33,427 nt of DNA from positions 1-33,427 of IMG/VR virus record IMGVR_UViG_3300046000_007766. The stretch is one strand, 5' to 3'. Positions 1 to 33,427 of this stretch are shown here, in pieces. A model generated the notes under the pieces. That model was not told the DNA's origin, ran no database searches, and worked only from the letters and a program-made list of their open reading frames with translations. Made by a program: the position numbers and the translations under genes. The DNA comes from a virus. Positions within the stretch are counted from its first letter, which is position 1. Every line of letters begins with the position of its first letter.

Positions 1-1
1 G

Positions 2-718
2 GGTACAAGTGATAAGTACGCCCACATCCCCACAGACCGTATTATTGATGATATGCAATTGTTAGGTTGGGGAGTAGTTGATGCCAAACAAGTAAAAGCT
101 CGTAAAGGCGAAGGTTACCAAAAACACCTAATTGTGTTCCGTAACAATGATATCCAGATCACCTCCGAGGATGGTGATACAGTTTTCCCTCAAATCCTAT
201 TGACCAATTCACACGACGGTAAAAATGCCTTTACCTTCACAGCCGGTTTGTTCCGTATGGTTTGTGAAAATGGTTTGGTTGTTTCCTCACGCGAGTTTGA
301 AAACATGAAGATCCGTCACTACGGTTATTCATTCGAAGAGCTTCAAGACACCATTAAGTCAATGGTTGAAAAGCTTCCCCTCACTGTTGAGTCTTTGAAC
401 AAGTTCCGTGCCGTAGAGTTGAGCCAAGAACAAGCCCTCGAGTTTGCTAAAAAAGCCCTCACCACTCGTTTCTCCGACGAAGAAATCGATAATATCCAGA
501 TTGACTTCAACGAATTGCTTACCCCAACCCGTCCACAAGACCGTGGAAGTGATTTGTGGTCAGTATATAACGTAATCCAGGAAAAGATCATCCACGGGAT
601 GTTTGATTACAAGTACGGTGTTAAGTCTCGTAAAGCCCGTAAAATCAAGAACTTTAAACAGGACTTGGTTATCAACGAGAAATTGTACGATTTGGCTCTT
701 GAATATGTCAACGCATAA
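2..718 (+). CDS. DUF932 phage/plasmid-like protein, 5' partial
   Basis: The reading frame is open from the left edge, so the N-terminus is missing. The first Met (base 53) is internal: the codons before it read GTSDKYAHIPTDRIIDD, which continues the family pattern of a conserved S.KY..PT stretch before the GW motif (LLGWGVVDAKQ). The rest (K.LIVFRN, TNSHDG..AF.F..GLFR.VC.NGLV) fits DUF932, a family common in phages and plasmids with no settled biochemical role. The C-terminal third is charged and helical. The gene uses more GCC, CTC and CGT codons than its AT-rich neighbours. Its last 14 bases overlap the next gene. Family is fairly sure; function unknown. Confidence 0.75.
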   Translation, partial: GTSDKYAHIPTDRIIDDMQLLGWGVVDAKQVKARKGEGYQKHLIVFRNNDIQITSEDGDTVFPQILLTNSHDGKNAFTFTAGLFRMVCENGLVVSSREFENMKIRHYGYSFEELQDTIKSMVEKLPLTVESLNKFRAVELSQEQALEFAKKALTTRFSDEEIDNIQIDFNELLTPTRPQDRGSDLWSVYNVIQEKIIHGMFDYKYGVKSRKARKIKNFKQDLVINEKLYDLALEYVNA

Positions 719-1127
719 CAACGTTTGGCTCAATGGTTCGTTTGATGTGCTCCATACGGGGCACATTAAATTGTTCCGTATTGCTCGTACGCTAGCTGGA
801 CCTCAAGGGACAGTCTGGGTTGGTATTGATACTGATGATCGTATTTCCTCCCATAAAGGTCCTACACGTCCAATCAATTCTCTCCAAGATCGTGTTTTGA
901 TGCTCTCGTCTATAAAGTATATAGATCATGTTTTGCCATTCGCATCGAATGCCGAGCTTGAATCGCATATAAACACTATAAAACCGAAATATATGGTGAT
1001 TGGTGATGATTACCGTGGGCGCGATATTATTGGTTCGCAATTTATTGAAGAAATTGTTTATGTTACCCGAGATGATAAATCTACTAGTAGTATTGTGGAT
1101 ATGATTAATTGGAGTATATACGGATAG
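705..1127 (+). CDS. Cytidylyltransferase-like nucleotidyltransferase
   Basis: A 140-residue single-domain nucleotidyltransferase of the HxGH superfamily (glycerol-3-phosphate cytidylyltransferase, RfaE C-terminal domain). Visible motifs are GSFDVLHTGH at residues 11-20 with the HxGH signature at H17-H20, and STSSIVD near residues 126-132, matching the ISSTxI-type motif that binds triphosphate. Length fits the family. These enzymes join NTP to a phosphorylated small molecule and release pyrophosphate; the substrate cannot be read from the sequence. I chose the ATG at 705 because the glycolytic-type Rossmann start (NNVWLNGSFD) follows at once; the in-frame upstream extension to 603 lies inside DUF932 and is unlikely. 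It overlaps the DUF932 gene by 14 bases, suggesting coupled translation. Confidence 0.85.
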   Translation: MSTHNNVWLNGSFDVLHTGHIKLFRIARTLAGPQGTVWVGIDTDDRISSHKGPTRPINSLQDRVLMLSSIKYIDHVLPFASNAELESHINTIKPKYMVIGDDYRGRDIIGSQFIEEIVYVTRDDKSTSSIVDMINWSIYG

Positions 1128-1177
1128 ATGTATTATTTGTAGTTAAGAAAGGTTTGCGCGCCGTAAATTTTTAAGAT

Positions 1178-1645
1178 ATGATTAAGAAAATTACTGAAGA
1201 AGAAGCACAACAATATATCCCTTGCTCTGAGGATTATACTAGAGGTTTTGATGCTGCTGTTTTTTATACCCTTACCCCCCTTGAAGATGGTTGGGATGAA
1301 GTAACATACTATACTTCTAGAAAGAAAAACATGTATGCTAATCGAGAAGGAGATTTTGATTCTTGGGTTTATATCCTTTCTAATCCTACTGTTCCGGGAA
1401 TGTTTAAAATTGGTTACACTAAACATTTACCTGAAGTACGTGCTCAACAAATATCTAATGCTACGGGTGTTGTTTTGCCTTATAAAGTAGAATGGGCTTT
1501 CCACTGCTATAATGGTGAACAACTTGAAGGTGAAGTTCATAAATATCTTGCCTCATATCGTGTAAATGATCATAGGGAATTTTTTCAAATCCCACTTGAT
1601 GAAGCTAAAAATGCTGTTGAAACCTTAGGGCAAAGATATATTTAA
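1178..1645 (+). CDS. GIY-YIG family protein (T5orf172/Mug113-like)
   Basis: 155 residues. From about residue 62 the protein reads WVYILSNPTVPGMFKIGYT, then VRAQQISNATGV and LEGEVHKYL...REFFQIPLDEA. This is the T5orf172 (Mug113) branch of the GIY-YIG nuclease superfamily: the Y-I and I-G-Y motifs, the conserved Arg after them, and a Glu in E..VHK near the C-terminus. Members are found in many phages, sometimes mobile, sometimes resident genes of unknown role. The first 60 residues are not recognised. A separate leader of about 50 bases precedes the ATG; I found no convincing promoter box in it. Domain call is good; actual nuclease activity is inference. Confidence 0.75.
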   Translation: MIKKITEEEAQQYIPCSEDYTRGFDAAVFYTLTPLEDGWDEVTYYTSRKKNMYANREGDFDSWVYILSNPTVPGMFKIGYTKHLPEVRAQQISNATGVVLPYKVEWAFHCYNGEQLEGEVHKYLASYRVNDHREFFQIPLDEAKNAVETLGQRYI

Positions 1646-1650
1646 AAAGA

Positions 1651-1682
1651 TTTGGCTCCCCGAAATCTTGTTCGTATATTCC
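1651..1682 (+). promoter_or_regulatory. Promoter, TTTGG-N19-TATATTCC type
   Basis: TTTGG at 1651-1655 and TATATTCC at 1675-1682 match the Bacteroidota primary-sigma pattern (TTTG, about 20 bases, TAnnTTTG). Over the 30 bases from the first box it matches the promoter at 2742 at about 23 positions, including a shared GTTCGTATATT. It drives the esterase gene at 1697 and probably 2179. Confidence 0.7.
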
Positions 1683-1696
1683 CCATGTTAAAGGTT

Positions 1697-2179
1697 ATGA
1701 AAAAAATATTGTATTTACACGGTTTAGAGAGTTCCAACGTTTGTGATAAAGTTGACTTTATGCGTGAACAGGCTGATGTGTTGGCTCCTTCAATTAATTA
1801 TAACAAACCTAATATCGAAGAAGAACTTATGTATATGGTTGAGTCTTTTCAACCTGATTTGATTATTGGTTCTAGTATGGGTGGTCATGTTGGATTAATG
1901 TTGGCTAATTATTATAACATAGATGCTATTGTTTTTAATCCTGCTATTCACTCACGTTCAATAGAACCTAAATTAGAAATATTAGAAGCTAGAGAACCTA
2001 ATTTTAATTTCCAACCAGTTATTATTTTAGGATTAGAAGATGATGTTATTAATCCTTTAATTACTAAAGAAATTCTTGATGATGCTTTATTTTATTGTGA
2101 TATTGAGGAAGTTGAAGGTTTAGGTCACCGTATTCCATTTCAAATATTTGTAGATATTTATAACAAATACGTAAAATAA
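1697..2179 (+). CDS. YqiA-like alpha/beta-hydrolase esterase
   Basis: 160 residues, the size of the YqiA/UPF0227 esterases. It starts MKKILYLHGLES, the HG oxyanion strand typical of the family. The nucleophile elbow is G-S-S-M-G-G with Ser60; Asp115/Asp116 in GLEDDVINP are the acid candidates and His144 in GLGHRI completes the triad. The likely reaction is hydrolysis of a short acyl ester or thioester in the cytoplasm; no signal peptide is seen. A longer reading from TTG at 1652 or ATG at 1685 would overlap the promoter and its expected transcription start, so I chose 1697, which also has the same AAAGGTTATG context as the gene at 2800. Its stop overlaps the next start (TAATG). Confidence 0.8.
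   Translation: MKKILYLHGLESSNVCDKVDFMREQADVLAPSINYNKPNIEEELMYMVESFQPDLIIGSSMGGHVGLMLANYYNIDAIVFNPAIHSRSIEPKLEILEAREPNFNFQPVIILGLEDDVINPLITKEILDDALFYCDIEEVEGLGHRIPFQIFVDIYNKYVK
2154..2163 (+). promoter_or_regulatory. ATATTTATAA motif upstream of a start
   Basis: The 10-mer ATATTTATAA lies inside the end of the esterase gene, 15 bases before the ATG at 2179. The same 10-mer recurs before five other genes in the window. It could be a promoter -10 element or an AU-rich translation signal. Confidence 0.25.
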
Positions 2180-2739
2180 TGTCTTTCGATTATAAAGCTT
2201 ACTTAAAAAATAACCCTTTGTTAGAAGAATTACCTAAAGGACAATGGGTTGACCTTGATAAACAAGAAACCGAAGAATATTCGGGTGATATTTTTGATTT
2301 GATTGATACAGCATACGCGTCAATTGGCGGTAATTTAAATTATAAAAATGCAAGTGACGTAACAGGTGCGGAAGGTGATGCTGACTATGAAGTAATCGAT
2401 ATAGACGGTGATCCTGAACCTGATGCTGTATTAGTTTCTAAAAAGAAAGAAGCTGGTAATAAATTGACTGCTTTAGGTCACGATGGAAGCTCTGATGCTA
2501 AATCGAAATCTCTTAATAAACAAGCAGATATGCTTAAACAACCAGGTAACTATATTGAAGTTTCTGGTCGTATTAAGGATATTCTTTTAGGTAAAGGTGT
2601 TCCTGTAGTTACTGATAAAGCTACTATTGAAAAAGTAATGGGAAATAAAGCTATGGATATTCAAGATGATGGTTCTTACACTCGCTATATTAGTGGTAAG
2701 CAAACCCAAAAAATCCTTCTTGGAAAACCTTTAGCATAA
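2179..2739 (+). CDS. Conserved phage protein of unknown function
   Basis: 186 residues, soluble, no signal peptide or membrane segment. The middle reads FDLIDTAYASIGG, then a very acidic VIDIDGDPEPDAVLVSKKK, then LTALGHDGSSDAKS and a C-terminal half with GNYIEVSGRIKDILL and GVPVVTD. I recall this arrangement (LID.AY..IGG, DxDGDPExDAV, GHDGS) from uncharacterised proteins of other myoviruses, but I cannot give it a function. Translation is coupled to the esterase by TAATG, and both follow the promoter at 1651. The acidic DxDGDPEPD stretch could bind metal; that is a guess. Confidence 0.65.
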   Translation: MSFDYKAYLKNNPLLEELPKGQWVDLDKQETEEYSGDIFDLIDTAYASIGGNLNYKNASDVTGAEGDADYEVIDIDGDPEPDAVLVSKKKEAGNKLTALGHDGSSDAKSKSLNKQADMLKQPGNYIEVSGRIKDILLGKGVPVVTDKATIEKVMGNKAMDIQDDGSYTRYISGKQTQKILLGKPLA

Positions 2740-2741
2740 AA

Positions 2742-2773
2742 TTTGGAGGAGCGAAATTTCGTTCGTATATTTA
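2742..2773 (+). promoter_or_regulatory. Promoter, TTTGG-N19-TATATTTA type
   Basis: TTTGG at 2742-2746 and TATATTTA at 2766-2773, with the same 24-base pitch as five other sites in the window. It starts 2 bases after the preceding stop codon and lies 26 bases before the ATG at 2800. It probably serves the three small genes 2800-3490. Confidence 0.75.
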
Positions 2774-2799
2774 CCCCATAGAAATTAAAAATAAAGGTT

Positions 2800-3069
2800 A
2801 TGGATCACTTAGATAGAGAAGAAATGATGCTGTGGTTGAGCCAACAAGGTGGATGTCATGTTGTCGGAACTACAGAAGAATTTAATGATGAAGAAGATGG
2901 TATTTGGATTGCCGCTGATTCTACCCCCAAATTGTTTCAATATTATAGCCAAGGTAAATCTGGGTTTGAATGTGGGGTTGAAAAAGAATTAAACACTCAA
3001 ACAGGTCAGCGTGGTTGGTATTTCCAATTTAACGATCCAGGAACAGTAATGGTTTGGAAAATTAATTAA
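2800..3069 (+). CDS. Small hypothetical protein (89 aa)
   Basis: 89 residues, acidic and soluble (MDHLDREEMMLWLSQQGG..), with several Trp residues and a C-terminal half rich in aromatic strands (GWYFQFNDPGTVMVWKIN) that suggests a small beta domain. I do not recognise a family. It is the first gene after its own promoter, with the AAAGGTTATG start context, and two more small genes follow at 6- and 1-base gaps, so the three are likely one early transcription unit. Confidence 0.65.
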   Translation: MDHLDREEMMLWLSQQGGCHVVGTTEEFNDEEDGIWIAADSTPKLFQYYSQGKSGFECGVEKELNTQTGQRGWYFQFNDPGTVMVWKIN

Positions 3070-3075
3070 TTAATC

Positions 3076-3273
3076 ATGGCTAGTTTTAAACAATCCCTAT
3101 TAGATGCTCTAGAAGACAACCGTCTTGAAATGATCATGCCTTCGCGCGAATATACTGATAATGAAATTATTTTTATGCGTGGTTATAACCAAGCACTAAA
3201 AGATATGCTTGAAGATTATGATAATGACATCGAGGACGCTATTCAAAAATCACTAACATTTTCACTTAATTAA
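3076..3273 (+). CDS. Small hypothetical protein (65 aa)
   Basis: 65 residues, acidic and predicted helical (ALEDNRLEMIM, MRGYNQALKDMLEDYDNDIEDA). No family recognised. It sits 6 bases after the previous gene and 1 base before the next, in the short operon that follows the promoter at 2742. Confidence 0.6.
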   Translation: MASFKQSLLDALEDNRLEMIMPSREYTDNEIIFMRGYNQALKDMLEDYDNDIEDAIQKSLTFSLN

Positions 3274-3274
3274 T

Positions 3275-3490
3275 ATGGAAGATTTTATCTCACAAAACGA
3301 ATTCCAATCAGAAATGTCTGCAATTGAAGAAGCAAATTTTAATTTTAAATGTGATGAAATTTTATCACATGCCGATGAATTTGGAATGCAACTTGAAGTT
3401 GTCTACTCAGCTTTCAAACATAAAGAACAATTTCCTAATGCTTCATTGCTTGAATGTTTACAAGTAGGAGCTTACGAATGGGATATCTAA
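3275..3490 (+). CDS. Small hypothetical protein (71 aa)
   Basis: 71 residues, acidic, helical, no membrane segment (MEDFISQNEFQSEMSAIEEANF.., ending YEWDI). No family recognised. It is the last protein gene before the tRNA array; the array promoter begins one base after its stop codon, so its 3' end and the array leader are compact. Confidence 0.6.
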   Translation: MEDFISQNEFQSEMSAIEEANFNFKCDEILSHADEFGMQLEVVYSAFKHKEQFPNASLLECLQVGAYEWDI

Positions 3491-3491
3491 A

Positions 3492-3523
3492 TTAGGAAAA
3501 TTAAGATATTTTATATATCTTTA
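3492..3523 (+). promoter_or_regulatory. Promoter of the tRNA array
   Basis: TTAGG at 3492-3496 and TATCTTTA at 3516-3523, again at the 24-base pitch of the other promoters. Transcription would begin about at the first base of tRNA-Leu (3530), so this tRNA would need little or no 5' trimming. Confidence 0.6.
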
Positions 3524-3529
3524 TATCAT

Positions 3530-3615
3530 GCTGCTGTGGTGAAATAGGTAGACACGAGGGACTTAAAATCCCTTGACCAGTGATGGTCGTGCCGGTTCGA
3601 TTCCGGCCAGCAGTA
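3530..3615 (+). tRNA. tRNA-Leu(TAA)
   Basis: 86 bases, class II. Acceptor GCTGCTG pairs with CAGCAGT (one G.T pair), anticodon loop CTTAAAA gives TAA, a long variable arm follows, and the T-loop is TTCGATT in a 5-bp GCCGG/CCGGC stem. Reads UUA, the main Leu codon of the phage genes. CCA is not encoded (A then CA). First gene of the array. Confidence 0.95.
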
Positions 3616-3635
3616 CAAAAACGTTCTTTAACATA

Positions 3636-3735
3636 TTGGTGGTAGTTAGACGAAAATGGAATTCCTGCTGTGATGTTAACTTAATCAGCATATTCAGAAG
3701 TAGAAATGAGGTACCGCAAATTCCTCGCCACCTAA
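3636..3735 (+). ncRNA. Structured spacer between tRNA-Leu and tRNA-Arg
   Basis: A possible closing stem TTGGTGG (3636-3642) with CCACCTAA (3728-3735, one bulged T) ends exactly 5 bases before tRNA-Arg. Inside are an interrupted stem TGC/TGAT with ATCA/GCA and GAGG/CCTC. The 3' end carries CGCCACCTAACT (3726-3737), an exact reverse complement of the first 12 bases of the Leu-like tRNA at 4732, so part of this spacer may be an inverted tRNA-like remnant. No coding sequence seen. Confidence 0.35.
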
Positions 3736-3740
3736 CTTAT

Positions 3741-3814
3741 GGTTCGATAGCTCAGCTGGATAGAGCAACAGCCTTCTAAGCTGTTGGTCACAGGTTCGAA
3801 TCCTGTTCGAATCA
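3741..3814 (+). tRNA. tRNA-Arg(TCT)
   Basis: 74 bases. Acceptor GGTTCGA pairs with TCGAATC, D-arm contains AGCTCAGCTGGATAGAGC, anticodon loop CTTCTAA gives TCT, T-loop TTCGAAT. Reads AGA, the dominant Arg codon of the phage. Confidence 0.95.
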
Positions 3815-3816
3815 CT

Positions 3817-3939
3817 AAGAGAGACAGTGAAGCTGTAATTGAGAAGTAGAGTGTATTAATTGCTGAAAAAGGGTTTATATTAGGTAGGCGTCACTCATTG
3901 CACTCAATCAGAAACCCTGAAAGACCCGAAGTCTCTCTT
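3817..3939 (+). ncRNA. Structured RNA between tRNA-Arg and tRNA-Tyr
   Basis: A 9-bp stem AAGAGAGAC (3817-3825) with GTCTCTCTT (3931-3939) encloses about 105 bases and ends exactly 5 bases before tRNA-Tyr. Inside, AGGGTTT (3870-3876) pairs with AAACCCT (3912-3918). In the loop of that stem, CTCAAT (3903-3908) is complementary to ATTGAG (3838-3843) outside it, which would make a pseudoknot. T-rich sequence follows the stem. No coding sequence. Confidence 0.45.
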
Positions 3940-3944
3940 TTTAT

Positions 3945-4027
3945 TGGAAGGTGGGTGAGTGGTTAAAACCGGCAGACTGTAAATCTGCTCCCTTACGGGT
4001 ACGGCGGTTCGAATCCGTCCCTTCCAA
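3945..4027 (+). tRNA. tRNA-Tyr(GTA)
   Basis: 83 bases, class II. Acceptor TGGAAGG pairs with CCTTCCA, D-stem GGT/ACC, anticodon region CAGACTGTAAATCTG gives GTA, a variable arm of CCC/GGG type, T-loop TTCGAAT. The U1-A72 pair is unusual for tRNA-Tyr, which normally begins with G; shifting the register by one loses a base pair. Confidence 0.92.
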
Positions 4028-4035
4028 CTAAACCT

Positions 4036-4112
4036 TGGCGTGTATCTCCTCAAGCTTATACCTTGTAGAAAGAGTAATTGGTCACATGAGAGTTCAAGTC
4101 TCTCCCCGCCAA
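4036..4112 (+). pseudogene. Decayed tRNA-like sequence
   Basis: TGGCGTG (4036-4042) pairs with CCCGCCA (4105-4111) except for one T/C mismatch, and a perfect T-arm GAGAG-TTCAAGT-CTCTC lies at 4088-4104, preceded by a TGGTCACAT variable-like segment. Between them no normal D-arm or anticodon arm can be folded. It follows tRNA-Tyr by 8 bases. It is either a decayed tRNA or a tRNA-like RNA with a changed central part. Confidence 0.4.
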
Positions 4113-4124
4113 CCTTTTATTAAA

Positions 4125-4156
4125 TTTGGAAATCAAAAAATTATTTTATATATTTA
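4125..4156 (+). promoter_or_regulatory. Promoter inside the tRNA array
   Basis: TTTGG at 4125-4129 and TATATTTA at 4149-4156, same 24-base pitch as the others and one of the two best matches in the window. It lies 32 bases before the lipoprotein start at 4189, and could also boost transcription of the downstream tRNAs. Confidence 0.75.
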
Positions 4157-4188
4157 TATAACACAAATATTAATTAATAAAAATAAAA

Positions 4189-4350
4189 ATGAAAAACGTA
4201 ATTTTCGCTTTGATCGCAGTCGCTACTTTGGCTGCTTGCTCAAACAGCACTGAGACTGCTGCTTGTGATTCATGTGCTACTGATTCTACTATGGTTGATT
4301 CAACTGTAGTTGATTCTATGGCTATTGATAGTTCAGTAGTTACAGAATAA
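4189..4350 (+). CDS. Small lipoprotein with DS repeats
   Basis: 53 residues starting at the ATG at 4189. MKNVIFALIAVATLAAC is a lipoprotein signal with lipobox LAAC (Cys17). The mature part is Ser/Thr/Asp/Val-rich: from residue 30 it has a 5-residue period, ATDST, MVDST, VVDSM, AIDSS, then VVTE. DST, DST and DSM fit the D-(S/T)-(A/I/L/M/T/V) O-glycosylation sequon known from Bacteroides. Similar tiny D-S-T lipoproteins are, as I recall, common in Bacteroidota hosts, so this is probably a host-derived 'moron' gene. It has its own promoter and is followed by tRNA spacer. Function unknown; envelope modification or superinfection exclusion would be possible. Confidence 0.8.
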   Translation: MKNVIFALIAVATLAACSNSTETAACDSCATDSTMVDSTVVDSMAIDSSVVTE

Positions 4351-4461
4351 TACTGAGTCTAGCCAAAAAATCCTGTTGCACTCGAACAGGTTGACCTCGG
4401 GGAAAAGTTAAAAAGGGGGAGTACGTGAACCGATATCGTCTTAGAACAAACCTCCCTATAA
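4351..4461 (+). other. Spacer before tRNA-Thr
   Basis: No coding sequence. GGGGG (4415-4419) can pair with CTCCC (4452-4456, one G.T), ending exactly 5 bases before tRNA-Thr, as in the other long spacers. The hairpin described at 4366-4390 lies in its first half. Confidence 0.35.
4366..4390 (-). terminator. Possible minus-strand terminator
   Basis: CCTGTT (4372-4377) pairs with AACAGG (4385-4390) across a 7-base loop, and six A's precede it on the + strand. Read on the minus strand this is a hairpin followed by T6. No minus-strand gene is known here, so it would only stop antisense transcription, or the match is chance. Confidence 0.3.
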
Positions 4462-4534
4462 GCCACCTTAGCTCAGTTGGTAGAGCTACTGATTTGTAAT
4501 CAGTAGGTCGGCGGTTCGAGTCCGTCAGGTGGCT
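4462..4534 (+). tRNA. tRNA-Thr(TGT)
   Basis: 73 bases. Acceptor GCCACCT/AGGTGGC, D-arm TTAGCTCAGTTGGTAGAGC, anticodon loop TTTGTAA gives TGT, T-loop TTCGAGT. Reads ACA. Followed after only 6 bases (CAAAAT) by tRNA-Met. Confidence 0.95.
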
Positions 4535-4540
4535 CAAAAT

Positions 4541-4612
4541 TGTGGGATAGAGCAGTGGTAGCTTGTTGGGCTCATAACCCAAAGGTCGGAGGTTCGAATC
4601 CTTCTCCCGCAA
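4541..4612 (+). tRNA. tRNA-Met(CAT), initiator-like anticodon stem
   Basis: 72 bases. Acceptor TGTGGGA/TCCCGCA, anticodon loop CTCATAA gives CAT, T-loop TTCGAAT. The anticodon stem has three consecutive G:C pairs (GGG/CCC) as in initiator tRNAs, but position 1 pairs with 72 (T-A), which bacterial initiators usually avoid. It may be an initiator or an elongator; a CAT anticodon could also be modified to read AUA. Confidence 0.9.
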
Positions 4613-4731
4613 CAAAAGCCCGAAGTACAAGGGAACGAAGATAGAGTAAGTCCTCTACGAAAGTATGAACCTCTCCAAATCGTGTGTTGGCACAGTTAGC
4701 AACTCTGGGGGTAATCTAAAAGTTGCAAAAT
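4613..4731 (+). other. Structured spacer before Leu-like tRNA 1
   Basis: 119 bases without coding sequence. Hairpins seen: TAGAG/CTCTA around 4644-4660 and GCAACT (4699-4704) with AGTTGC (4721-4726). The second ends exactly 5 bases (AAAAT) before the next tRNA-like gene. Confidence 0.35.
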
Positions 4732-4837
4732 AGTTAGGTGGCGGAATGGTAGACGCAAGGATAAGTGGTGAGGTGAGGCGGGTAATCCACCGTAGATACC
4801 ATATCCACGTATACAGGTTCGAATCCTGTCCTGACTA
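4732..4837 (+). tRNA. Leu-like tRNA with extended central arm (106 bases)
   Basis: Acceptor AGTTAGG pairs with CCTGACT, the D-arm GCGGAATGGTAGACGC is of tRNA-Leu type, and the T-arm is ACAGG-TTCGAAT-CCTGT. In place of a normal 17-base anticodon arm there is a long rod: GGATA/TATCC, then TGGT/ACCA, then GGTG/CACC around a loop of about 12 bases. No 7-base loop with U33 and a Leu anticodon can be found. It may carry an insertion that is removed, be a non-translating tRNA-like RNA, or be decayed. Its ends are nearly the same as those of the element at 4923. Confidence 0.6.
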
Positions 4838-4841
4838 CAAC

Positions 4842-4917
4842 GTGTTGTTCCCTTGAGAAAGGAATGTTATAAGTGGTTTTGACTGAGTACCAACAACACT
4901 AAGGACTTCTCATCCTT
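4842..4917 (+). ncRNA. Structured spacer with possible kissing loops
   Basis: GTGTTGTT (4842-4849) can pair with AACAACAC (4892-4899). Alternatively TTCC/GGAA (4848-4851 with 4861-4864) exposes TGAGAA (4854-4859) in its loop, and hairpin AAGGA/TCCTT (4901-4905 with 4913-4917) exposes the complementary TTCTCA (4907-4912). The last hairpin ends exactly 5 bases before the next tRNA-like gene. No coding sequence. Confidence 0.35.
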
Positions 4918-4922
4918 AAAAT

Positions 4923-5053
4923 AGTCAGGTGGCGGAATTGGTTAGACGCTACATAGATAGTCAACTACAACTGTAATAAACCCGCTGGCCACGGTTAATA
5001 AGAACAGCTCTGTCGTAGAGGTTGACATACAGGTTCGAATCCTGTCCTGATTA
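4923..5053 (+). tRNA. Leu-like tRNA with very large central domain (131 bases)
   Basis: Acceptor AGTCAGG/CCTGATT, Leu-type D-arm GCGGAATTGGTTAGACGC, T-arm ACAGG-TTCGAAT-CCTGT, all close to the element at 4732. The centre (about 75 bases) folds into nested stems: GTCAAC with GTTGAC, continued by TAC/GTA, then CTGT/ACAG, then ATAAACC with GGTTAAT (one mismatch). Only about 10 bases lie between the D-arm and this rod, too few for an anticodon arm. No credible anticodon is seen. It is likely a tRNA-like RNA, or a tRNA with an insertion. Confidence 0.6.
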
Positions 5054-5062
5054 CAAAATCCA

Positions 5063-5141
5063 GTGTTCGTGAGGTGTAAGCAACAGGAACGAAAACACCC
5101 TCATTAAATATGTTGCACGTGTAAGTAATGGAACCTTACAC
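5063..5141 (+). other. Structured spacer before tRNA-Ser
   Basis: Two hairpins and no coding sequence: GTGTTCGT (5063-5070) with ACGAAAACAC (5089-5098, bulged), and a 7-bp GTGTAAG (5119-5125) with CTTACAC (5135-5141). The second ends exactly 5 bases before tRNA-Ser. Confidence 0.4.
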
Positions 5142-5146
5142 AAATC

Positions 5147-5231
5147 GGAAGATTGGCAGAGTGGTCGATCGCGGCAGTCTTGAAAACTGTTGAACCGAAA
5201 GGTTCCGTAGGTTCGAATCCTACATCTTCCG
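5147..5231 (+). tRNA. tRNA-Ser(TGA)
   Basis: 85 bases, class II. Acceptor GGAAGAT/ATCTTCC, discriminator G as usual for Ser, anticodon loop CTTGAAA gives TGA, variable arm GAACC-GAAA-GGTTC, T-loop TTCGAAT. Reads UCA, very frequent in the tail genes. Confidence 0.95.
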
Positions 5232-5337
5232 CACCTTAATACCAATTCAGGTTCGTGAACAAAGGAGGCCTGTTCTTCTCGTGTAAGAAAGAAATCACGT
5301 TAAATCTCCTCATGCTAGGTGGAGGTGGTGACCTAGC
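5232..5337 (+). other. Structured spacer before tRNA-Gln
   Basis: No coding sequence. GAACA/TGTTC and CGTG/CACG hairpins are possible in the first half, and a clear 7-bp GCTAGGT (5314-5320) with ACCTAGC (5331-5337) ends exactly 5 bases before tRNA-Gln. Confidence 0.4.
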
Positions 5338-5342
5338 AACAT

Positions 5343-5413
5343 TACCCTCTCGTCTAACGGCAGGACAACTGGTTTTGGTCCAGTTAATTGGAGTTCGAAT
5401 CTCTGGGGGGTAA
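5343..5413 (+). tRNA. tRNA-Gln(TTG)
   Basis: 71 bases. Acceptor TACCCTC/GGGGGTA (one T.G), D-stem GTC/GAC, anticodon loop TTTTGGT gives TTG, T-loop TTCGAAT. Reads CAA. tRNA-Glu follows after 7 bases. Confidence 0.93.
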
Positions 5414-5420
5414 CAAAAAT

Positions 5421-5492
5421 GCTCGGTTCGTCTATCGGTTAGGACACCAGGTTTTCATCCTGGTAAGAGGGGTTCGATTCCCCTACCGAGTA
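5421..5492 (+). tRNA. tRNA-Glu(TTC)
   Basis: 72 bases. Acceptor GCTCGGT/ACCGAGT (one G.T), anticodon loop TTTTCAT gives TTC, T-stem AGGGG/CCCCT with loop TTCGATT. Reads GAA. Last tRNA of the array; the 87 bases after it hold the AT-rich leader of the secreted-protein gene, with no clear promoter box. Confidence 0.95.
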
Positions 5493-5579
5493 CAAATTCA
5501 AAAAAATTTTTCAATATGTATAAAGGACAATAGTGGTTTTTTCTAAGTGTTATTTGTTATTAATAACTTAAAACCAAAA

Positions 5580-7475
5580 ATGAAAAAACTAATTTTATCT
5601 TTAATGACCATGTTTATGGTCTTTTCTGCTTTTTCGCAGACTGTTCCTCCCGCTCCTGGTACAGGTAGATGGGTAATTGTAGACACAAATTACACAGTTG
5701 GTACATCTTCAGCTGGTGTTACTAAAGCAAATCTTTACTATCGAAACAACACAAGTACTAAAATTACTGGTATGCAGTTTCGTGTTTGGTATGATAAAGA
5801 TGCCTTTAATGGTTCTGCTCCTACGGTTGCTTTAAAATATGGTGCTACGGACCAATATATGCAGTATGTTACTAACACTACAGAAGGCAATATTACTGTA
5901 ACATTGGTTTATACTGGTACTAGTTCCACTTTTTCATATTCTGATGGTGCTGCTGTTGAAGTAACTTTAACACACGCGTCTGCAGCTACTTGGAATACTT
6001 TAGATAGTATTAAAACTATGAAAATTACAGGTACTACTACATTTAATAACTTAGCTGCTACTAATTACGGTAATGATACTACAATGACAGTTTATTCTTA
6101 TGGTGGTAACTTTATTCAACGTAAATTAACTTTTAAAGGTCGTTTCTTAACAGCTGCTGGTGATGGTGCTAAAAACTTATGGATTTCATTAGAAAAGAAA
6201 CCTAAAACAGGTTCAACTTGGACTACTGTAAACACATACAAGACTAATACTGCTGGTAGATTTAACTTTACAGAAACTTTAGATACAACATATTGGGATA
6301 CTCGTATTGCAATTAAAGGAGATACAATGTCTTATGGTAATGCTTTATCAACAGCAGACGCTCAAAAGATTAACCAAGTAATGTTAGGTCAATATACACC
6401 AACGGGATTTGATTTTTATGCAATGGATGTAAATGGAAATAATAGTATTACAATTGCAGATGCTTATTCTGTATTTGGTAATATTGCTGGTAGATTTACT
6501 TCATGGCCAAATAGTGTTCAAAACTTATTGTTCTTTACCAAAACTGAAAGAGATTCTATTAATGGTAAAACAGTAAGCAAAGCTGCTACAATTCCTGGTG
6601 CTACAAACTTCACACACTATATTAATGGTGGTGTTGATTCAGTTACATATTATGTAGTAGTTAAAGGTGATGCTAATTCAACTGGATTTAAAATGGCTCG
6701 TTTAACACCTATTAGAATTGTCAACCCAGCTAATGCTAACAGATATATTATAGATAATACCGTTCAATATGATAACGTTTTACAGACTATCGAAGTTAAC
6801 ATGCCTAAAATCAATGTTGAAGAAGGTAATTTAGTAAATATTCCTGTTAAAGTGTTTACAAATGGTAAAACATTAGGTGCATTACAATTAGATTTAAAAT
6901 ATGATACTGATTTACTTGAATTTAGAAAAGTAGAAAATAGTGAAAAAGCTATGAAATGGATCTCGTATGTAAACCCATCAAATGGTATTGTATCTTGGGG
7001 TGGATTTGATATACAAAATTCAAACATGTTAAATGATGGAGATCAAGTATTTACCTTACAATTTGTAGCTAAAAAACCTCAATCTGAGTGGGGTACTGCC
7101 GCCGTATGGACTGGCGAAAAATACGTGGGAGATAACGTCTCTAAAGACATGAATATAACTCCTGCAATGGGTATTATTGAGGTAAGAAAAATGGCTTATA
7201 GACCAAAAATTAATCCTGAATTATTTGAATTAAGAGCTACTCCTAATCCAAATGATGGCAATATGGTAATTAATTTTAACATTTTAGAAGAAGGAAAAAC
7301 TGAGGTTTCTATTTTTAATATGCAAGGACAAAAGGTAATTGAAGTTGTTAACGAAAACATGCCTAAAGGTGAATATGTATACTCAGTAAATTCATTATTA
7401 CCCGCAGGTATTTATTATGCCTCTGTAAATAATAATGGAAATTTTGCTACAAATAAAATTTTAATTAATAAATAA
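5580..7475 (+). CDS. Secreted cohesin/dockerin-like protein with T9SS sorting domain
   Basis: 631 residues from the ATG at 5580; the GTG at 5547 would only add residues before a clear signal peptide (residues 1-20, ending AFSQ). Domains: cohesin-like beta-sandwich (about 30-178); carboxypeptidase-regulatory-like beta domain (180-250); dockerin-like region (257-306) with a calcium-loop pattern at D283, N285, N287, D294; second cohesin-like domain (400-537: NIPVKVFTNGKTLGALQLDL..YDTDLLEF); and a type A T9SS C-terminal domain (549-631) with PNPNDG, VSIFNMQGQKV, AGIYYASV and terminal KILINK. Known T9SS substrates with this tail cross the outer membrane and become surface-attached or secreted. The phage would therefore use the host T9SS. 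Stop overlaps the next start (TAATG). Confidence 0.85.
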   Translation: MKKLILSLMTMFMVFSAFSQTVPPAPGTGRWVIVDTNYTVGTSSAGVTKANLYYRNNTSTKITGMQFRVWYDKDAFNGSAPTVALKYGATDQYMQYVTNTTEGNITVTLVYTGTSSTFSYSDGAAVEVTLTHASAATWNTLDSIKTMKITGTTTFNNLAATNYGNDTTMTVYSYGGNFIQRKLTFKGRFLTAAGDGAKNLWISLEKKPKTGSTWTTVNTYKTNTAGRFNFTETLDTTYWDTRIAIKGDTMSYGNALSTADAQKINQVMLGQYTPTGFDFYAMDVNGNNSITIADAYSVFGNIAGRFTSWPNSVQNLLFFTKTERDSINGKTVSKAATIPGATNFTHYINGGVDSVTYYVVVKGDANSTGFKMARLTPIRIVNPANANRYIIDNTVQYDNVLQTIEVNMPKINVEEGNLVNIPVKVFTNGKTLGALQLDLKYDTDLLEFRKVENSEKAMKWISYVNPSNGIVSWGGFDIQNSNMLNDGDQVFTLQFVAKKPQSEWGTAAVWTGEKYVGDNVSKDMNITPAMGIIEVRKMAYRPKINPELFELRATPNPNDGNMVINFNILEEGKTEVSIFNMQGQKVIEVVNENMPKGEYVYSVNSLLPAGIYYASVNNNGNFATNKILINK

Positions 7476-7837
7476 TGGCCATTAAAGATACTGTAAAAAA
7501 AGCATTAGGTTTTGATAAACCTGATTTTGTAAAAGTAGATGATAAAAATCGTTTCTACTTTATGTTACAACAAATGCAAAATAACCGTTGGAAAATTACG
7601 GTAATTGTATTAGGATTATTTTTCTTCATTATTGCTGGTATTAACTCTGCTGTTTTCTTTGGGATTGCTATCCAGGAATCTTGGAAAGAAATGTTACTTA
7701 TTCTTTTAGGTGCCTTTGTTGGTAACTTAAATAAGGTTGTGGATTACTGGTTCAATTCAGAGGATAGAGATAAAATGCTTATCCAAAAAGTTGACGAAGA
7801 AGATGGAACTACATTATCAAATACTTTAAACCCCTAA
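7475..7837 (+). CDS. Two-TM membrane protein, holin-like
   Basis: 120 residues with two hydrophobic segments at about 41-65 and 72-90, a charged N-terminal half-domain, and a short acidic C-terminal tail. The stretch LLGAFVGNLNKVVDYWFNS resembles small phage membrane proteins annotated as holins, with a conserved aromatic DYW after the second TM. It lies between the T9SS substrate and the export/lysis genes. A second two-TM candidate (11970) sits closer to the endolysin, so which one is the holin is open. Confidence 0.55.
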   Translation: MAIKDTVKKALGFDKPDFVKVDDKNRFYFMLQQMQNNRWKITVIVLGLFFFIIAGINSAVFFGIAIQESWKEMLLILLGAFVGNLNKVVDYWFNSEDRDKMLIQKVDEEDGTTLSNTLNP

Positions 7838-7841
7838 TAAA

Positions 7842-8165
7842 ATGTCAGAAGAAAAAGAAGAAAGCGTTATGTCAGCTACTAAAAAAGCCATTATTGGAGC
7901 TATTACTACAGCAGTTACTGCTGGTGGTGCTTGGTTCGCAACTCACTTAGGTGGAGGTGAAACAGAAGCTGAAGAAGGTACAAAAACAGAACAAGTAGCT
8001 CCGGCTCCTGTTATTGTAAATGTTCAACAAAGCCAAGAAAACAAACAGCAAGTTAAACAAGGTGGTGGAACAAACACCATTATCAAAGAGCGTGTAGTAG
8101 AAAAACCTGCTGCTACTCCTGCTCCTGCTAAAGCTGAACCTGCTAAAGAAGAAGATCCATGGTAA
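7842..8165 (+). CDS. One-TM protein with Pro/Ala-rich tail
   Basis: 107 residues. A charged N-terminus is followed by one hydrophobic segment (about 17-36, AIIGAITTAVTAGGAWFATH) and then a long hydrophilic tail rich in Glu, Gln, Pro and Ala (VQQSQENKQQVKQGGG, KPAATPAPAKAEPAKEEDPW). The layout recalls inner-membrane proteins whose tail spans the periplasm, such as TonB or i-spanins. Its last 7 bases overlap the start of the following lipoprotein gene, an arrangement seen in spanin pairs. No family is recognised. Confidence 0.6.
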   Translation: MSEEKEESVMSATKKAIIGAITTAVTAGGAWFATHLGGGETEAEEGTKTEQVAPAPVIVNVQQSQENKQQVKQGGGTNTIIKERVVEKPAATPAPAKAEPAKEEDPW

Positions 8166-8857
8166 AAAAATGGTTTAACAAATTCATGGCTCTTGTAGTT
8201 ATAACTCTTTCTGGTTGTGGTTCTATGAAAACTACAACTGAAAAAGATGTTATTGAAACTAAAGACATTTCAACAGTATCAAATTATACAGATAGCTTAA
8301 AATATGCTGTACAAGTAGTAAATGTTGATATGACTAAAGTTTTATCCCTCTACCCTGATCTCCAGGAAAAAGGAGTAGGTTTAGGATTTGCCGAGTCAGT
8401 ACTTGATTATTTAGATGAAACAAATAGATTTATATTCACCGAAGAAAAATCGGAGATCAAAGAACGTATGGTTACTCAGTTCAAAGCTTCTAAAAAAGGA
8501 GTCTTCGAAGAGCCCATTGATGGAAAGGGTAAGATTAAAGCTGCTCGTTACTTTGTTTATGTTACTGTGGCCGATTTTGCTGTTGATGAAGACGAAACCG
8601 TTCAAGGTGGTAAAGCAAAAGTTGTTGTTACTACGTTCATACGTTTACAAGTTCGCTTTGTTGATGCCATGACAGGTCAAATCTATATTGGTTCTGGGGA
8701 AGGTGAAGCTACTAAAGTTGGTGAATCTTTCTTAAAATCATTAGATGGGATGAAATTCTCTCAAAGCACTGTTGGTAAGGCAACTCGTAAATCTTTAGAA
8801 ACTGCAAGTACTAAAGTAATCGAAAACCTTATTAAGAACGGTGTCTTTAAAAATTAA
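8159..8857 (+). CDS. CsgG-like outer-membrane lipoprotein
   Basis: 232 residues. Signal with lipobox LSGC (Cys20). The mature protein follows the CsgG pattern: KYAVQVVNVD strand, GLGFAESVLDYLDETNRF helix (like the A..L...L...GRF of CsgG), AARYFVYVTVADF, then VVVTTFIRLQVRFVDAMTGQ with IYIGSGEGEA, and a C-terminal VGKATRKSLETASTKVIENL helix. CsgG forms the nonameric outer-membrane pore that secretes curli subunits. No CsgA, CsgB, CsgE or CsgF is recognised here. The gene overlaps a one-TM protein upstream (7 bases) and a signal-peptide protein downstream (17 bases), so the three are translationally linked. It is a good candidate for a phage-encoded outer-membrane channel; whether the membrane-spanning hairpins are intact cannot be told by eye. 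Confidence 0.75.
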   Translation: MVKKWFNKFMALVVITLSGCGSMKTTTEKDVIETKDISTVSNYTDSLKYAVQVVNVDMTKVLSLYPDLQEKGVGLGFAESVLDYLDETNRFIFTEEKSEIKERMVTQFKASKKGVFEEPIDGKGKIKAARYFVYVTVADFAVDEDETVQGGKAKVVVTTFIRLQVRFVDAMTGQIYIGSGEGEATKVGESFLKSLDGMKFSQSTVGKATRKSLETASTKVIENLIKNGVFKN

Positions 8858-10250
8858 AATATTAATACTATTTTTACTTGGAGGGTTGTCTCTTTACGGA
8901 CAATCCTTCATGTATTCTTATACAGATCCCTGTACTAGAGAATTAAAAACTTTAACTTATGATATGTCTACTCCAGTAGTAGTTTCATATTATGGTAGAG
9001 TTAGAGCATTTACTTATAACGAAATACAAACAGGAGTATTTGATGCTTGGATTAATGATATTTTTAGTCAAGTACAAACTAGTCCCTGTCAAGGAGTTTT
9101 AACTTCAACAACTACTACATCAACAACAAATTTAACAACAAATATTATCAATACGGTTTTGAATTTAAATTCCATTACTGCTATTACTTCAATAGGAGGA
9201 ATTAGTAATAACTTGGGAGGTACTGTAAATCTTGGAACAAATTCAAACAACAATGAACAAAATAACAATAGCAACAATAGTAACTCTAGTAATAACAATG
9301 CTTCTTCTAATAGCTCAAGCTCTAATCCCGGCAATGGTAATAATGGTGGTGAGTCTGGTAATGGTGGCTCTAACAATAGCAACCCTCCCGGAGGCGGAAA
9401 TACAGGAGGAAATGGAGGAAATTCCGGTGGAGGATCTAACGGAGGATCAGAGACGGGCGGAACTGGGTCTGGAGGTAACTCCGGAGGGACAGTACAGAAC
9501 GATACCAAAGAAGGGACCACACCTACGAAAGAGGAAATAAAAGAAACTAAAGTTGAAGAACAAAAATCTTCATCAAATAATGTTTCAAAATCCACTTCTA
9601 AAGCAAAAACCGAAACTCAAAAACCTGCTATTCTTTTAACAGGAGATATTGTTGGTCTTCAAAAAACTGAAGATGGTTCTCAAGATGCTAGAGGTACATT
9701 TTCCTATACTCGTGTAAAGGGAGATGGAAGTGCATCCTTAGGTTTATCAGCTGATTATATGCTCCGTGCTAAAATTAGTAATATTACTATTATGAGATCT
9801 TGGATTGGTATTAAAGATAATGGTAATAAACATATAAACCTTATATCAAGCGGTTTCTCTATAATGCCGGGGTCTATATCGAATACATCGATGTTTATTC
9901 GTATAAACAGTCTAAAACGGTTTACTGCGCTTTATGGTGCTGCGGCATCATATGGTAAATTATATCAAGAAGAACTTATATCCGGTTTAGCAATTGCTGG
10001 TTTTATGTATAAGGGAAAAATAGCTAAAAAAATTGATGGAACAATAATAATGGCTGGTGTTTATTCTCCCTATACAAAATATTATACAGCTGATTGGTTT
10101 AAATCAAGACCTATTATAGTCCCATTTTTTAATTTTAATTATAAGATGACTAAAACATTTGGTATTGGTTTAACAGGAGGTACTACTTATATGGCGGGGC
10201 AAAACGTGTTAAACTATCAAGTATTATGTGGCGCAAAATTAATCTTATAA
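8841..10250 (+). CDS. Exported protein: N-terminal domain, Asn/Gly-rich linker, C-terminal barrel-like domain
   Basis: 469 residues from a GTG start at 8841; no ATG is available before the clear signal peptide (about 1-20, LILFLLGGLSLYGQ), and the start overlaps the CsgG-like gene by 17 bases. Residues 22-86 form a small domain with Cys31 and Cys83. A Thr-rich stretch and a low-complexity Asn/Ser then Gly-rich linker (about 130-226) follow, then a Lys/Glu/Thr segment. Residues 265-469 are rich in alternating beta strands and end GAKLIL, like an outer-membrane beta-barrel. Next to the CsgG-like gene it could be its partner or cargo. No family recognised; tail fibre is a less likely alternative because of the signal peptide. 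Confidence 0.7.
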   Translation: MSLKIKILILFLLGGLSLYGQSFMYSYTDPCTRELKTLTYDMSTPVVVSYYGRVRAFTYNEIQTGVFDAWINDIFSQVQTSPCQGVLTSTTTTSTTNLTTNIINTVLNLNSITAITSIGGISNNLGGTVNLGTNSNNNEQNNNSNNSNSSNNNASSNSSSSNPGNGNNGGESGNGGSNNSNPPGGGNTGGNGGNSGGGSNGGSETGGTGSGGNSGGTVQNDTKEGTTPTKEEIKETKVEEQKSSSNNVSKSTSKAKTETQKPAILLTGDIVGLQKTEDGSQDARGTFSYTRVKGDGSASLGLSADYMLRAKISNITIMRSWIGIKDNGNKHINLISSGFSIMPGSISNTSMFIRINSLKRFTALYGAAASYGKLYQEELISGLAIAGFMYKGKIAKKIDGTIIMAGVYSPYTKYYTADWFKSRPIIVPFFNFNYKMTKTFGIGLTGGTTYMAGQNVLNYQVLCGAKLIL

Positions 10251-11305
10251 TATTACTTTTATTAGGGATTAAGATTTATGCTCAATCTCCTTTATGTGCC
10301 AGTAGACCTACAACGTTTTGTTGTGAGTATGTTTCTAGTGTAACTATTAATGGTAGAACATTTGCTGGTAGTACTGGATTCTCAAATACCTCCGGAGGTA
10401 GTCCTGCTGGTTATTATGATTATGCTTATACAGCGGATACAGTCCCTAGAATTAAAGCAGGACAAAGTATATCTATTTCATATACAGCTGTTACAAATGG
10501 TAATTATATGGAATATTTTAAACTTTGGATTGACTTTAATGGTAATGGAGTGTTAACAGATGCTGGTGAGTTGGTTCATAGTTCAAATTATCAATGGACA
10601 GGTACTAAAACTGTTACATCTACTTTTACAGTTCCTACCTCTGTTTATAATGGAGAAGTTTATATGAGATTTGTAATGCAATACTCAGGTTCTCCTACTA
10701 TTTGTGGAACATATCCTTATGGAAATACATTTGATTTTAAAACTAGAATTGTTGGTGCTACAGATCCTTTTTCATATTCAGGTTACATTTATAACTCTGA
10801 GGGAGTAGGAGTACAAAATATACCAGTTAAATTTTATTCTAAATTAAAATCTTCTTCTACTTATACTTTTGAAAGTACTATTAATACAGATGCAAATGGT
10901 AAATATGCTATCTCATCTACTAAAGACGCTACAGTTTATGATTTTCAAATCGAAATCAGTAGCTTAACTATTTCATCTCCTGCTGTTAGTGATGCTCAAT
11001 CATTTAATCAAAAAGTATTAAGTCGATCTTTTAATGCTAGAGACTATTATAGAATGGATGTTAATAATGATGATAATTTAACTATTACAGATGTTTATTT
11101 AGTTTATGCTAAAATAATAGGTAGAGCATGGAGAAGTCCGGTTCCAAATTATCGGATTTTCACCCCAACCGAGTGGAATACTATTAATACTTCATCATCT
11201 AATCTTAAATCAACCTACTCAGGAACTCAAACTATTACTGTATCTGGAGTGTCTAATAAAGGTAGTTCTAATTATTATTTATTTCGTACAGGTTATAGGA
11301 ATTAA
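10226..11305 (+). CDS. Secreted GEVED-domain protein with dockerin-like module
   Basis: 359 residues, start overlapping the previous gene by 25 bases. Signal peptide 1-20 (ending IYAQ). Residues about 30-175 match the GEVED domain of Bacteroidota secreted proteins (YFKLWIDFNGNGVLTDAGEL, NGEVYMRFVMQY), with Cys24, Cys32, Cys33 and Cys160 possibly in disulfides. Then a beta domain (183-245) and a dockerin-like region (256-305) with D278, N280, D282, D289 in the calcium loop. The beta plus dockerin part is related to that of the 5580 protein (RMDVNNDDNLTITDVYLVYAKIIGR is similar to its AMDVNGNNSITIADAYSVFGNIAGR counterpart, each quoted in part). It lacks a T9SS tail, so its exit past the outer membrane would need another route. 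Confidence 0.75.
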   Translation: MWRKINLIILLLLGIKIYAQSPLCASRPTTFCCEYVSSVTINGRTFAGSTGFSNTSGGSPAGYYDYAYTADTVPRIKAGQSISISYTAVTNGNYMEYFKLWIDFNGNGVLTDAGELVHSSNYQWTGTKTVTSTFTVPTSVYNGEVYMRFVMQYSGSPTICGTYPYGNTFDFKTRIVGATDPFSYSGYIYNSEGVGVQNIPVKFYSKLKSSSTYTFESTINTDANGKYAISSTKDATVYDFQIEISSLTISSPAVSDAQSFNQKVLSRSFNARDYYRMDVNNDDNLTITDVYLVYAKIIGRAWRSPVPNYRIFTPTEWNTINTSSSNLKSTYSGTQTITVSGVSNKGSSNYYLFRTGYRN

Positions 11306-11314
11306 TATTTATAA
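11304..11314 (+). promoter_or_regulatory. AATATTTATAA motif at a gene start
   Basis: One of three exact copies of this 11-mer in the window, 2 bases before the ATG at 11317. That is too close for a -10 promoter box with a leader, so an RNA-level role or a leaderless message should be considered. Confidence 0.25.
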
Positions 11315-11316
11315 GT

Positions 11317-11757
11317 ATGTTAGCAATCTTATTACCTTTATTTTTATCTACTTCTAACCCTTGCTATAAAGTAGATACTGTTTACAATTATACATCTATT
11401 GAAACTGTTGGTGACAGAAATGTTACTTTTGGTGTGAAAGAGACTACTGAAGAAATTGCCTCTGATAATGGATTTCAATTATGCGAAACTGCTGATAAAA
11501 ATATTAGTGTTGAAATAATAAAAATTGAATCCCCAGAACAAATTGTTAACATCGTTGGTATGCAATGGTTAAAAAAAGATTACATTGTAAAAGTAGTTGT
11601 AACCATTGATGGTAAAAGTTACGAAGAAGAATCTAAAAAGAGTACATTTTTGTTTGCCGCTTTATTAAATGTAGAAGATAATAAAATACCACTTAATAAA
11701 AAAGTATTTTCAAAAACATTAGAATCTGCCTTAAAAAGTGCTTTTAAAAAAATATAA
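11317..11757 (+). CDS. Small exported protein of unknown function
   Basis: 146 residues. The short hydrophobic N-terminus MLAILLPLFLSTSNPC looks like a minimal signal peptide. The rest alternates strands and charged turns (NISVEIIKIES, KKDYIVKVVVTIDGKSYEEESK) and ends with an amphipathic helix (FSKTLESALKSAFKKI). This order, strands then a final A..A helix, is seen in small envelope lipoproteins and in the CsgG/LptE-like fold space, but I cannot place it in a family. It follows the export cassette and may be an accessory component. Confidence 0.6.
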   Translation: MLAILLPLFLSTSNPCYKVDTVYNYTSIETVGDRNVTFGVKETTEEIASDNGFQLCETADKNISVEIIKIESPEQIVNIVGMQWLKKDYIVKVVVTIDGKSYEEESKKSTFLFAALLNVEDNKIPLNKKVFSKTLESALKSAFKKI

Positions 11758-11766
11758 TATTTATAA
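11756..11766 (+). promoter_or_regulatory. AATATTTATAA motif before 11788
   Basis: Second exact copy of the 11-mer, overlapping the stop region of the preceding gene and 21 bases before the ATG at 11788. No TTTG box is present 24 bases upstream. Confidence 0.3.
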
Positions 11767-11787
11767 TAAACAATAATTTGATTACTT

Positions 11788-11970
11788 ATGCTTAAGAAAT
11801 TTTGGAATTGGTTGCTCGGTAAAACTACTATTGACGAAAAAGTAGTTGAAGTAACTAAAGAAATAAAAAAAGAAGCTGAGGTTGTAAAAGAAAAAATTCA
11901 AAAAGAAGTTGTTGGAGAAAAAGTTGCCTATAAAAAGCGCAAACCTAGAACTCCTAAAACAACTAAATAA
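11788..11970 (+). CDS. Small Lys/Glu-rich protein
   Basis: 60 residues. An N-terminal amphipathic MLKKFWNWLLGK is followed by a Val/Glu/Lys heptad-like helix (EVTKEIKKEAEVVKEKI) and a basic, Pro-containing tail KKRKPRTPKTTK. It could associate with a membrane surface or nucleic acid. No family recognised. Joined to the next gene by TAATG. Confidence 0.55.
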   Translation: MLKKFWNWLLGKTTIDEKVVEVTKEIKKEAEVVKEKIQKEVVGEKVAYKKRKPRTPKTTK

Positions 11971-12227
11971 TGAAAAATTTTTTTAAACAACTATTTGACG
12001 ACAAAAACTCAATTAACGAAAAAGCCATTGTTGGTTTCGTTGCCTTTATGTGCTTAGTTTTAGCATTACTTATCGACCTTATAACAGGTTATATGGGAAA
12101 TGCTTTAGTACTTAATGAATTTATTTTTGATGGATTTATGGTCCTAGTATTAGGTTCATTTGGTATTGCATCTGTTGATAAATGGATGAACAAAAAAGAT
12201 AAGAAAAACGAAGAAACTGAAGAATAA
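11970..12227 (+). CDS. Putative holin (two TM)
   Basis: 85 residues with two hydrophobic segments (about 19-40 and 50-68) and a highly charged C-terminus (KWMNKKDKKNEETEE), the usual look of a small class II holin. It is immediately upstream of, and coupled by TAATG to, the GH19 endolysin, which makes the lysis role plausible. Function is inferred from topology and position only. Confidence 0.6.
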   Translation: MKNFFKQLFDDKNSINEKAIVGFVAFMCLVLALLIDLITGYMGNALVLNEFIFDGFMVLVLGSFGIASVDKWMNKKDKKNEETEE

Positions 12228-12838
12228 TGAGTTTAAAAAGTTTACAAGAGAAGATCGGAGTAGCAGCTGATGGTGCTTTCGGTCCAGGTACAATGAAAAA
12301 AGCAATGGAGTTTTATAAATTATCTCCTATTCGTGCTGCTCATTTTTTTGCTCAAACATCACATGAAACAGGTGGTTTTAAAGCATTTTCAGAAAACTTA
12401 AATTATTCAGCTCAAGGTTTACAAGGTATCTTTGGAAAATATTTTCCCGGTAATCTAGAAGAGTCTTATGCCCGCCAACCAGAAAAAATTGCTAACCGTG
12501 TTTATGCCTCTAGAATGGGTAACGGAGATGAAGCATCTGGTGATGGATGGAAATTTAGAGGTAGAGGTGCTCTTCAATTGACTGGTAAAGCTAATTATGA
12601 AGCTTTTGCTAAATTTTTAAATAATAACGAGGTCTTAACTGATCCTGACACAGTTGCTACTAAGTATGCCTTTGAATCAGCTATGTTCTTCTTTGAAAGA
12701 AATAAGCTATGGGCTATTTGTGATAAAGGTATTAACGATGCTTCAATTTTAGAACTTACAAAACGAATTAACGGAGGTACTCACGGTTTAGAAGATAGAA
12801 AAACTAAAACTTACAAATATTACGAATACGTTAAATAA
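12227..12838 (+). CDS. GH19 endolysin (chitinase/lysozyme family)
   Basis: 203 residues. Residues 1-30 look like a short peptidoglycan-binding-like start (LQEKIGVAADGAFGPGT). The GH19 catalytic core follows: AHFFAQTSHETGGF with catalytic Glu47, a second acidic residue Glu56 in FSENLNY, and GRGALQLTGKANY. Phage GH19 enzymes cleave the glycan strands of peptidoglycan. There is no signal peptide, so it needs a holin. Coupled by TAATG on both sides. It provides the muramidase activity absent from the gp5-like spike downstream. Confidence 0.88.
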   Translation: MSLKSLQEKIGVAADGAFGPGTMKKAMEFYKLSPIRAAHFFAQTSHETGGFKAFSENLNYSAQGLQGIFGKYFPGNLEESYARQPEKIANRVYASRMGNGDEASGDGWKFRGRGALQLTGKANYEAFAKFLNNNEVLTDPDTVATKYAFESAMFFFERNKLWAICDKGINDASILELTKRINGGTHGLEDRKTKTYKYYEYVK

Positions 12839-13428
12839 TGGGATACTCAAAAGAAAAAATAGAAGGAGCTGTAAAATCAAAAGGATATGCTTGGTTTGAA
12901 GGCGAAAAAGATTTCGATGTAAACATCGTTGGTGTTAGAAATTCCGCTACCGGAAATAAAGTAACTAACGTTTTTGATGACGTTATGACACTTTCTTACA
13001 AAGAAGGTGGTGTGTGGAAATATCATGAATGGCCCTGCACTACTGATCCAGGAACTAAAGGTGTTAAAGAATACCACAATGCAGCTGGGGTTGCTCGTTT
13101 AGTTGAAGGTCAATATAGAGGTTCACACACCCTAGGTTTACACCAAGGAAAATACGAAGCTTTAAAACAACAAAAACCAGTTAAAGTTTATCGTGATGCT
13201 AACAAAGACATGACTTATGATGAGTCAAAAATCCAAGAAGGTATCTTCGGTATTAATATCCATAAAGCAGGTGCAGATTCTACTTACGTAGAAAACTGGT
13301 CTGAAGGATGTCAAGTGTTTAAAAAAGCAGCTGATTTTGAATCATTTATGGCTATTGCTCGTAAAGCAGCCGCTATTCATGGTAAATCATTTACTTATAC
13401 ACTTATCGAATCTTCCGATATAAAATAA
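12838..13428 (+). CDS. YkuD-motif (L,D-transpeptidase-like) peptidoglycan enzyme
   Basis: 196 residues. The C-terminal part contains GINIHKAG...WSEGCQVF, with His142, Ser155, Gly157 and Cys158, the HX(12-17)SxGC signature of the YkuD fold. Upstream are GVARLVEGQYRG, TLGLHQGKYEAL and PVKVYRDANKD, patterns I associate with phage relatives that sit next to lysins. No signal peptide. It probably cuts or exchanges peptide crosslinks and works together with the GH19 enzyme, to which it is coupled by TAATG. Hydrolase and transpeptidase roles cannot be separated from the sequence. Confidence 0.65.
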   Translation: MGYSKEKIEGAVKSKGYAWFEGEKDFDVNIVGVRNSATGNKVTNVFDDVMTLSYKEGGVWKYHEWPCTTDPGTKGVKEYHNAAGVARLVEGQYRGSHTLGLHQGKYEALKQQKPVKVYRDANKDMTYDESKIQEGIFGINIHKAGADSTYVENWSEGCQVFKKAADFESFMAIARKAAAIHGKSFTYTLIESSDIK

Positions 13429-13450
13429 CTATATAAACGTATTATATAAA

Positions 13451-13481
13451 AGGCGCGGGGTATTGTGAATACCTCGCGTCT
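13451..13481 (+). terminator. Strong hairpin after the lysis genes
   Basis: A 12-bp stem at 13451-13462 with 13470-13481 (two G.T pairs, GC-rich core, 7-base loop) follows the last lysis gene by 22 bases. It is flanked by ATATAAACG (13432-13440) and CGTTTATAT (13484-13492), which could extend the structure. The T-tract is weak, so it may be a terminator or an mRNA-stabilising end. Confidence 0.6.
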
Positions 13482-13522
13482 TGCGTTTATATGCGCTATA
13501 GAAACGTTTTATACATATATTT

Positions 13523-13966
13523 ATGGTTGTGGACATAAACAAAATATTTGGATTGTTTAACAATGAAGAACCTGAATCTCTGAGGGAAAAAGCAGAGATG
13601 ACAGATACTTTATTAAACTATAAAGAACATCCTTTATTCTGGGTAGGTATGTTTAAAAAACTTATCCACAATCATAAAACACTTGAACATAAAATATTAG
13701 ATTTCTTTTCCAATATGGATGAGGAATTAGATTTGTATGATGTTGAACAAGCCGGAGAATTTGTAGTATATAATAGAGCTTGGTTTTGGATATCAAAAAT
13801 TGATCCCCAAGATAGGAAACATCAAGAATCTATCATACATTATACCGACGAGTTCTTAGAGACATACTTAAAATTCACTATTTCATACTTCCAGGAATTT
13901 GAAGAATATGAAAAATGTGCGCATTTAAAAAAGATTTTAGACTTAGTACAAAGTCTTTTAAACTAA
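13523..13966 (+). CDS. Hypothetical protein with UVR-like C-terminal helix
   Basis: 147 residues, acidic and largely helical, no membrane segment. The C-terminal EEYEKCAHLKKILDLVQSLL resembles the UVR motif that lets UvrB and UvrC and some Clp proteins dimerise, but it is short and the match may be superficial. The ATG at 13523 overlaps an AT-rich TATATTTATG; an internal start at residue 26 (MTDTLLNYKEH) is possible. No family recognised. Confidence 0.55.
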   Translation: MVVDINKIFGLFNNEEPESLREKAEMTDTLLNYKEHPLFWVGMFKKLIHNHKTLEHKILDFFSNMDEELDLYDVEQAGEFVVYNRAWFWISKIDPQDRKHQESIIHYTDEFLETYLKFTISYFQEFEEYEKCAHLKKILDLVQSLLN

Positions 13967-13967
13967 G

Positions 13968-13999
13968 CTTGGAGGTGTATCCTATATAATGTATATTGG
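13968..13999 (+). promoter_or_regulatory. Promoter, CTTGG-N19-TATATTGG type
   Basis: CTTGG at 13968-13972 and TATATTGG at 13992-13999, exactly at the shared 24-base pitch, 33 bases before the ATG at 14033. It would drive the gene group that leads to the HD hydrolase and the sigma factor. Confidence 0.65.
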
Positions 14000-14032
14000 G
14001 GATACGGGAAAAAAAGAAAATAAAAGAATGTT

Positions 14033-14230
14033 ATGAAAAACAGAGATATTATAATGAGACGGTTGGAACGAGCCGAGGGAGAAATTGAGAAATTGTATCT
14101 ATTCCTAAATCGTGGAGGTTCGAGAGAACAAGTAGAAGAAGTATTGATTACCCTTCGAGAAACTATTAGCGATGCTAAAGCATTCGTTCAACAAGAACCC
14201 CTATCACCTGGAGAAATTAATCCTTTTTAA
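14033..14230 (+). CDS. Small helical phage protein
   Basis: 65 residues, mostly coiled-coil-like (MRRLERAEGEIEKLYLFLNR, EVLITLRETISDAKAFV) with a short C-terminal tail. Proteins with this outline (a RLER.EG.I..L start) occur, as I recall, next to HD and gp55 genes in other T4-like phages; role unknown. First gene after the promoter at 13968 and 3 bases from the next gene. Confidence 0.6.
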   Translation: MKNRDIIMRRLERAEGEIEKLYLFLNRGGSREQVEEVLITLRETISDAKAFVQQEPLSPGEINPF

Positions 14231-14233
14231 TTT

Positions 14234-15019
14234 ATGCAACTATCGGCTGAACAGATCCAACAAAATTGGATGGACTTTATTGGTTTTATTGATGACCATA
14301 TCTCTGAACCACGTAAAACTGCTCTTAAAGAGTTTTATCAAAAATATGAAGACCGTATCATCTTAATGCCGGCGGCTCATAAAAAAGAATACCATAATGC
14401 TTTTCCTGGAGGATATATTGAACATGTTAACCGTGTTGTAACTTGTGCTCTTCATCTTCATAAATTGTGGGGTGATATGGGTGCTGCTCTAGATACATTT
14501 ACTAAAGAAGAACTTGTATTTTCTGCTTTAAATCATGACCTGGGTAAAATGGGTTCCGAAGAGGAAGAATCATATGTTCCTCAAACAGATAATTGGAGAC
14601 GTGAAAAACTTGGTGAAGACTATATGTTTAATACTAAAGTCCCATTCGCATCTGTTCCCGATCGTGGTCTATTCCTACTCCAGGCGCATGATGTAAAATA
14701 CACATTTAATGAAATGGTAGCTATCCAGACGCATGATGGTTTATATGATGAGGCAAATAAGAAATATCTTATGACTTATATGCCCGAACAAAAACCTCGC
14801 ACTGCTCTCCCATTTATTGTACACCAGGCCGATTTGATGGCAGCACGTATTGAATTTGAACGTGAGTGGTTACCTAAACTAAATAGTAGCGTGGATACTC
14901 CAAAGAAAGGTTTTACATTAGAGTCAAATAAAAAAACACCTTCAAAACCTAATTCCCAAACAAAAGCATTAGGTTCACTTAAAAATGAAGGTCTTAAAAA
15001 TTTATTAGACAATTTATGA
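14234..15019 (+). CDS. HD-domain phosphohydrolase
   Basis: 261 residues. Metal-binding HD pattern: His64 in GGYIEHV, His101-Asp102 in LNHDLGK, a further His167-Asp168 in THDG, and Asp200 in VHQADLMAARIEFER. The core thus has the H...HD...D arrangement of HD phosphohydrolases, which act on nucleotides, cyclic nucleotides or RNA 3' ends. The last 45 residues are Ser/Lys/Asn-rich and probably disordered. No substrate can be assigned. Its stop overlaps the next start (ATGA). Confidence 0.8.
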   Translation: MQLSAEQIQQNWMDFIGFIDDHISEPRKTALKEFYQKYEDRIILMPAAHKKEYHNAFPGGYIEHVNRVVTCALHLHKLWGDMGAALDTFTKEELVFSALNHDLGKMGSEEEESYVPQTDNWRREKLGEDYMFNTKVPFASVPDRGLFLLQAHDVKYTFNEMVAIQTHDGLYDEANKKYLMTYMPEQKPRTALPFIVHQADLMAARIEFEREWLPKLNSSVDTPKKGFTLESNKKTPSKPNSQTKALGSLKNEGLKNLLDNL

Positions 15020-15291
15020 TAATATTGACAATAATTTTAGGTATAACGGTCGTGATCTTAGGATACACGACCTTTAACCTCTTACGTAAAAACGAAAAAC
15101 AAGAGGATATTCTCGTAGGATACATGACCTACCTTAATAAAGTATCAGATACAATTGAGGTAGCAGATAAAAAACTTAAGGAATTAGATTATAAAGGTAG
15201 TTTTAAAGCCGATGATGAAGTTGGTTTTGTGTTTGAACAAATAAAATCCATCCAAACTATTTTAAATTCCTTCAATATTAAAAATTTATAA
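15016..15291 (+). CDS. Small membrane-anchored coiled-coil protein
   Basis: 91 residues: an N-terminal hydrophobic segment (about 1-20, MIILTIILGITVVILGYTTF), then a helical region with KVSDTIEVADKKLKELD and DDEVGFVFEQIKSIQTIL. The DDEVG.F...IK.IQ motif is one I associate with small proteins next to the late sigma factor in T4-like phages. Role unknown. It overlaps the HD gene by 4 bases and lies 1 base before the sigma gene. Confidence 0.6.
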   Translation: MIILTIILGITVVILGYTTFNLLRKNEKQEDILVGYMTYLNKVSDTIEVADKKLKELDYKGSFKADDEVGFVFEQIKSIQTILNSFNIKNL

Positions 15292-15292
15292 T

Positions 15293-16000
15293 ATGGAAGG
15301 TGTTGTAAAGAAAAAAAAGAAGGGGATACAATACTTTACTCAAGAAACTGAGAATGCTATTGTACGTTATAATAATACTTTAGATTCTGAAGAACGTTCT
15401 AGAATTTATAGAAGTGAAATCCACTATGCTTTTTTTAAACTCACAGAAAATATCATCCATACGTTTAAATTTTATTATACGGAGGTAGAAAATATTGAAG
15501 ATTTACAACATGAAGTAATTACTTTCCTTTTATCTAAAATTCATTTGTTTAATCCTGCTAAAGGAGCTAAAGCATATTCTTATTTTGGTACTATTGCAAA
15601 ACGTTATCTAATCCTTTCAAACCAAAAGAATTATAAAAAACGTGTTGATACTTCACCTATTGAAATTCTAGAGGAAGACGAAAATCATTCATACCATATT
15701 GATGGGGATAATCATGATGAACGTTTATCTATGTTTATAGATGATTTTACTGATTATTGTAGCAAAAACATATACGAGTTATTCCCTAAAGAATCAGATG
15801 CTCAAATAGCTGATGCTATTCTTGAGTTATTTCGTAAACGAGAAAATTTAGATATTTTTAATAAAAAAGCACTTTACATTTATATCCGTGAAATAGTTGA
15901 TGTTAAGACTCCTAAGATTACTAAAATAGCTAATCAATTATATGATGTCTTTAAAAAAGGTTATATATTTTATTTAGAACACGGATATACAAAGTTTTAG
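15293..16000 (+). CDS. Late-transcription sigma factor, T4 gp55-like
   Basis: 235 residues. Residues about 45-117 match sigma region 2: NIEDLQHEVITFLLSKIHLF, then NPAKGAKAYSYFGTIAKRYL and a basic NQKNYKKR. T4 gp55 is a short sigma that keeps region 2 and lacks region 4, recognising only a -10-like late promoter with the help of the sliding clamp. The basic N-terminus (KKKKK) is notable; the C-terminal half is helical and diverged. The product would direct host RNA polymerase to the structural genes that follow. No region 4 helix-turn-helix is evident. Confidence 0.8.
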   Translation: MEGVVKKKKKGIQYFTQETENAIVRYNNTLDSEERSRIYRSEIHYAFFKLTENIIHTFKFYYTEVENIEDLQHEVITFLLSKIHLFNPAKGAKAYSYFGTIAKRYLILSNQKNYKKRVDTSPIEILEEDENHSYHIDGDNHDERLSMFIDDFTDYCSKNIYELFPKESDAQIADAILELFRKRENLDIFNKKALYIYIREIVDVKTPKITKIANQLYDVFKKGYIFYLEHGYTKF

Positions 16001-16005
16001 TTTTC

Positions 16006-16015
16006 ATATTTATAA
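16006..16015 (+). promoter_or_regulatory. ATATTTATAA motif before 16034
   Basis: Copy of the recurring 10-mer, 18 bases before the ATG at 16034, the first gene after the sigma factor. No TTTG box at the early-promoter distance. Candidate late promoter element. Confidence 0.35.
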
Positions 16016-16033
16016 GAAACTAATTGTATATTT

Positions 16034-16369
16034 ATGTCACAATTCGATAACGTTGTTTTTGGTAAGAAAAAATTCTCTGATATTTTAGAGGAAATTTATA
16101 ATAACCAAAAGAAAAAAGACCAACAAGTTACAGCTCTTATTTCCGAACTAAAACCACTAATTTCAGATATTGGTGATGCTACTTTAGTTGTTCCTTTAAT
16201 TAAGGAATATATGGAAATTAGTGTTAAAAACGATGATATTTTAATTAAAATGGCTGCGTTAGCACAACGTGCTATGCAAACCCAAACCGCAGAAGGTAAT
16301 CTAACCATTTCTGAAGAAGAAAAAGAACAACTTCTTTCTGCTATGAATGAATTAAAAGGAGAAAAATAA
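16034..16369 (+). CDS. Conserved hypothetical phage protein (111 aa)
   Basis: 111 residues, helical, soluble (FGKKKFSDILEEIYNNQKKKD, a DATLVVPLIKEYMEISVKND stretch). It sits directly before the spike gene and is coupled to it by TAATG, so it probably belongs to the tail/baseplate module as an assembly factor or minor component. No family recognised. Confidence 0.6.
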   Translation: MSQFDNVVFGKKKFSDILEEIYNNQKKKDQQVTALISELKPLISDIGDATLVVPLIKEYMEISVKNDDILIKMAALAQRAMQTQTAEGNLTISEEEKEQLLSAMNELKGEK

Positions 16370-17601
16370 TGACTCAATATGGATTTTCTTCTTTAAACCA
16401 AAATCTTAATTCAAATGCTAATAATAACTTTAATGTTAATACAGCGGCTTCTGTAAATGAAGTAGTACAAGCTGTAAGAGTATTAAGTATAGTTTTAGAT
16501 GAAAATCACCCTAAATTTAAAGAATTAGGTGAATGGAATGCTTTAGGTACAATTGAATATGAAGTTGTAAACAATCCTTTACCATCTCCATCATTACCCA
16601 CAGCTAAACCTTTAGATCCTAATAATAAAAATTTCCCATTAGTAAATGAAATAGTCTATATTATTTCTTTACCTTCAACTGATTTAAATACAATTACTTC
16701 AAATAGTATTAATTATTATATTAATATTGTTTCTCTTTGGAACCACCCCCATCATAACGCTTATCCAACAGATCCTAATCTTTTACCTCCATCTCAACAA
16801 AAAGATTACATCCAAACTGAAACCGGTAATGTTAGGAGAATAACAGATCAATCTACTGAAATCTATTTAGGTAGAACATTTAAAGAACGTTCAAATATTC
16901 ATCCAATTTTACCATTTGAAGGTGATATAATTTATGAAGGTAGATGGGGTAATAGTATAAGAATTGGTTCTACAGTACCTAATACTTCTAATAACTGGTC
17001 TTCAACAGGATCTTCTGGTGACCCTATTACTATCATCAGAAATGGTCAAGGAACTCAAACAGAAGAAGGATGGATACCAACAGTTGAAGATATTAATAAT
17101 GATGATTCTTCAATTTATCTAGCTTCGACCCAAAAAGTTCCTTTAAAGGCCTCAAGTACTAACTACTTTAGTTATAAAAACAATGCACCACAAACTCCAG
17201 AGCAATATTCTGGTAAACAAGTGATTTTAAATTCTGGTAGATTAGTATTTAACACAACTGCTGATCATTTATTATTTAGCTCTAAAAAATCCATTAACTT
17301 AAATGCTGTAGATGGTGTTAATATTGATACCCCAACAATAGTTTTCCAATCAGGAAATGTGTATATAGGTTCAAAAAATGCAACTGAACCTTTACTATTA
17401 GGAAACCAAACCGTAAACTTACTAAACCAGTTAATTTCAAATTTAGCATCATTTGCACAAGTTTGTAGTATATTAGTTTCTACCCCTCCAGGAACTCCAA
17501 TAGCACCTTTAAATATAGCTGCTACTCAATTACAAGGTTCCCTAAACGCTTTACAAGCTAATTTAAATAATTTAAAATCAAAATATAATTATACAGTATA
17601 A
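16369..17601 (+). CDS. gp5-like baseplate spike protein
   Basis: 410 residues. After an Asn-rich N-terminus, residues about 30-160 look like the OB-fold part of a spike (VVQAVRVLSIVLDE, LVNEIVYIISLPS). PFEGDIIYEGRWGNSIRIGS at about 180 is the classic gp5/VgrG-type turn. Later repeats (SGKQVILNSGRLVFN, HLLFSSKKSINLNAVDG, DTPTIVFQSGNVYIGS) form the beta-helix stem. The C-terminus is helical. Unlike T4 gp5 it has no lysozyme domain. The protein would be the membrane-piercing needle of the baseplate hub. Confidence 0.8.
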   Translation: MTQYGFSSLNQNLNSNANNNFNVNTAASVNEVVQAVRVLSIVLDENHPKFKELGEWNALGTIEYEVVNNPLPSPSLPTAKPLDPNNKNFPLVNEIVYIISLPSTDLNTITSNSINYYINIVSLWNHPHHNAYPTDPNLLPPSQQKDYIQTETGNVRRITDQSTEIYLGRTFKERSNIHPILPFEGDIIYEGRWGNSIRIGSTVPNTSNNWSSTGSSGDPITIIRNGQGTQTEEGWIPTVEDINNDDSSIYLASTQKVPLKASSTNYFSYKNNAPQTPEQYSGKQVILNSGRLVFNTTADHLLFSSKKSINLNAVDGVNIDTPTIVFQSGNVYIGSKNATEPLLLGNQTVNLLNQLISNLASFAQVCSILVSTPPGTPIAPLNIAATQLQGSLNALQANLNNLKSKYNYTV

Positions 17602-18536
17602 TGGCTACTCCAATTGAATTAGATCAAATTAGATTAGAAGAATTAGCCAAAGCAGAAAAACAATCTGCCCAAGCAAACCAAAAAACTGTAGATAATACGT
17701 TAATTATAAGTGCTTTACCTGAAGATCAAAAACCCAAAGGAACAGCAAAATTACCCTCATTATTGTTTAGTTTAGGATCTCAAATCCCTCAAATTATTCA
17801 ACCCTCATTACAAAATTTAATAAACCAATACATCCAAGATATTGATATTTGTCCAAATGAGGTAACATTAAATGAATTAATTACTCAAAGAAATAATATT
17901 GCTCAATCATTAAATAATATAGGTGTTAGAGTTGATCAATTAGGTTCTTCAATAACGGGTGTATCTAATTTTTTAACTGTAACTTTAGCCCTTTTAACAT
18001 CTGTAGATGTAGCATCAGTAATAGCATCTGCTGCCGCTAAAATACTTCCTGTAGCCCCCGGAGCTGTTCCTGCTGCTTTAAACGATGCTCAAACTCTCAT
18101 AAGAAAAACTACTTTTGATAAATTAGGAAATTCTAAATTATCTAAAATTCAAGGTGTAATAAGTAGTTCTGCGTTAGTTATTTCTATTGTAGGAACTTAT
18201 ATTTTAACAGCTAAAAGTTTATTAGATATTATAGATTCTTATATAAATAAATGCCAATTAAATCCTAATATTATACCAATATCGGATACTGTTAATTCTA
18301 TAGCCACCGCCCAATTACAAGCATCTCAAACCCAAAACCAAACAACATACCAGGGTTTTATTATAGAAATAGAAGAAGTTCCATACACACCTACTGTAAC
18401 TAGAAGACGTGCTGTTGGAAAAAATCAAACAGGTATTATATTGATTCAAACAGAATTGTCATTTACAACAAATTCACAAACTTTAATAAATGAACTTAAA
18501 TTCATTATCGATAGAGATAATTTAAAAGCTTACTAA
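17601..18536 (+). CDS. Tail/baseplate-associated structural protein (311 aa)
   Basis: 311 residues. A Gln-rich charged start, then long helical and hydrophobic stretches (FLTVTLALLTSVDVASVIAS, VISSSALVISIVGTYILTA) and a beta-rich C-terminus (YQGFIIEIEEVPYTPTVTRR, TGIILIQTELSFTT). Position between the spike and gp25 suggests a hub or tail-interior component that could insert into the host membrane during DNA delivery. No firm homology by eye. Confidence 0.6.
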   Translation: MATPIELDQIRLEELAKAEKQSAQANQKTVDNTLIISALPEDQKPKGTAKLPSLLFSLGSQIPQIIQPSLQNLINQYIQDIDICPNEVTLNELITQRNNIAQSLNNIGVRVDQLGSSITGVSNFLTVTLALLTSVDVASVIASAAAKILPVAPGAVPAALNDAQTLIRKTTFDKLGNSKLSKIQGVISSSALVISIVGTYILTAKSLLDIIDSYINKCQLNPNIIPISDTVNSIATAQLQASQTQNQTTYQGFIIEIEEVPYTPTVTRRRAVGKNQTGIILIQTELSFTTNSQTLINELKFIIDRDNLKAY

Positions 18537-18540
18537 TTTT

Positions 18541-18551
18541 AATATTTATAA
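18541..18551 (+). promoter_or_regulatory. AATATTTATAA motif at a gene start
   Basis: Third exact copy of the 11-mer, 3 bases before the ATG at 18555. As at 11304, the distance is short for a normal promoter. Confidence 0.25.
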
Positions 18552-18554
18552 ACA

Positions 18555-18902
18555 ATGAAACCATCAGATTTTAAAAAAATTATTAAGGAAGCCGTAAAAG
18601 AAGCTATTCAAGAGGAATTAAAAGATATCCTGTTGGAAGCTGTACGTGCTCCTAAAACGGTTGTTAATGAAACCATAAGAGATACATACGCTCAACCACA
18701 TATTTCTCAACCAAAACAATTAACAGCTTCAGAACGCAGAGACATGTTCTCAGGAATTTTAGGTGAAATGCAAATGGGAAATCCAGCCACCTCAGCATAC
18801 GCTGGTAATTTACAAGTAGGTGGACCTGTAGATACTGTTAATGGATCGTTACCTGAAGGACAAGTAGGTTTAGATCAAATAATGGCTTTAATGAATAAAT
18901 AA
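18555..18902 (+). CDS. Small virion-module protein (115 aa)
   Basis: 115 residues: amphipathic N-terminal helix (DFKKIIKEAVKEAIQEELKD), a middle with TASERRDMFSGILGEMQMG, and a Gly-rich C-terminus ending LDQIMALMNK. Short proteins with this KEAI.EEL start are, in my memory, frequent in T4-like structural clusters, but no function is assigned. Coupled by TAATG to gp25. Confidence 0.6.
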   Translation: MKPSDFKKIIKEAVKEAIQEELKDILLEAVRAPKTVVNETIRDTYAQPHISQPKQLTASERRDMFSGILGEMQMGNPATSAYAGNLQVGGPVDTVNGSLPEGQVGLDQIMALMNK

Positions 18903-19309
18903 TGGCATTTGGAGCAAAGAAAATATTCCCTATAGATACTAAACCAGGCACTGGTGTTGGTGTTGCTATTCCTTTCAATGCTCCTGGTGTTTTTAAAATT
19001 ACTTATACTACAAGAGAAGCTACTAAATCTAATTTAATTAATTTCTTTTTAACTAATAAAGGAGAAAGATATTTAAACCCAATTTTTGGAGGAGATTTAC
19101 GAGCATTTATTTTCCAACAAATTACTACAGGGAATTTAGATTCTCTTAAACAAGATATCCAATACCAGTTAAGTGTATATTTCCCTCAAGTTGTTATATA
19201 TTCATTAGATATAACATCATCAGAAGATTATAATCAAGTTAACGTAATTTTAAAATATAACATAAAAGATACAGGTTTATCTGACATCGTAGAAATAGTA
19301 TTTACATAA
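18902..19309 (+). CDS. gp25-like baseplate wedge protein
   Basis: 135 residues, the normal size for gp25. Key features are NLINFFLTNKGERYLNPIFG, GGDLRAFIFQQIT and a C-terminal strand set (VNVILKYNIKDTGLSDIVEI). gp25 is the wedge protein that starts sheath polymerisation and is conserved in myoviruses, type VI secretion systems and other contractile systems. Coupled by TAATG to its usual partner gp6. Confidence 0.88.
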   Translation: MAFGAKKIFPIDTKPGTGVGVAIPFNAPGVFKITYTTREATKSNLINFFLTNKGERYLNPIFGGDLRAFIFQQITTGNLDSLKQDIQYQLSVYFPQVVIYSLDITSSEDYNQVNVILKYNIKDTGLSDIVEIVFT

Positions 19310-21168
19310 TGGCAACCAAAAGAAAAAATATCCAATATATTAACAGGGATTTTAGTGAAATAAGAGCTAGTCTTATTGATTATGCTAAAACTTATTTCCC
19401 TACAACCTACAATGATTTTACTCCAGCATCACCTGGTATGATGTTTATGGAAATGGCTGCTTATGTAGGTGATGTAATGTCTTTTTATCTTGATAATCAA
19501 GTTCAAGAAACATATTTACAATACGCTCGCCAAACAAATAACTTGTATGAGTTAGCTTATATGTTTGGTTATAAACCAAATGTAACTCAAGTAGCAACAA
19601 CTTATATAGATTTTTATCAACAAGTTCCTGCTCAACCATCATCTCCATATTCTCCGGATTTTACATATGCTTTATTTATTGATCAAAATGCACAAATCCA
19701 ATCAGCTACTAATCCTAATGTAACATTCTTAGTAGAAGACCCAATAGATTTTAGTGTTTCATCTTCAGGAGATCCTACGGAAGTATCTATTTTTAGTATA
19801 GATGGAAGTAATAACCCAACATATTATCTTTTAAAGAAAACACGTAAAGCTATTTCTTCAACAATTAATACAACTACCTTTACGTTTGGTGCACCACAAC
19901 AATTTTCTACCGTTGAAATTAATGCTCCAAAAATTGTTGGTATTTTAGATATATTCGATACTGATAGTAATGAATGGTATGAAGTAGATTATTTAGCTCA
20001 AGAATGTATTTATAAATCAATAAAAAATACAAATCCAAATTCACCTAATCTTTCACAATATAAGGGTGATACACCTTATCTTCTTCAATTAGAACAGATC
20101 CAAAGAAGATTTATTACAAGATTTATCAATTCAGGATCTCTACAATTACAATTTGGCGCTGGCACAGCAGCTGATACAGATGAAACAATTATCCCTAATC
20201 CTAATAATGTTGGTTTAGGTTTACCGTTTGAAAAGACTAAGTTGACAACAGCTTATGCTCCTTCAAACTTTATATTTACTAAAACTTATGGTATTGCACC
20301 TTCACAAACTACTTTAACAGTTAGATATTTAACAGGTGGTGGAGTTGAAGCAAATGTTCAATCAAATGATTTAACAAATTTAACAGCAAACATATCCTTT
20401 TTAAATTCAAGTTTAAATGCAACAACAGCACAAACGGTATTTGATTCTCTAGCAGTCACAAACCCAGAAGCAGCTGATGGAGGAGGAGATGGAGATACAA
20501 TTGAGGAATTAAGACAAAACACCTCAGCAAACTTTGCAACACAATTACGTAACGTAACTCAAGATGATTATTTAGTAAGATCATTATCAATGCCTGCTAA
20601 ATATGGGGTTGTATCAAAAGCTTATATTGAACCAACTAAAGCACTTACTTTATCTGCTGGTGAATCTAATTCCGTATTAGACTTGTATATATTGTCATAT
20701 AACGTAAACAATCAATTAAACACAGCGTCTACTGCTTTAAAGCAAAATTTAACTACATACCTATCTCAATATAGAATGATTAATGATGCTGTTTCTATTA
20801 AAGATGCATTTATCATCAACATTGGAGTAAATTTTGATATTATTGTCCTCCCAGAATTTAATAGTAATCAAGTATTATTTGATTGTATTACAGCATTAAA
20901 GGATTATTTTGCAATTGATAAATGGCAAATTAATCAACCTATTATATTAAGAGATATTTATATCCTTTTAGATAAAATTACAGGTGTTCAAACTGTTAAA
21001 AATATTGAAATTTCAAATTTAACAGGAACTAATTTAGGATACTCAGTATATTCCTATGATATAAACGCAGCAACAATTTCAAATGTGATTTATCCTTCAC
21101 TTGATCCTTCAATATTTGAAGTAAAATATCCAAACACAGATATTCAAGGTAGAGTAGTAAATTTATAA
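19309..21168 (+). CDS. gp6-like baseplate wedge protein (Baseplate_J family)
   Basis: 619 residues, close to T4 gp6 in size. N-terminus IQYINRDFSEIRASLIDYAK, TPASPGMMFMEMAAYVGDVM and SFYLDNQVQETYL are characteristic of gp6. In the middle, EELRQNTSANFATQLRNVT followed by DDYLVRSLSMPAKYG is the Baseplate_J signature. The C-terminal quarter has the usual FDIIVLPEFN and QINQPIILRDIYILLD strands. gp6 dimers form the inner ring of the baseplate and contact gp25 and gp53. Confidence 0.88.
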   Translation: MATKRKNIQYINRDFSEIRASLIDYAKTYFPTTYNDFTPASPGMMFMEMAAYVGDVMSFYLDNQVQETYLQYARQTNNLYELAYMFGYKPNVTQVATTYIDFYQQVPAQPSSPYSPDFTYALFIDQNAQIQSATNPNVTFLVEDPIDFSVSSSGDPTEVSIFSIDGSNNPTYYLLKKTRKAISSTINTTTFTFGAPQQFSTVEINAPKIVGILDIFDTDSNEWYEVDYLAQECIYKSIKNTNPNSPNLSQYKGDTPYLLQLEQIQRRFITRFINSGSLQLQFGAGTAADTDETIIPNPNNVGLGLPFEKTKLTTAYAPSNFIFTKTYGIAPSQTTLTVRYLTGGGVEANVQSNDLTNLTANISFLNSSLNATTAQTVFDSLAVTNPEAADGGGDGDTIEELRQNTSANFATQLRNVTQDDYLVRSLSMPAKYGVVSKAYIEPTKALTLSAGESNSVLDLYILSYNVNNQLNTASTALKQNLTTYLSQYRMINDAVSIKDAFIINIGVNFDIIVLPEFNSNQVLFDCITALKDYFAIDKWQINQPIILRDIYILLDKITGVQTVKNIEISNLTGTNLGYSVYSYDINAATISNVIYPSLDPSIFEVKYPNTDIQGRVVNL

Positions 21169-21172
21169 GACA

Positions 21173-22237
21173 ATGGCAGTATACAAAATATTCCCTTCAG
21201 CAGACGCTACCCTATATTCAGATTCAGGATCTCAAAACACTGGATTAGATGAAATTATTGAGTTTAGTACATTTAATTCTACACCAGGATATGCTTATAC
21301 TCCTCAAGTATCCAGAGCATTAATCCAATTTGCTACTTCAGATTTAAATACCGCTTGGAGATTAGTAGGAGCTTCAGCTACCTCATCTGTTTCTTTAAAA
21401 CTATTTGCAGCTAATGTAACTGGTTTATCTAAAGATACAACAATTGAAATCCACCCTATTTCACAAAGTTCTTGGAATATGGGTACTGGTAAAAGATATG
21501 ATGATCCTATTGTAACGAATGGTGTAAGCTGGTTATGGTCTCAATATTCAGGTTCAGGTGCTTGGGCTCAAACCGGAAGTACTTACTACCCAGCAAGTGG
21601 ATCAACATCATTAACAGTAGGATACTATAATGATCCTGATTTAACTTTTAATGTAACAACTATTGCAAGAAACTGGAGTAGTAGTGCTTATCCAAATTAT
21701 GGATTTGTAATTAAACAAACTGGTAGTGATGAATTTAACACAAATCCTAATACAGAAACTACTTTAAGATATTATTCAAGAGATACTCATACTATTTATC
21801 CTCCTCAATTAGAGTTTAGATGGAGAGATTTTTCATTCAATACAGGAAGTTTAACTCAACTTAATATTTTACCTGCTACAGTAGCTCTTAATGACAATCC
21901 AGGTGTTTTCTTTAGTGAAAGCATTAATAGATTTAGAGTAGATGCTCGCCCAACTTACCCACCTCAAGTTTGGACAACATCCTCAGTTTATACTATCAAT
22001 TATTATTTACCAACAGCCTCTTATTGGGCGTTACAAGATTTAGATACAAATGAATTTGTAGTAGATTTTGATTCAACGTACACACAATTAAGTGTGGATG
22101 CTTCTGGTAGTTATTTTGATTTACACATGAATGGTCTAGAACCAGAAAGATATTATAAGGTTTTAATCCAAACTACTATCAATGGTTCAACAATCGTTTA
22201 TGATAACAACTATTACTTTAAAGTAGTTAACGGATAA
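21173..22237 (+). CDS. Baseplate/tail structural protein with DNRLRE-like domain
   Basis: 354 residues. The first part reads FPSADATLYSDSGSQNTGLD, then SRALIQFATSDL and IEIHPISQSSWNMGTGKRYD with SWLWSQYSGSGAW, the pattern of DNRLRE/jelly-roll domains of Bacteroidota surface proteins. The last 120 residues look like an immunoglobulin- or fibronectin-type fold. It follows gp6, so it is probably a peripheral wedge or fibre-attachment protein. It is rich in TGS and SGS tripeptides like the genes that follow. Confidence 0.65.
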   Translation: MAVYKIFPSADATLYSDSGSQNTGLDEIIEFSTFNSTPGYAYTPQVSRALIQFATSDLNTAWRLVGASATSSVSLKLFAANVTGLSKDTTIEIHPISQSSWNMGTGKRYDDPIVTNGVSWLWSQYSGSGAWAQTGSTYYPASGSTSLTVGYYNDPDLTFNVTTIARNWSSSAYPNYGFVIKQTGSDEFNTNPNTETTLRYYSRDTHTIYPPQLEFRWRDFSFNTGSLTQLNILPATVALNDNPGVFFSESINRFRVDARPTYPPQVWTTSSVYTINYYLPTASYWALQDLDTNEFVVDFDSTYTQLSVDASGSYFDLHMNGLEPERYYKVLIQTTINGSTIVYDNNYYFKVVNG

Positions 22238-22596
22238 TGGCTGATCAGATTAATCTAAATAAAACAGTATACAGTAAAACCCAATATGAAAGGGTTATTG
22301 ATACTTCTTTTACCCAATTAGTTGAACCAACCCCAATACCTCCTACAAATATTCCTGCTATTTCAGTAGCAGAATTTTTTAATAATTATCAAGAGATATT
22401 CTATCAGATACCTAAATTTGGAGATACTAACTCCCACGAGTATCTTATAAAAACGTCTCAAGCTTATATAGGACAAAATCAAGCTGATAATGATACTATA
22501 CAAGCATTAGTTGATGAAATTACACAGTTGAGACAAGAAAATCTTGATTTACAACAACAATTAATTAGTACTCAAACAACTGGAAGCATTATATAA
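22237..22596 (+). CDS. Small baseplate-module protein with coiled-coil end
   Basis: 119 residues. The N-terminal half is Pro/Thr-rich (VEPTPIPPTNIPAIS), the middle has FFNNYQEIFYQIPKFGDTNS, and the C-terminus is a coiled coil (DEITQLRQENLDLQQQLI). Coupled by TAATG on both sides. Likely a connector of baseplate parts; no family recognised. Confidence 0.6.
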   Translation: MADQINLNKTVYSKTQYERVIDTSFTQLVEPTPIPPTNIPAISVAEFFNNYQEIFYQIPKFGDTNSHEYLIKTSQAYIGQNQADNDTIQALVDEITQLRQENLDLQQQLISTQTTGSII

Positions 22597-25500
22597 TGGC
22601 CGAAATAGTTAATATAAATCCAATAGATCCAACCACTTTCGAGTTGCAAGAATACTCTGTAAGTGATACATCTCTTATTACCAGTGTTCAAATTGAAACA
22701 TCTTTCAACCCTGTAACAGATAAAATAGAATATTTTGTATATGAGTTAAACGGTAATATTATATACAGTGATGTTGACGGTTACAGAGGATATAAATTAA
22801 TTGATAACAATTTAGTTTTAGATCCTGAAGCTGATTTAAAAATTTTAGGATTTAATGAGGGACAATATAATACATTATACAATTTTGTAAGTCCTAAATT
22901 AGCATCAAATTCAAATAGAACATATTTTATATCTCAGATAAGTTCTGATAGAACTGAAGTAAGATTAGATACAACTTCTATTCCTAATGATTTAGTTATT
23001 TCTTCTTCATTAGAATTAACAAATGAAATTTTAAATACAACTGGAAGTTATTATGATTTTTACTTAGATTTTGGTAATAATCAACTTGTAATTGCAAATA
23101 ACGCTTTACTTGATACCTCTAGTATTGATAATCCTACAGTATTAATTAAATTATATGAACCTCTTCCTGTTGATTTTAATTTAAATACTCAAGTATGGGT
23201 TGTAACTCAAGTTGCTGATTCTGTTGCTTACAATATTAATATTACTCAAGTATTTGATTTAATTGATGAAATTATTCAATTAAAAGGACCTAATATTAAT
23301 ATTAGTATTAAGGATCAAATTAATAATTCAACAGATTATAATAACCTATCCCAATTAAATTCAACTAACCAGTCTCAAGGTTCAGGAAGCTTACAATACC
23401 AGTTAAATAGCATGTTAGCTCAAACTGGTGTTGAGATAAATGTTGATTATTCTGATTACGCTAATTTTATTCATTTTTCTTCTGCACAAACTAGATTAGA
23501 AAATTTTTATTATAAATTATCTTTAATTGAAACATATCAAGCTAGTTCAAGTATAGCAAATACAGCTCCTACAAACTATTATGTTTCTTCAAGTAATATT
23601 ATTTGGCAGAATAAAATTGATGAAATCATTACTGGGTTTGATGATTATGAGTATTATCTATATTATTCATCAGGTTCAACCGCTTGGCCTAAATCAAATA
23701 CAACTCCCCCTTACGTAAATTATCTAACTACTTCAAATTCAGGTTCAAACTGGTTTGTATCTCAATCTTTAGTAGCAGAAGAATATGATGTTGAAAACAA
23801 CAATGCTCTCATAAATGCTATTCCTGATTATATTTTAGATGATTCTTCAAATGCTCAATATGAGTTGTTTATTGAAATGATTGGTCAATATTTTGATACT
23901 ATATTTTTATATACTCAAGATATTACTAACAAATACAATGCCGATAACCGTGTAAACTATGGTGTATCAAAAGATTTAGTAGCCGATATCTTAAGAGATA
24001 TGGGTATTAAAATCTATCAAAACAACTTCTCTACAAACGATTTATATTCAGCACTTTTAGGTTTTACACCTTCAGGTAGTTTATATAACTTACCTTACAC
24101 GACTGGTTCATTACCAACACCTACGGGATATGAGTATATAAACACGTATATTACCGCATCAGCTACAGGTTCATTGGTACCGACCGAAGACATAAACGCT
24201 GAAATATATAAGCGCATATATGCTAACTTACCATACTTACTTAAGAAAAAAGGTACCACAGAAGGGTTAAAAGCTCTTGTTACTCTTTACGGTATTCCGG
24301 ATACTATTTTACAAGTAAATGAATTTGGTGGACAAAATAAAATTATAGAAGATGATTATGATCTTTGGTTTGATCAATTTAACTATACTTTTAATACCCA
24401 AGGAACAAATTATGTAACATCTTCTTTCTCACTAAACTCAGATTGGAATAGTGCGGATAACGTTCCGGCTGCTGTAGAATTTAGATTTAAAACAAATGGT
24501 TTACCAACAAATACAGGATACTACTCTCAAAGTTTATGGTCAACTGATCAAGGTGCTCTTTTAAGATTAAGATACACTGGTTCGGGATATACAAGTGGTT
24601 CATACTCAGGTTCAATTCCAAATCCATACAATGAATTTGCATTATTAGAATTCATTCCAGACGTTACTACACCTTCTACATCCGCAAGTGTTTATTTACC
24701 GATATTTGATGGAGGTTGGTGGTCTGTTTTAATTAACAGATCAGCACAAGATTTTACCTTATATTCTGGTAATAAAAATTATTTAGGAAGTGATGCTAAT
24801 TATGTAGCTTATCTTTCATCTTCTACAGTTACAGGAAATGATGCCCCATGGATTACGGGTAATATTGCTTACTTAGGATCTGGCTCATTAGGAAGATCAT
24901 TCTCAGGTTCATTACAAGAATATAGATTTTATACAGAAACATTAAATACATCTTCGTTTGAGGACTATATAATGTATCCATACTCTATTGATGCAAATGG
25001 TGTCAATACAGCTCCGGATGTATTAGCTTTTAGAGCAACTTTAGGAGGAGAATTATATACATCTTCAATTTCAGTACATCCTAAAGTGACAGGTTCTTGG
25101 ACAATTACTCAATCGTTTAGTAATAGTACGAGCACATTTAAATTTATTCAAGATTCTACTACTTTTACAGCTAATACGGAAAGTGTTTATCCAAACCAAT
25201 TCCCCGCAGGTATTAAAAACCGAGTATCTAATAAAGTAAGACAACAAAACGAGGTTTTACCTTATAGTGGAAGTAACGAATCAAACCTACCCCAAAATAC
25301 AGCTTTATCCCCATTTATTTCAGTACAACAAAATGTACCAGCAAGTGGATCTTATACTCCAAACATTGATTATGTTGAGGTAGCATTTTCACCTCAAAAC
25401 GAAATTAACAATGATATTGCTGGTCAATTAGGGTACTTTAACTTAGGTGACTATATTGGTGATCCAAGATTAGTATCTTCTTCAGCAGAAACATACCCTG

Positions 25501-28163
25501 AATTAGATGCTTTACGCGATTATTATTTTGACAAATACACTTCAAATTATAATATTTGGGATTATATAAGACTTATCAAATACTTTGATAACTCTTTATT
25601 TAAAATGATCGCTGACTGGACACCAGCAAGAACAGATTTAGCTTCAGGGATTGTAATTAAACAAACCACCTTAGAAAGAAACAAATATCCTGTTCCACAA
25701 CTCGATACAGAAACTACAACTTCTTTCTATAGCGGAAGTACATGGAACACACCAGGTGTATATCAAAACATTGAATATACTGGTTCAATCAACATGTACG
25801 AGATAACAGGTTCTACTGGTATTACAATGCCATCTTTGGTTCCAACCAATAACTTTAGACCAGTAACATCAAGCACAGGTCAAACATATATTGCTCAATA
25901 TGGTACTCCTTTAAACCCCATGTTAAACCTAACCCAAAGTTGGTTAGGTAGTACACCATCTTTAAGTGGTTCTGTAGCATTTACTCAAAGCAATGCTCAA
26001 GAATTCTTTAACGGTGAATTAAGTGGTTCAAATTTAGTAGTTGAAGATGGTGAATTAAATCCACTCAACCCAGTAAAACATGCTTCAACCCAATTATTAA
26101 CTTATAATATTACAGGTTCTAATGATGTTATAAACGGTACAGGATACCCAGCAATCGGAAACATATATTGGGCATTTACTGAAGGAACATCTGGAGGAGT
26201 ACTTACAACAAAAGATTATGTTAATGAAATTTGGATTAATGAAACAAGTAATAATAGTATTGATATATTAAATGCTTTAGAAAATTTCCAAGTTGGTGAT
26301 GTTATTAATTTTAATGTAAAATATAATTTTTTTGACGGATTAGTATCACCTCCTATCACTAAAAATATTATTACTCCTATTGAATCTATTACTCCTATAA
26401 CAGCGGATGTTTGGAGAATAGGTCTTCCCTTTAACAGTAGTACTACTATTAATAATGATAACTTTACATTTACTGTTCTCTATAATTCAGGTAGCAGCAA
26501 TGTAGTATTAAATCCATTTCTAAATGATGTAGAAAATTATTCTGTATCAGAATACAATCCTTTAATCAATAATGCTGTTGAAAGTAGACCGAATGCTGAG
26601 TTTTTTGACGTTGATTTTTCAACTAACGCTATTACAGCGGTAAATGGTCAAAACATTATTAGTGCCTCTAGAGGTTCTGGTAGTGCAACACCTTCAACAG
26701 TCCCTGCTTCAAATTACACAACTGCAAGGATTGCAGTACCAAGATATATTGGCAAAGAATTAACCTCAGCAAGATTAAATGAATGGACTGAAGGTGATAC
26801 TTCTTATGGTAAAACAGCCAATGTAAGTAATCCTGAAACTAATTTTGTATACTTTAACTATGTCGGAGGTAGCTCACCAGAATGGGGTAACCAAAACCAA
26901 GATAGAACAATTGTAAATATTCGTTATATCATTGATCAAAACGGAAATGTAACTAAACCAATTAACGATTCATCAGGTATTAATTTAGGTACAATCCAAC
27001 AAACATTTGAAGAAGATAAAAATGCTACTTTAGTATTAGATGATAACGACACATTTGGGGTAAATTTAAATGCATTAAATGGTTCATGGCCTATTTTTAA
27101 AAGTGGATATAGAATTGAACCTATTATTTATACTCAAACTGCTAGCTATGATAATAATGGTAACATTATTGCTTTTGGTTTTACAAGTTCTATAAATTTT
27201 ACTCAAGGTCAACAAGGTCCTACAGCATCTGTTAACGATTATCAAATGACAACATTTGGGGTTGGTGGACAACAAATAGACAATATTGGTCTTCCAATTA
27301 GAATTGATTTTGATTCACCTTTTATATTAGGAGCATCAGCAAGTTTCTTCCCAGGATCTTCAGATGAATATTATAAACCCACCGGCTCGATTAGTAGTTT
27401 GTCTGGTTCAGGTGTTGTGTTAACTTTACAAGCATATTTAGAATCTACAAATTATTATTTAGCAAGAGCAACATATGCTATTCAAAAATCTACAAATGGT
27501 GGTTCTTCTTGGACAACTATAGCTACAAGACAAATTAATTATCAAAATAGTAGAACAGGAACTGTAACATATGTTGAAAACAATGCTACAACATCTTCAT
27601 TATATCGTGTAGCTTGTACAACTTATCAAAATGATAATCCTTACGATTACGATATTGTAGAATTAAACGAAAATACTTACTTTAAAGTAACCCAAACACC
27701 ACTTCCAGGTACTGGTATTTGTACTGCTTTCTGGAGAACAGGATCGGCATCTAATATATTACAAGCTAGTCCTTCAGCTGGTGGATTAAACCAATTTTAC
27801 GGTCAACGTCAAACAAGTATTGAAAGAAGTGGATTTAATCCTATCGTAAATGATTTTGAATTGCAACCATATGATGAAATTAGATTCCAAGGAACAGAAA
27901 ATTTAGCATTTGCAATTACTCGGGTTTACAGCTCTGCTAGTATTGTAACTTTAGATCTTGATGGAAATATTCCTACTGGAACTGATTTAAATTATTTTTT
28001 TGTAAGAAGATATGTTGGAGACCCTTCCAGTATTATTCTAGAGGTTGATAAACCCGCTGGTGGAAGTAGTGGTGGAGTATTAAAACCTCAATATCTTTCT
28101 TCCACACTAGAATCTAACTTGGATACAATAATCCAAAACCTAAAAAACCAAAATTTAATATAA
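22596..28163 (+). CDS. Giant baseplate/tail protein with LamG-like domain (1855 aa)
   Basis: 1855 residues, the longest gene of the window. Around residues 400-590 is a block typical of tail proteins: IPDYILDDSSNAQYELFIEM, DLVADILRDMGIKIYQNNF, EIYKRIYANLPYLLKKKGT and EGLKALVTLYGIPDTILQVN, the 'lKtKGT..GLKAL...YGIP' pattern of P2 I-like and T4-like tail proteins. Residues about 607-805 form a concanavalin/LamG-like sandwich (VEFRFKTNGL, GGWWSVLINRS, LQEYRFYTETL). The C-terminal 900 residues are beta-rich repeats with many TGS/SGS tripeptides. It is probably the gp7-like wedge or fibre network that carries receptor-binding elements. Confidence 0.7.
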   Translation: MAEIVNINPIDPTTFELQEYSVSDTSLITSVQIETSFNPVTDKIEYFVYELNGNIIYSDVDGYRGYKLIDNNLVLDPEADLKILGFNEGQYNTLYNFVSPKLASNSNRTYFISQISSDRTEVRLDTTSIPNDLVISSSLELTNEILNTTGSYYDFYLDFGNNQLVIANNALLDTSSIDNPTVLIKLYEPLPVDFNLNTQVWVVTQVADSVAYNINITQVFDLIDEIIQLKGPNINISIKDQINNSTDYNNLSQLNSTNQSQGSGSLQYQLNSMLAQTGVEINVDYSDYANFIHFSSAQTRLENFYYKLSLIETYQASSSIANTAPTNYYVSSSNIIWQNKIDEIITGFDDYEYYLYYSSGSTAWPKSNTTPPYVNYLTTSNSGSNWFVSQSLVAEEYDVENNNALINAIPDYILDDSSNAQYELFIEMIGQYFDTIFLYTQDITNKYNADNRVNYGVSKDLVADILRDMGIKIYQNNFSTNDLYSALLGFTPSGSLYNLPYTTGSLPTPTGYEYINTYITASATGSLVPTEDINAEIYKRIYANLPYLLKKKGTTEGLKALVTLYGIPDTILQVNEFGGQNKIIEDDYDLWFDQFNYTFNTQGTNYVTSSFSLNSDWNSADNVPAAVEFRFKTNGLPTNTGYYSQSLWSTDQGALLRLRYTGSGYTSGSYSGSIPNPYNEFALLEFIPDVTTPSTSASVYLPIFDGGWWSVLINRSAQDFTLYSGNKNYLGSDANYVAYLSSSTVTGNDAPWITGNIAYLGSGSLGRSFSGSLQEYRFYTETLNTSSFEDYIMYPYSIDANGVNTAPDVLAFRATLGGELYTSSISVHPKVTGSWTITQSFSNSTSTFKFIQDSTTFTANTESVYPNQFPAGIKNRVSNKVRQQNEVLPYSGSNESNLPQNTALSPFISVQQNVPASGSYTPNIDYVEVAFSPQNEINNDIAGQLGYFNLGDYIGDPRLVSSSAETYPELDALRDYYFDKYTSNYNIWDYIRLIKYFDNSLFKMIADWTPARTDLASGIVIKQTTLERNKYPVPQLDTETTTSFYSGSTWNTPGVYQNIEYTGSINMYEITGSTGITMPSLVPTNNFRPVTSSTGQTYIAQYGTPLNPMLNLTQSWLGSTPSLSGSVAFTQSNAQEFFNGELSGSNLVVEDGELNPLNPVKHASTQLLTYNITGSNDVINGTGYPAIGNIYWAFTEGTSGGVLTTKDYVNEIWINETSNNSIDILNALENFQVGDVINFNVKYNFFDGLVSPPITKNIITPIESITPITADVWRIGLPFNSSTTINNDNFTFTVLYNSGSSNVVLNPFLNDVENYSVSEYNPLINNAVESRPNAEFFDVDFSTNAITAVNGQNIISASRGSGSATPSTVPASNYTTARIAVPRYIGKELTSARLNEWTEGDTSYGKTANVSNPETNFVYFNYVGGSSPEWGNQNQDRTIVNIRYIIDQNGNVTKPINDSSGINLGTIQQTFEEDKNATLVLDDNDTFGVNLNALNGSWPIFKSGYRIEPIIYTQTASYDNNGNIIAFGFTSSINFTQGQQGPTASVNDYQMTTFGVGGQQIDNIGLPIRIDFDSPFILGASASFFPGSSDEYYKPTGSISSLSGSGVVLTLQAYLESTNYYLARATYAIQKSTNGGSSWTTIATRQINYQNSRTGTVTYVENNATTSSLYRVACTTYQNDNPYDYDIVELNENTYFKVTQTPLPGTGICTAFWRTGSASNILQASPSAGGLNQFYGQRQTSIERSGFNPIVNDFELQPYDEIRFQGTENLAFAITRVYSSASIVTLDLDGNIPTGTDLNYFFVRRYVGDPSSIILEVDKPAGGSSGGVLKPQYLSSTLESNLDTIIQNLKNQNLI

Positions 28164-28177
28164 AGTCAAACTCATAT

Positions 28178-28187
28178 ATATTTATAA
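28178..28187 (+). promoter_or_regulatory. ATATTTATAA motif before 28207
   Basis: Copy of the recurring 10-mer in the 43-base gap after the giant gene, 19 bases before the ATG at 28207. It is the best-placed candidate for a late promoter in the structural cluster: real gap, plausible leader, no TTTG box. Confidence 0.4.
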
Positions 28188-28206
28188 CAAAAACATTTAA
28201 TTTAAA

Positions 28207-28869
28207 ATGGGATATTTAAACAATTCAGTAGTAACAGTAGATGCTATTTTAACTGACACAGGTCGCCAACTGCTAGCTCAAAATGATGGACAATTCAGAA
28301 TCACTCAGTTTGCTTTAGCTGATGACGAAATCGATTATACTCTTTATAATCCAAACCACCCTTCAGGTTCAGCTTACTACGGTGAAGCAATTCAAAATAT
28401 GCCTTTGTTAGAGGCGTTTCCTCAATCAACACAGGTAATGAAGTATAAATTAGTTACTTTACCTCGAGGTACAGCTAAAATGCCTATTCTTGACTTGGGT
28501 TATAGTGCTATCGTTATTAAACAAGGTGCTTCATTAGCAATTACTCCTCAAACATTAAACTACTTAGGTGGAAATACTTATGAAACAGCCGGATACACAG
28601 CAACTATCTCAGACGTTAGATTGTTTAGTCAATTTGAAGGTGTAGGTATAGATACTCCCGCTGTTCAAGCCCTTAATTTATCTAATGCAACTCAAACATT
28701 AGGCACTTCAGTATCAAGAACAGTAGTAGGTACTACAATTAACTTAAGAGCAACTACCATTAACACACTGTTCGGTTCAAATACTCAATTACAAGCTACA
28801 TTAACCGTAGAAGGTAGAGATTCAGGTGCTCGCCTAACCATCCCAGTAACAGTAACTAAAGTATCTTAA
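28207..28869 (+). CDS. Conserved virion structural protein (220 aa)
   Basis: 220 residues. MGYLNNSVVTVDAILTDTGR, RITQFALADDEIDYTLYNPN and a beta-rich remainder (LNYLGGNTYETAGYTATISD). I recall the FALADDEIDY..Y.P.HP.GS pattern from structural proteins of other T4-like phages, but not a role. The C-terminal 90 residues look like an Ig-type fold (QLQATLTVEGRDSGARLTIP). Probably a tail or fibre-base component. Confidence 0.65.
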   Translation: MGYLNNSVVTVDAILTDTGRQLLAQNDGQFRITQFALADDEIDYTLYNPNHPSGSAYYGEAIQNMPLLEAFPQSTQVMKYKLVTLPRGTAKMPILDLGYSAIVIKQGASLAITPQTLNYLGGNTYETAGYTATISDVRLFSQFEGVGIDTPAVQALNLSNATQTLGTSVSRTVVGTTINLRATTINTLFGSNTQLQATLTVEGRDSGARLTIPVTVTKVS

Positions 28870-28879
28870 AACATAGACT

Positions 28880-29932
28880 ATGTCATTTAAAAGATTTGAA
28901 GCAGACGATTTTGTAGTAAGCACAGATGCTATTTCATCTACATTGTGGTCAACTAATGCCCCTGCCTTAGCCGCAGTATTTACCTCATCAACACAAGTTG
29001 CTAGTTCTAATGGTAACTATTATTTAAACATATATGATACTGCAGCTACAAGTTCAGTACAGTTTGCTATTGCTTATGGTAATAGTAATGGTAGTGGTAG
29101 TTTAGTATATAATACTGCAGTAAACGGTTTATCTCCTACCTCTACAATTTATGGTCAGTGGCAGGATTTAGTGATCGGTGATGAAAATACAAATTTCACT
29201 TTTGGTGGAATTACATCTTCAGAATTTTTTGCTATAACTTTTGAAAGAGCAAGATACAAAGATTCATTATTCTTAGGATCACTTTCATTAACCTTATCTG
29301 GTTCTGGAACTGGTGGTGCAATTACATTAACTGATAATAGCAATTATGTAACATCAGTTCAATTCACTGAAGCTGGTAGAGTATTTCAATTAATTACAGG
29401 TTCATCAGGTGTTATATCTGCTGGAGCTTTAAATACTGATGGTTACAGTGCAAATTCAGGATCTTATGGTTGGTTACTACCAGATATTGGAACAATCATT
29501 TTAAATCCTAGAGCATTAGCTGCTCCTGCTATTAGTGGTGGTATTAACTTCCAATACAGCGGTTCAGCAACAGCATCAGCTGCTCCTAACGTTAGTCCTA
29601 ATACATCGTTGTATGTAGCTTTAAGTTCATCTTTAGCTAATTTAGGTTCAACACGAGATTTTTATATTAATGCCCAAGAATCAATTACTTCAGACTACAT
29701 CTTTGTAAGACCTAGAAGTTCAGAATACAACTACTCAGAAAATCCATCATTCATTTCAGGTTCAACCGGTGAAGTATTATATAGTGATTTTATTAATAAT
29801 CCACAAACATATATTACTACTGTAGGGTTGTACAATGATGCTAACCAGTTGTTAGCCGTAGCAAAATTATCAAGACCCTTATTAAAAGACTTTACCAAAG
29901 AAGCTTTAGTTCGTGTTAAGTTAGATTTCTAA
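28880..29932 (+). CDS. Tail structural protein A of a paralogous pair
   Basis: 350 residues, Ser/Gly/Thr-rich and beta-rich. The N-terminus (SFKRFEADDFVVSTDAISS) and the C-terminal module (SEYNYSENPSFISGSTGEV, YITTVGLYNDANQLLAVAKL) are shared with the next gene, which shows that the two are related. The VTTVGLYN..QLLAVGKLS element is one I associate with structural proteins of marine T4-like phages. Probably a tail-fibre or baseplate decoration protein. Confidence 0.65.
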   Translation: MSFKRFEADDFVVSTDAISSTLWSTNAPALAAVFTSSTQVASSNGNYYLNIYDTAATSSVQFAIAYGNSNGSGSLVYNTAVNGLSPTSTIYGQWQDLVIGDENTNFTFGGITSSEFFAITFERARYKDSLFLGSLSLTLSGSGTGGAITLTDNSNYVTSVQFTEAGRVFQLITGSSGVISAGALNTDGYSANSGSYGWLLPDIGTIILNPRALAAPAISGGINFQYSGSATASAAPNVSPNTSLYVALSSSLANLGSTRDFYINAQESITSDYIFVRPRSSEYNYSENPSFISGSTGEVLYSDFINNPQTYITTVGLYNDANQLLAVAKLSRPLLKDFTKEALVRVKLDF

Positions 29933-29937
29933 AATGA

Positions 29938-30918
29938 ATGAGCGCATACAAACAATTTTTAGCATCTGACATTACAATTGTCCCCTTTGAAGTTAACAAG
30001 TCGTTTAACTATCAAGGGGCAGCTGCTTTGACAGGTTCGTATGTTGCTATTGATAGATTTTTAGGAAAAAACATTACAGGATCTATTTTTGATCCCCTAA
30101 CAGACCCTACAACCGGTCAAGTATCTACTCAATATCAACGTTTAGTATATGATTCAATTGAAGAACTATACTATTCAAATTATTTAACCTCAAGCTATGG
30201 TGATTCTGTAAATACAGGAAGTATATTCCCTGGTAGTGATACAGCAGGAAATGTTTTAGTAGGTACAACACCCTCAGACGGTAGATATTTTAATTATCTT
30301 CAAACAACTTTAACTTTTGAAAGATATTTTCCAACAGCATCAAACTCTGAAATTGGAGTAATATCTATCCCTTCTCGCTTATTCGGTAATTATATCCAAC
30401 CAGGTTCATTTAGGTGGATTGCTGAAAGTGGTTCAATTTATGATGATGGAGAAGGTAACCTAATATTTTCTTCATCACAACAAATTTGCGGACAAATAAT
30501 ATATACTCATGGTATTGCTGTAATTACAAGTGATAGTACCCCAGGACAAGATACTTATGGAACTGCAACTTATGGTTCTTCTTTGTATGGGGTTGGAGAT
30601 GCAGTTGTTGTTGAAAACTTTGTTACATCATCTAATGTAACATGTTCGTTTTCTTCTTCTCTTACAATTTACGAAACCCAATACAAGTGTACAATTAGAG
30701 AAAACGAATACAATTTTAGTTTAAACCCATCTATAATCTCAGGTTCAACTGATGGAACAACTTACGGATTTGTTACAGCATCTTATTTTAGTCCATATGT
30801 TACAACAGTAGGACTTTATAATGAAGCCCAACAATTATTAGCGATAGGAAAGTTATCACAACCACTTCCAACATCACCTACAACAGACACTACAATACTT
30901 ATAAACATAGATAGATAA
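29938..30918 (+). CDS. Tail structural protein B of a paralogous pair
   Basis: 326 residues. N-terminus YKQFLASDITIVPFEVNKSF, and a C-terminal module ENEYNFSLNPSIISGSTDGT, YVTTVGLYNEAQQLLAIGKL that aligns with the end of the preceding protein. The middle (RLVYDSIEELYYSNYL, FGNYIQPGSFRWIAESGSIY) differs and is typical of structural proteins with one copy of this module. It starts 6 bases after its paralogue and shares the TGS-rich composition. Confidence 0.65.
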   Translation: MSAYKQFLASDITIVPFEVNKSFNYQGAAALTGSYVAIDRFLGKNITGSIFDPLTDPTTGQVSTQYQRLVYDSIEELYYSNYLTSSYGDSVNTGSIFPGSDTAGNVLVGTTPSDGRYFNYLQTTLTFERYFPTASNSEIGVISIPSRLFGNYIQPGSFRWIAESGSIYDDGEGNLIFSSSQQICGQIIYTHGIAVITSDSTPGQDTYGTATYGSSLYGVGDAVVVENFVTSSNVTCSFSSSLTIYETQYKCTIRENEYNFSLNPSIISGSTDGTTYGFVTASYFSPYVTTVGLYNEAQQLLAIGKLSQPLPTSPTTDTTILINIDR

Positions 30919-30920
30919 TT

Positions 30921-31556
30921 ATGGCAACTTTAGATCCATCAAATATAACAACAGGTAATATAATCCAAGCATCCGATATAGCTCAACTATATTCAGCTTT
31001 TGGTACTGGATCCTCTAATATTACTGGGTTAAGCATGACAGGTAGTATAACTAATGCTACAACAGCAGCAACAGCTTCATCTGCTACTAATCTTGTAGTA
31101 GCAAGTACTGCTTCAGGAGTTTACTATCCTATAGTTGTTGATGGAACAGGAACCAAACCACCTAAAACAGTTTCTACTTTTGAACTTTCAGGTAGTGTAT
31201 TAAATAATATTACTGCTTCACGAGCTATTACATCTTCATTTTCTTTAAATTCTAATGCTACCCAAATTAATGGTCAATCTTATGATGGAGGATCAGGAGT
31301 AGTCTCAGGCGATTTTAAATTTATTGCTGGTAAAACAGCTATAACTGCTGGTTCAGCAACAAGCAGTGTATTTCCTGTTTTGGCCGGAAAAACATTAGGT
31401 ACAAATGCTTGGATTACAGCAAATTACGCACTTACATCAGGACCTTCAGATGCTGTTATTGTAACTTCAATTTCAAGTAGTGGAGCTATTTTATTTGATA
31501 ATAATTCTCCTGGTGCTCCAACTGGAACTGTAATATTTACAGGTATATACATTTAA
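30921..31556 (+). CDS. Short tail-fibre-like protein
   Basis: 211 residues of low sequence complexity, Ala/Thr/Ser-rich (SITNATTAATASSATNLVVA, NNITASRAITSSFSLNSNAT), ending in a compact beta region (AVIVTSISSSGAILFDNNSP, TGTVIFTGIYI). A repetitive shaft followed by a small C-terminal tip is typical of trimeric fibres, so it may be a fibre or its receptor-contacting tip. Last of the structural genes. Confidence 0.6.
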   Translation: MATLDPSNITTGNIIQASDIAQLYSAFGTGSSNITGLSMTGSITNATTAATASSATNLVVASTASGVYYPIVVDGTGTKPPKTVSTFELSGSVLNNITASRAITSSFSLNSNATQINGQSYDGGSGVVSGDFKFIAGKTAITAGSATSSVFPVLAGKTLGTNAWITANYALTSGPSDAVIVTSISSSGAILFDNNSPGAPTGTVIFTGIYI

Positions 31557-31572
31557 TAAAAAAAAATAATTT

Positions 31573-32034
31573 ATGGAAAATTGGTTATATAAAAATAAGG
31601 AGGTTATCTCTATGGAGGATTTACCTCAAAACGCTTTTGGTTTTATATACGTAACTACACATATACCGAGTGGGGTATCGTATCTTGGAAAGAAGGCGTT
31701 ATATCACAACGTTAAACGCAAATTAACGAAGAAAGAATTAGCAGAGCAAACCGGCCGAGGTCGCAAACCAACAACTCAAGTTGTTCAAAAAGAAAGCGAT
31801 TGGAAAACATATTTCGGTTCTGCTAAACCAATTCAAGAGCTAATCAAATCTGGTAAGCAAGACGAATTAAAACGAGAAATTCTACAAGTAGTTGACAATA
31901 AAAAATTGTTAACTTATTACGAGTGTAAATATCTTTTTATGATGGGTGTTTTAGAACATCCCGAACTTTATTTCAACGACAACATTTTGGGAAAATTTTT
32001 CTCACGTGACTTTGGTTCTCCAAAAGAGGATTAA
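31573..32034 (+). CDS. GIY-YIG-like endonuclease-type protein
   Basis: 153 residues. FGFIYVTTHIPSGVSYLGKK resembles the Y-I..Y-I-G-KK start of GIY-YIG nucleases, followed after a Lys-rich insert by SDWKTYFGSAKPIQELIKSG, REILQVVDNK, LLTYYECKYLFMMGVLEHPE and a final YFNDNILGKFFSRD. The family (Seg/Hef-like and relatives) is common in T4-like phages, often as free-standing mobile nucleases. The GIY motif is diverged (FIY and YLG), so activity is uncertain. It lies between fibre and primase genes, a typical site for such insertions. The primase promoter lies in its last codons. Confidence 0.6.
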   Translation: MENWLYKNKEVISMEDLPQNAFGFIYVTTHIPSGVSYLGKKALYHNVKRKLTKKELAEQTGRGRKPTTQVVQKESDWKTYFGSAKPIQELIKSGKQDELKREILQVVDNKKLLTYYECKYLFMMGVLEHPELYFNDNILGKFFSRDFGSPKED

Positions 32035-32042
32035 TATATTGT
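32011..32042 (+). promoter_or_regulatory. Promoter before the primase gene
   Basis: TTTGG at 32011-32015 (inside the endonuclease gene) and TATATTGT at 32035-32042, again with the 24-base pitch. The primase ATG follows only 4 bases after the second box, so its mRNA would be leaderless or nearly so. Confidence 0.55.
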
Positions 32043-32046
32043 CGTT

Positions 32047-32976
32047 ATGATAAATCAATCTCTAGTATCACTGGCTAACTCTGTACTTGGTACAGGTAAG
32101 GCAACAGCAAGAGGTAACTATGCTTACCACTGTCCGCTGTGCCACCATGCAAAGCCAAAACTAGAGATCAACATGACCGAAAATACTAAAGGCGAAAACG
32201 CTTGGCATTGTTGGGTTTGTGATAAAAAAGGTAAAAAATTATATCAATTATTTAAAGCAGTAGAAGTTTCACCTGAAATAATGGCTGAATTAAAAGCTAT
32301 TGTAAAATATACTGGACCTGAAACAGATGTTAAAGTTGAAGAAAAACTTAAATTACCTAAAGAATTTCAACCCTTAACCAACATCCAGAAATCAAATATT
32401 ATTGGAAGACACGCTTTAGCATATTTAAAATCTCGTGGCATTACAGAAGAAGATATACTTAAATATGGTATTGGATATTGTGAAACAGGTCGTTATGCTA
32501 ATATGGTTATTATTCCTTCTTTTGATGCTAAAGGAAATATAAACTACTTTACAGGAAGATCGTTTGAAAAAGAACCATCTGTAAAATATAGAAACCCAAC
32601 AGTATCTCGTGATATTATCCCATTTGAATTGTTTATTAATTGGGATTTACCTTTGATATTGTGTGAGGGTCCCTTTGATGCTATTGCTATTAAACGAAAC
32701 GTTATACCACTTTTAGGTAAAAATATACAATCAAACTTAATGAAGAAGATCGTTATGTCTTCTGTCGAAAAAATATACATTGCTCTTGACCGTGATGCCC
32801 AAAAACAGGCGTTGGACTTTTGTGAAAAACTTATGAATGAAGGTAAAGAAGTATATTTAGTAGACATGAGAGATAAAGATCCAAGCGAAATGGGGTTCGC
32901 TGGCTTCACTAATCTTATACAAGAAACTTACCCTTTAACCTTCTCGGGTTTACTTGAGAAAAAACTTTTCCTATGA
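32047..32976 (+). CDS. DNA primase, T4 gp61-like
   Basis: 309 residues. N-terminal zinc site Cys29-x2-Cys32 with Cys55-x2-Cys58 (HCPLCHHA, WHCWVCDKKG). Linker with LAYLKSRGITEEDILKYGIG typical of DnaG-like primases. TOPRIM domain: Glu207 in LILCEGPFDAIAIKR, Asp248 and Asp250 in IYIALDRDAQKQ, and DMRDKDPSE. It synthesises RNA primers at the replication fork together with a gp41-type helicase, which is not in this window. Its stop overlaps the next start (ATGA). Confidence 0.9.
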   Translation: MINQSLVSLANSVLGTGKATARGNYAYHCPLCHHAKPKLEINMTENTKGENAWHCWVCDKKGKKLYQLFKAVEVSPEIMAELKAIVKYTGPETDVKVEEKLKLPKEFQPLTNIQKSNIIGRHALAYLKSRGITEEDILKYGIGYCETGRYANMVIIPSFDAKGNINYFTGRSFEKEPSVKYRNPTVSRDIIPFELFINWDLPLILCEGPFDAIAIKRNVIPLLGKNIQSNLMKKIVMSSVEKIYIALDRDAQKQALDFCEKLMNEGKEVYLVDMRDKDPSEMGFAGFTNLIQETYPLTFSGLLEKKLFL

Positions 32977-33427
32977 AAAAAAGAAACATTAAACATGTTA
33001 ACAATCGGATTCTAGAAATTTCAGAAGATGCTAAACAAATCACCCTTCCAGATTCAAGATACTATAGACGAAATGGAGAATATTATCCATCCATTACCCA
33101 CGTTTTAGGTTCTTATCCTAAAGGTAAACATTTTGAAGAATGGCTTAAAAACATGGGTCGCTCAGCAGATTATATTGTTCGTAAAGCAGCTGAAGATGGA
33201 ACTAAGGTACATGAAATGATTGAAGAGTATTTAGAAGGCAAAGAAATGAACTTTCTAAATCAGTATGGTAACCCACAGTATGACCCAACTATTTGGCAAA
33301 TGTTTTTACGTTTTGTTGATTTTTGGGAAACATATAAACCTGAATTAATTGATCAAGAAATTCATCTTTATTCTGATGAACTTAAAGTAGCAGGTACAAC
33401 AGATTTAGTTTGTAAAATTGATAAACT
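32973..33427 (+). CDS. PD-(D/E)XK nuclease, 3' partial
   Basis: The gene is cut by the right edge; 151 complete codons are visible. GEYYPSITHVLGSYPKGKHF, then AAEDGTKVHEMIEEYLEGKE with His80, and AGTTDLVCKID with Asp144 near the edge match the RecB/Cas4-type PD-(D/E)XK nucleases (GxxxHxxiE, GxxD, then a D/E-x-K strand that is beyond the window). Such enzymes are DNA exonucleases in phage replication or recombination. It overlaps the primase by 4 bases, consistent with a joint role. Confidence 0.75.
   Translation, partial: MKKRNIKHVNNRILEISEDAKQITLPDSRYYRRNGEYYPSITHVLGSYPKGKHFEEWLKNMGRSADYIVRKAAEDGTKVHEMIEEYLEGKEMNFLNQYGNPQYDPTIWQMFLRFVDFWETYKPELIDQEIHLYSDELKVAGTTDLVCKIDK

What the first reader, a model, noticed from the sequence alone, without database searches (positions are those of the whole stretch)
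4732..5053. Two Leu-like tRNA genes whose anticodon arm is replaced by long rods
The genes at 4732 and 4923 share nearly the same acceptor, Leu-type D-arm and T-arm, but have centres of about 50 and 80 bases that fold into extended nested stems and lack a recognisable anticodon loop. Shared ends with unrelated centres suggest either inserted elements in a tRNA-Leu anticodon arm or tRNA mimics that keep the elbow and acceptor but do not decode. No bacterial intron class I know fits such small insertions.
Basis: seen in the sequence. Interest (0 to 1): 0.7.

Follow-up and report, generated by a model that had tools for sequence, protein, structure and literature searches.

The report
Phage tRNA frames with swappable cores
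These two phage genes keep the ends and elbow of a leucine tRNA but carry a structured RNA where the anticodon arm should be, and they belong to a large, apparently undescribed phage RNA family whose cores are exchanged like cassettes.

Summary
A (4732-4837) and B (4923-5053) have a 7-bp acceptor, Leu-type D-arm, T-arm and A73, but 56- and 79-nt cores where the anticodon and variable arms should be. They are not introns, decay products or a missed register. In 248 records I found 248 distinct cores; 181 have the acceptor AGTYAGG. Acceptor, T-stem and core helices covary. No anticodon arm occurs above about twice chance. Cores behave as cassettes: B's core is identical in 9 contigs and A's nearly so in 8, mostly with unrelated flanks; conversely, near-identical flanks (98%/98%) carry unrelated cores. 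Relatives with other acceptors lie, mostly unannotated, in cultured T4-like phages and a Bacteroides phage. The frame keeps what E. coli LeuRS needs (A73, A15-U48, G18G19), and that enzyme can do without the anticodon arm. Best reading: non-decoding, tRNA-processed, probably leucylated RNAs displaying exchangeable structured effectors, plausibly for conflict with the host. Anatomy, family and exchange are shown; charging and effector function are inferred. T4 RNAC, a stable RNA of unknown role, is the closest known analogue.

The parts
4732..4837 (+). tRNA-frame RNA A: acceptor AGTTAGG/CCTGACT, Leu-type D-arm, T-arm, A73
   Evidence: Rfam tRNA 39.8 bits with permissive filters
4757..4812 (+). 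core of A (56 nt) in place of anticodon and variable arms
   Evidence: core found in 8 contigs, varying only near its 3' end
4813..4837 (+). T-arm, 3' acceptor strand and A73 of A
4923..5053 (+). tRNA-frame RNA B: acceptor AGTCAGG/CCTGATT, Leu-type D-arm, T-arm, A73
4950..5028 (+). core of B (79 nt), closed by GTCAAC/GTTGAC two nt before the T-stem
   Evidence: identical in 9 contigs
5029..5053 (+). T-arm, 3' acceptor strand and A73 of B
4838..4922 (+). element X between A and B: constant ends GTGTTGTTCCCTTGAGAAAGG...AACAACAC + hairpin, variable centre; a second scaffold family
   Evidence: 18 copies in 16 contigs, 13 of 18 followed by an AGTCAGG frame 20-23 nt after its closing stem
3530..5493 (+). 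tRNA array holding A and B: 8 ordinary tRNAs (Leu, Arg, Tyr, Thr, Met, Ser, Gln, Glu)

Best explanation
A and B are non-decoding tRNA-frame RNAs of a tailed phage, probably of Bacteroidota. SHOWN by sequence: each keeps acceptor, D-arm, T-arm, A73 and the 15-48 contact of a leucine tRNA; the anticodon and variable arms are replaced by a core; across the family cores are structured, often with a helix abutting the T-arm and sometimes a possible pseudoknot; phages carry one to ten such frames per locus, often among their tRNAs; cores are conserved as units and exchanged between phages through the constant frame. INFERRED: the host tRNA machinery (RNase P, 3' processing, CCA addition) makes them stable small RNAs; host LeuRS, which needs the elbow and A73 but not the anticodon arm, can charge them; they do not decode. 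LIKELY ROLE (inferred, least certain): the frame is a durable carrier, and the exchangeable core is the working part, binding and neutralising or sequestering a host factor such as a defence RNA-binding protein, with turnover of cores driven by conflict with hosts.
For: The pattern fixed only the last acceptor base and demanded no pairing: of 112 distinct cores, 43 of 47 non-AGTYAGG acceptors (39 different sequences) pair 7/7, against 1.7 when 3' strands are re-dealt. Structure: 14 distinct C-family RNAs, 99.7% of cells paired, 8 pairs with double changes, 0/500 shuffles; T4-like phage set, 8 sequences, 97.9% paired, 14 of 24 pairs with double changes, 0/500; an unforced consensus of 11 gives acceptor, D and T stems plus a core hairpin, 13 of 20 pairs with double changes. 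No decoding arm: 7 of 140 nonredundant AGTYAGG cores fit a loose anticodon-arm test (shuffles 64 of 2800) against 12 of 13 short-core Leu frames. Charging: G18G19 in 135 of 140, U48 131 of 140, A73 123 of 140; PMC9976931 passages say E. coli tRNA-Leu lacking anticodon and variable arms stays active and that A73, A15-U48 and G18G19 matter. Cassettes. Precedent for a stable RNA: T4 RNAC, Northern blot, function unknown (passages of PMC3014915 and PMC9697503). Precedent for RNA mimicry against defence: phiTE pseudo-ToxI (passages of PMC3475682).
Against: No expression, processing or charging data exist here. The Leu-type D-arm was partly built into my searches: of 324 frames without an ARAGORN call, 237 are Leu-type in loci chosen by a Leu-type pattern, and 82 distinct ones are not, so leucylation cannot be general. 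17 of 140 lack A73. Rfam finds no ToxI-like or other known effector RNA in six frame-rich loci. No protein family recurs beside the arrays (at most 4 of 40 loci), so no partner is suggested. A's and B's own core folds are untested by covariation because those cores hardly vary. Pseudoknot excess is modest (10.0 against 9.0 +- 0.27).
Confidence: 0.55

Rival explanations
1. tRNA-Leu genes with small introns in the anticodon loop that are spliced to working tRNAs.
For: ARAGORN with -i can be made to report intron-bearing tRNAs at both places; in A a GGATA/TATCC pair spans the core.
Against: ARAGORN's calls are inconsistent and low quality. An anticodon stem flanking a long insert is not enriched (21 of 94 against 25.6 +- 4.0). 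Helices start 5-21 nt into the core (96 against about 22 expected) and not at 0-4 (6 against 7.5). Many cores (20-36 nt) are no longer than a normal anticodon plus variable arm.
Confidence: 0.03
2. Decaying tRNA genes whose middle was overwritten by random sequence.
For: Centres look unrelated; ARAGORN gives erratic anticodons.
Against: Compensatory changes in acceptor, T-stem and core helices; cores identical across contigs with unrelated flanks; near absence of decoding AGTYAGG parents.
Confidence: 0.02
3. Punctuation marks: the frames only recruit RNase P and 3' nucleases to release the other RNAs of the array; the core is filler.
For: In the window the spacer RNAs lie between tRNAs or frames; in 13 of 18 X copies a frame starts 20-23 nt after the closing stem.
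Against: A minihelix would do for processing; whole cores are conserved to the letter (B in 9 of 9 contigs found) and covary. In Bacteroides phage BS-TP2 the frame sits alone between protein genes.
Confidence: 0.2
4. Frame decoys: the tRNA shape itself soaks up a host enzyme that attacks or modifies tRNA (acceptor or elbow directed), and the missing anticodon protects against anticodon nucleases; cores matter only for folding.
For: Frame near-invariant between phages; anticodon arm missing.
Against: Does not explain conserved and exchanged cores; different acceptors occur with the same core (C family in AGTCAGG, AGCAAGG and ACGGGGG frames).
Confidence: 0.15

Closest known systems
T4 species 1 RNA (RNAC, rnaC)
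   Same: Small stable RNA in a phage tRNA cluster. Its 3' part has a T-arm and a 7-nt stem CGGAACG/CGTTTCG (one G-U) with U8 and no anticodon arm. Role unknown in the passages seen.
   Different: No Leu-type D-arm; the annotated RNA is 139 nt with about 47 nt 5' of that stem; no exchange of cores was examined.
tmRNA tRNA-like domain
   Same: tRNA ends without an anticodon arm, long helix beside the T-arm (recalled).
   Different: No tag reading frame and far shorter; ARAGORN finds no tmRNA in the window; D-stem kept.
Bacterial Y RNA YrlA (RF02553)
   Same: tRNA-mimicking noncoding RNA (recalled).
   Different: No YrlA match on A or B; weak YrlA matches elsewhere lie across annotated tRNAs.
GOLLD and ROOL RNAs
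   Same: Phage noncoding RNAs near tRNA islands, function unknown (passages of PMC12286853).
   Different: Much larger, no tRNA frame (recalled); no match in the window.
phiTE pseudo-ToxI and type III antitoxin RNAs
   Same: Small pseudoknot RNA used by a phage, changed by repeat expansion and recombination, to block a defence toxin (passages of PMC3475682).
   Different: Repeats without a tRNA frame; no ToxI-family match here.
Engineered tRNA scaffold for RNA expression
   Same: Foreign RNA placed in the anticodon arm of a tRNA for stability (recalled).
   Different: Artificial; this would be a natural counterpart.

Membership tests
Decoding tRNA-Leu | acceptor, D-arm and T-arm with Leu-type elbow | tested here: met
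Decoding tRNA-Leu | anticodon arm with 7-nt loop | tested here: not met
Intron-containing tRNA | anticodon stem halves flanking the insert | tested here: not met
   21 of 94 family cores against 25.6 in shuffles; B has no such pairing by inspection, A has a shifted GGATA/TATCC
Substrate of LeuRS | A73, A15-U48, G18G19, D-T loop contacts | tested here: met
   sequence level only: 111 of 140 have GG, U48 and A73 together; A15 was fixed by the search pattern
Substrate of LeuRS | charging with leucine | not testable with these tools
   needs an aminoacylation assay
tmRNA | tag reading frame and pseudoknots in one long RNA | tested here: not met
   ARAGORN; only a 12.8-bit permuted-tmRNA match elsewhere
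YrlA | match to RF02553 | tested here: not met
   no match on A or B up to E=10
T4 species 1 RNA | anticodon-less tRNA-like 3' domain in a phage tRNA cluster | tested here: met
   (works like; kinship not shown)
T4 species 1 RNA | sequence homology | not tested
   no alignment of A or B to RNAC was made
Type III antitoxin RNA | match to a known antitoxin family | tested here: not met
Any Rfam RNA other than tRNA | gathering-score match | tested here: not met

The most novel reading that the evidence does not exclude
Phages keep an exchangeable arsenal of structured RNA effectors, each mounted on a leucine-charged, non-decoding tRNA frame. The frame is at once processing signal, stabiliser and recombination platform, so that cores are swapped between phages like cassettes in an arms race with host defences.
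Probability: 0.3. Interest if true: 0.95.

Novelty: categorically new. Interest (0 to 1): 0.86.

Why it matters
tRNA-like RNAs are known singly (tmRNA, YrlA, plant-virus ends, T4 RNAC; recalled), but not, in anything I found, as a large phage family with one constant frame and hundreds of interchangeable structured cores. ARAGORN skips most of them or gives them random anticodons, so published phage tRNA counts and 'odd' phage tRNAs need re-reading. Relatives lie in cultured T4-like phages and in a Bacteroides phage, so expression, charging and function can be tested now, and the question of what T4 RNAC does becomes approachable. If the cores are anti-host effectors, the family is a catalogue of RNA inhibitors of unknown host systems.

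Tried and rejected
Rejected: introns, decay, missed register, tmRNA, YrlA (see rivals and membership rows). Folding energy of single elements was uninformative. INPHARED searches with window B and with L155's frame gave only partial matches, mostly T-arms; cultured relatives appeared only when family members with other acceptors were used (L110 gave none). Neighbouring proteins suggested no partner. The related-loci scan with the 469-aa protein gave 5 loci, none reaching the array. Microcystis phage Mel-JY01 140000-189999 has no ARAGORN tRNA; its one formal frame looks like a chance match inside a gene. Paper searches on anticodon-less or odd phage tRNAs found no description of this family (open PMC library only; the original T4 species 1 RNA papers were not seen).

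Caveats on counts: the 140 nonredundant cores include at least 2 that read through two neighbouring frames (L088, 221 nt; L012, 223 nt). Frame counts required pairing; the unbiased test is, which used 112 distinct cores of 122 rows (repeats and one row cut by a contig end dropped). Both viral scans stopped at 120 rows. In alignment A2 the beta-type core hairpin is offset by one column, so one search uses the alpha/gamma rows only (8 of the 12 T4-like sequences fetched); A2 itself used 11 of 12. Alignment A1 uses 15 of 21 C-family copies (exact duplicates left out by hand).

Full report
WHAT IS THERE. The window is a 33,427-base IMG/VR virus record. Between 3530 and 5493 it has an array of 8 ordinary tRNAs. 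A (4732-4837) and B (4923-5053) have the acceptor, Leu-type D-arm, T-arm and A73 of a tRNA and near-identical frames, but cores of 56 nt (4757-4812) and 79 nt (4950-5028) with no evident similarity. The phage probably infects Bacteroidota: the 5580-7475 protein has a Por_Secre_tail sorting domain, the nearest cultured match to the protein at 19309-21168 is a baseplate protein of Flavobacterium phage immuto at 46%, and 2 of the 5 genome contigs holding the frame are labelled Chitinophagaceae.

IT IS A FAMILY. 112 of 122 matches have at least 6/7 acceptor and 4/5 T-stem pairs. A second pattern for shorter cores, with the AGTCAGG acceptor, also hit 120; 237 stretches are distinct. The AGTCAGG frame start occurs in only 5 stretches of the bacterial and archaeal genome collection, on MAG contigs of about 6 to 45 kb; one of them, L248, also matches the window's first gene at 70%. 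In 248 records (247 loci and the window) I count 312 frames with 248 distinct cores of about 20-240 nt, 181 with acceptor AGTYAGG and 67 with others; ARAGORN of 181 and 13 of 67. A scan that asks only for T-arm, acceptor pairing and U8 gives 324 frames outside ARAGORN tRNAs, 237 of them with a Leu-type D-arm, and 0 in reversed sequence. Of the 183 records with such a frame, 66 have two or more and one has ten.

THE FRAME IS A tRNA FRAME UNDER SELECTION. In the set, where acceptor pairing was not demanded, 58 of 65 AGTYAGG and 43 of 47 other acceptors pair 7/7; the 47 others have 39 different sequences, and re-dealing the 3' strands gives 1.7 on average. Among 140 nonredundant AGTYAGG members G18G19 is kept in 135, U48 in 131, A73 in 123 and all three in 111.

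NO DECODING ARM. A loose anticodon-arm test is met by 7 of 140 AGTYAGG cores (shuffles 64 of 2800, about 3 expected in 140), 2 of 54 long cores in other frames, and 12 of 13 short-core Leu tRNAs. Split anticodon stems around a long insert are not enriched. Exact 5-bp helices reaching the 3' end of the core start at offsets 5-21 (96 against about 22 expected), not at 0-4 (6 against 7.5). So this is replacement of the arm, not insertion into it.

THE CORES ARE STRUCTURED. A terminal helix is commoner than in shuffled or end-swapped cores (mean score 10.9 against 9.0 and 9.1, sd 0.2). The linker before it is modestly complementary to its loop, as in a pseudoknot (10.0 against 9.0 +- 0.27 in 51 cores). 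In the C family (21 copies in 20 contigs) the core helix changes by compensation (UA, GC and AU at one pair); over all helices 99.7% of cells pair and 27 cells have double changes, 0 of 500 shuffles as good. The linker and part of the loop of that family were fixed by the search pattern, so their invariance is no evidence; the helix was left free.

THE CORES MOVE. B's core is identical over 79 nt in the window and 8 other contigs although the pattern fixed only 24 of its letters; A's is kept in 8 contigs except near its 3' end (21 letters fixed), three of them with a hairpin inserted in the D-loop. Flanks are homologous in some pairs and unrelated in most. In L271 a copy of A (81 of 81 nt identical across the D-arm side and core) runs from its T-arm into the window's sequence downstream of B (216 of 217), as if X and B had been lost, or gained, by recombination between frames. 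Over all loci 17 pairs share both flanks but have unrelated cores (L017 and L257: flanks 98.3% and 98.3%); of 122 pairs with an identical core of 40 nt or more in different loci and long enough flanks, 45 share neither flank. These are pairs, not independent events.

CULTURED RELATIVES. A family member with acceptor GGTATCG is identical in Bacteroides phage BS-TP2, unannotated between two protein genes. One with acceptor CGTTCAG matches 119 INPHARED records, 71 over at least 80% of its length. In Klebsiella phage Marfa it lies unannotated 4 nt before tRNA-Arg; elsewhere it is called tRNA-Phe or tRNA-Thr or overlaps a hypothetical protein. Twelve sequences fetched from T4-like phages of Klebsiella, Edwardsiella, Serratia, Erwinia, Enterobacter and Aeromonas hold at least two core types, mostly at this place. 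An unforced consensus of 11 gives acceptor, D and T stems and a core hairpin, 13 of 20 pairs with double changes; 8 alpha/gamma sequences give 97.9% paired cells and 14 of 24 pairs with double changes, 0 of 500 shuffles.

HOW IT PROBABLY WORKS. tRNA ends imply tRNA processing (inference). E. coli LeuRS does not use the anticodon: passages of PMC9976931 say A73, the A15-U48 pair, G18G19 and A20a matter and that tRNA-Leu without anticodon and variable arms is still charged. The frame keeps A73, A15-U48 and G18G19 and drops the arms not needed, so leucylation is a testable prediction for the Leu-type members, not for the 82 distinct non-Leu frames. Conserved, covarying, exchanged cores suggest that the core is the working part. 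What it binds is unknown; conflict with the host is my best guess, because of the exchange and because phage phiTE uses a small RNA mimic against a defence toxin (passages of PMC3475682).

COMPARISON. T4 RNAC is the nearest known RNA: stable, late, validated by Northern blot, role unknown (passages), with an anticodon-less T-arm and acceptor-like 3' domain. I do not claim common descent. tmRNA, YrlA, type III antitoxins, GOLLD and ROOL fail the tests listed. No Rfam family other than tRNA fits A or B.

Noticed in passing
window 4838-4922: Element X: constant ends with a variable centre, loops TTGAGAAA and CTTCTCA complementary (possible kissing loop); 18 copies in 16 contigs, 13 of 18 directly before an AGTCAGG frame. 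A second scaffold family with variable cores.
   Followed up: partly
window 3816-3944: Spacer RNA N1, 84-86% identical in L025, L225 and L243 and 74% in L134/L199 with a changed centre.
   Followed up: partly
window 3639-3731, 4345-4456 and 4674-4721: Other spacers conserved in other contigs: 90% in L061/L122, 83% in L134/L199, 87.5% in L132/L151.
   Followed up: no
window 5056-5146: Spacer downstream of B with a possible pseudoknot GAGGTGT/ACACCCTC and GCAACA/TGTTGC, seen by eye; also in L087 and L271.
   Followed up: no
window 4036-4113: tRNA-sized element with acceptor and T-arm but no normal D-arm, conserved in L226, L134 and L199 with compensating changes seen by eye.
   Followed up: partly
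L177, L219, L102, L107, L270, L272, L273: Frames with a hairpin inserted in the D-loop, so a second site varies.
   Followed up: no
L018:6598, L052, L056: Leu-type frames with an anticodon-like arm (loop CTGTTTA) and a very long variable arm; unusual tRNAs.
   Followed up: no
L118 minus strand from 3471: tRNA-Leu(UAA)-like gene with a core of 241 nt flanked by anticodon-arm halves; looks like a real group I intron (by eye), a contrast to the family here.
   Followed up: no
L092:8501-8562 minus: Match to freshwater-1 RNA (RF02979), 70 bits against a gathering score of 72, inside a frame-rich tRNA array.
   Followed up: no
L276:2330-2413 (Flavobacterium phage immuto): Gene annotated tRNA-Cys has tRNA ends but ARAGORN does not call it; possible cultured relative near the window's phage.
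   Followed up: no
window 4189-4350: Small ORF of 53 aa with a lipoprotein-like N-terminus between tRNA-Tyr and tRNA-Thr.
   Followed up: no

Follow-up and report, generated by a model that had tools for sequence, protein, structure and literature searches.

The gene at 5580..7475 encodes, we are inclined to believe, the anchor of a phage surface-display cassette that would present a lectin on the infected Bacteroidota cell. It lies in a linear fragment of 33,427 nucleotides from an IMG/VR virus record (IMGVR_UViG_3300046000_007766), referred to here in its full length as the window. Its phage context is secure, as profile searches also identify baseplate, primase, and GH19 endolysin genes in the window. 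The evidence from sequence strongly supports a bona fide type IX secretion system (T9SS) type A tail on the gene product. The main point, absent from an earlier note on this DNA whose interpretation is partly supported overall, is that the gene belongs to a conserved cassette of several genes, among them those for a CsgG-like protein and an adhesin (Table 1).

Table 1. Coordinates of the anchor gene, its domains, and the neighboring cassette genes in the window
Feature	Position	Strand	Evidence or remark
T9SS-tailed cohesin anchor protein, 631 aa	5580..7475	+	PF00963, PF18962, and TIGR04183 above cut-offs; AF2 pLDDT 76
Signal peptide, residues 1–19, Gln at +1	5580..5636	+	Sequence; Q-rule (PMC10653852)
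Ig/transthyretin-like domain and dockerin-like module, residues about 181–320	6120..6539	+	Homology to the 10226..11305 adhesin
Cohesin domain, residues 399–537	6774..7190	+	PF00963; VIA Z 17.6
T9SS type A C-terminal sorting domain, residues 549–631	7224..7472	+	TIGR04183, PF18962; PDB profile matches
Small two-TM holin-like protein, optional member	7475..7837	+	Holin-like by inspection; present in 47/54 loci
Small membrane-anchored protein with Pro/Ala/Lys-rich tail, core member	7842..8165	+	Conserved in all loci
CsgG-fold outer-membrane lipoprotein, 232 aa, lipobox LSGC	8159..8857	+	AF2 pLDDT 72; Foldseek; VIA
Exported protein: N-terminal domain, Ser/Gly/Asn-rich linker, conserved C-terminal domain	8841..10250	+	Beta-barrel look by inspection
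Secreted adhesin: GEVED, Ig, and dockerin-like module	10226..11305	+	PF20009, E 3e-14
Small protein, often with signal peptide, core member	11317..11757	+	Conserved in all loci

The anchor protein and its T9SS tail

The earlier note had described a 631-residue open reading frame with a signal peptide and the tail motifs PNPNDG, VSIFNMQGQKV, AGIYYASV, and a terminal KILINK, all of which are present. Profile searches confirm the tail. TIGR04183 scores 41.8 bits against a curated cut-off of 23 (E = 8e-11) and covers residues 554–630 of 631 and profile positions 2–72 of 72, and PF18962 scores 33.8 bits against a cut-off of 27 (E = 4e-8) at residues 555–629. In the AF2 model, residues 549–631 fold into an all-beta domain. 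The best PDB matches of an anchor-family profile, at residues 550–629, are the T9SS C-terminal domains 8glk_D and 8glj_D, from entries that we take to be translocon complexes. Por_Secre_tail, Cohesin, and TIGR04183 all match in 48 of 48 non-redundant anchor homologues, and the median dN/dS of 0.16 for the tail and 0.12 overall (dN/dS values of 0.08–0.16) indicates that the tail is under purifying selection. Because all 48 homologues match and the tail appears to be selectively maintained, chance does not account for it. From these features, it is straightforward to infer that the anchor would be handed to the host T9SS.

Tails above the cut-off were found in 84 of 86 phage records (38/39 and 46/47), nearly always one per record; the records span 11–308 kb, and some were chosen via the anchor, where a tail is expected, and most via the CsgG-like gene. 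The near miss among the first 39 records is L049, in which the anchor reading frame is split. Locus L217 (record G078) differs from nearly all others in encoding two T9SS-tail proteins above the cut-off.

By inspection and a simple script, the anchor begins with MKKLILSLMTMFMVFSAFS/QT, a hydrophobic leader with Gln at +1, and the same script places Gln at +1 in 117 of 123 anchor homologues. Gln directly behind the signal peptide is the Bacteroidota Q-rule (PMC10653852), and it recurs in 91 of 93 8841-type proteins and 82 of 89 adhesins.

The ‘cohesin-like modules’ of the earlier note were borne out for one clear cohesin (residues 399–537) and a weaker cohesin-like domain at the N-terminus; the modules between them are Ig/transthyretin-like and dockerin-like. 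The clear domain matches PF00963 with 42.5 bits against a cut-off of 24.1 (E = 1e-10), and its AF2 model aligns in VIA with Z 17.6 over 136 residues at 2.5 Å. The best 45 VIA entries for the anchor model are cohesins throughout. By profile and predicted fold, residues 399–537 qualify as a true cohesin, with putative dockerin binding. Since VIA-align of the whole anchor returned mostly cohesins, the Ig and dockerin-like parts were hardly probed by fold. In comparisons of the family profile with the PDB, residues of about 181–250 resemble transthyretin-like/Ig domains. The dockerin-like module (residues of about 250–320) has one good Ca-binding loop and one degenerate loop, and its top PDB profile matches are dockerins with E-values of 0.015–0.019. 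Pfam Dockerin_1 matches 1 of 48 anchors and 5 of 61 adhesins, with E = 0.0002 at best. The assignment of this module as a dockerin, in both the anchor and the adhesin, is weak.

A conserved cassette with an exchangeable adhesin

Six genes, of the anchor, 7842, 8159, 8841, 10226, and 11317 types, occur together in every one of the 54 loci whose flanks are long enough, a linkage that holds given one member, since block members served as queries to find the loci. An optional seventh gene, of the 7475 type, is present in 47 of the 54. Anchor relatives are found in many IMG/VR contigs, and the block is kept in distant phages, down to about 30% identity, as well as in the isolated Flavobacterium phages “immuto”. 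In the latter, the anchor is encoded as two proteins, each with its own signal peptide, the second consisting only of signal peptide, cohesin, and T9SS tail. Such a split is expected if the cohesin/tail part anchors partners.

The earlier note had judged host contamination unlikely, and we reject it as a source of the gene: the gene is conserved in many phages, isolates included, and no cellular relative was found in a genome scan. This single scan used short peptide patterns, which distant relatives could escape, and covered 85,000 species genomes of bacteria and archaea. The same kind of scan with the CsgG-like family retrieved only two contigs from metagenome-assembled genomes (MAGs), which we tentatively read as phage sequence in bins. 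A CsgG-like relative is encoded at L107:10001-10696. Its contig, 254 kb long and assigned to a Bacteroidetes MAG, has two T9SS tails and is possibly a binned large phage.

A stretch of higher G+C immediately before the cassette (3530–5493) contains eight tRNA genes (Leu, Arg, Tyr, Thr, Met, Ser, Gln, Glu). Farther upstream, the product of 1178–1645 matches PHROG families, one of them a homing endonuclease family, and the 603–1127 product, whose frame overlaps the end of the preceding open reading frame, contains GSFDVLHTGHIKL, by inspection typical of nucleotidyltransferases. Downstream, in the stretch 16001–20000, the GC skew is negative from about 16 kb on, though the genes remain on the plus strand.

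The model of the 8159 product resembles CsgG in Foldseek (E = 8e-7) and in VIA (Z 12.4 over 158 residues), where the first eight entries are CsgG throughout (Z 10.8–12.4). The window protein has no match to PF03783, which matches 9 of 37 relatives, all with E-values of 0.011 or worse, and exceeds its cut-off in 1 of 16 records. With the fold matching in a moderate-confidence model and the sequence profile failing, this product is best described as CsgG-like, not CsgG. The 7842-type gene usually overlaps the 8159-type gene. PDB sequence-profile searches with 8159 and 11317 found nothing, and Pfam searches of 8841 and 11317 gave only scattered matches to unrelated families.

The adhesin shares a module with the anchor: its C-terminal Ig and dockerin-like region is homologous to anchor residues 182–345 (BLASTP E = 2e-21; hhalign probability 99.9). 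Its GEVED domain is replaced in relatives by a C-type lectin (30/61), a PA14 domain (3/61), or domains without a Pfam name. For instance, the anchors of L201 and L202 are 99.4% identical, and their adhesins, typed from a sequence pattern, carry a C-type lectin and a PA14 domain, respectively. In total, 123 pairs of this kind differ in ligand domain with the CsgG-like protein more than 95% identical. The whole adhesin gene also moves between phages, as between L217 and the window, where the adhesins are 78% and the anchors 47% identical. The adhesin at L010:10706-11908 has a large inserted domain without a Pfam name, shared by about 15 relatives, possibly a new glycan-binding domain. A diversity-generating retroelement was considered as the source of the lectin variation and rejected, with no reverse transcriptase (PF00078) in 24 records, many of them fragments.

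Proposed surface display and competing explanations

In the mechanism that we propose, the anchor, the adhesin, the 8841 protein, and the CsgG-like lipoprotein would leave the cytoplasm via Sec during infection. The host T9SS would read the anchor tail, move the anchor across the outer membrane, and fix or release it there. The adhesin, which lacks a T9SS tail, would take another route across the outer membrane, most plausibly, at a guess, the phage CsgG-like pore aided by the 7842, 8841, and 11317 products. The dockerin-like module of the adhesin would then dock on the anchor cohesin, placing an exchangeable glycan-binding domain on the infected cell. Export of the anchor by the T9SS is the best supported of these steps; the case for cohesin–dockerin docking and for the role of the CsgG-like pore is weaker. 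The likely gain would be that other phages find their receptors masked (superinfection exclusion) or that neighboring cells are kept close for the progeny. The suggestions of the earlier note, that the product dresses the infected cell, aggregates neighbors, or blocks other phages, fit the neighboring, swapped lectin gene.

The main rival to display is a role in lysis, in which the CsgG-like lipoprotein and the 7842 product would form a pore in the outer membrane or a spanin-like pair and so set the timing of lysis or bring it to completion, with the exported proteins weakening the envelope. Phage Melnitz offers a precedent, as its CsgGF pore has been suggested to act in lysis (PMC9004378). 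Moreover, 7842 and 8159 overlap in the manner of genes for two-component inner-/outer-membrane spanins, yet 8159 encodes a 232-aa CsgG-fold protein. GH19 endolysin and holin-like genes lie close by in the window, and an endolysin-type gene is near the block in 45 of 54 loci. However, several distant loci have no such neighbor, the immuto block sits among replication and nucleotide genes with an annotated glycosidase about 6 kb off, and the T9SS tail, cohesin, and swapped lectin domains serve no evident lytic purpose. We consider a lysis role unlikely. Many Bacteroidota surface proteins are made via the T9SS, and the single, well-conserved tail per phage could also be a decoy that occupies or jams this system, so that gliding adhesins, or surface proteins used by other phages as receptors, are no longer secreted. 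For that purpose, a bare tail would be enough, and the conserved cohesin, the linked CsgG-like protein, and the adhesin would be unexplained, making a decoy quite unlikely.

Ig-like and lectin domains are frequent on phage virions, so that the cassette products might decorate the capsid or tail, with their Ig-like, cohesin-like, and T9SS-tail folds serving merely structural or binding roles. The BACON phages (PMC6949934) also speak for this view. Against it, three of the proteins have cleavable signal peptides with the Bacteroidota-specific Gln at +1 and a fourth has a lipobox, and the block lies apart from the structural genes in both the window and immuto; a virion role seems very unlikely. 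Domains of the GEVED, PA14, and lectin types often occur on proteins that Bacteroidota secrete, and the cassette could conceivably supply a binding protein, delivered by the T9SS, that aids the infected host in retaining or using polysaccharide outside the cell. The glycoside hydrolases among Cryophage T9SS cargo (PMC7468147) are in line with such an auxiliary product. However, Pfam searches found no catalytic domain in the anchor or adhesin families, and the genes form a conserved core cassette instead of variable cargo, so we give this explanation even less credence than a virion role.

Relation to known systems and significance

Three elements have precedents in phages: T9SS cargo, CsgG, and secreted proteins that follow the Q-rule. 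The earlier note had suggested that delivery to the host T9SS would be a distinct strategy, an idea that had been put forward before: Bellas et al. (2020) proposed that Cryophage cargo uses the host T9SS and suggested a role in superinfection exclusion (PMC7468147). Cryophage likewise has genes with T9SS type A sorting domains, one of them with PA14. However, its cargo forms variable islands (endoglucanase, GH39, PA14), whereas here one protein with cohesin and tail is core and the variation falls on a separate adhesin. The crAss-like BACON phages also encode T9SS tails in Bacteroidota phages, with no cohesin, CsgG-like, or adhesin cassette described in the passages covered (PMC6949934). Similarly, Q-rule proteins of Porphyromonas gingivalis phages have Bacteroidota-type signal peptides and are thought to modify the host outer membrane, although a term search of that report found no mention of T9SS tails (PMC10367356).

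The partial curli operons of pelagimyophages and Melnitz (PMC7029224, PMC9004378) also encode a phage CsgG pore, with unknown substrate, but their hosts are Proteobacteria without a T9SS and the phages have CsgF, whereas here the CsgG-like gene adjoins genes for exported adhesins, which are candidate substrates. ‘Sibling capture’ was proposed for the pelagimyophage curli genes (PMC7029224), and both this and the superinfection exclusion suggested for Cryophage (PMC7468147) fit as benefits of the cassette. Anchoring scaffoldins of cellulosomes offer another parallel, with a cohesin on a presumed surface-anchored protein and a dockerin-like module on the partner. In contrast to cellulosomes, anchoring here would depend on the T9SS, not on an S-layer or sortase, the partners are lectins, not enzymes, and, with the dockerin half weakly supported, cohesin–dockerin binding is putative. 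No description of the combined, conserved cassette was found in the literature searched, a scope that left out most subscription papers and preprints, and term searches of jumbo-phage papers found no mention of one.

A fuller version of the display mechanism, in which the phage CsgG-like pore and the host T9SS jointly build a cohesin–dockerin complex displaying a lectin subject to rapid exchange on infected Bacteroidota cells, and do so widely, is tentative, and we hold it to be rather doubtful. As far as we know, it would give a phage CsgG-type pore its first linkage-based set of proposed substrates, and no other cohesin–dockerin system has been described in phages. Because the immuto phages, whose host is Flavobacterium sp. 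LMO8, are in culture and have the cassette, the display idea is testable now. Large phages that infect aquatic Bacteroidota appear to hold, as core genes, a kit that remodels the surface of the infected cell via the secretion system of the host. If true, this would explain a class of conserved ‘hypothetical’ phage genes, provide phage CsgG-type pores, the role of which has been a question since 2020, with a substrate that can be tested, and reveal a new means of excluding superinfecting phages or capturing host cells.

Follow-up and report, generated by a model that had tools for sequence, protein, structure and literature searches.

The window, a viral stretch of 33,427 nucleotides (IMG/VR record IMGVR_UViG_3300046000_007766), carries a conserved six-gene cassette that begins at position 5580 and is shared by a family of large Bacteroidota phages. 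We put at about even the chance that the infected cell displays a scaffold of cohesin-dockerin type encoded by this cassette, that a CsgG-fold protein serves as its outer-membrane adaptor, and that the whole acts in adhesion or in blocking superinfection. The initial annotation had delimited the unit as 7475-11757 and read it as a candidate export cassette built round a CsgG-like pore, possibly for secretion or envelope opening. The gene cluster itself holds, but its start does not, the first gene having been missed; this gene, which encodes a cohesin and a T9SS sorting tail and defines the cassette, suggests surface display instead of envelope opening.

The core consists of COH (5580-7475), 1TM (7842-8165), CSG (8159-8857), BAR (8841-10250), DOCK (10226-11305) and SM (11317-11757), all on the + strand, as are the other features given below. 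The six ORFs annotated initially (2TM at 7475-7837 and the five genes from 1TM onward), their order and their overlaps of 7 (8159-8165), 17 (8841-8857) and 25 bases (10226-10250) are as had been described. All six core genes occur together in 119/119 eligible contigs, defined as viral contigs in which the CsgG-like gene is flanked on both sides by 4 kb or more, which is far above chance, and the core remains intact in 46/46 contigs after dereplication; the expectation that the genes co-occur elsewhere was borne out equally by counts anchored on BAR (38/38) and on SM (26/26). The two-TM, holin-like 2TM, which had been included as a member, is non-core and of variable position, being present in 73/119 contigs before or after 1TM/CSG; it matches phrog_38564 (function unknown; E 6.7e-4). 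Median identity to the window protein falls from 88% for CSG through 80% for 2TM, 68% for 1TM, 60% for BAR, 56% for COH and 42% for SM to 32% for DOCK, and this drop from inside to outside was counted in favour of the display reading. A Bacteroidota promoter pattern matched twice, where 2.6 matches would be expected, and neither site lies upstream of the cassette.

COH is an exported, scaffold-like protein whose start was placed at the ATG at 5580 in preference to a GTG at 5547. It contains a dockerin-like Ca loop (about 6426-6461), a cohesin domain (about 6792-7157; Pfam PF00963, E 9.6e-11, 42.5 bits and hence above the cut-off of 24.1) and a T9SS C-terminal sorting tail (about 7242-7466; Pfam Por_Secre_tail, E 4.2e-8). 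Among 30 COH relatives, the tail was recovered in 30, the cohesin in 27 and Dockerin_1 (PF00404), as weak matches, in 10. A cohesin was found in 12/12 large records, with a second, N-terminal cohesin match of COH in 10 of the 12. Each of these 12 genomes also holds exactly one T9SS tail over the cut-off, always in COH and less than 2 kb from CSG, an arrangement that was likewise counted for display; two related phages that lack the cassette yielded no T9SS tail.

DOCK is an exported protein with a GEVED head (about 10514-10741; Pfam E 2.7e-14), an Ig-like part and a dockerin-like tail in which the loop motif marks a Ca loop (about 11057-11092). Of its initial description as a GEVED-dockerin protein, the first half is secure and the second is partial: the pattern of one canonical Ca loop is present in 41 of 46 dereplicated relatives (0.0004 in shuffles), whereas Pfam Dockerin_1 matches weakly, in 3 of the 46 at E <= 0.01, and these weak matches in DOCK and in COH (10/30) weigh against the display reading. 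BLAST clustering lumped all DOCK heads into two clusters, and Pfam counts were used instead, giving Lectin_C in 27, GEVED in 10, LamG in 7 and PA14 in 3 of the 46 proteins. Across the DOCK family, exchangeable heads of carbohydrate-binding type are joined to a dockerin-like tail that is conserved, and exactly one copy is present in 264/265 loci. A diversity-generating retroelement behind the lectin change was considered and rejected, with no reverse transcriptase match in 12/12 records.

CSG, with a lipobox GCGSMK identified by inspection, is placed in the CsgG superfamily by the fold of its AlphaFold model (pLDDT 67.7; an earlier model from 20 rows, 19 of them at least 81% identical to the window, reached pLDDT 38.6 and was set aside). 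In a Foldseek search of the PDB each of the best 17 matches was a CsgG, the leading one with E 4.4e-7 and probability 1.00, and comparison with CsgG (VIA) gave Z 12.6 over 165 residues at rmsd 3.6, followed by Cj1090c (11.1), LptE (9.8) and PelC (9.5); the fold lists hold many other lipoproteins (LptE, PelC, PqiC), and absence from them excluded no family. By profile the relationship is weak and remote, with 8/49 CSG family members matching PF03783 (CsgG) at E <= 10 (best 1.9e-4), no match in the window CSG itself and 0/6 records above the curated cut-off, and the CsgG relationship claimed for 8159-8857 stands chiefly by fold. Profile comparison gave P 1e-5 for the non-curli CsgG group versus 0.067 for curli CsgG, by which CSG is closer in sequence to non-curli CsgG-domain lipoproteins. 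Matches to LpoB (TIGR02722) in 9/49 members (best 4.1e-6) covered, in the window protein, the signal region 8-55; a second scan matched 0/10 members, and hhalign gave P 0.013 over the signal region alone.

An oligomeric pore of CsgG type, made of CSG in the outer membrane and secreting DOCK, BAR or SM, would accord with CsgG outranking all other folds and with the true CsgG and CsgF of pelagimyophages and Melnitz, yet we consider it unlikely, and a pore is not supported because both loops that form the curli pore are shortened. Loop 1 spans 38-39 residues in the CSG family versus 44-45 in curli CsgG; loop 2 spans 25-28 versus 39-40, the latter counted 3 residues further on, so that loop 2 of CSG is about 9 residues shorter. 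These lengths, measured in 54/61 family rows (the anchors failed in the others), agree with the non-curli group, and the two full-length transmembrane hairpins of the curli CsgG channel were not found in CSG; in the curli set an anchor was missing from one row and the first value from another, and the values 31 (three times) and 48 (once) are likely anchor slips. Loop 1 further contains an invariant acidic residue, E144, and the lipid-anchor Cys, counted by eye, is present in 20/20 correctly shown window-clade rows (a mis-cut 21st, L010, was left out) but in just 21/40 rows of the clade of phage immuto, so that about half of that clade lacks it. The N-terminus of BAR was tried as a CsgF and rejected (CsgF profile P 0.2), and, in line with the initial statement that curli subunits are absent, no Pfam match to curlin or CsgF was obtained among ten window proteins (5547-12838).

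BAR, exported and possibly an outer-membrane barrel, is aligned across the family and comprises an N-terminal domain with a conserved Cys pair, a long Asn/Gly/Ser linker and a conserved, beta-rich C-terminal domain. We likewise regard as unlikely an arrangement in which CSG is a PelC/LptE-like periplasmic partner and BAR the channel or an autotransporter-like anchor. CSG and BAR are never apart (119/119), and the fold neighbours PelC and LptE partner outer-membrane barrels (PelBC, PMC12141448); however, the beta-moment of BAR is no better than that of a control protein, the last residue is F in just 21/135 sequences, which leaves the 'barrel-like end' noted initially unconfirmed, and PDB searches with the CSG, SM and BAR profiles (0, 1 and 9 rows, respectively) brought up nothing beyond weak matches or matches of low complexity, with no solved relative by sequence. 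1TM has one N-terminal TM segment and a disordered Pro/Ala/Glu-rich tail, both seen in the alignment; its C-terminus is PW and overlaps the CSG start. SM is a small exported protein that evolves fast, a feature for which the display reading does not account. It was also considered as a CsgG relative and rejected, the alignments involving the signal peptide or giving P 0.02-0.25.

Downstream, the cassette adjoins lysis-type genes, all non-core or accessory: a holin-like two-TM protein (11970-12227; 32/119 contigs), a GH19-type endolysin (12227-12838; PF00182 E 3.4e-8, PHROG 181 endolysin E 3.1e-60) and an endolysin-related protein (12838-13428; phrog_3000/phrog_33083; 49/119 contigs). In the window, gene follows gene as far as the holin-like gene and the endolysin, no gap exceeding 30 bases, and 92/119 contigs have an endolysin, a holin-like or a phrog_3000 gene no more than 6.5 kb away, which counts against display and for a cassette that belongs to the lysis module as a spanin-like or outer-membrane-disrupting device; the Melnitz authors suggested lysis timing for their CsgG. 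Such a device ranks below surface display, and we hold it to be improbable: the endolysin is 29-37 kb from the intact cassette in 3/10 large records, and neither a cohesin protein sorted by the T9SS nor exchangeable lectin heads have an obvious place in lysis.

Restriction to this phage group, suggested initially, held as far as was searched. Among 50,697 phage records the cassette occurs in 4, all of one species, immuto, and in GTDB in 1 contig, which is probably a mis-binned phage. A Flavobacterium host is on record for immuto alone, which counts against the display reading. In this cultured phage (Immutovirus immuto, MW353175) the cassette corresponds to gp13-gp19, with COH split over two genes, a C-lectin head in place of GEVED and no 2TM. 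GenBank mostly labels cassette genes hypothetical; in immuto gp15 is named cohesin and gp13 C-type lectin, and the others are hypothetical. We found no description of the cassette in the open-licence literature. Lectin-type domains are common on virions, and COH and DOCK might accordingly decorate particles; this is very improbable, given the signal peptides seen by inspection in COH, BAR, DOCK and SM, the T9SS tail on COH and the position of the immuto genes amid replication genes, well away from the baseplate gene, which lies at 82 kb.

For surface display we propose the following route. COH would undergo Sec export and then use the host T9SS to reach the exterior of the infected Bacteroidota cell, where it would act as a scaffold; DOCK, with its lectin-, GEVED-, PA14- or LamG-type head, would dock into the COH cohesin via its dockerin-like tail, and scaffolds might chain through COH's own dockerin. 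CSG, BAR and SM may form a ring or adaptor on the periplasmic face of the outer membrane, linked by 1TM to the inner membrane, that passes or anchors DOCK, a partner without a T9SS tail, much as HfaB serves HfaA and HfaD or PelC sits under PelB. By binding surface glycans, the coat could either prevent superinfection or keep cells and released virions attached to one another. What the sequences show is the gene set, the domains, the fold and the exchange of heads; with the constancy of the core and the cohesin in every large record, these favour the reading, whose surface location, cohesin-dockerin pairing, ring and biological role are inferred. More tentatively, at somewhat less than even confidence, we suggest a cellulosome-like phage scaffold that hijacks the host T9SS, mounts an exchangeable lectin-type head by dockerin and brings its own CsgG-fold assembly factor, yielding a superinfection-blocking or cell-gathering coat. 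Such a scaffold would, to our knowledge, be the first instance of a phage employing cohesin-dockerin parts, and likewise the T9SS route; it would also assign a role to a widespread gene set for which a cultured pair exists (immuto and Flavobacterium sp. LMO8).

Cellulosomes carry cohesin on a scaffoldin and dockerin on its partner. The cassette likewise has a cohesin scaffold and a dockerin-like partner with carbohydrate-binding-type heads, but differs in being phage-encoded, in its one or two cohesins and T9SS tail, and in that Pfam detects no catalytic domain in the window copy. In the Caulobacter HfaABD holdfast anchor, the periplasmic, CsgG-like HfaB is needed for surface placing of HfaA and HfaD (PMC6707917), a precedent for adhesin placement by a CsgG-like protein that was counted for display, although HfaB-like sequences (a set labelled by us) are not close to CSG by profile (P 0.21) and the Hfa system, unlike the cassette, is without cohesin or T9SS. 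The PelB-PelC exopolysaccharide exporter (PMC12141448) places a lipoprotein ring below an outer-membrane barrel, and the fold of PelC is related to that of CSG (Z 9.5); PelB is a barrel, whereas BAR is only a candidate. The nearest known kind is the curli (type VIII) cluster that pelagiphages and Melnitz carry (HTVC008M; PMC7029224, PMC9599517 and PMC9004378), which shares a CsgG-fold protein, surface-directed proteins and a setting in large T4-like phages. Those phages encode curli CsgG proper along with CsgF and curlin repeats, whereas the cassette has a non-curli CsgG type, gave no match to CsgF or curlin, and adds parts of cohesin, dockerin-like and T9SS kind; if our reading is correct, large aquatic phages would have, in addition to the curli of pelagiphages, a second and separately constructed route for remodelling the host surface during infection.

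The window, an IMG/VR virus record of 33,427 bases, carries between 5580 and 13428 a run of genes that are all read in the same direction and either overlap or lie no more than 30 bases apart. The initial annotation began the cassette at 7475; the genes from there on are real, but the start of the unit was missed, as COH (5580-7475), whose 3' end reaches one base into the two-TM gene (7475-7837), belongs to it. COH matches cohesin at E 9.6e-11 and a type IX secretion (T9SS) sorting tail at E 4.2e-8, and corresponds to two genes, gp14 and gp15, in Flavobacterium phage immuto. The four immuto records (160 kb; host Flavobacterium sp. LMO8, Baltic Sea) are the nearest cultured relatives of the window, at 44 % identity for the CsgG-like protein and 46 % for the baseplate protein. 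Eight tRNA genes (3530-5493) lie directly upstream of the cassette. Among the other window genes are one for a DNA primase and one for a baseplate-wedge protein (PHROG 219). At 690-1127 there is a heptose 1-phosphate adenylyltransferase-like nucleotidyltransferase (PHROG 7878, E 9.3e-38), the substrate of which is possibly host surface sugars, and 16369-31556 is a large tail/baseplate block in which 22596-28163 encodes a protein of 1,855 aa and several other products are rich in Ser/Thr.

To establish how far the gene set is conserved we examined 188 contigs from three CSG-anchored scans, 119 of which had at least 4 kb either side of CSG. Among the matches listed, COH (fused or split), the one-TM gene (7842-8165), CSG (8159-8857), BAR (8841-10250), DOCK (10226-11305) and SM (11317-11757) occurred together on the same strand within 6.5 kb in 119/119 eligible contigs (46/46, 57/57 and 16/16 by scan set; 46/46 after dereplication at 97 % CSG identity). 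A CSG-anchored set preselects CSG, and the count was therefore redone with BAR and SM as anchors: the rest of the core was present in 38/38 BAR loci with enough flank (75 newly fetched) and in 26/26 SM loci with enough upstream sequence (67 newly fetched), many of these contigs overlapping with the CSG-anchored set. Apart from the two-TM gene, the genes said to co-occur are thus always found together in eligible contigs with each of the three anchors. Non-core genes were present in part of the 119 contigs: the two-TM gene in 73, the holin-like gene (11970-12227 in the window) in 32, the GH19-type endolysin (12227-12838) in 55 and the phrog_3000-type gene (12838-13428) in 49, with any of the last three, on either strand, in 92. 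In ten large family records with an endolysin match, distances calculated by hand from locus ranges put it roughly 3.5-5 kb away from CSG in seven cases and 29-37 kb away in the remaining three, namely immuto and the records to which L155 and L156 belong. No endolysin match was obtained in two partial records of the family. The 12838-13428 protein also matches an endolysin family less strongly (phrog_33083, E 5.8e-11), and its SEGC motif is suggestive of YkuD transpeptidases.

Among 30 dereplicated fused COH proteins, the T9SS tail was matched in 30, cohesin in 27 and Dockerin_1 in 10 (E <= 0.05), and an N-terminal second cohesin match was found in COH of 10/12 large records. Each of these 12 records contains exactly one T9SS tail, less than 2 kb from CSG. 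The 46 dereplicated DOCK proteins carry varied heads (Lectin_C 27, GEVED 10, LamG 7, PA14 3; E <= 0.01) on a common C-terminal tail, in which a Ca-loop pattern occurs in 41/46 as against 0.0004 in shuffles; Dockerin_1 was matched in 3 of the 46, and a T9SS tail in none, at E <= 0.01. The same pattern is present in COH (21/29), and tblastn cross-matches of ~30 % mark an Ig/dockerin-like part common to both proteins. One DOCK was present per locus in 264/265 loci.

The CsgG relationship claimed for CSG was recovered by fold, the profile evidence being weak: the PF03783 HMM matched 8/49 family members (best E 1.9e-4). In profile-profile comparison, the family gave P 0.0026 over 170 columns against 15 CsgG-family proteins, mostly curli-type (49 rows), P 0.067 against a curli core of 12 (61 rows), and P 1e-5 against non-curli CsgG-domain proteins of Pseudomonadota (best subgroup 1.6e-6). 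The reversed family gave P 0.28-0.6 against these sets, and 0.0052 against a set mixing curli and non-curli proteins, for which the true family gave 2.6e-5. A second AlphaFold model (61 rows, pLDDT 67.7, pTM 0.60) retrieved CsgG in the best 17/17 PDB rows (E 4.4e-7 to 3.4e-6), scored Z 12.6 against CsgG (VIA) and had a phage CsgG as top BFVD match (E 3.7e-6), so that a predicted CsgG fold is well supported. Using the residues that we take to form the curli CsgG hairpins, the span with TM hairpin 1 is 38-39 residues in CSG, 44-45 in most curli CsgG and 38 in the nearest non-curli group; that with hairpin 2 is 25-28, 39-40 (anchor 3 residues further on) and 27, respectively. The pore proposed in the initial annotation is not supported, because both spans are shorter than in curli CsgG; they match the non-curli group. 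Loop 1 has an invariant E144 followed by an almost invariant D145/E146, and the lipid-anchor Cys is kept in the window clade and, by eye count, in only about half of the immuto clade. OR851715.1, a 1,499-base 'Salmonella phage' record, is mostly bacterial csgG (95.7 %) and likely a bacterial fragment under a wrong label.

Over those of loci L002-L080 that gave a match, identity to the window had a median of 88 % for CSG (n = 79), 80 % for the two-TM gene (64), 68 % for the one-TM gene (78), 60 % for BAR (73), 56 % for COH (79), 42 % for SM (70) and 32 % for DOCK (79), the last pulled down by head swapping and cross-matches. The conserved parts are the inner ones and the variable parts those presumed to lie outside, a pattern that would fit a surface under selection.

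Two more distant phages have the common baseplate protein, Microcystis phage Mel-JY01 (46 %) and LR756508 (39 %); scanning these records revealed no CSG, T9SS tail or cohesin match. Mel-JY01 (PP395634.1) has a GH19 endolysin 51 % identical, and its stated host is a cyanobacterium, unlike the Bacteroidota-type phage group. CSG was present in 4 of 14 baseplate-anchored records, including 2/2 of those >100 kb; the 10 without it are fragments 20-89 kb long. In GTDB, a scan by two peptide patterns only, which may miss bacterial relatives, gave one contig with a CSG gene (RFPL01000028.1, 16.5 kb, Sphingomonadaceae MAG; cassette gene at 86 %), probably a phage contig mis-binned into this MAG.

Going beyond the domain assignments, we infer that COH could be a scaffold exported by T9SS, DOCK an exchangeable head binding a ligand, and CSG, BAR and SM an assembly or export factor at the outer membrane. 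Because the heads are swapped, a superinfection block or aggregation would be the likeliest target of the cassette, rather than attachment to polysaccharide. The open-licence literature searched yielded no publication on phage cohesin/T9SS cassettes. Phage CsgG is already known from pelagiphages and Melnitz, whose authors proposed that it serves sibling capture, defence against superinfection, import or the timing of lysis (PMC7029224, PMC9599517, PMC9004378). No part common to those phages and the window cassette is detectable beyond the idea of a CsgG-fold protein with surface proteins. The nearest functional precedent for the proposed role of CSG is the periplasmic CsgG-like protein HfaB, which is required for placing the surface adhesins HfaA and HfaD (PMC6707917).
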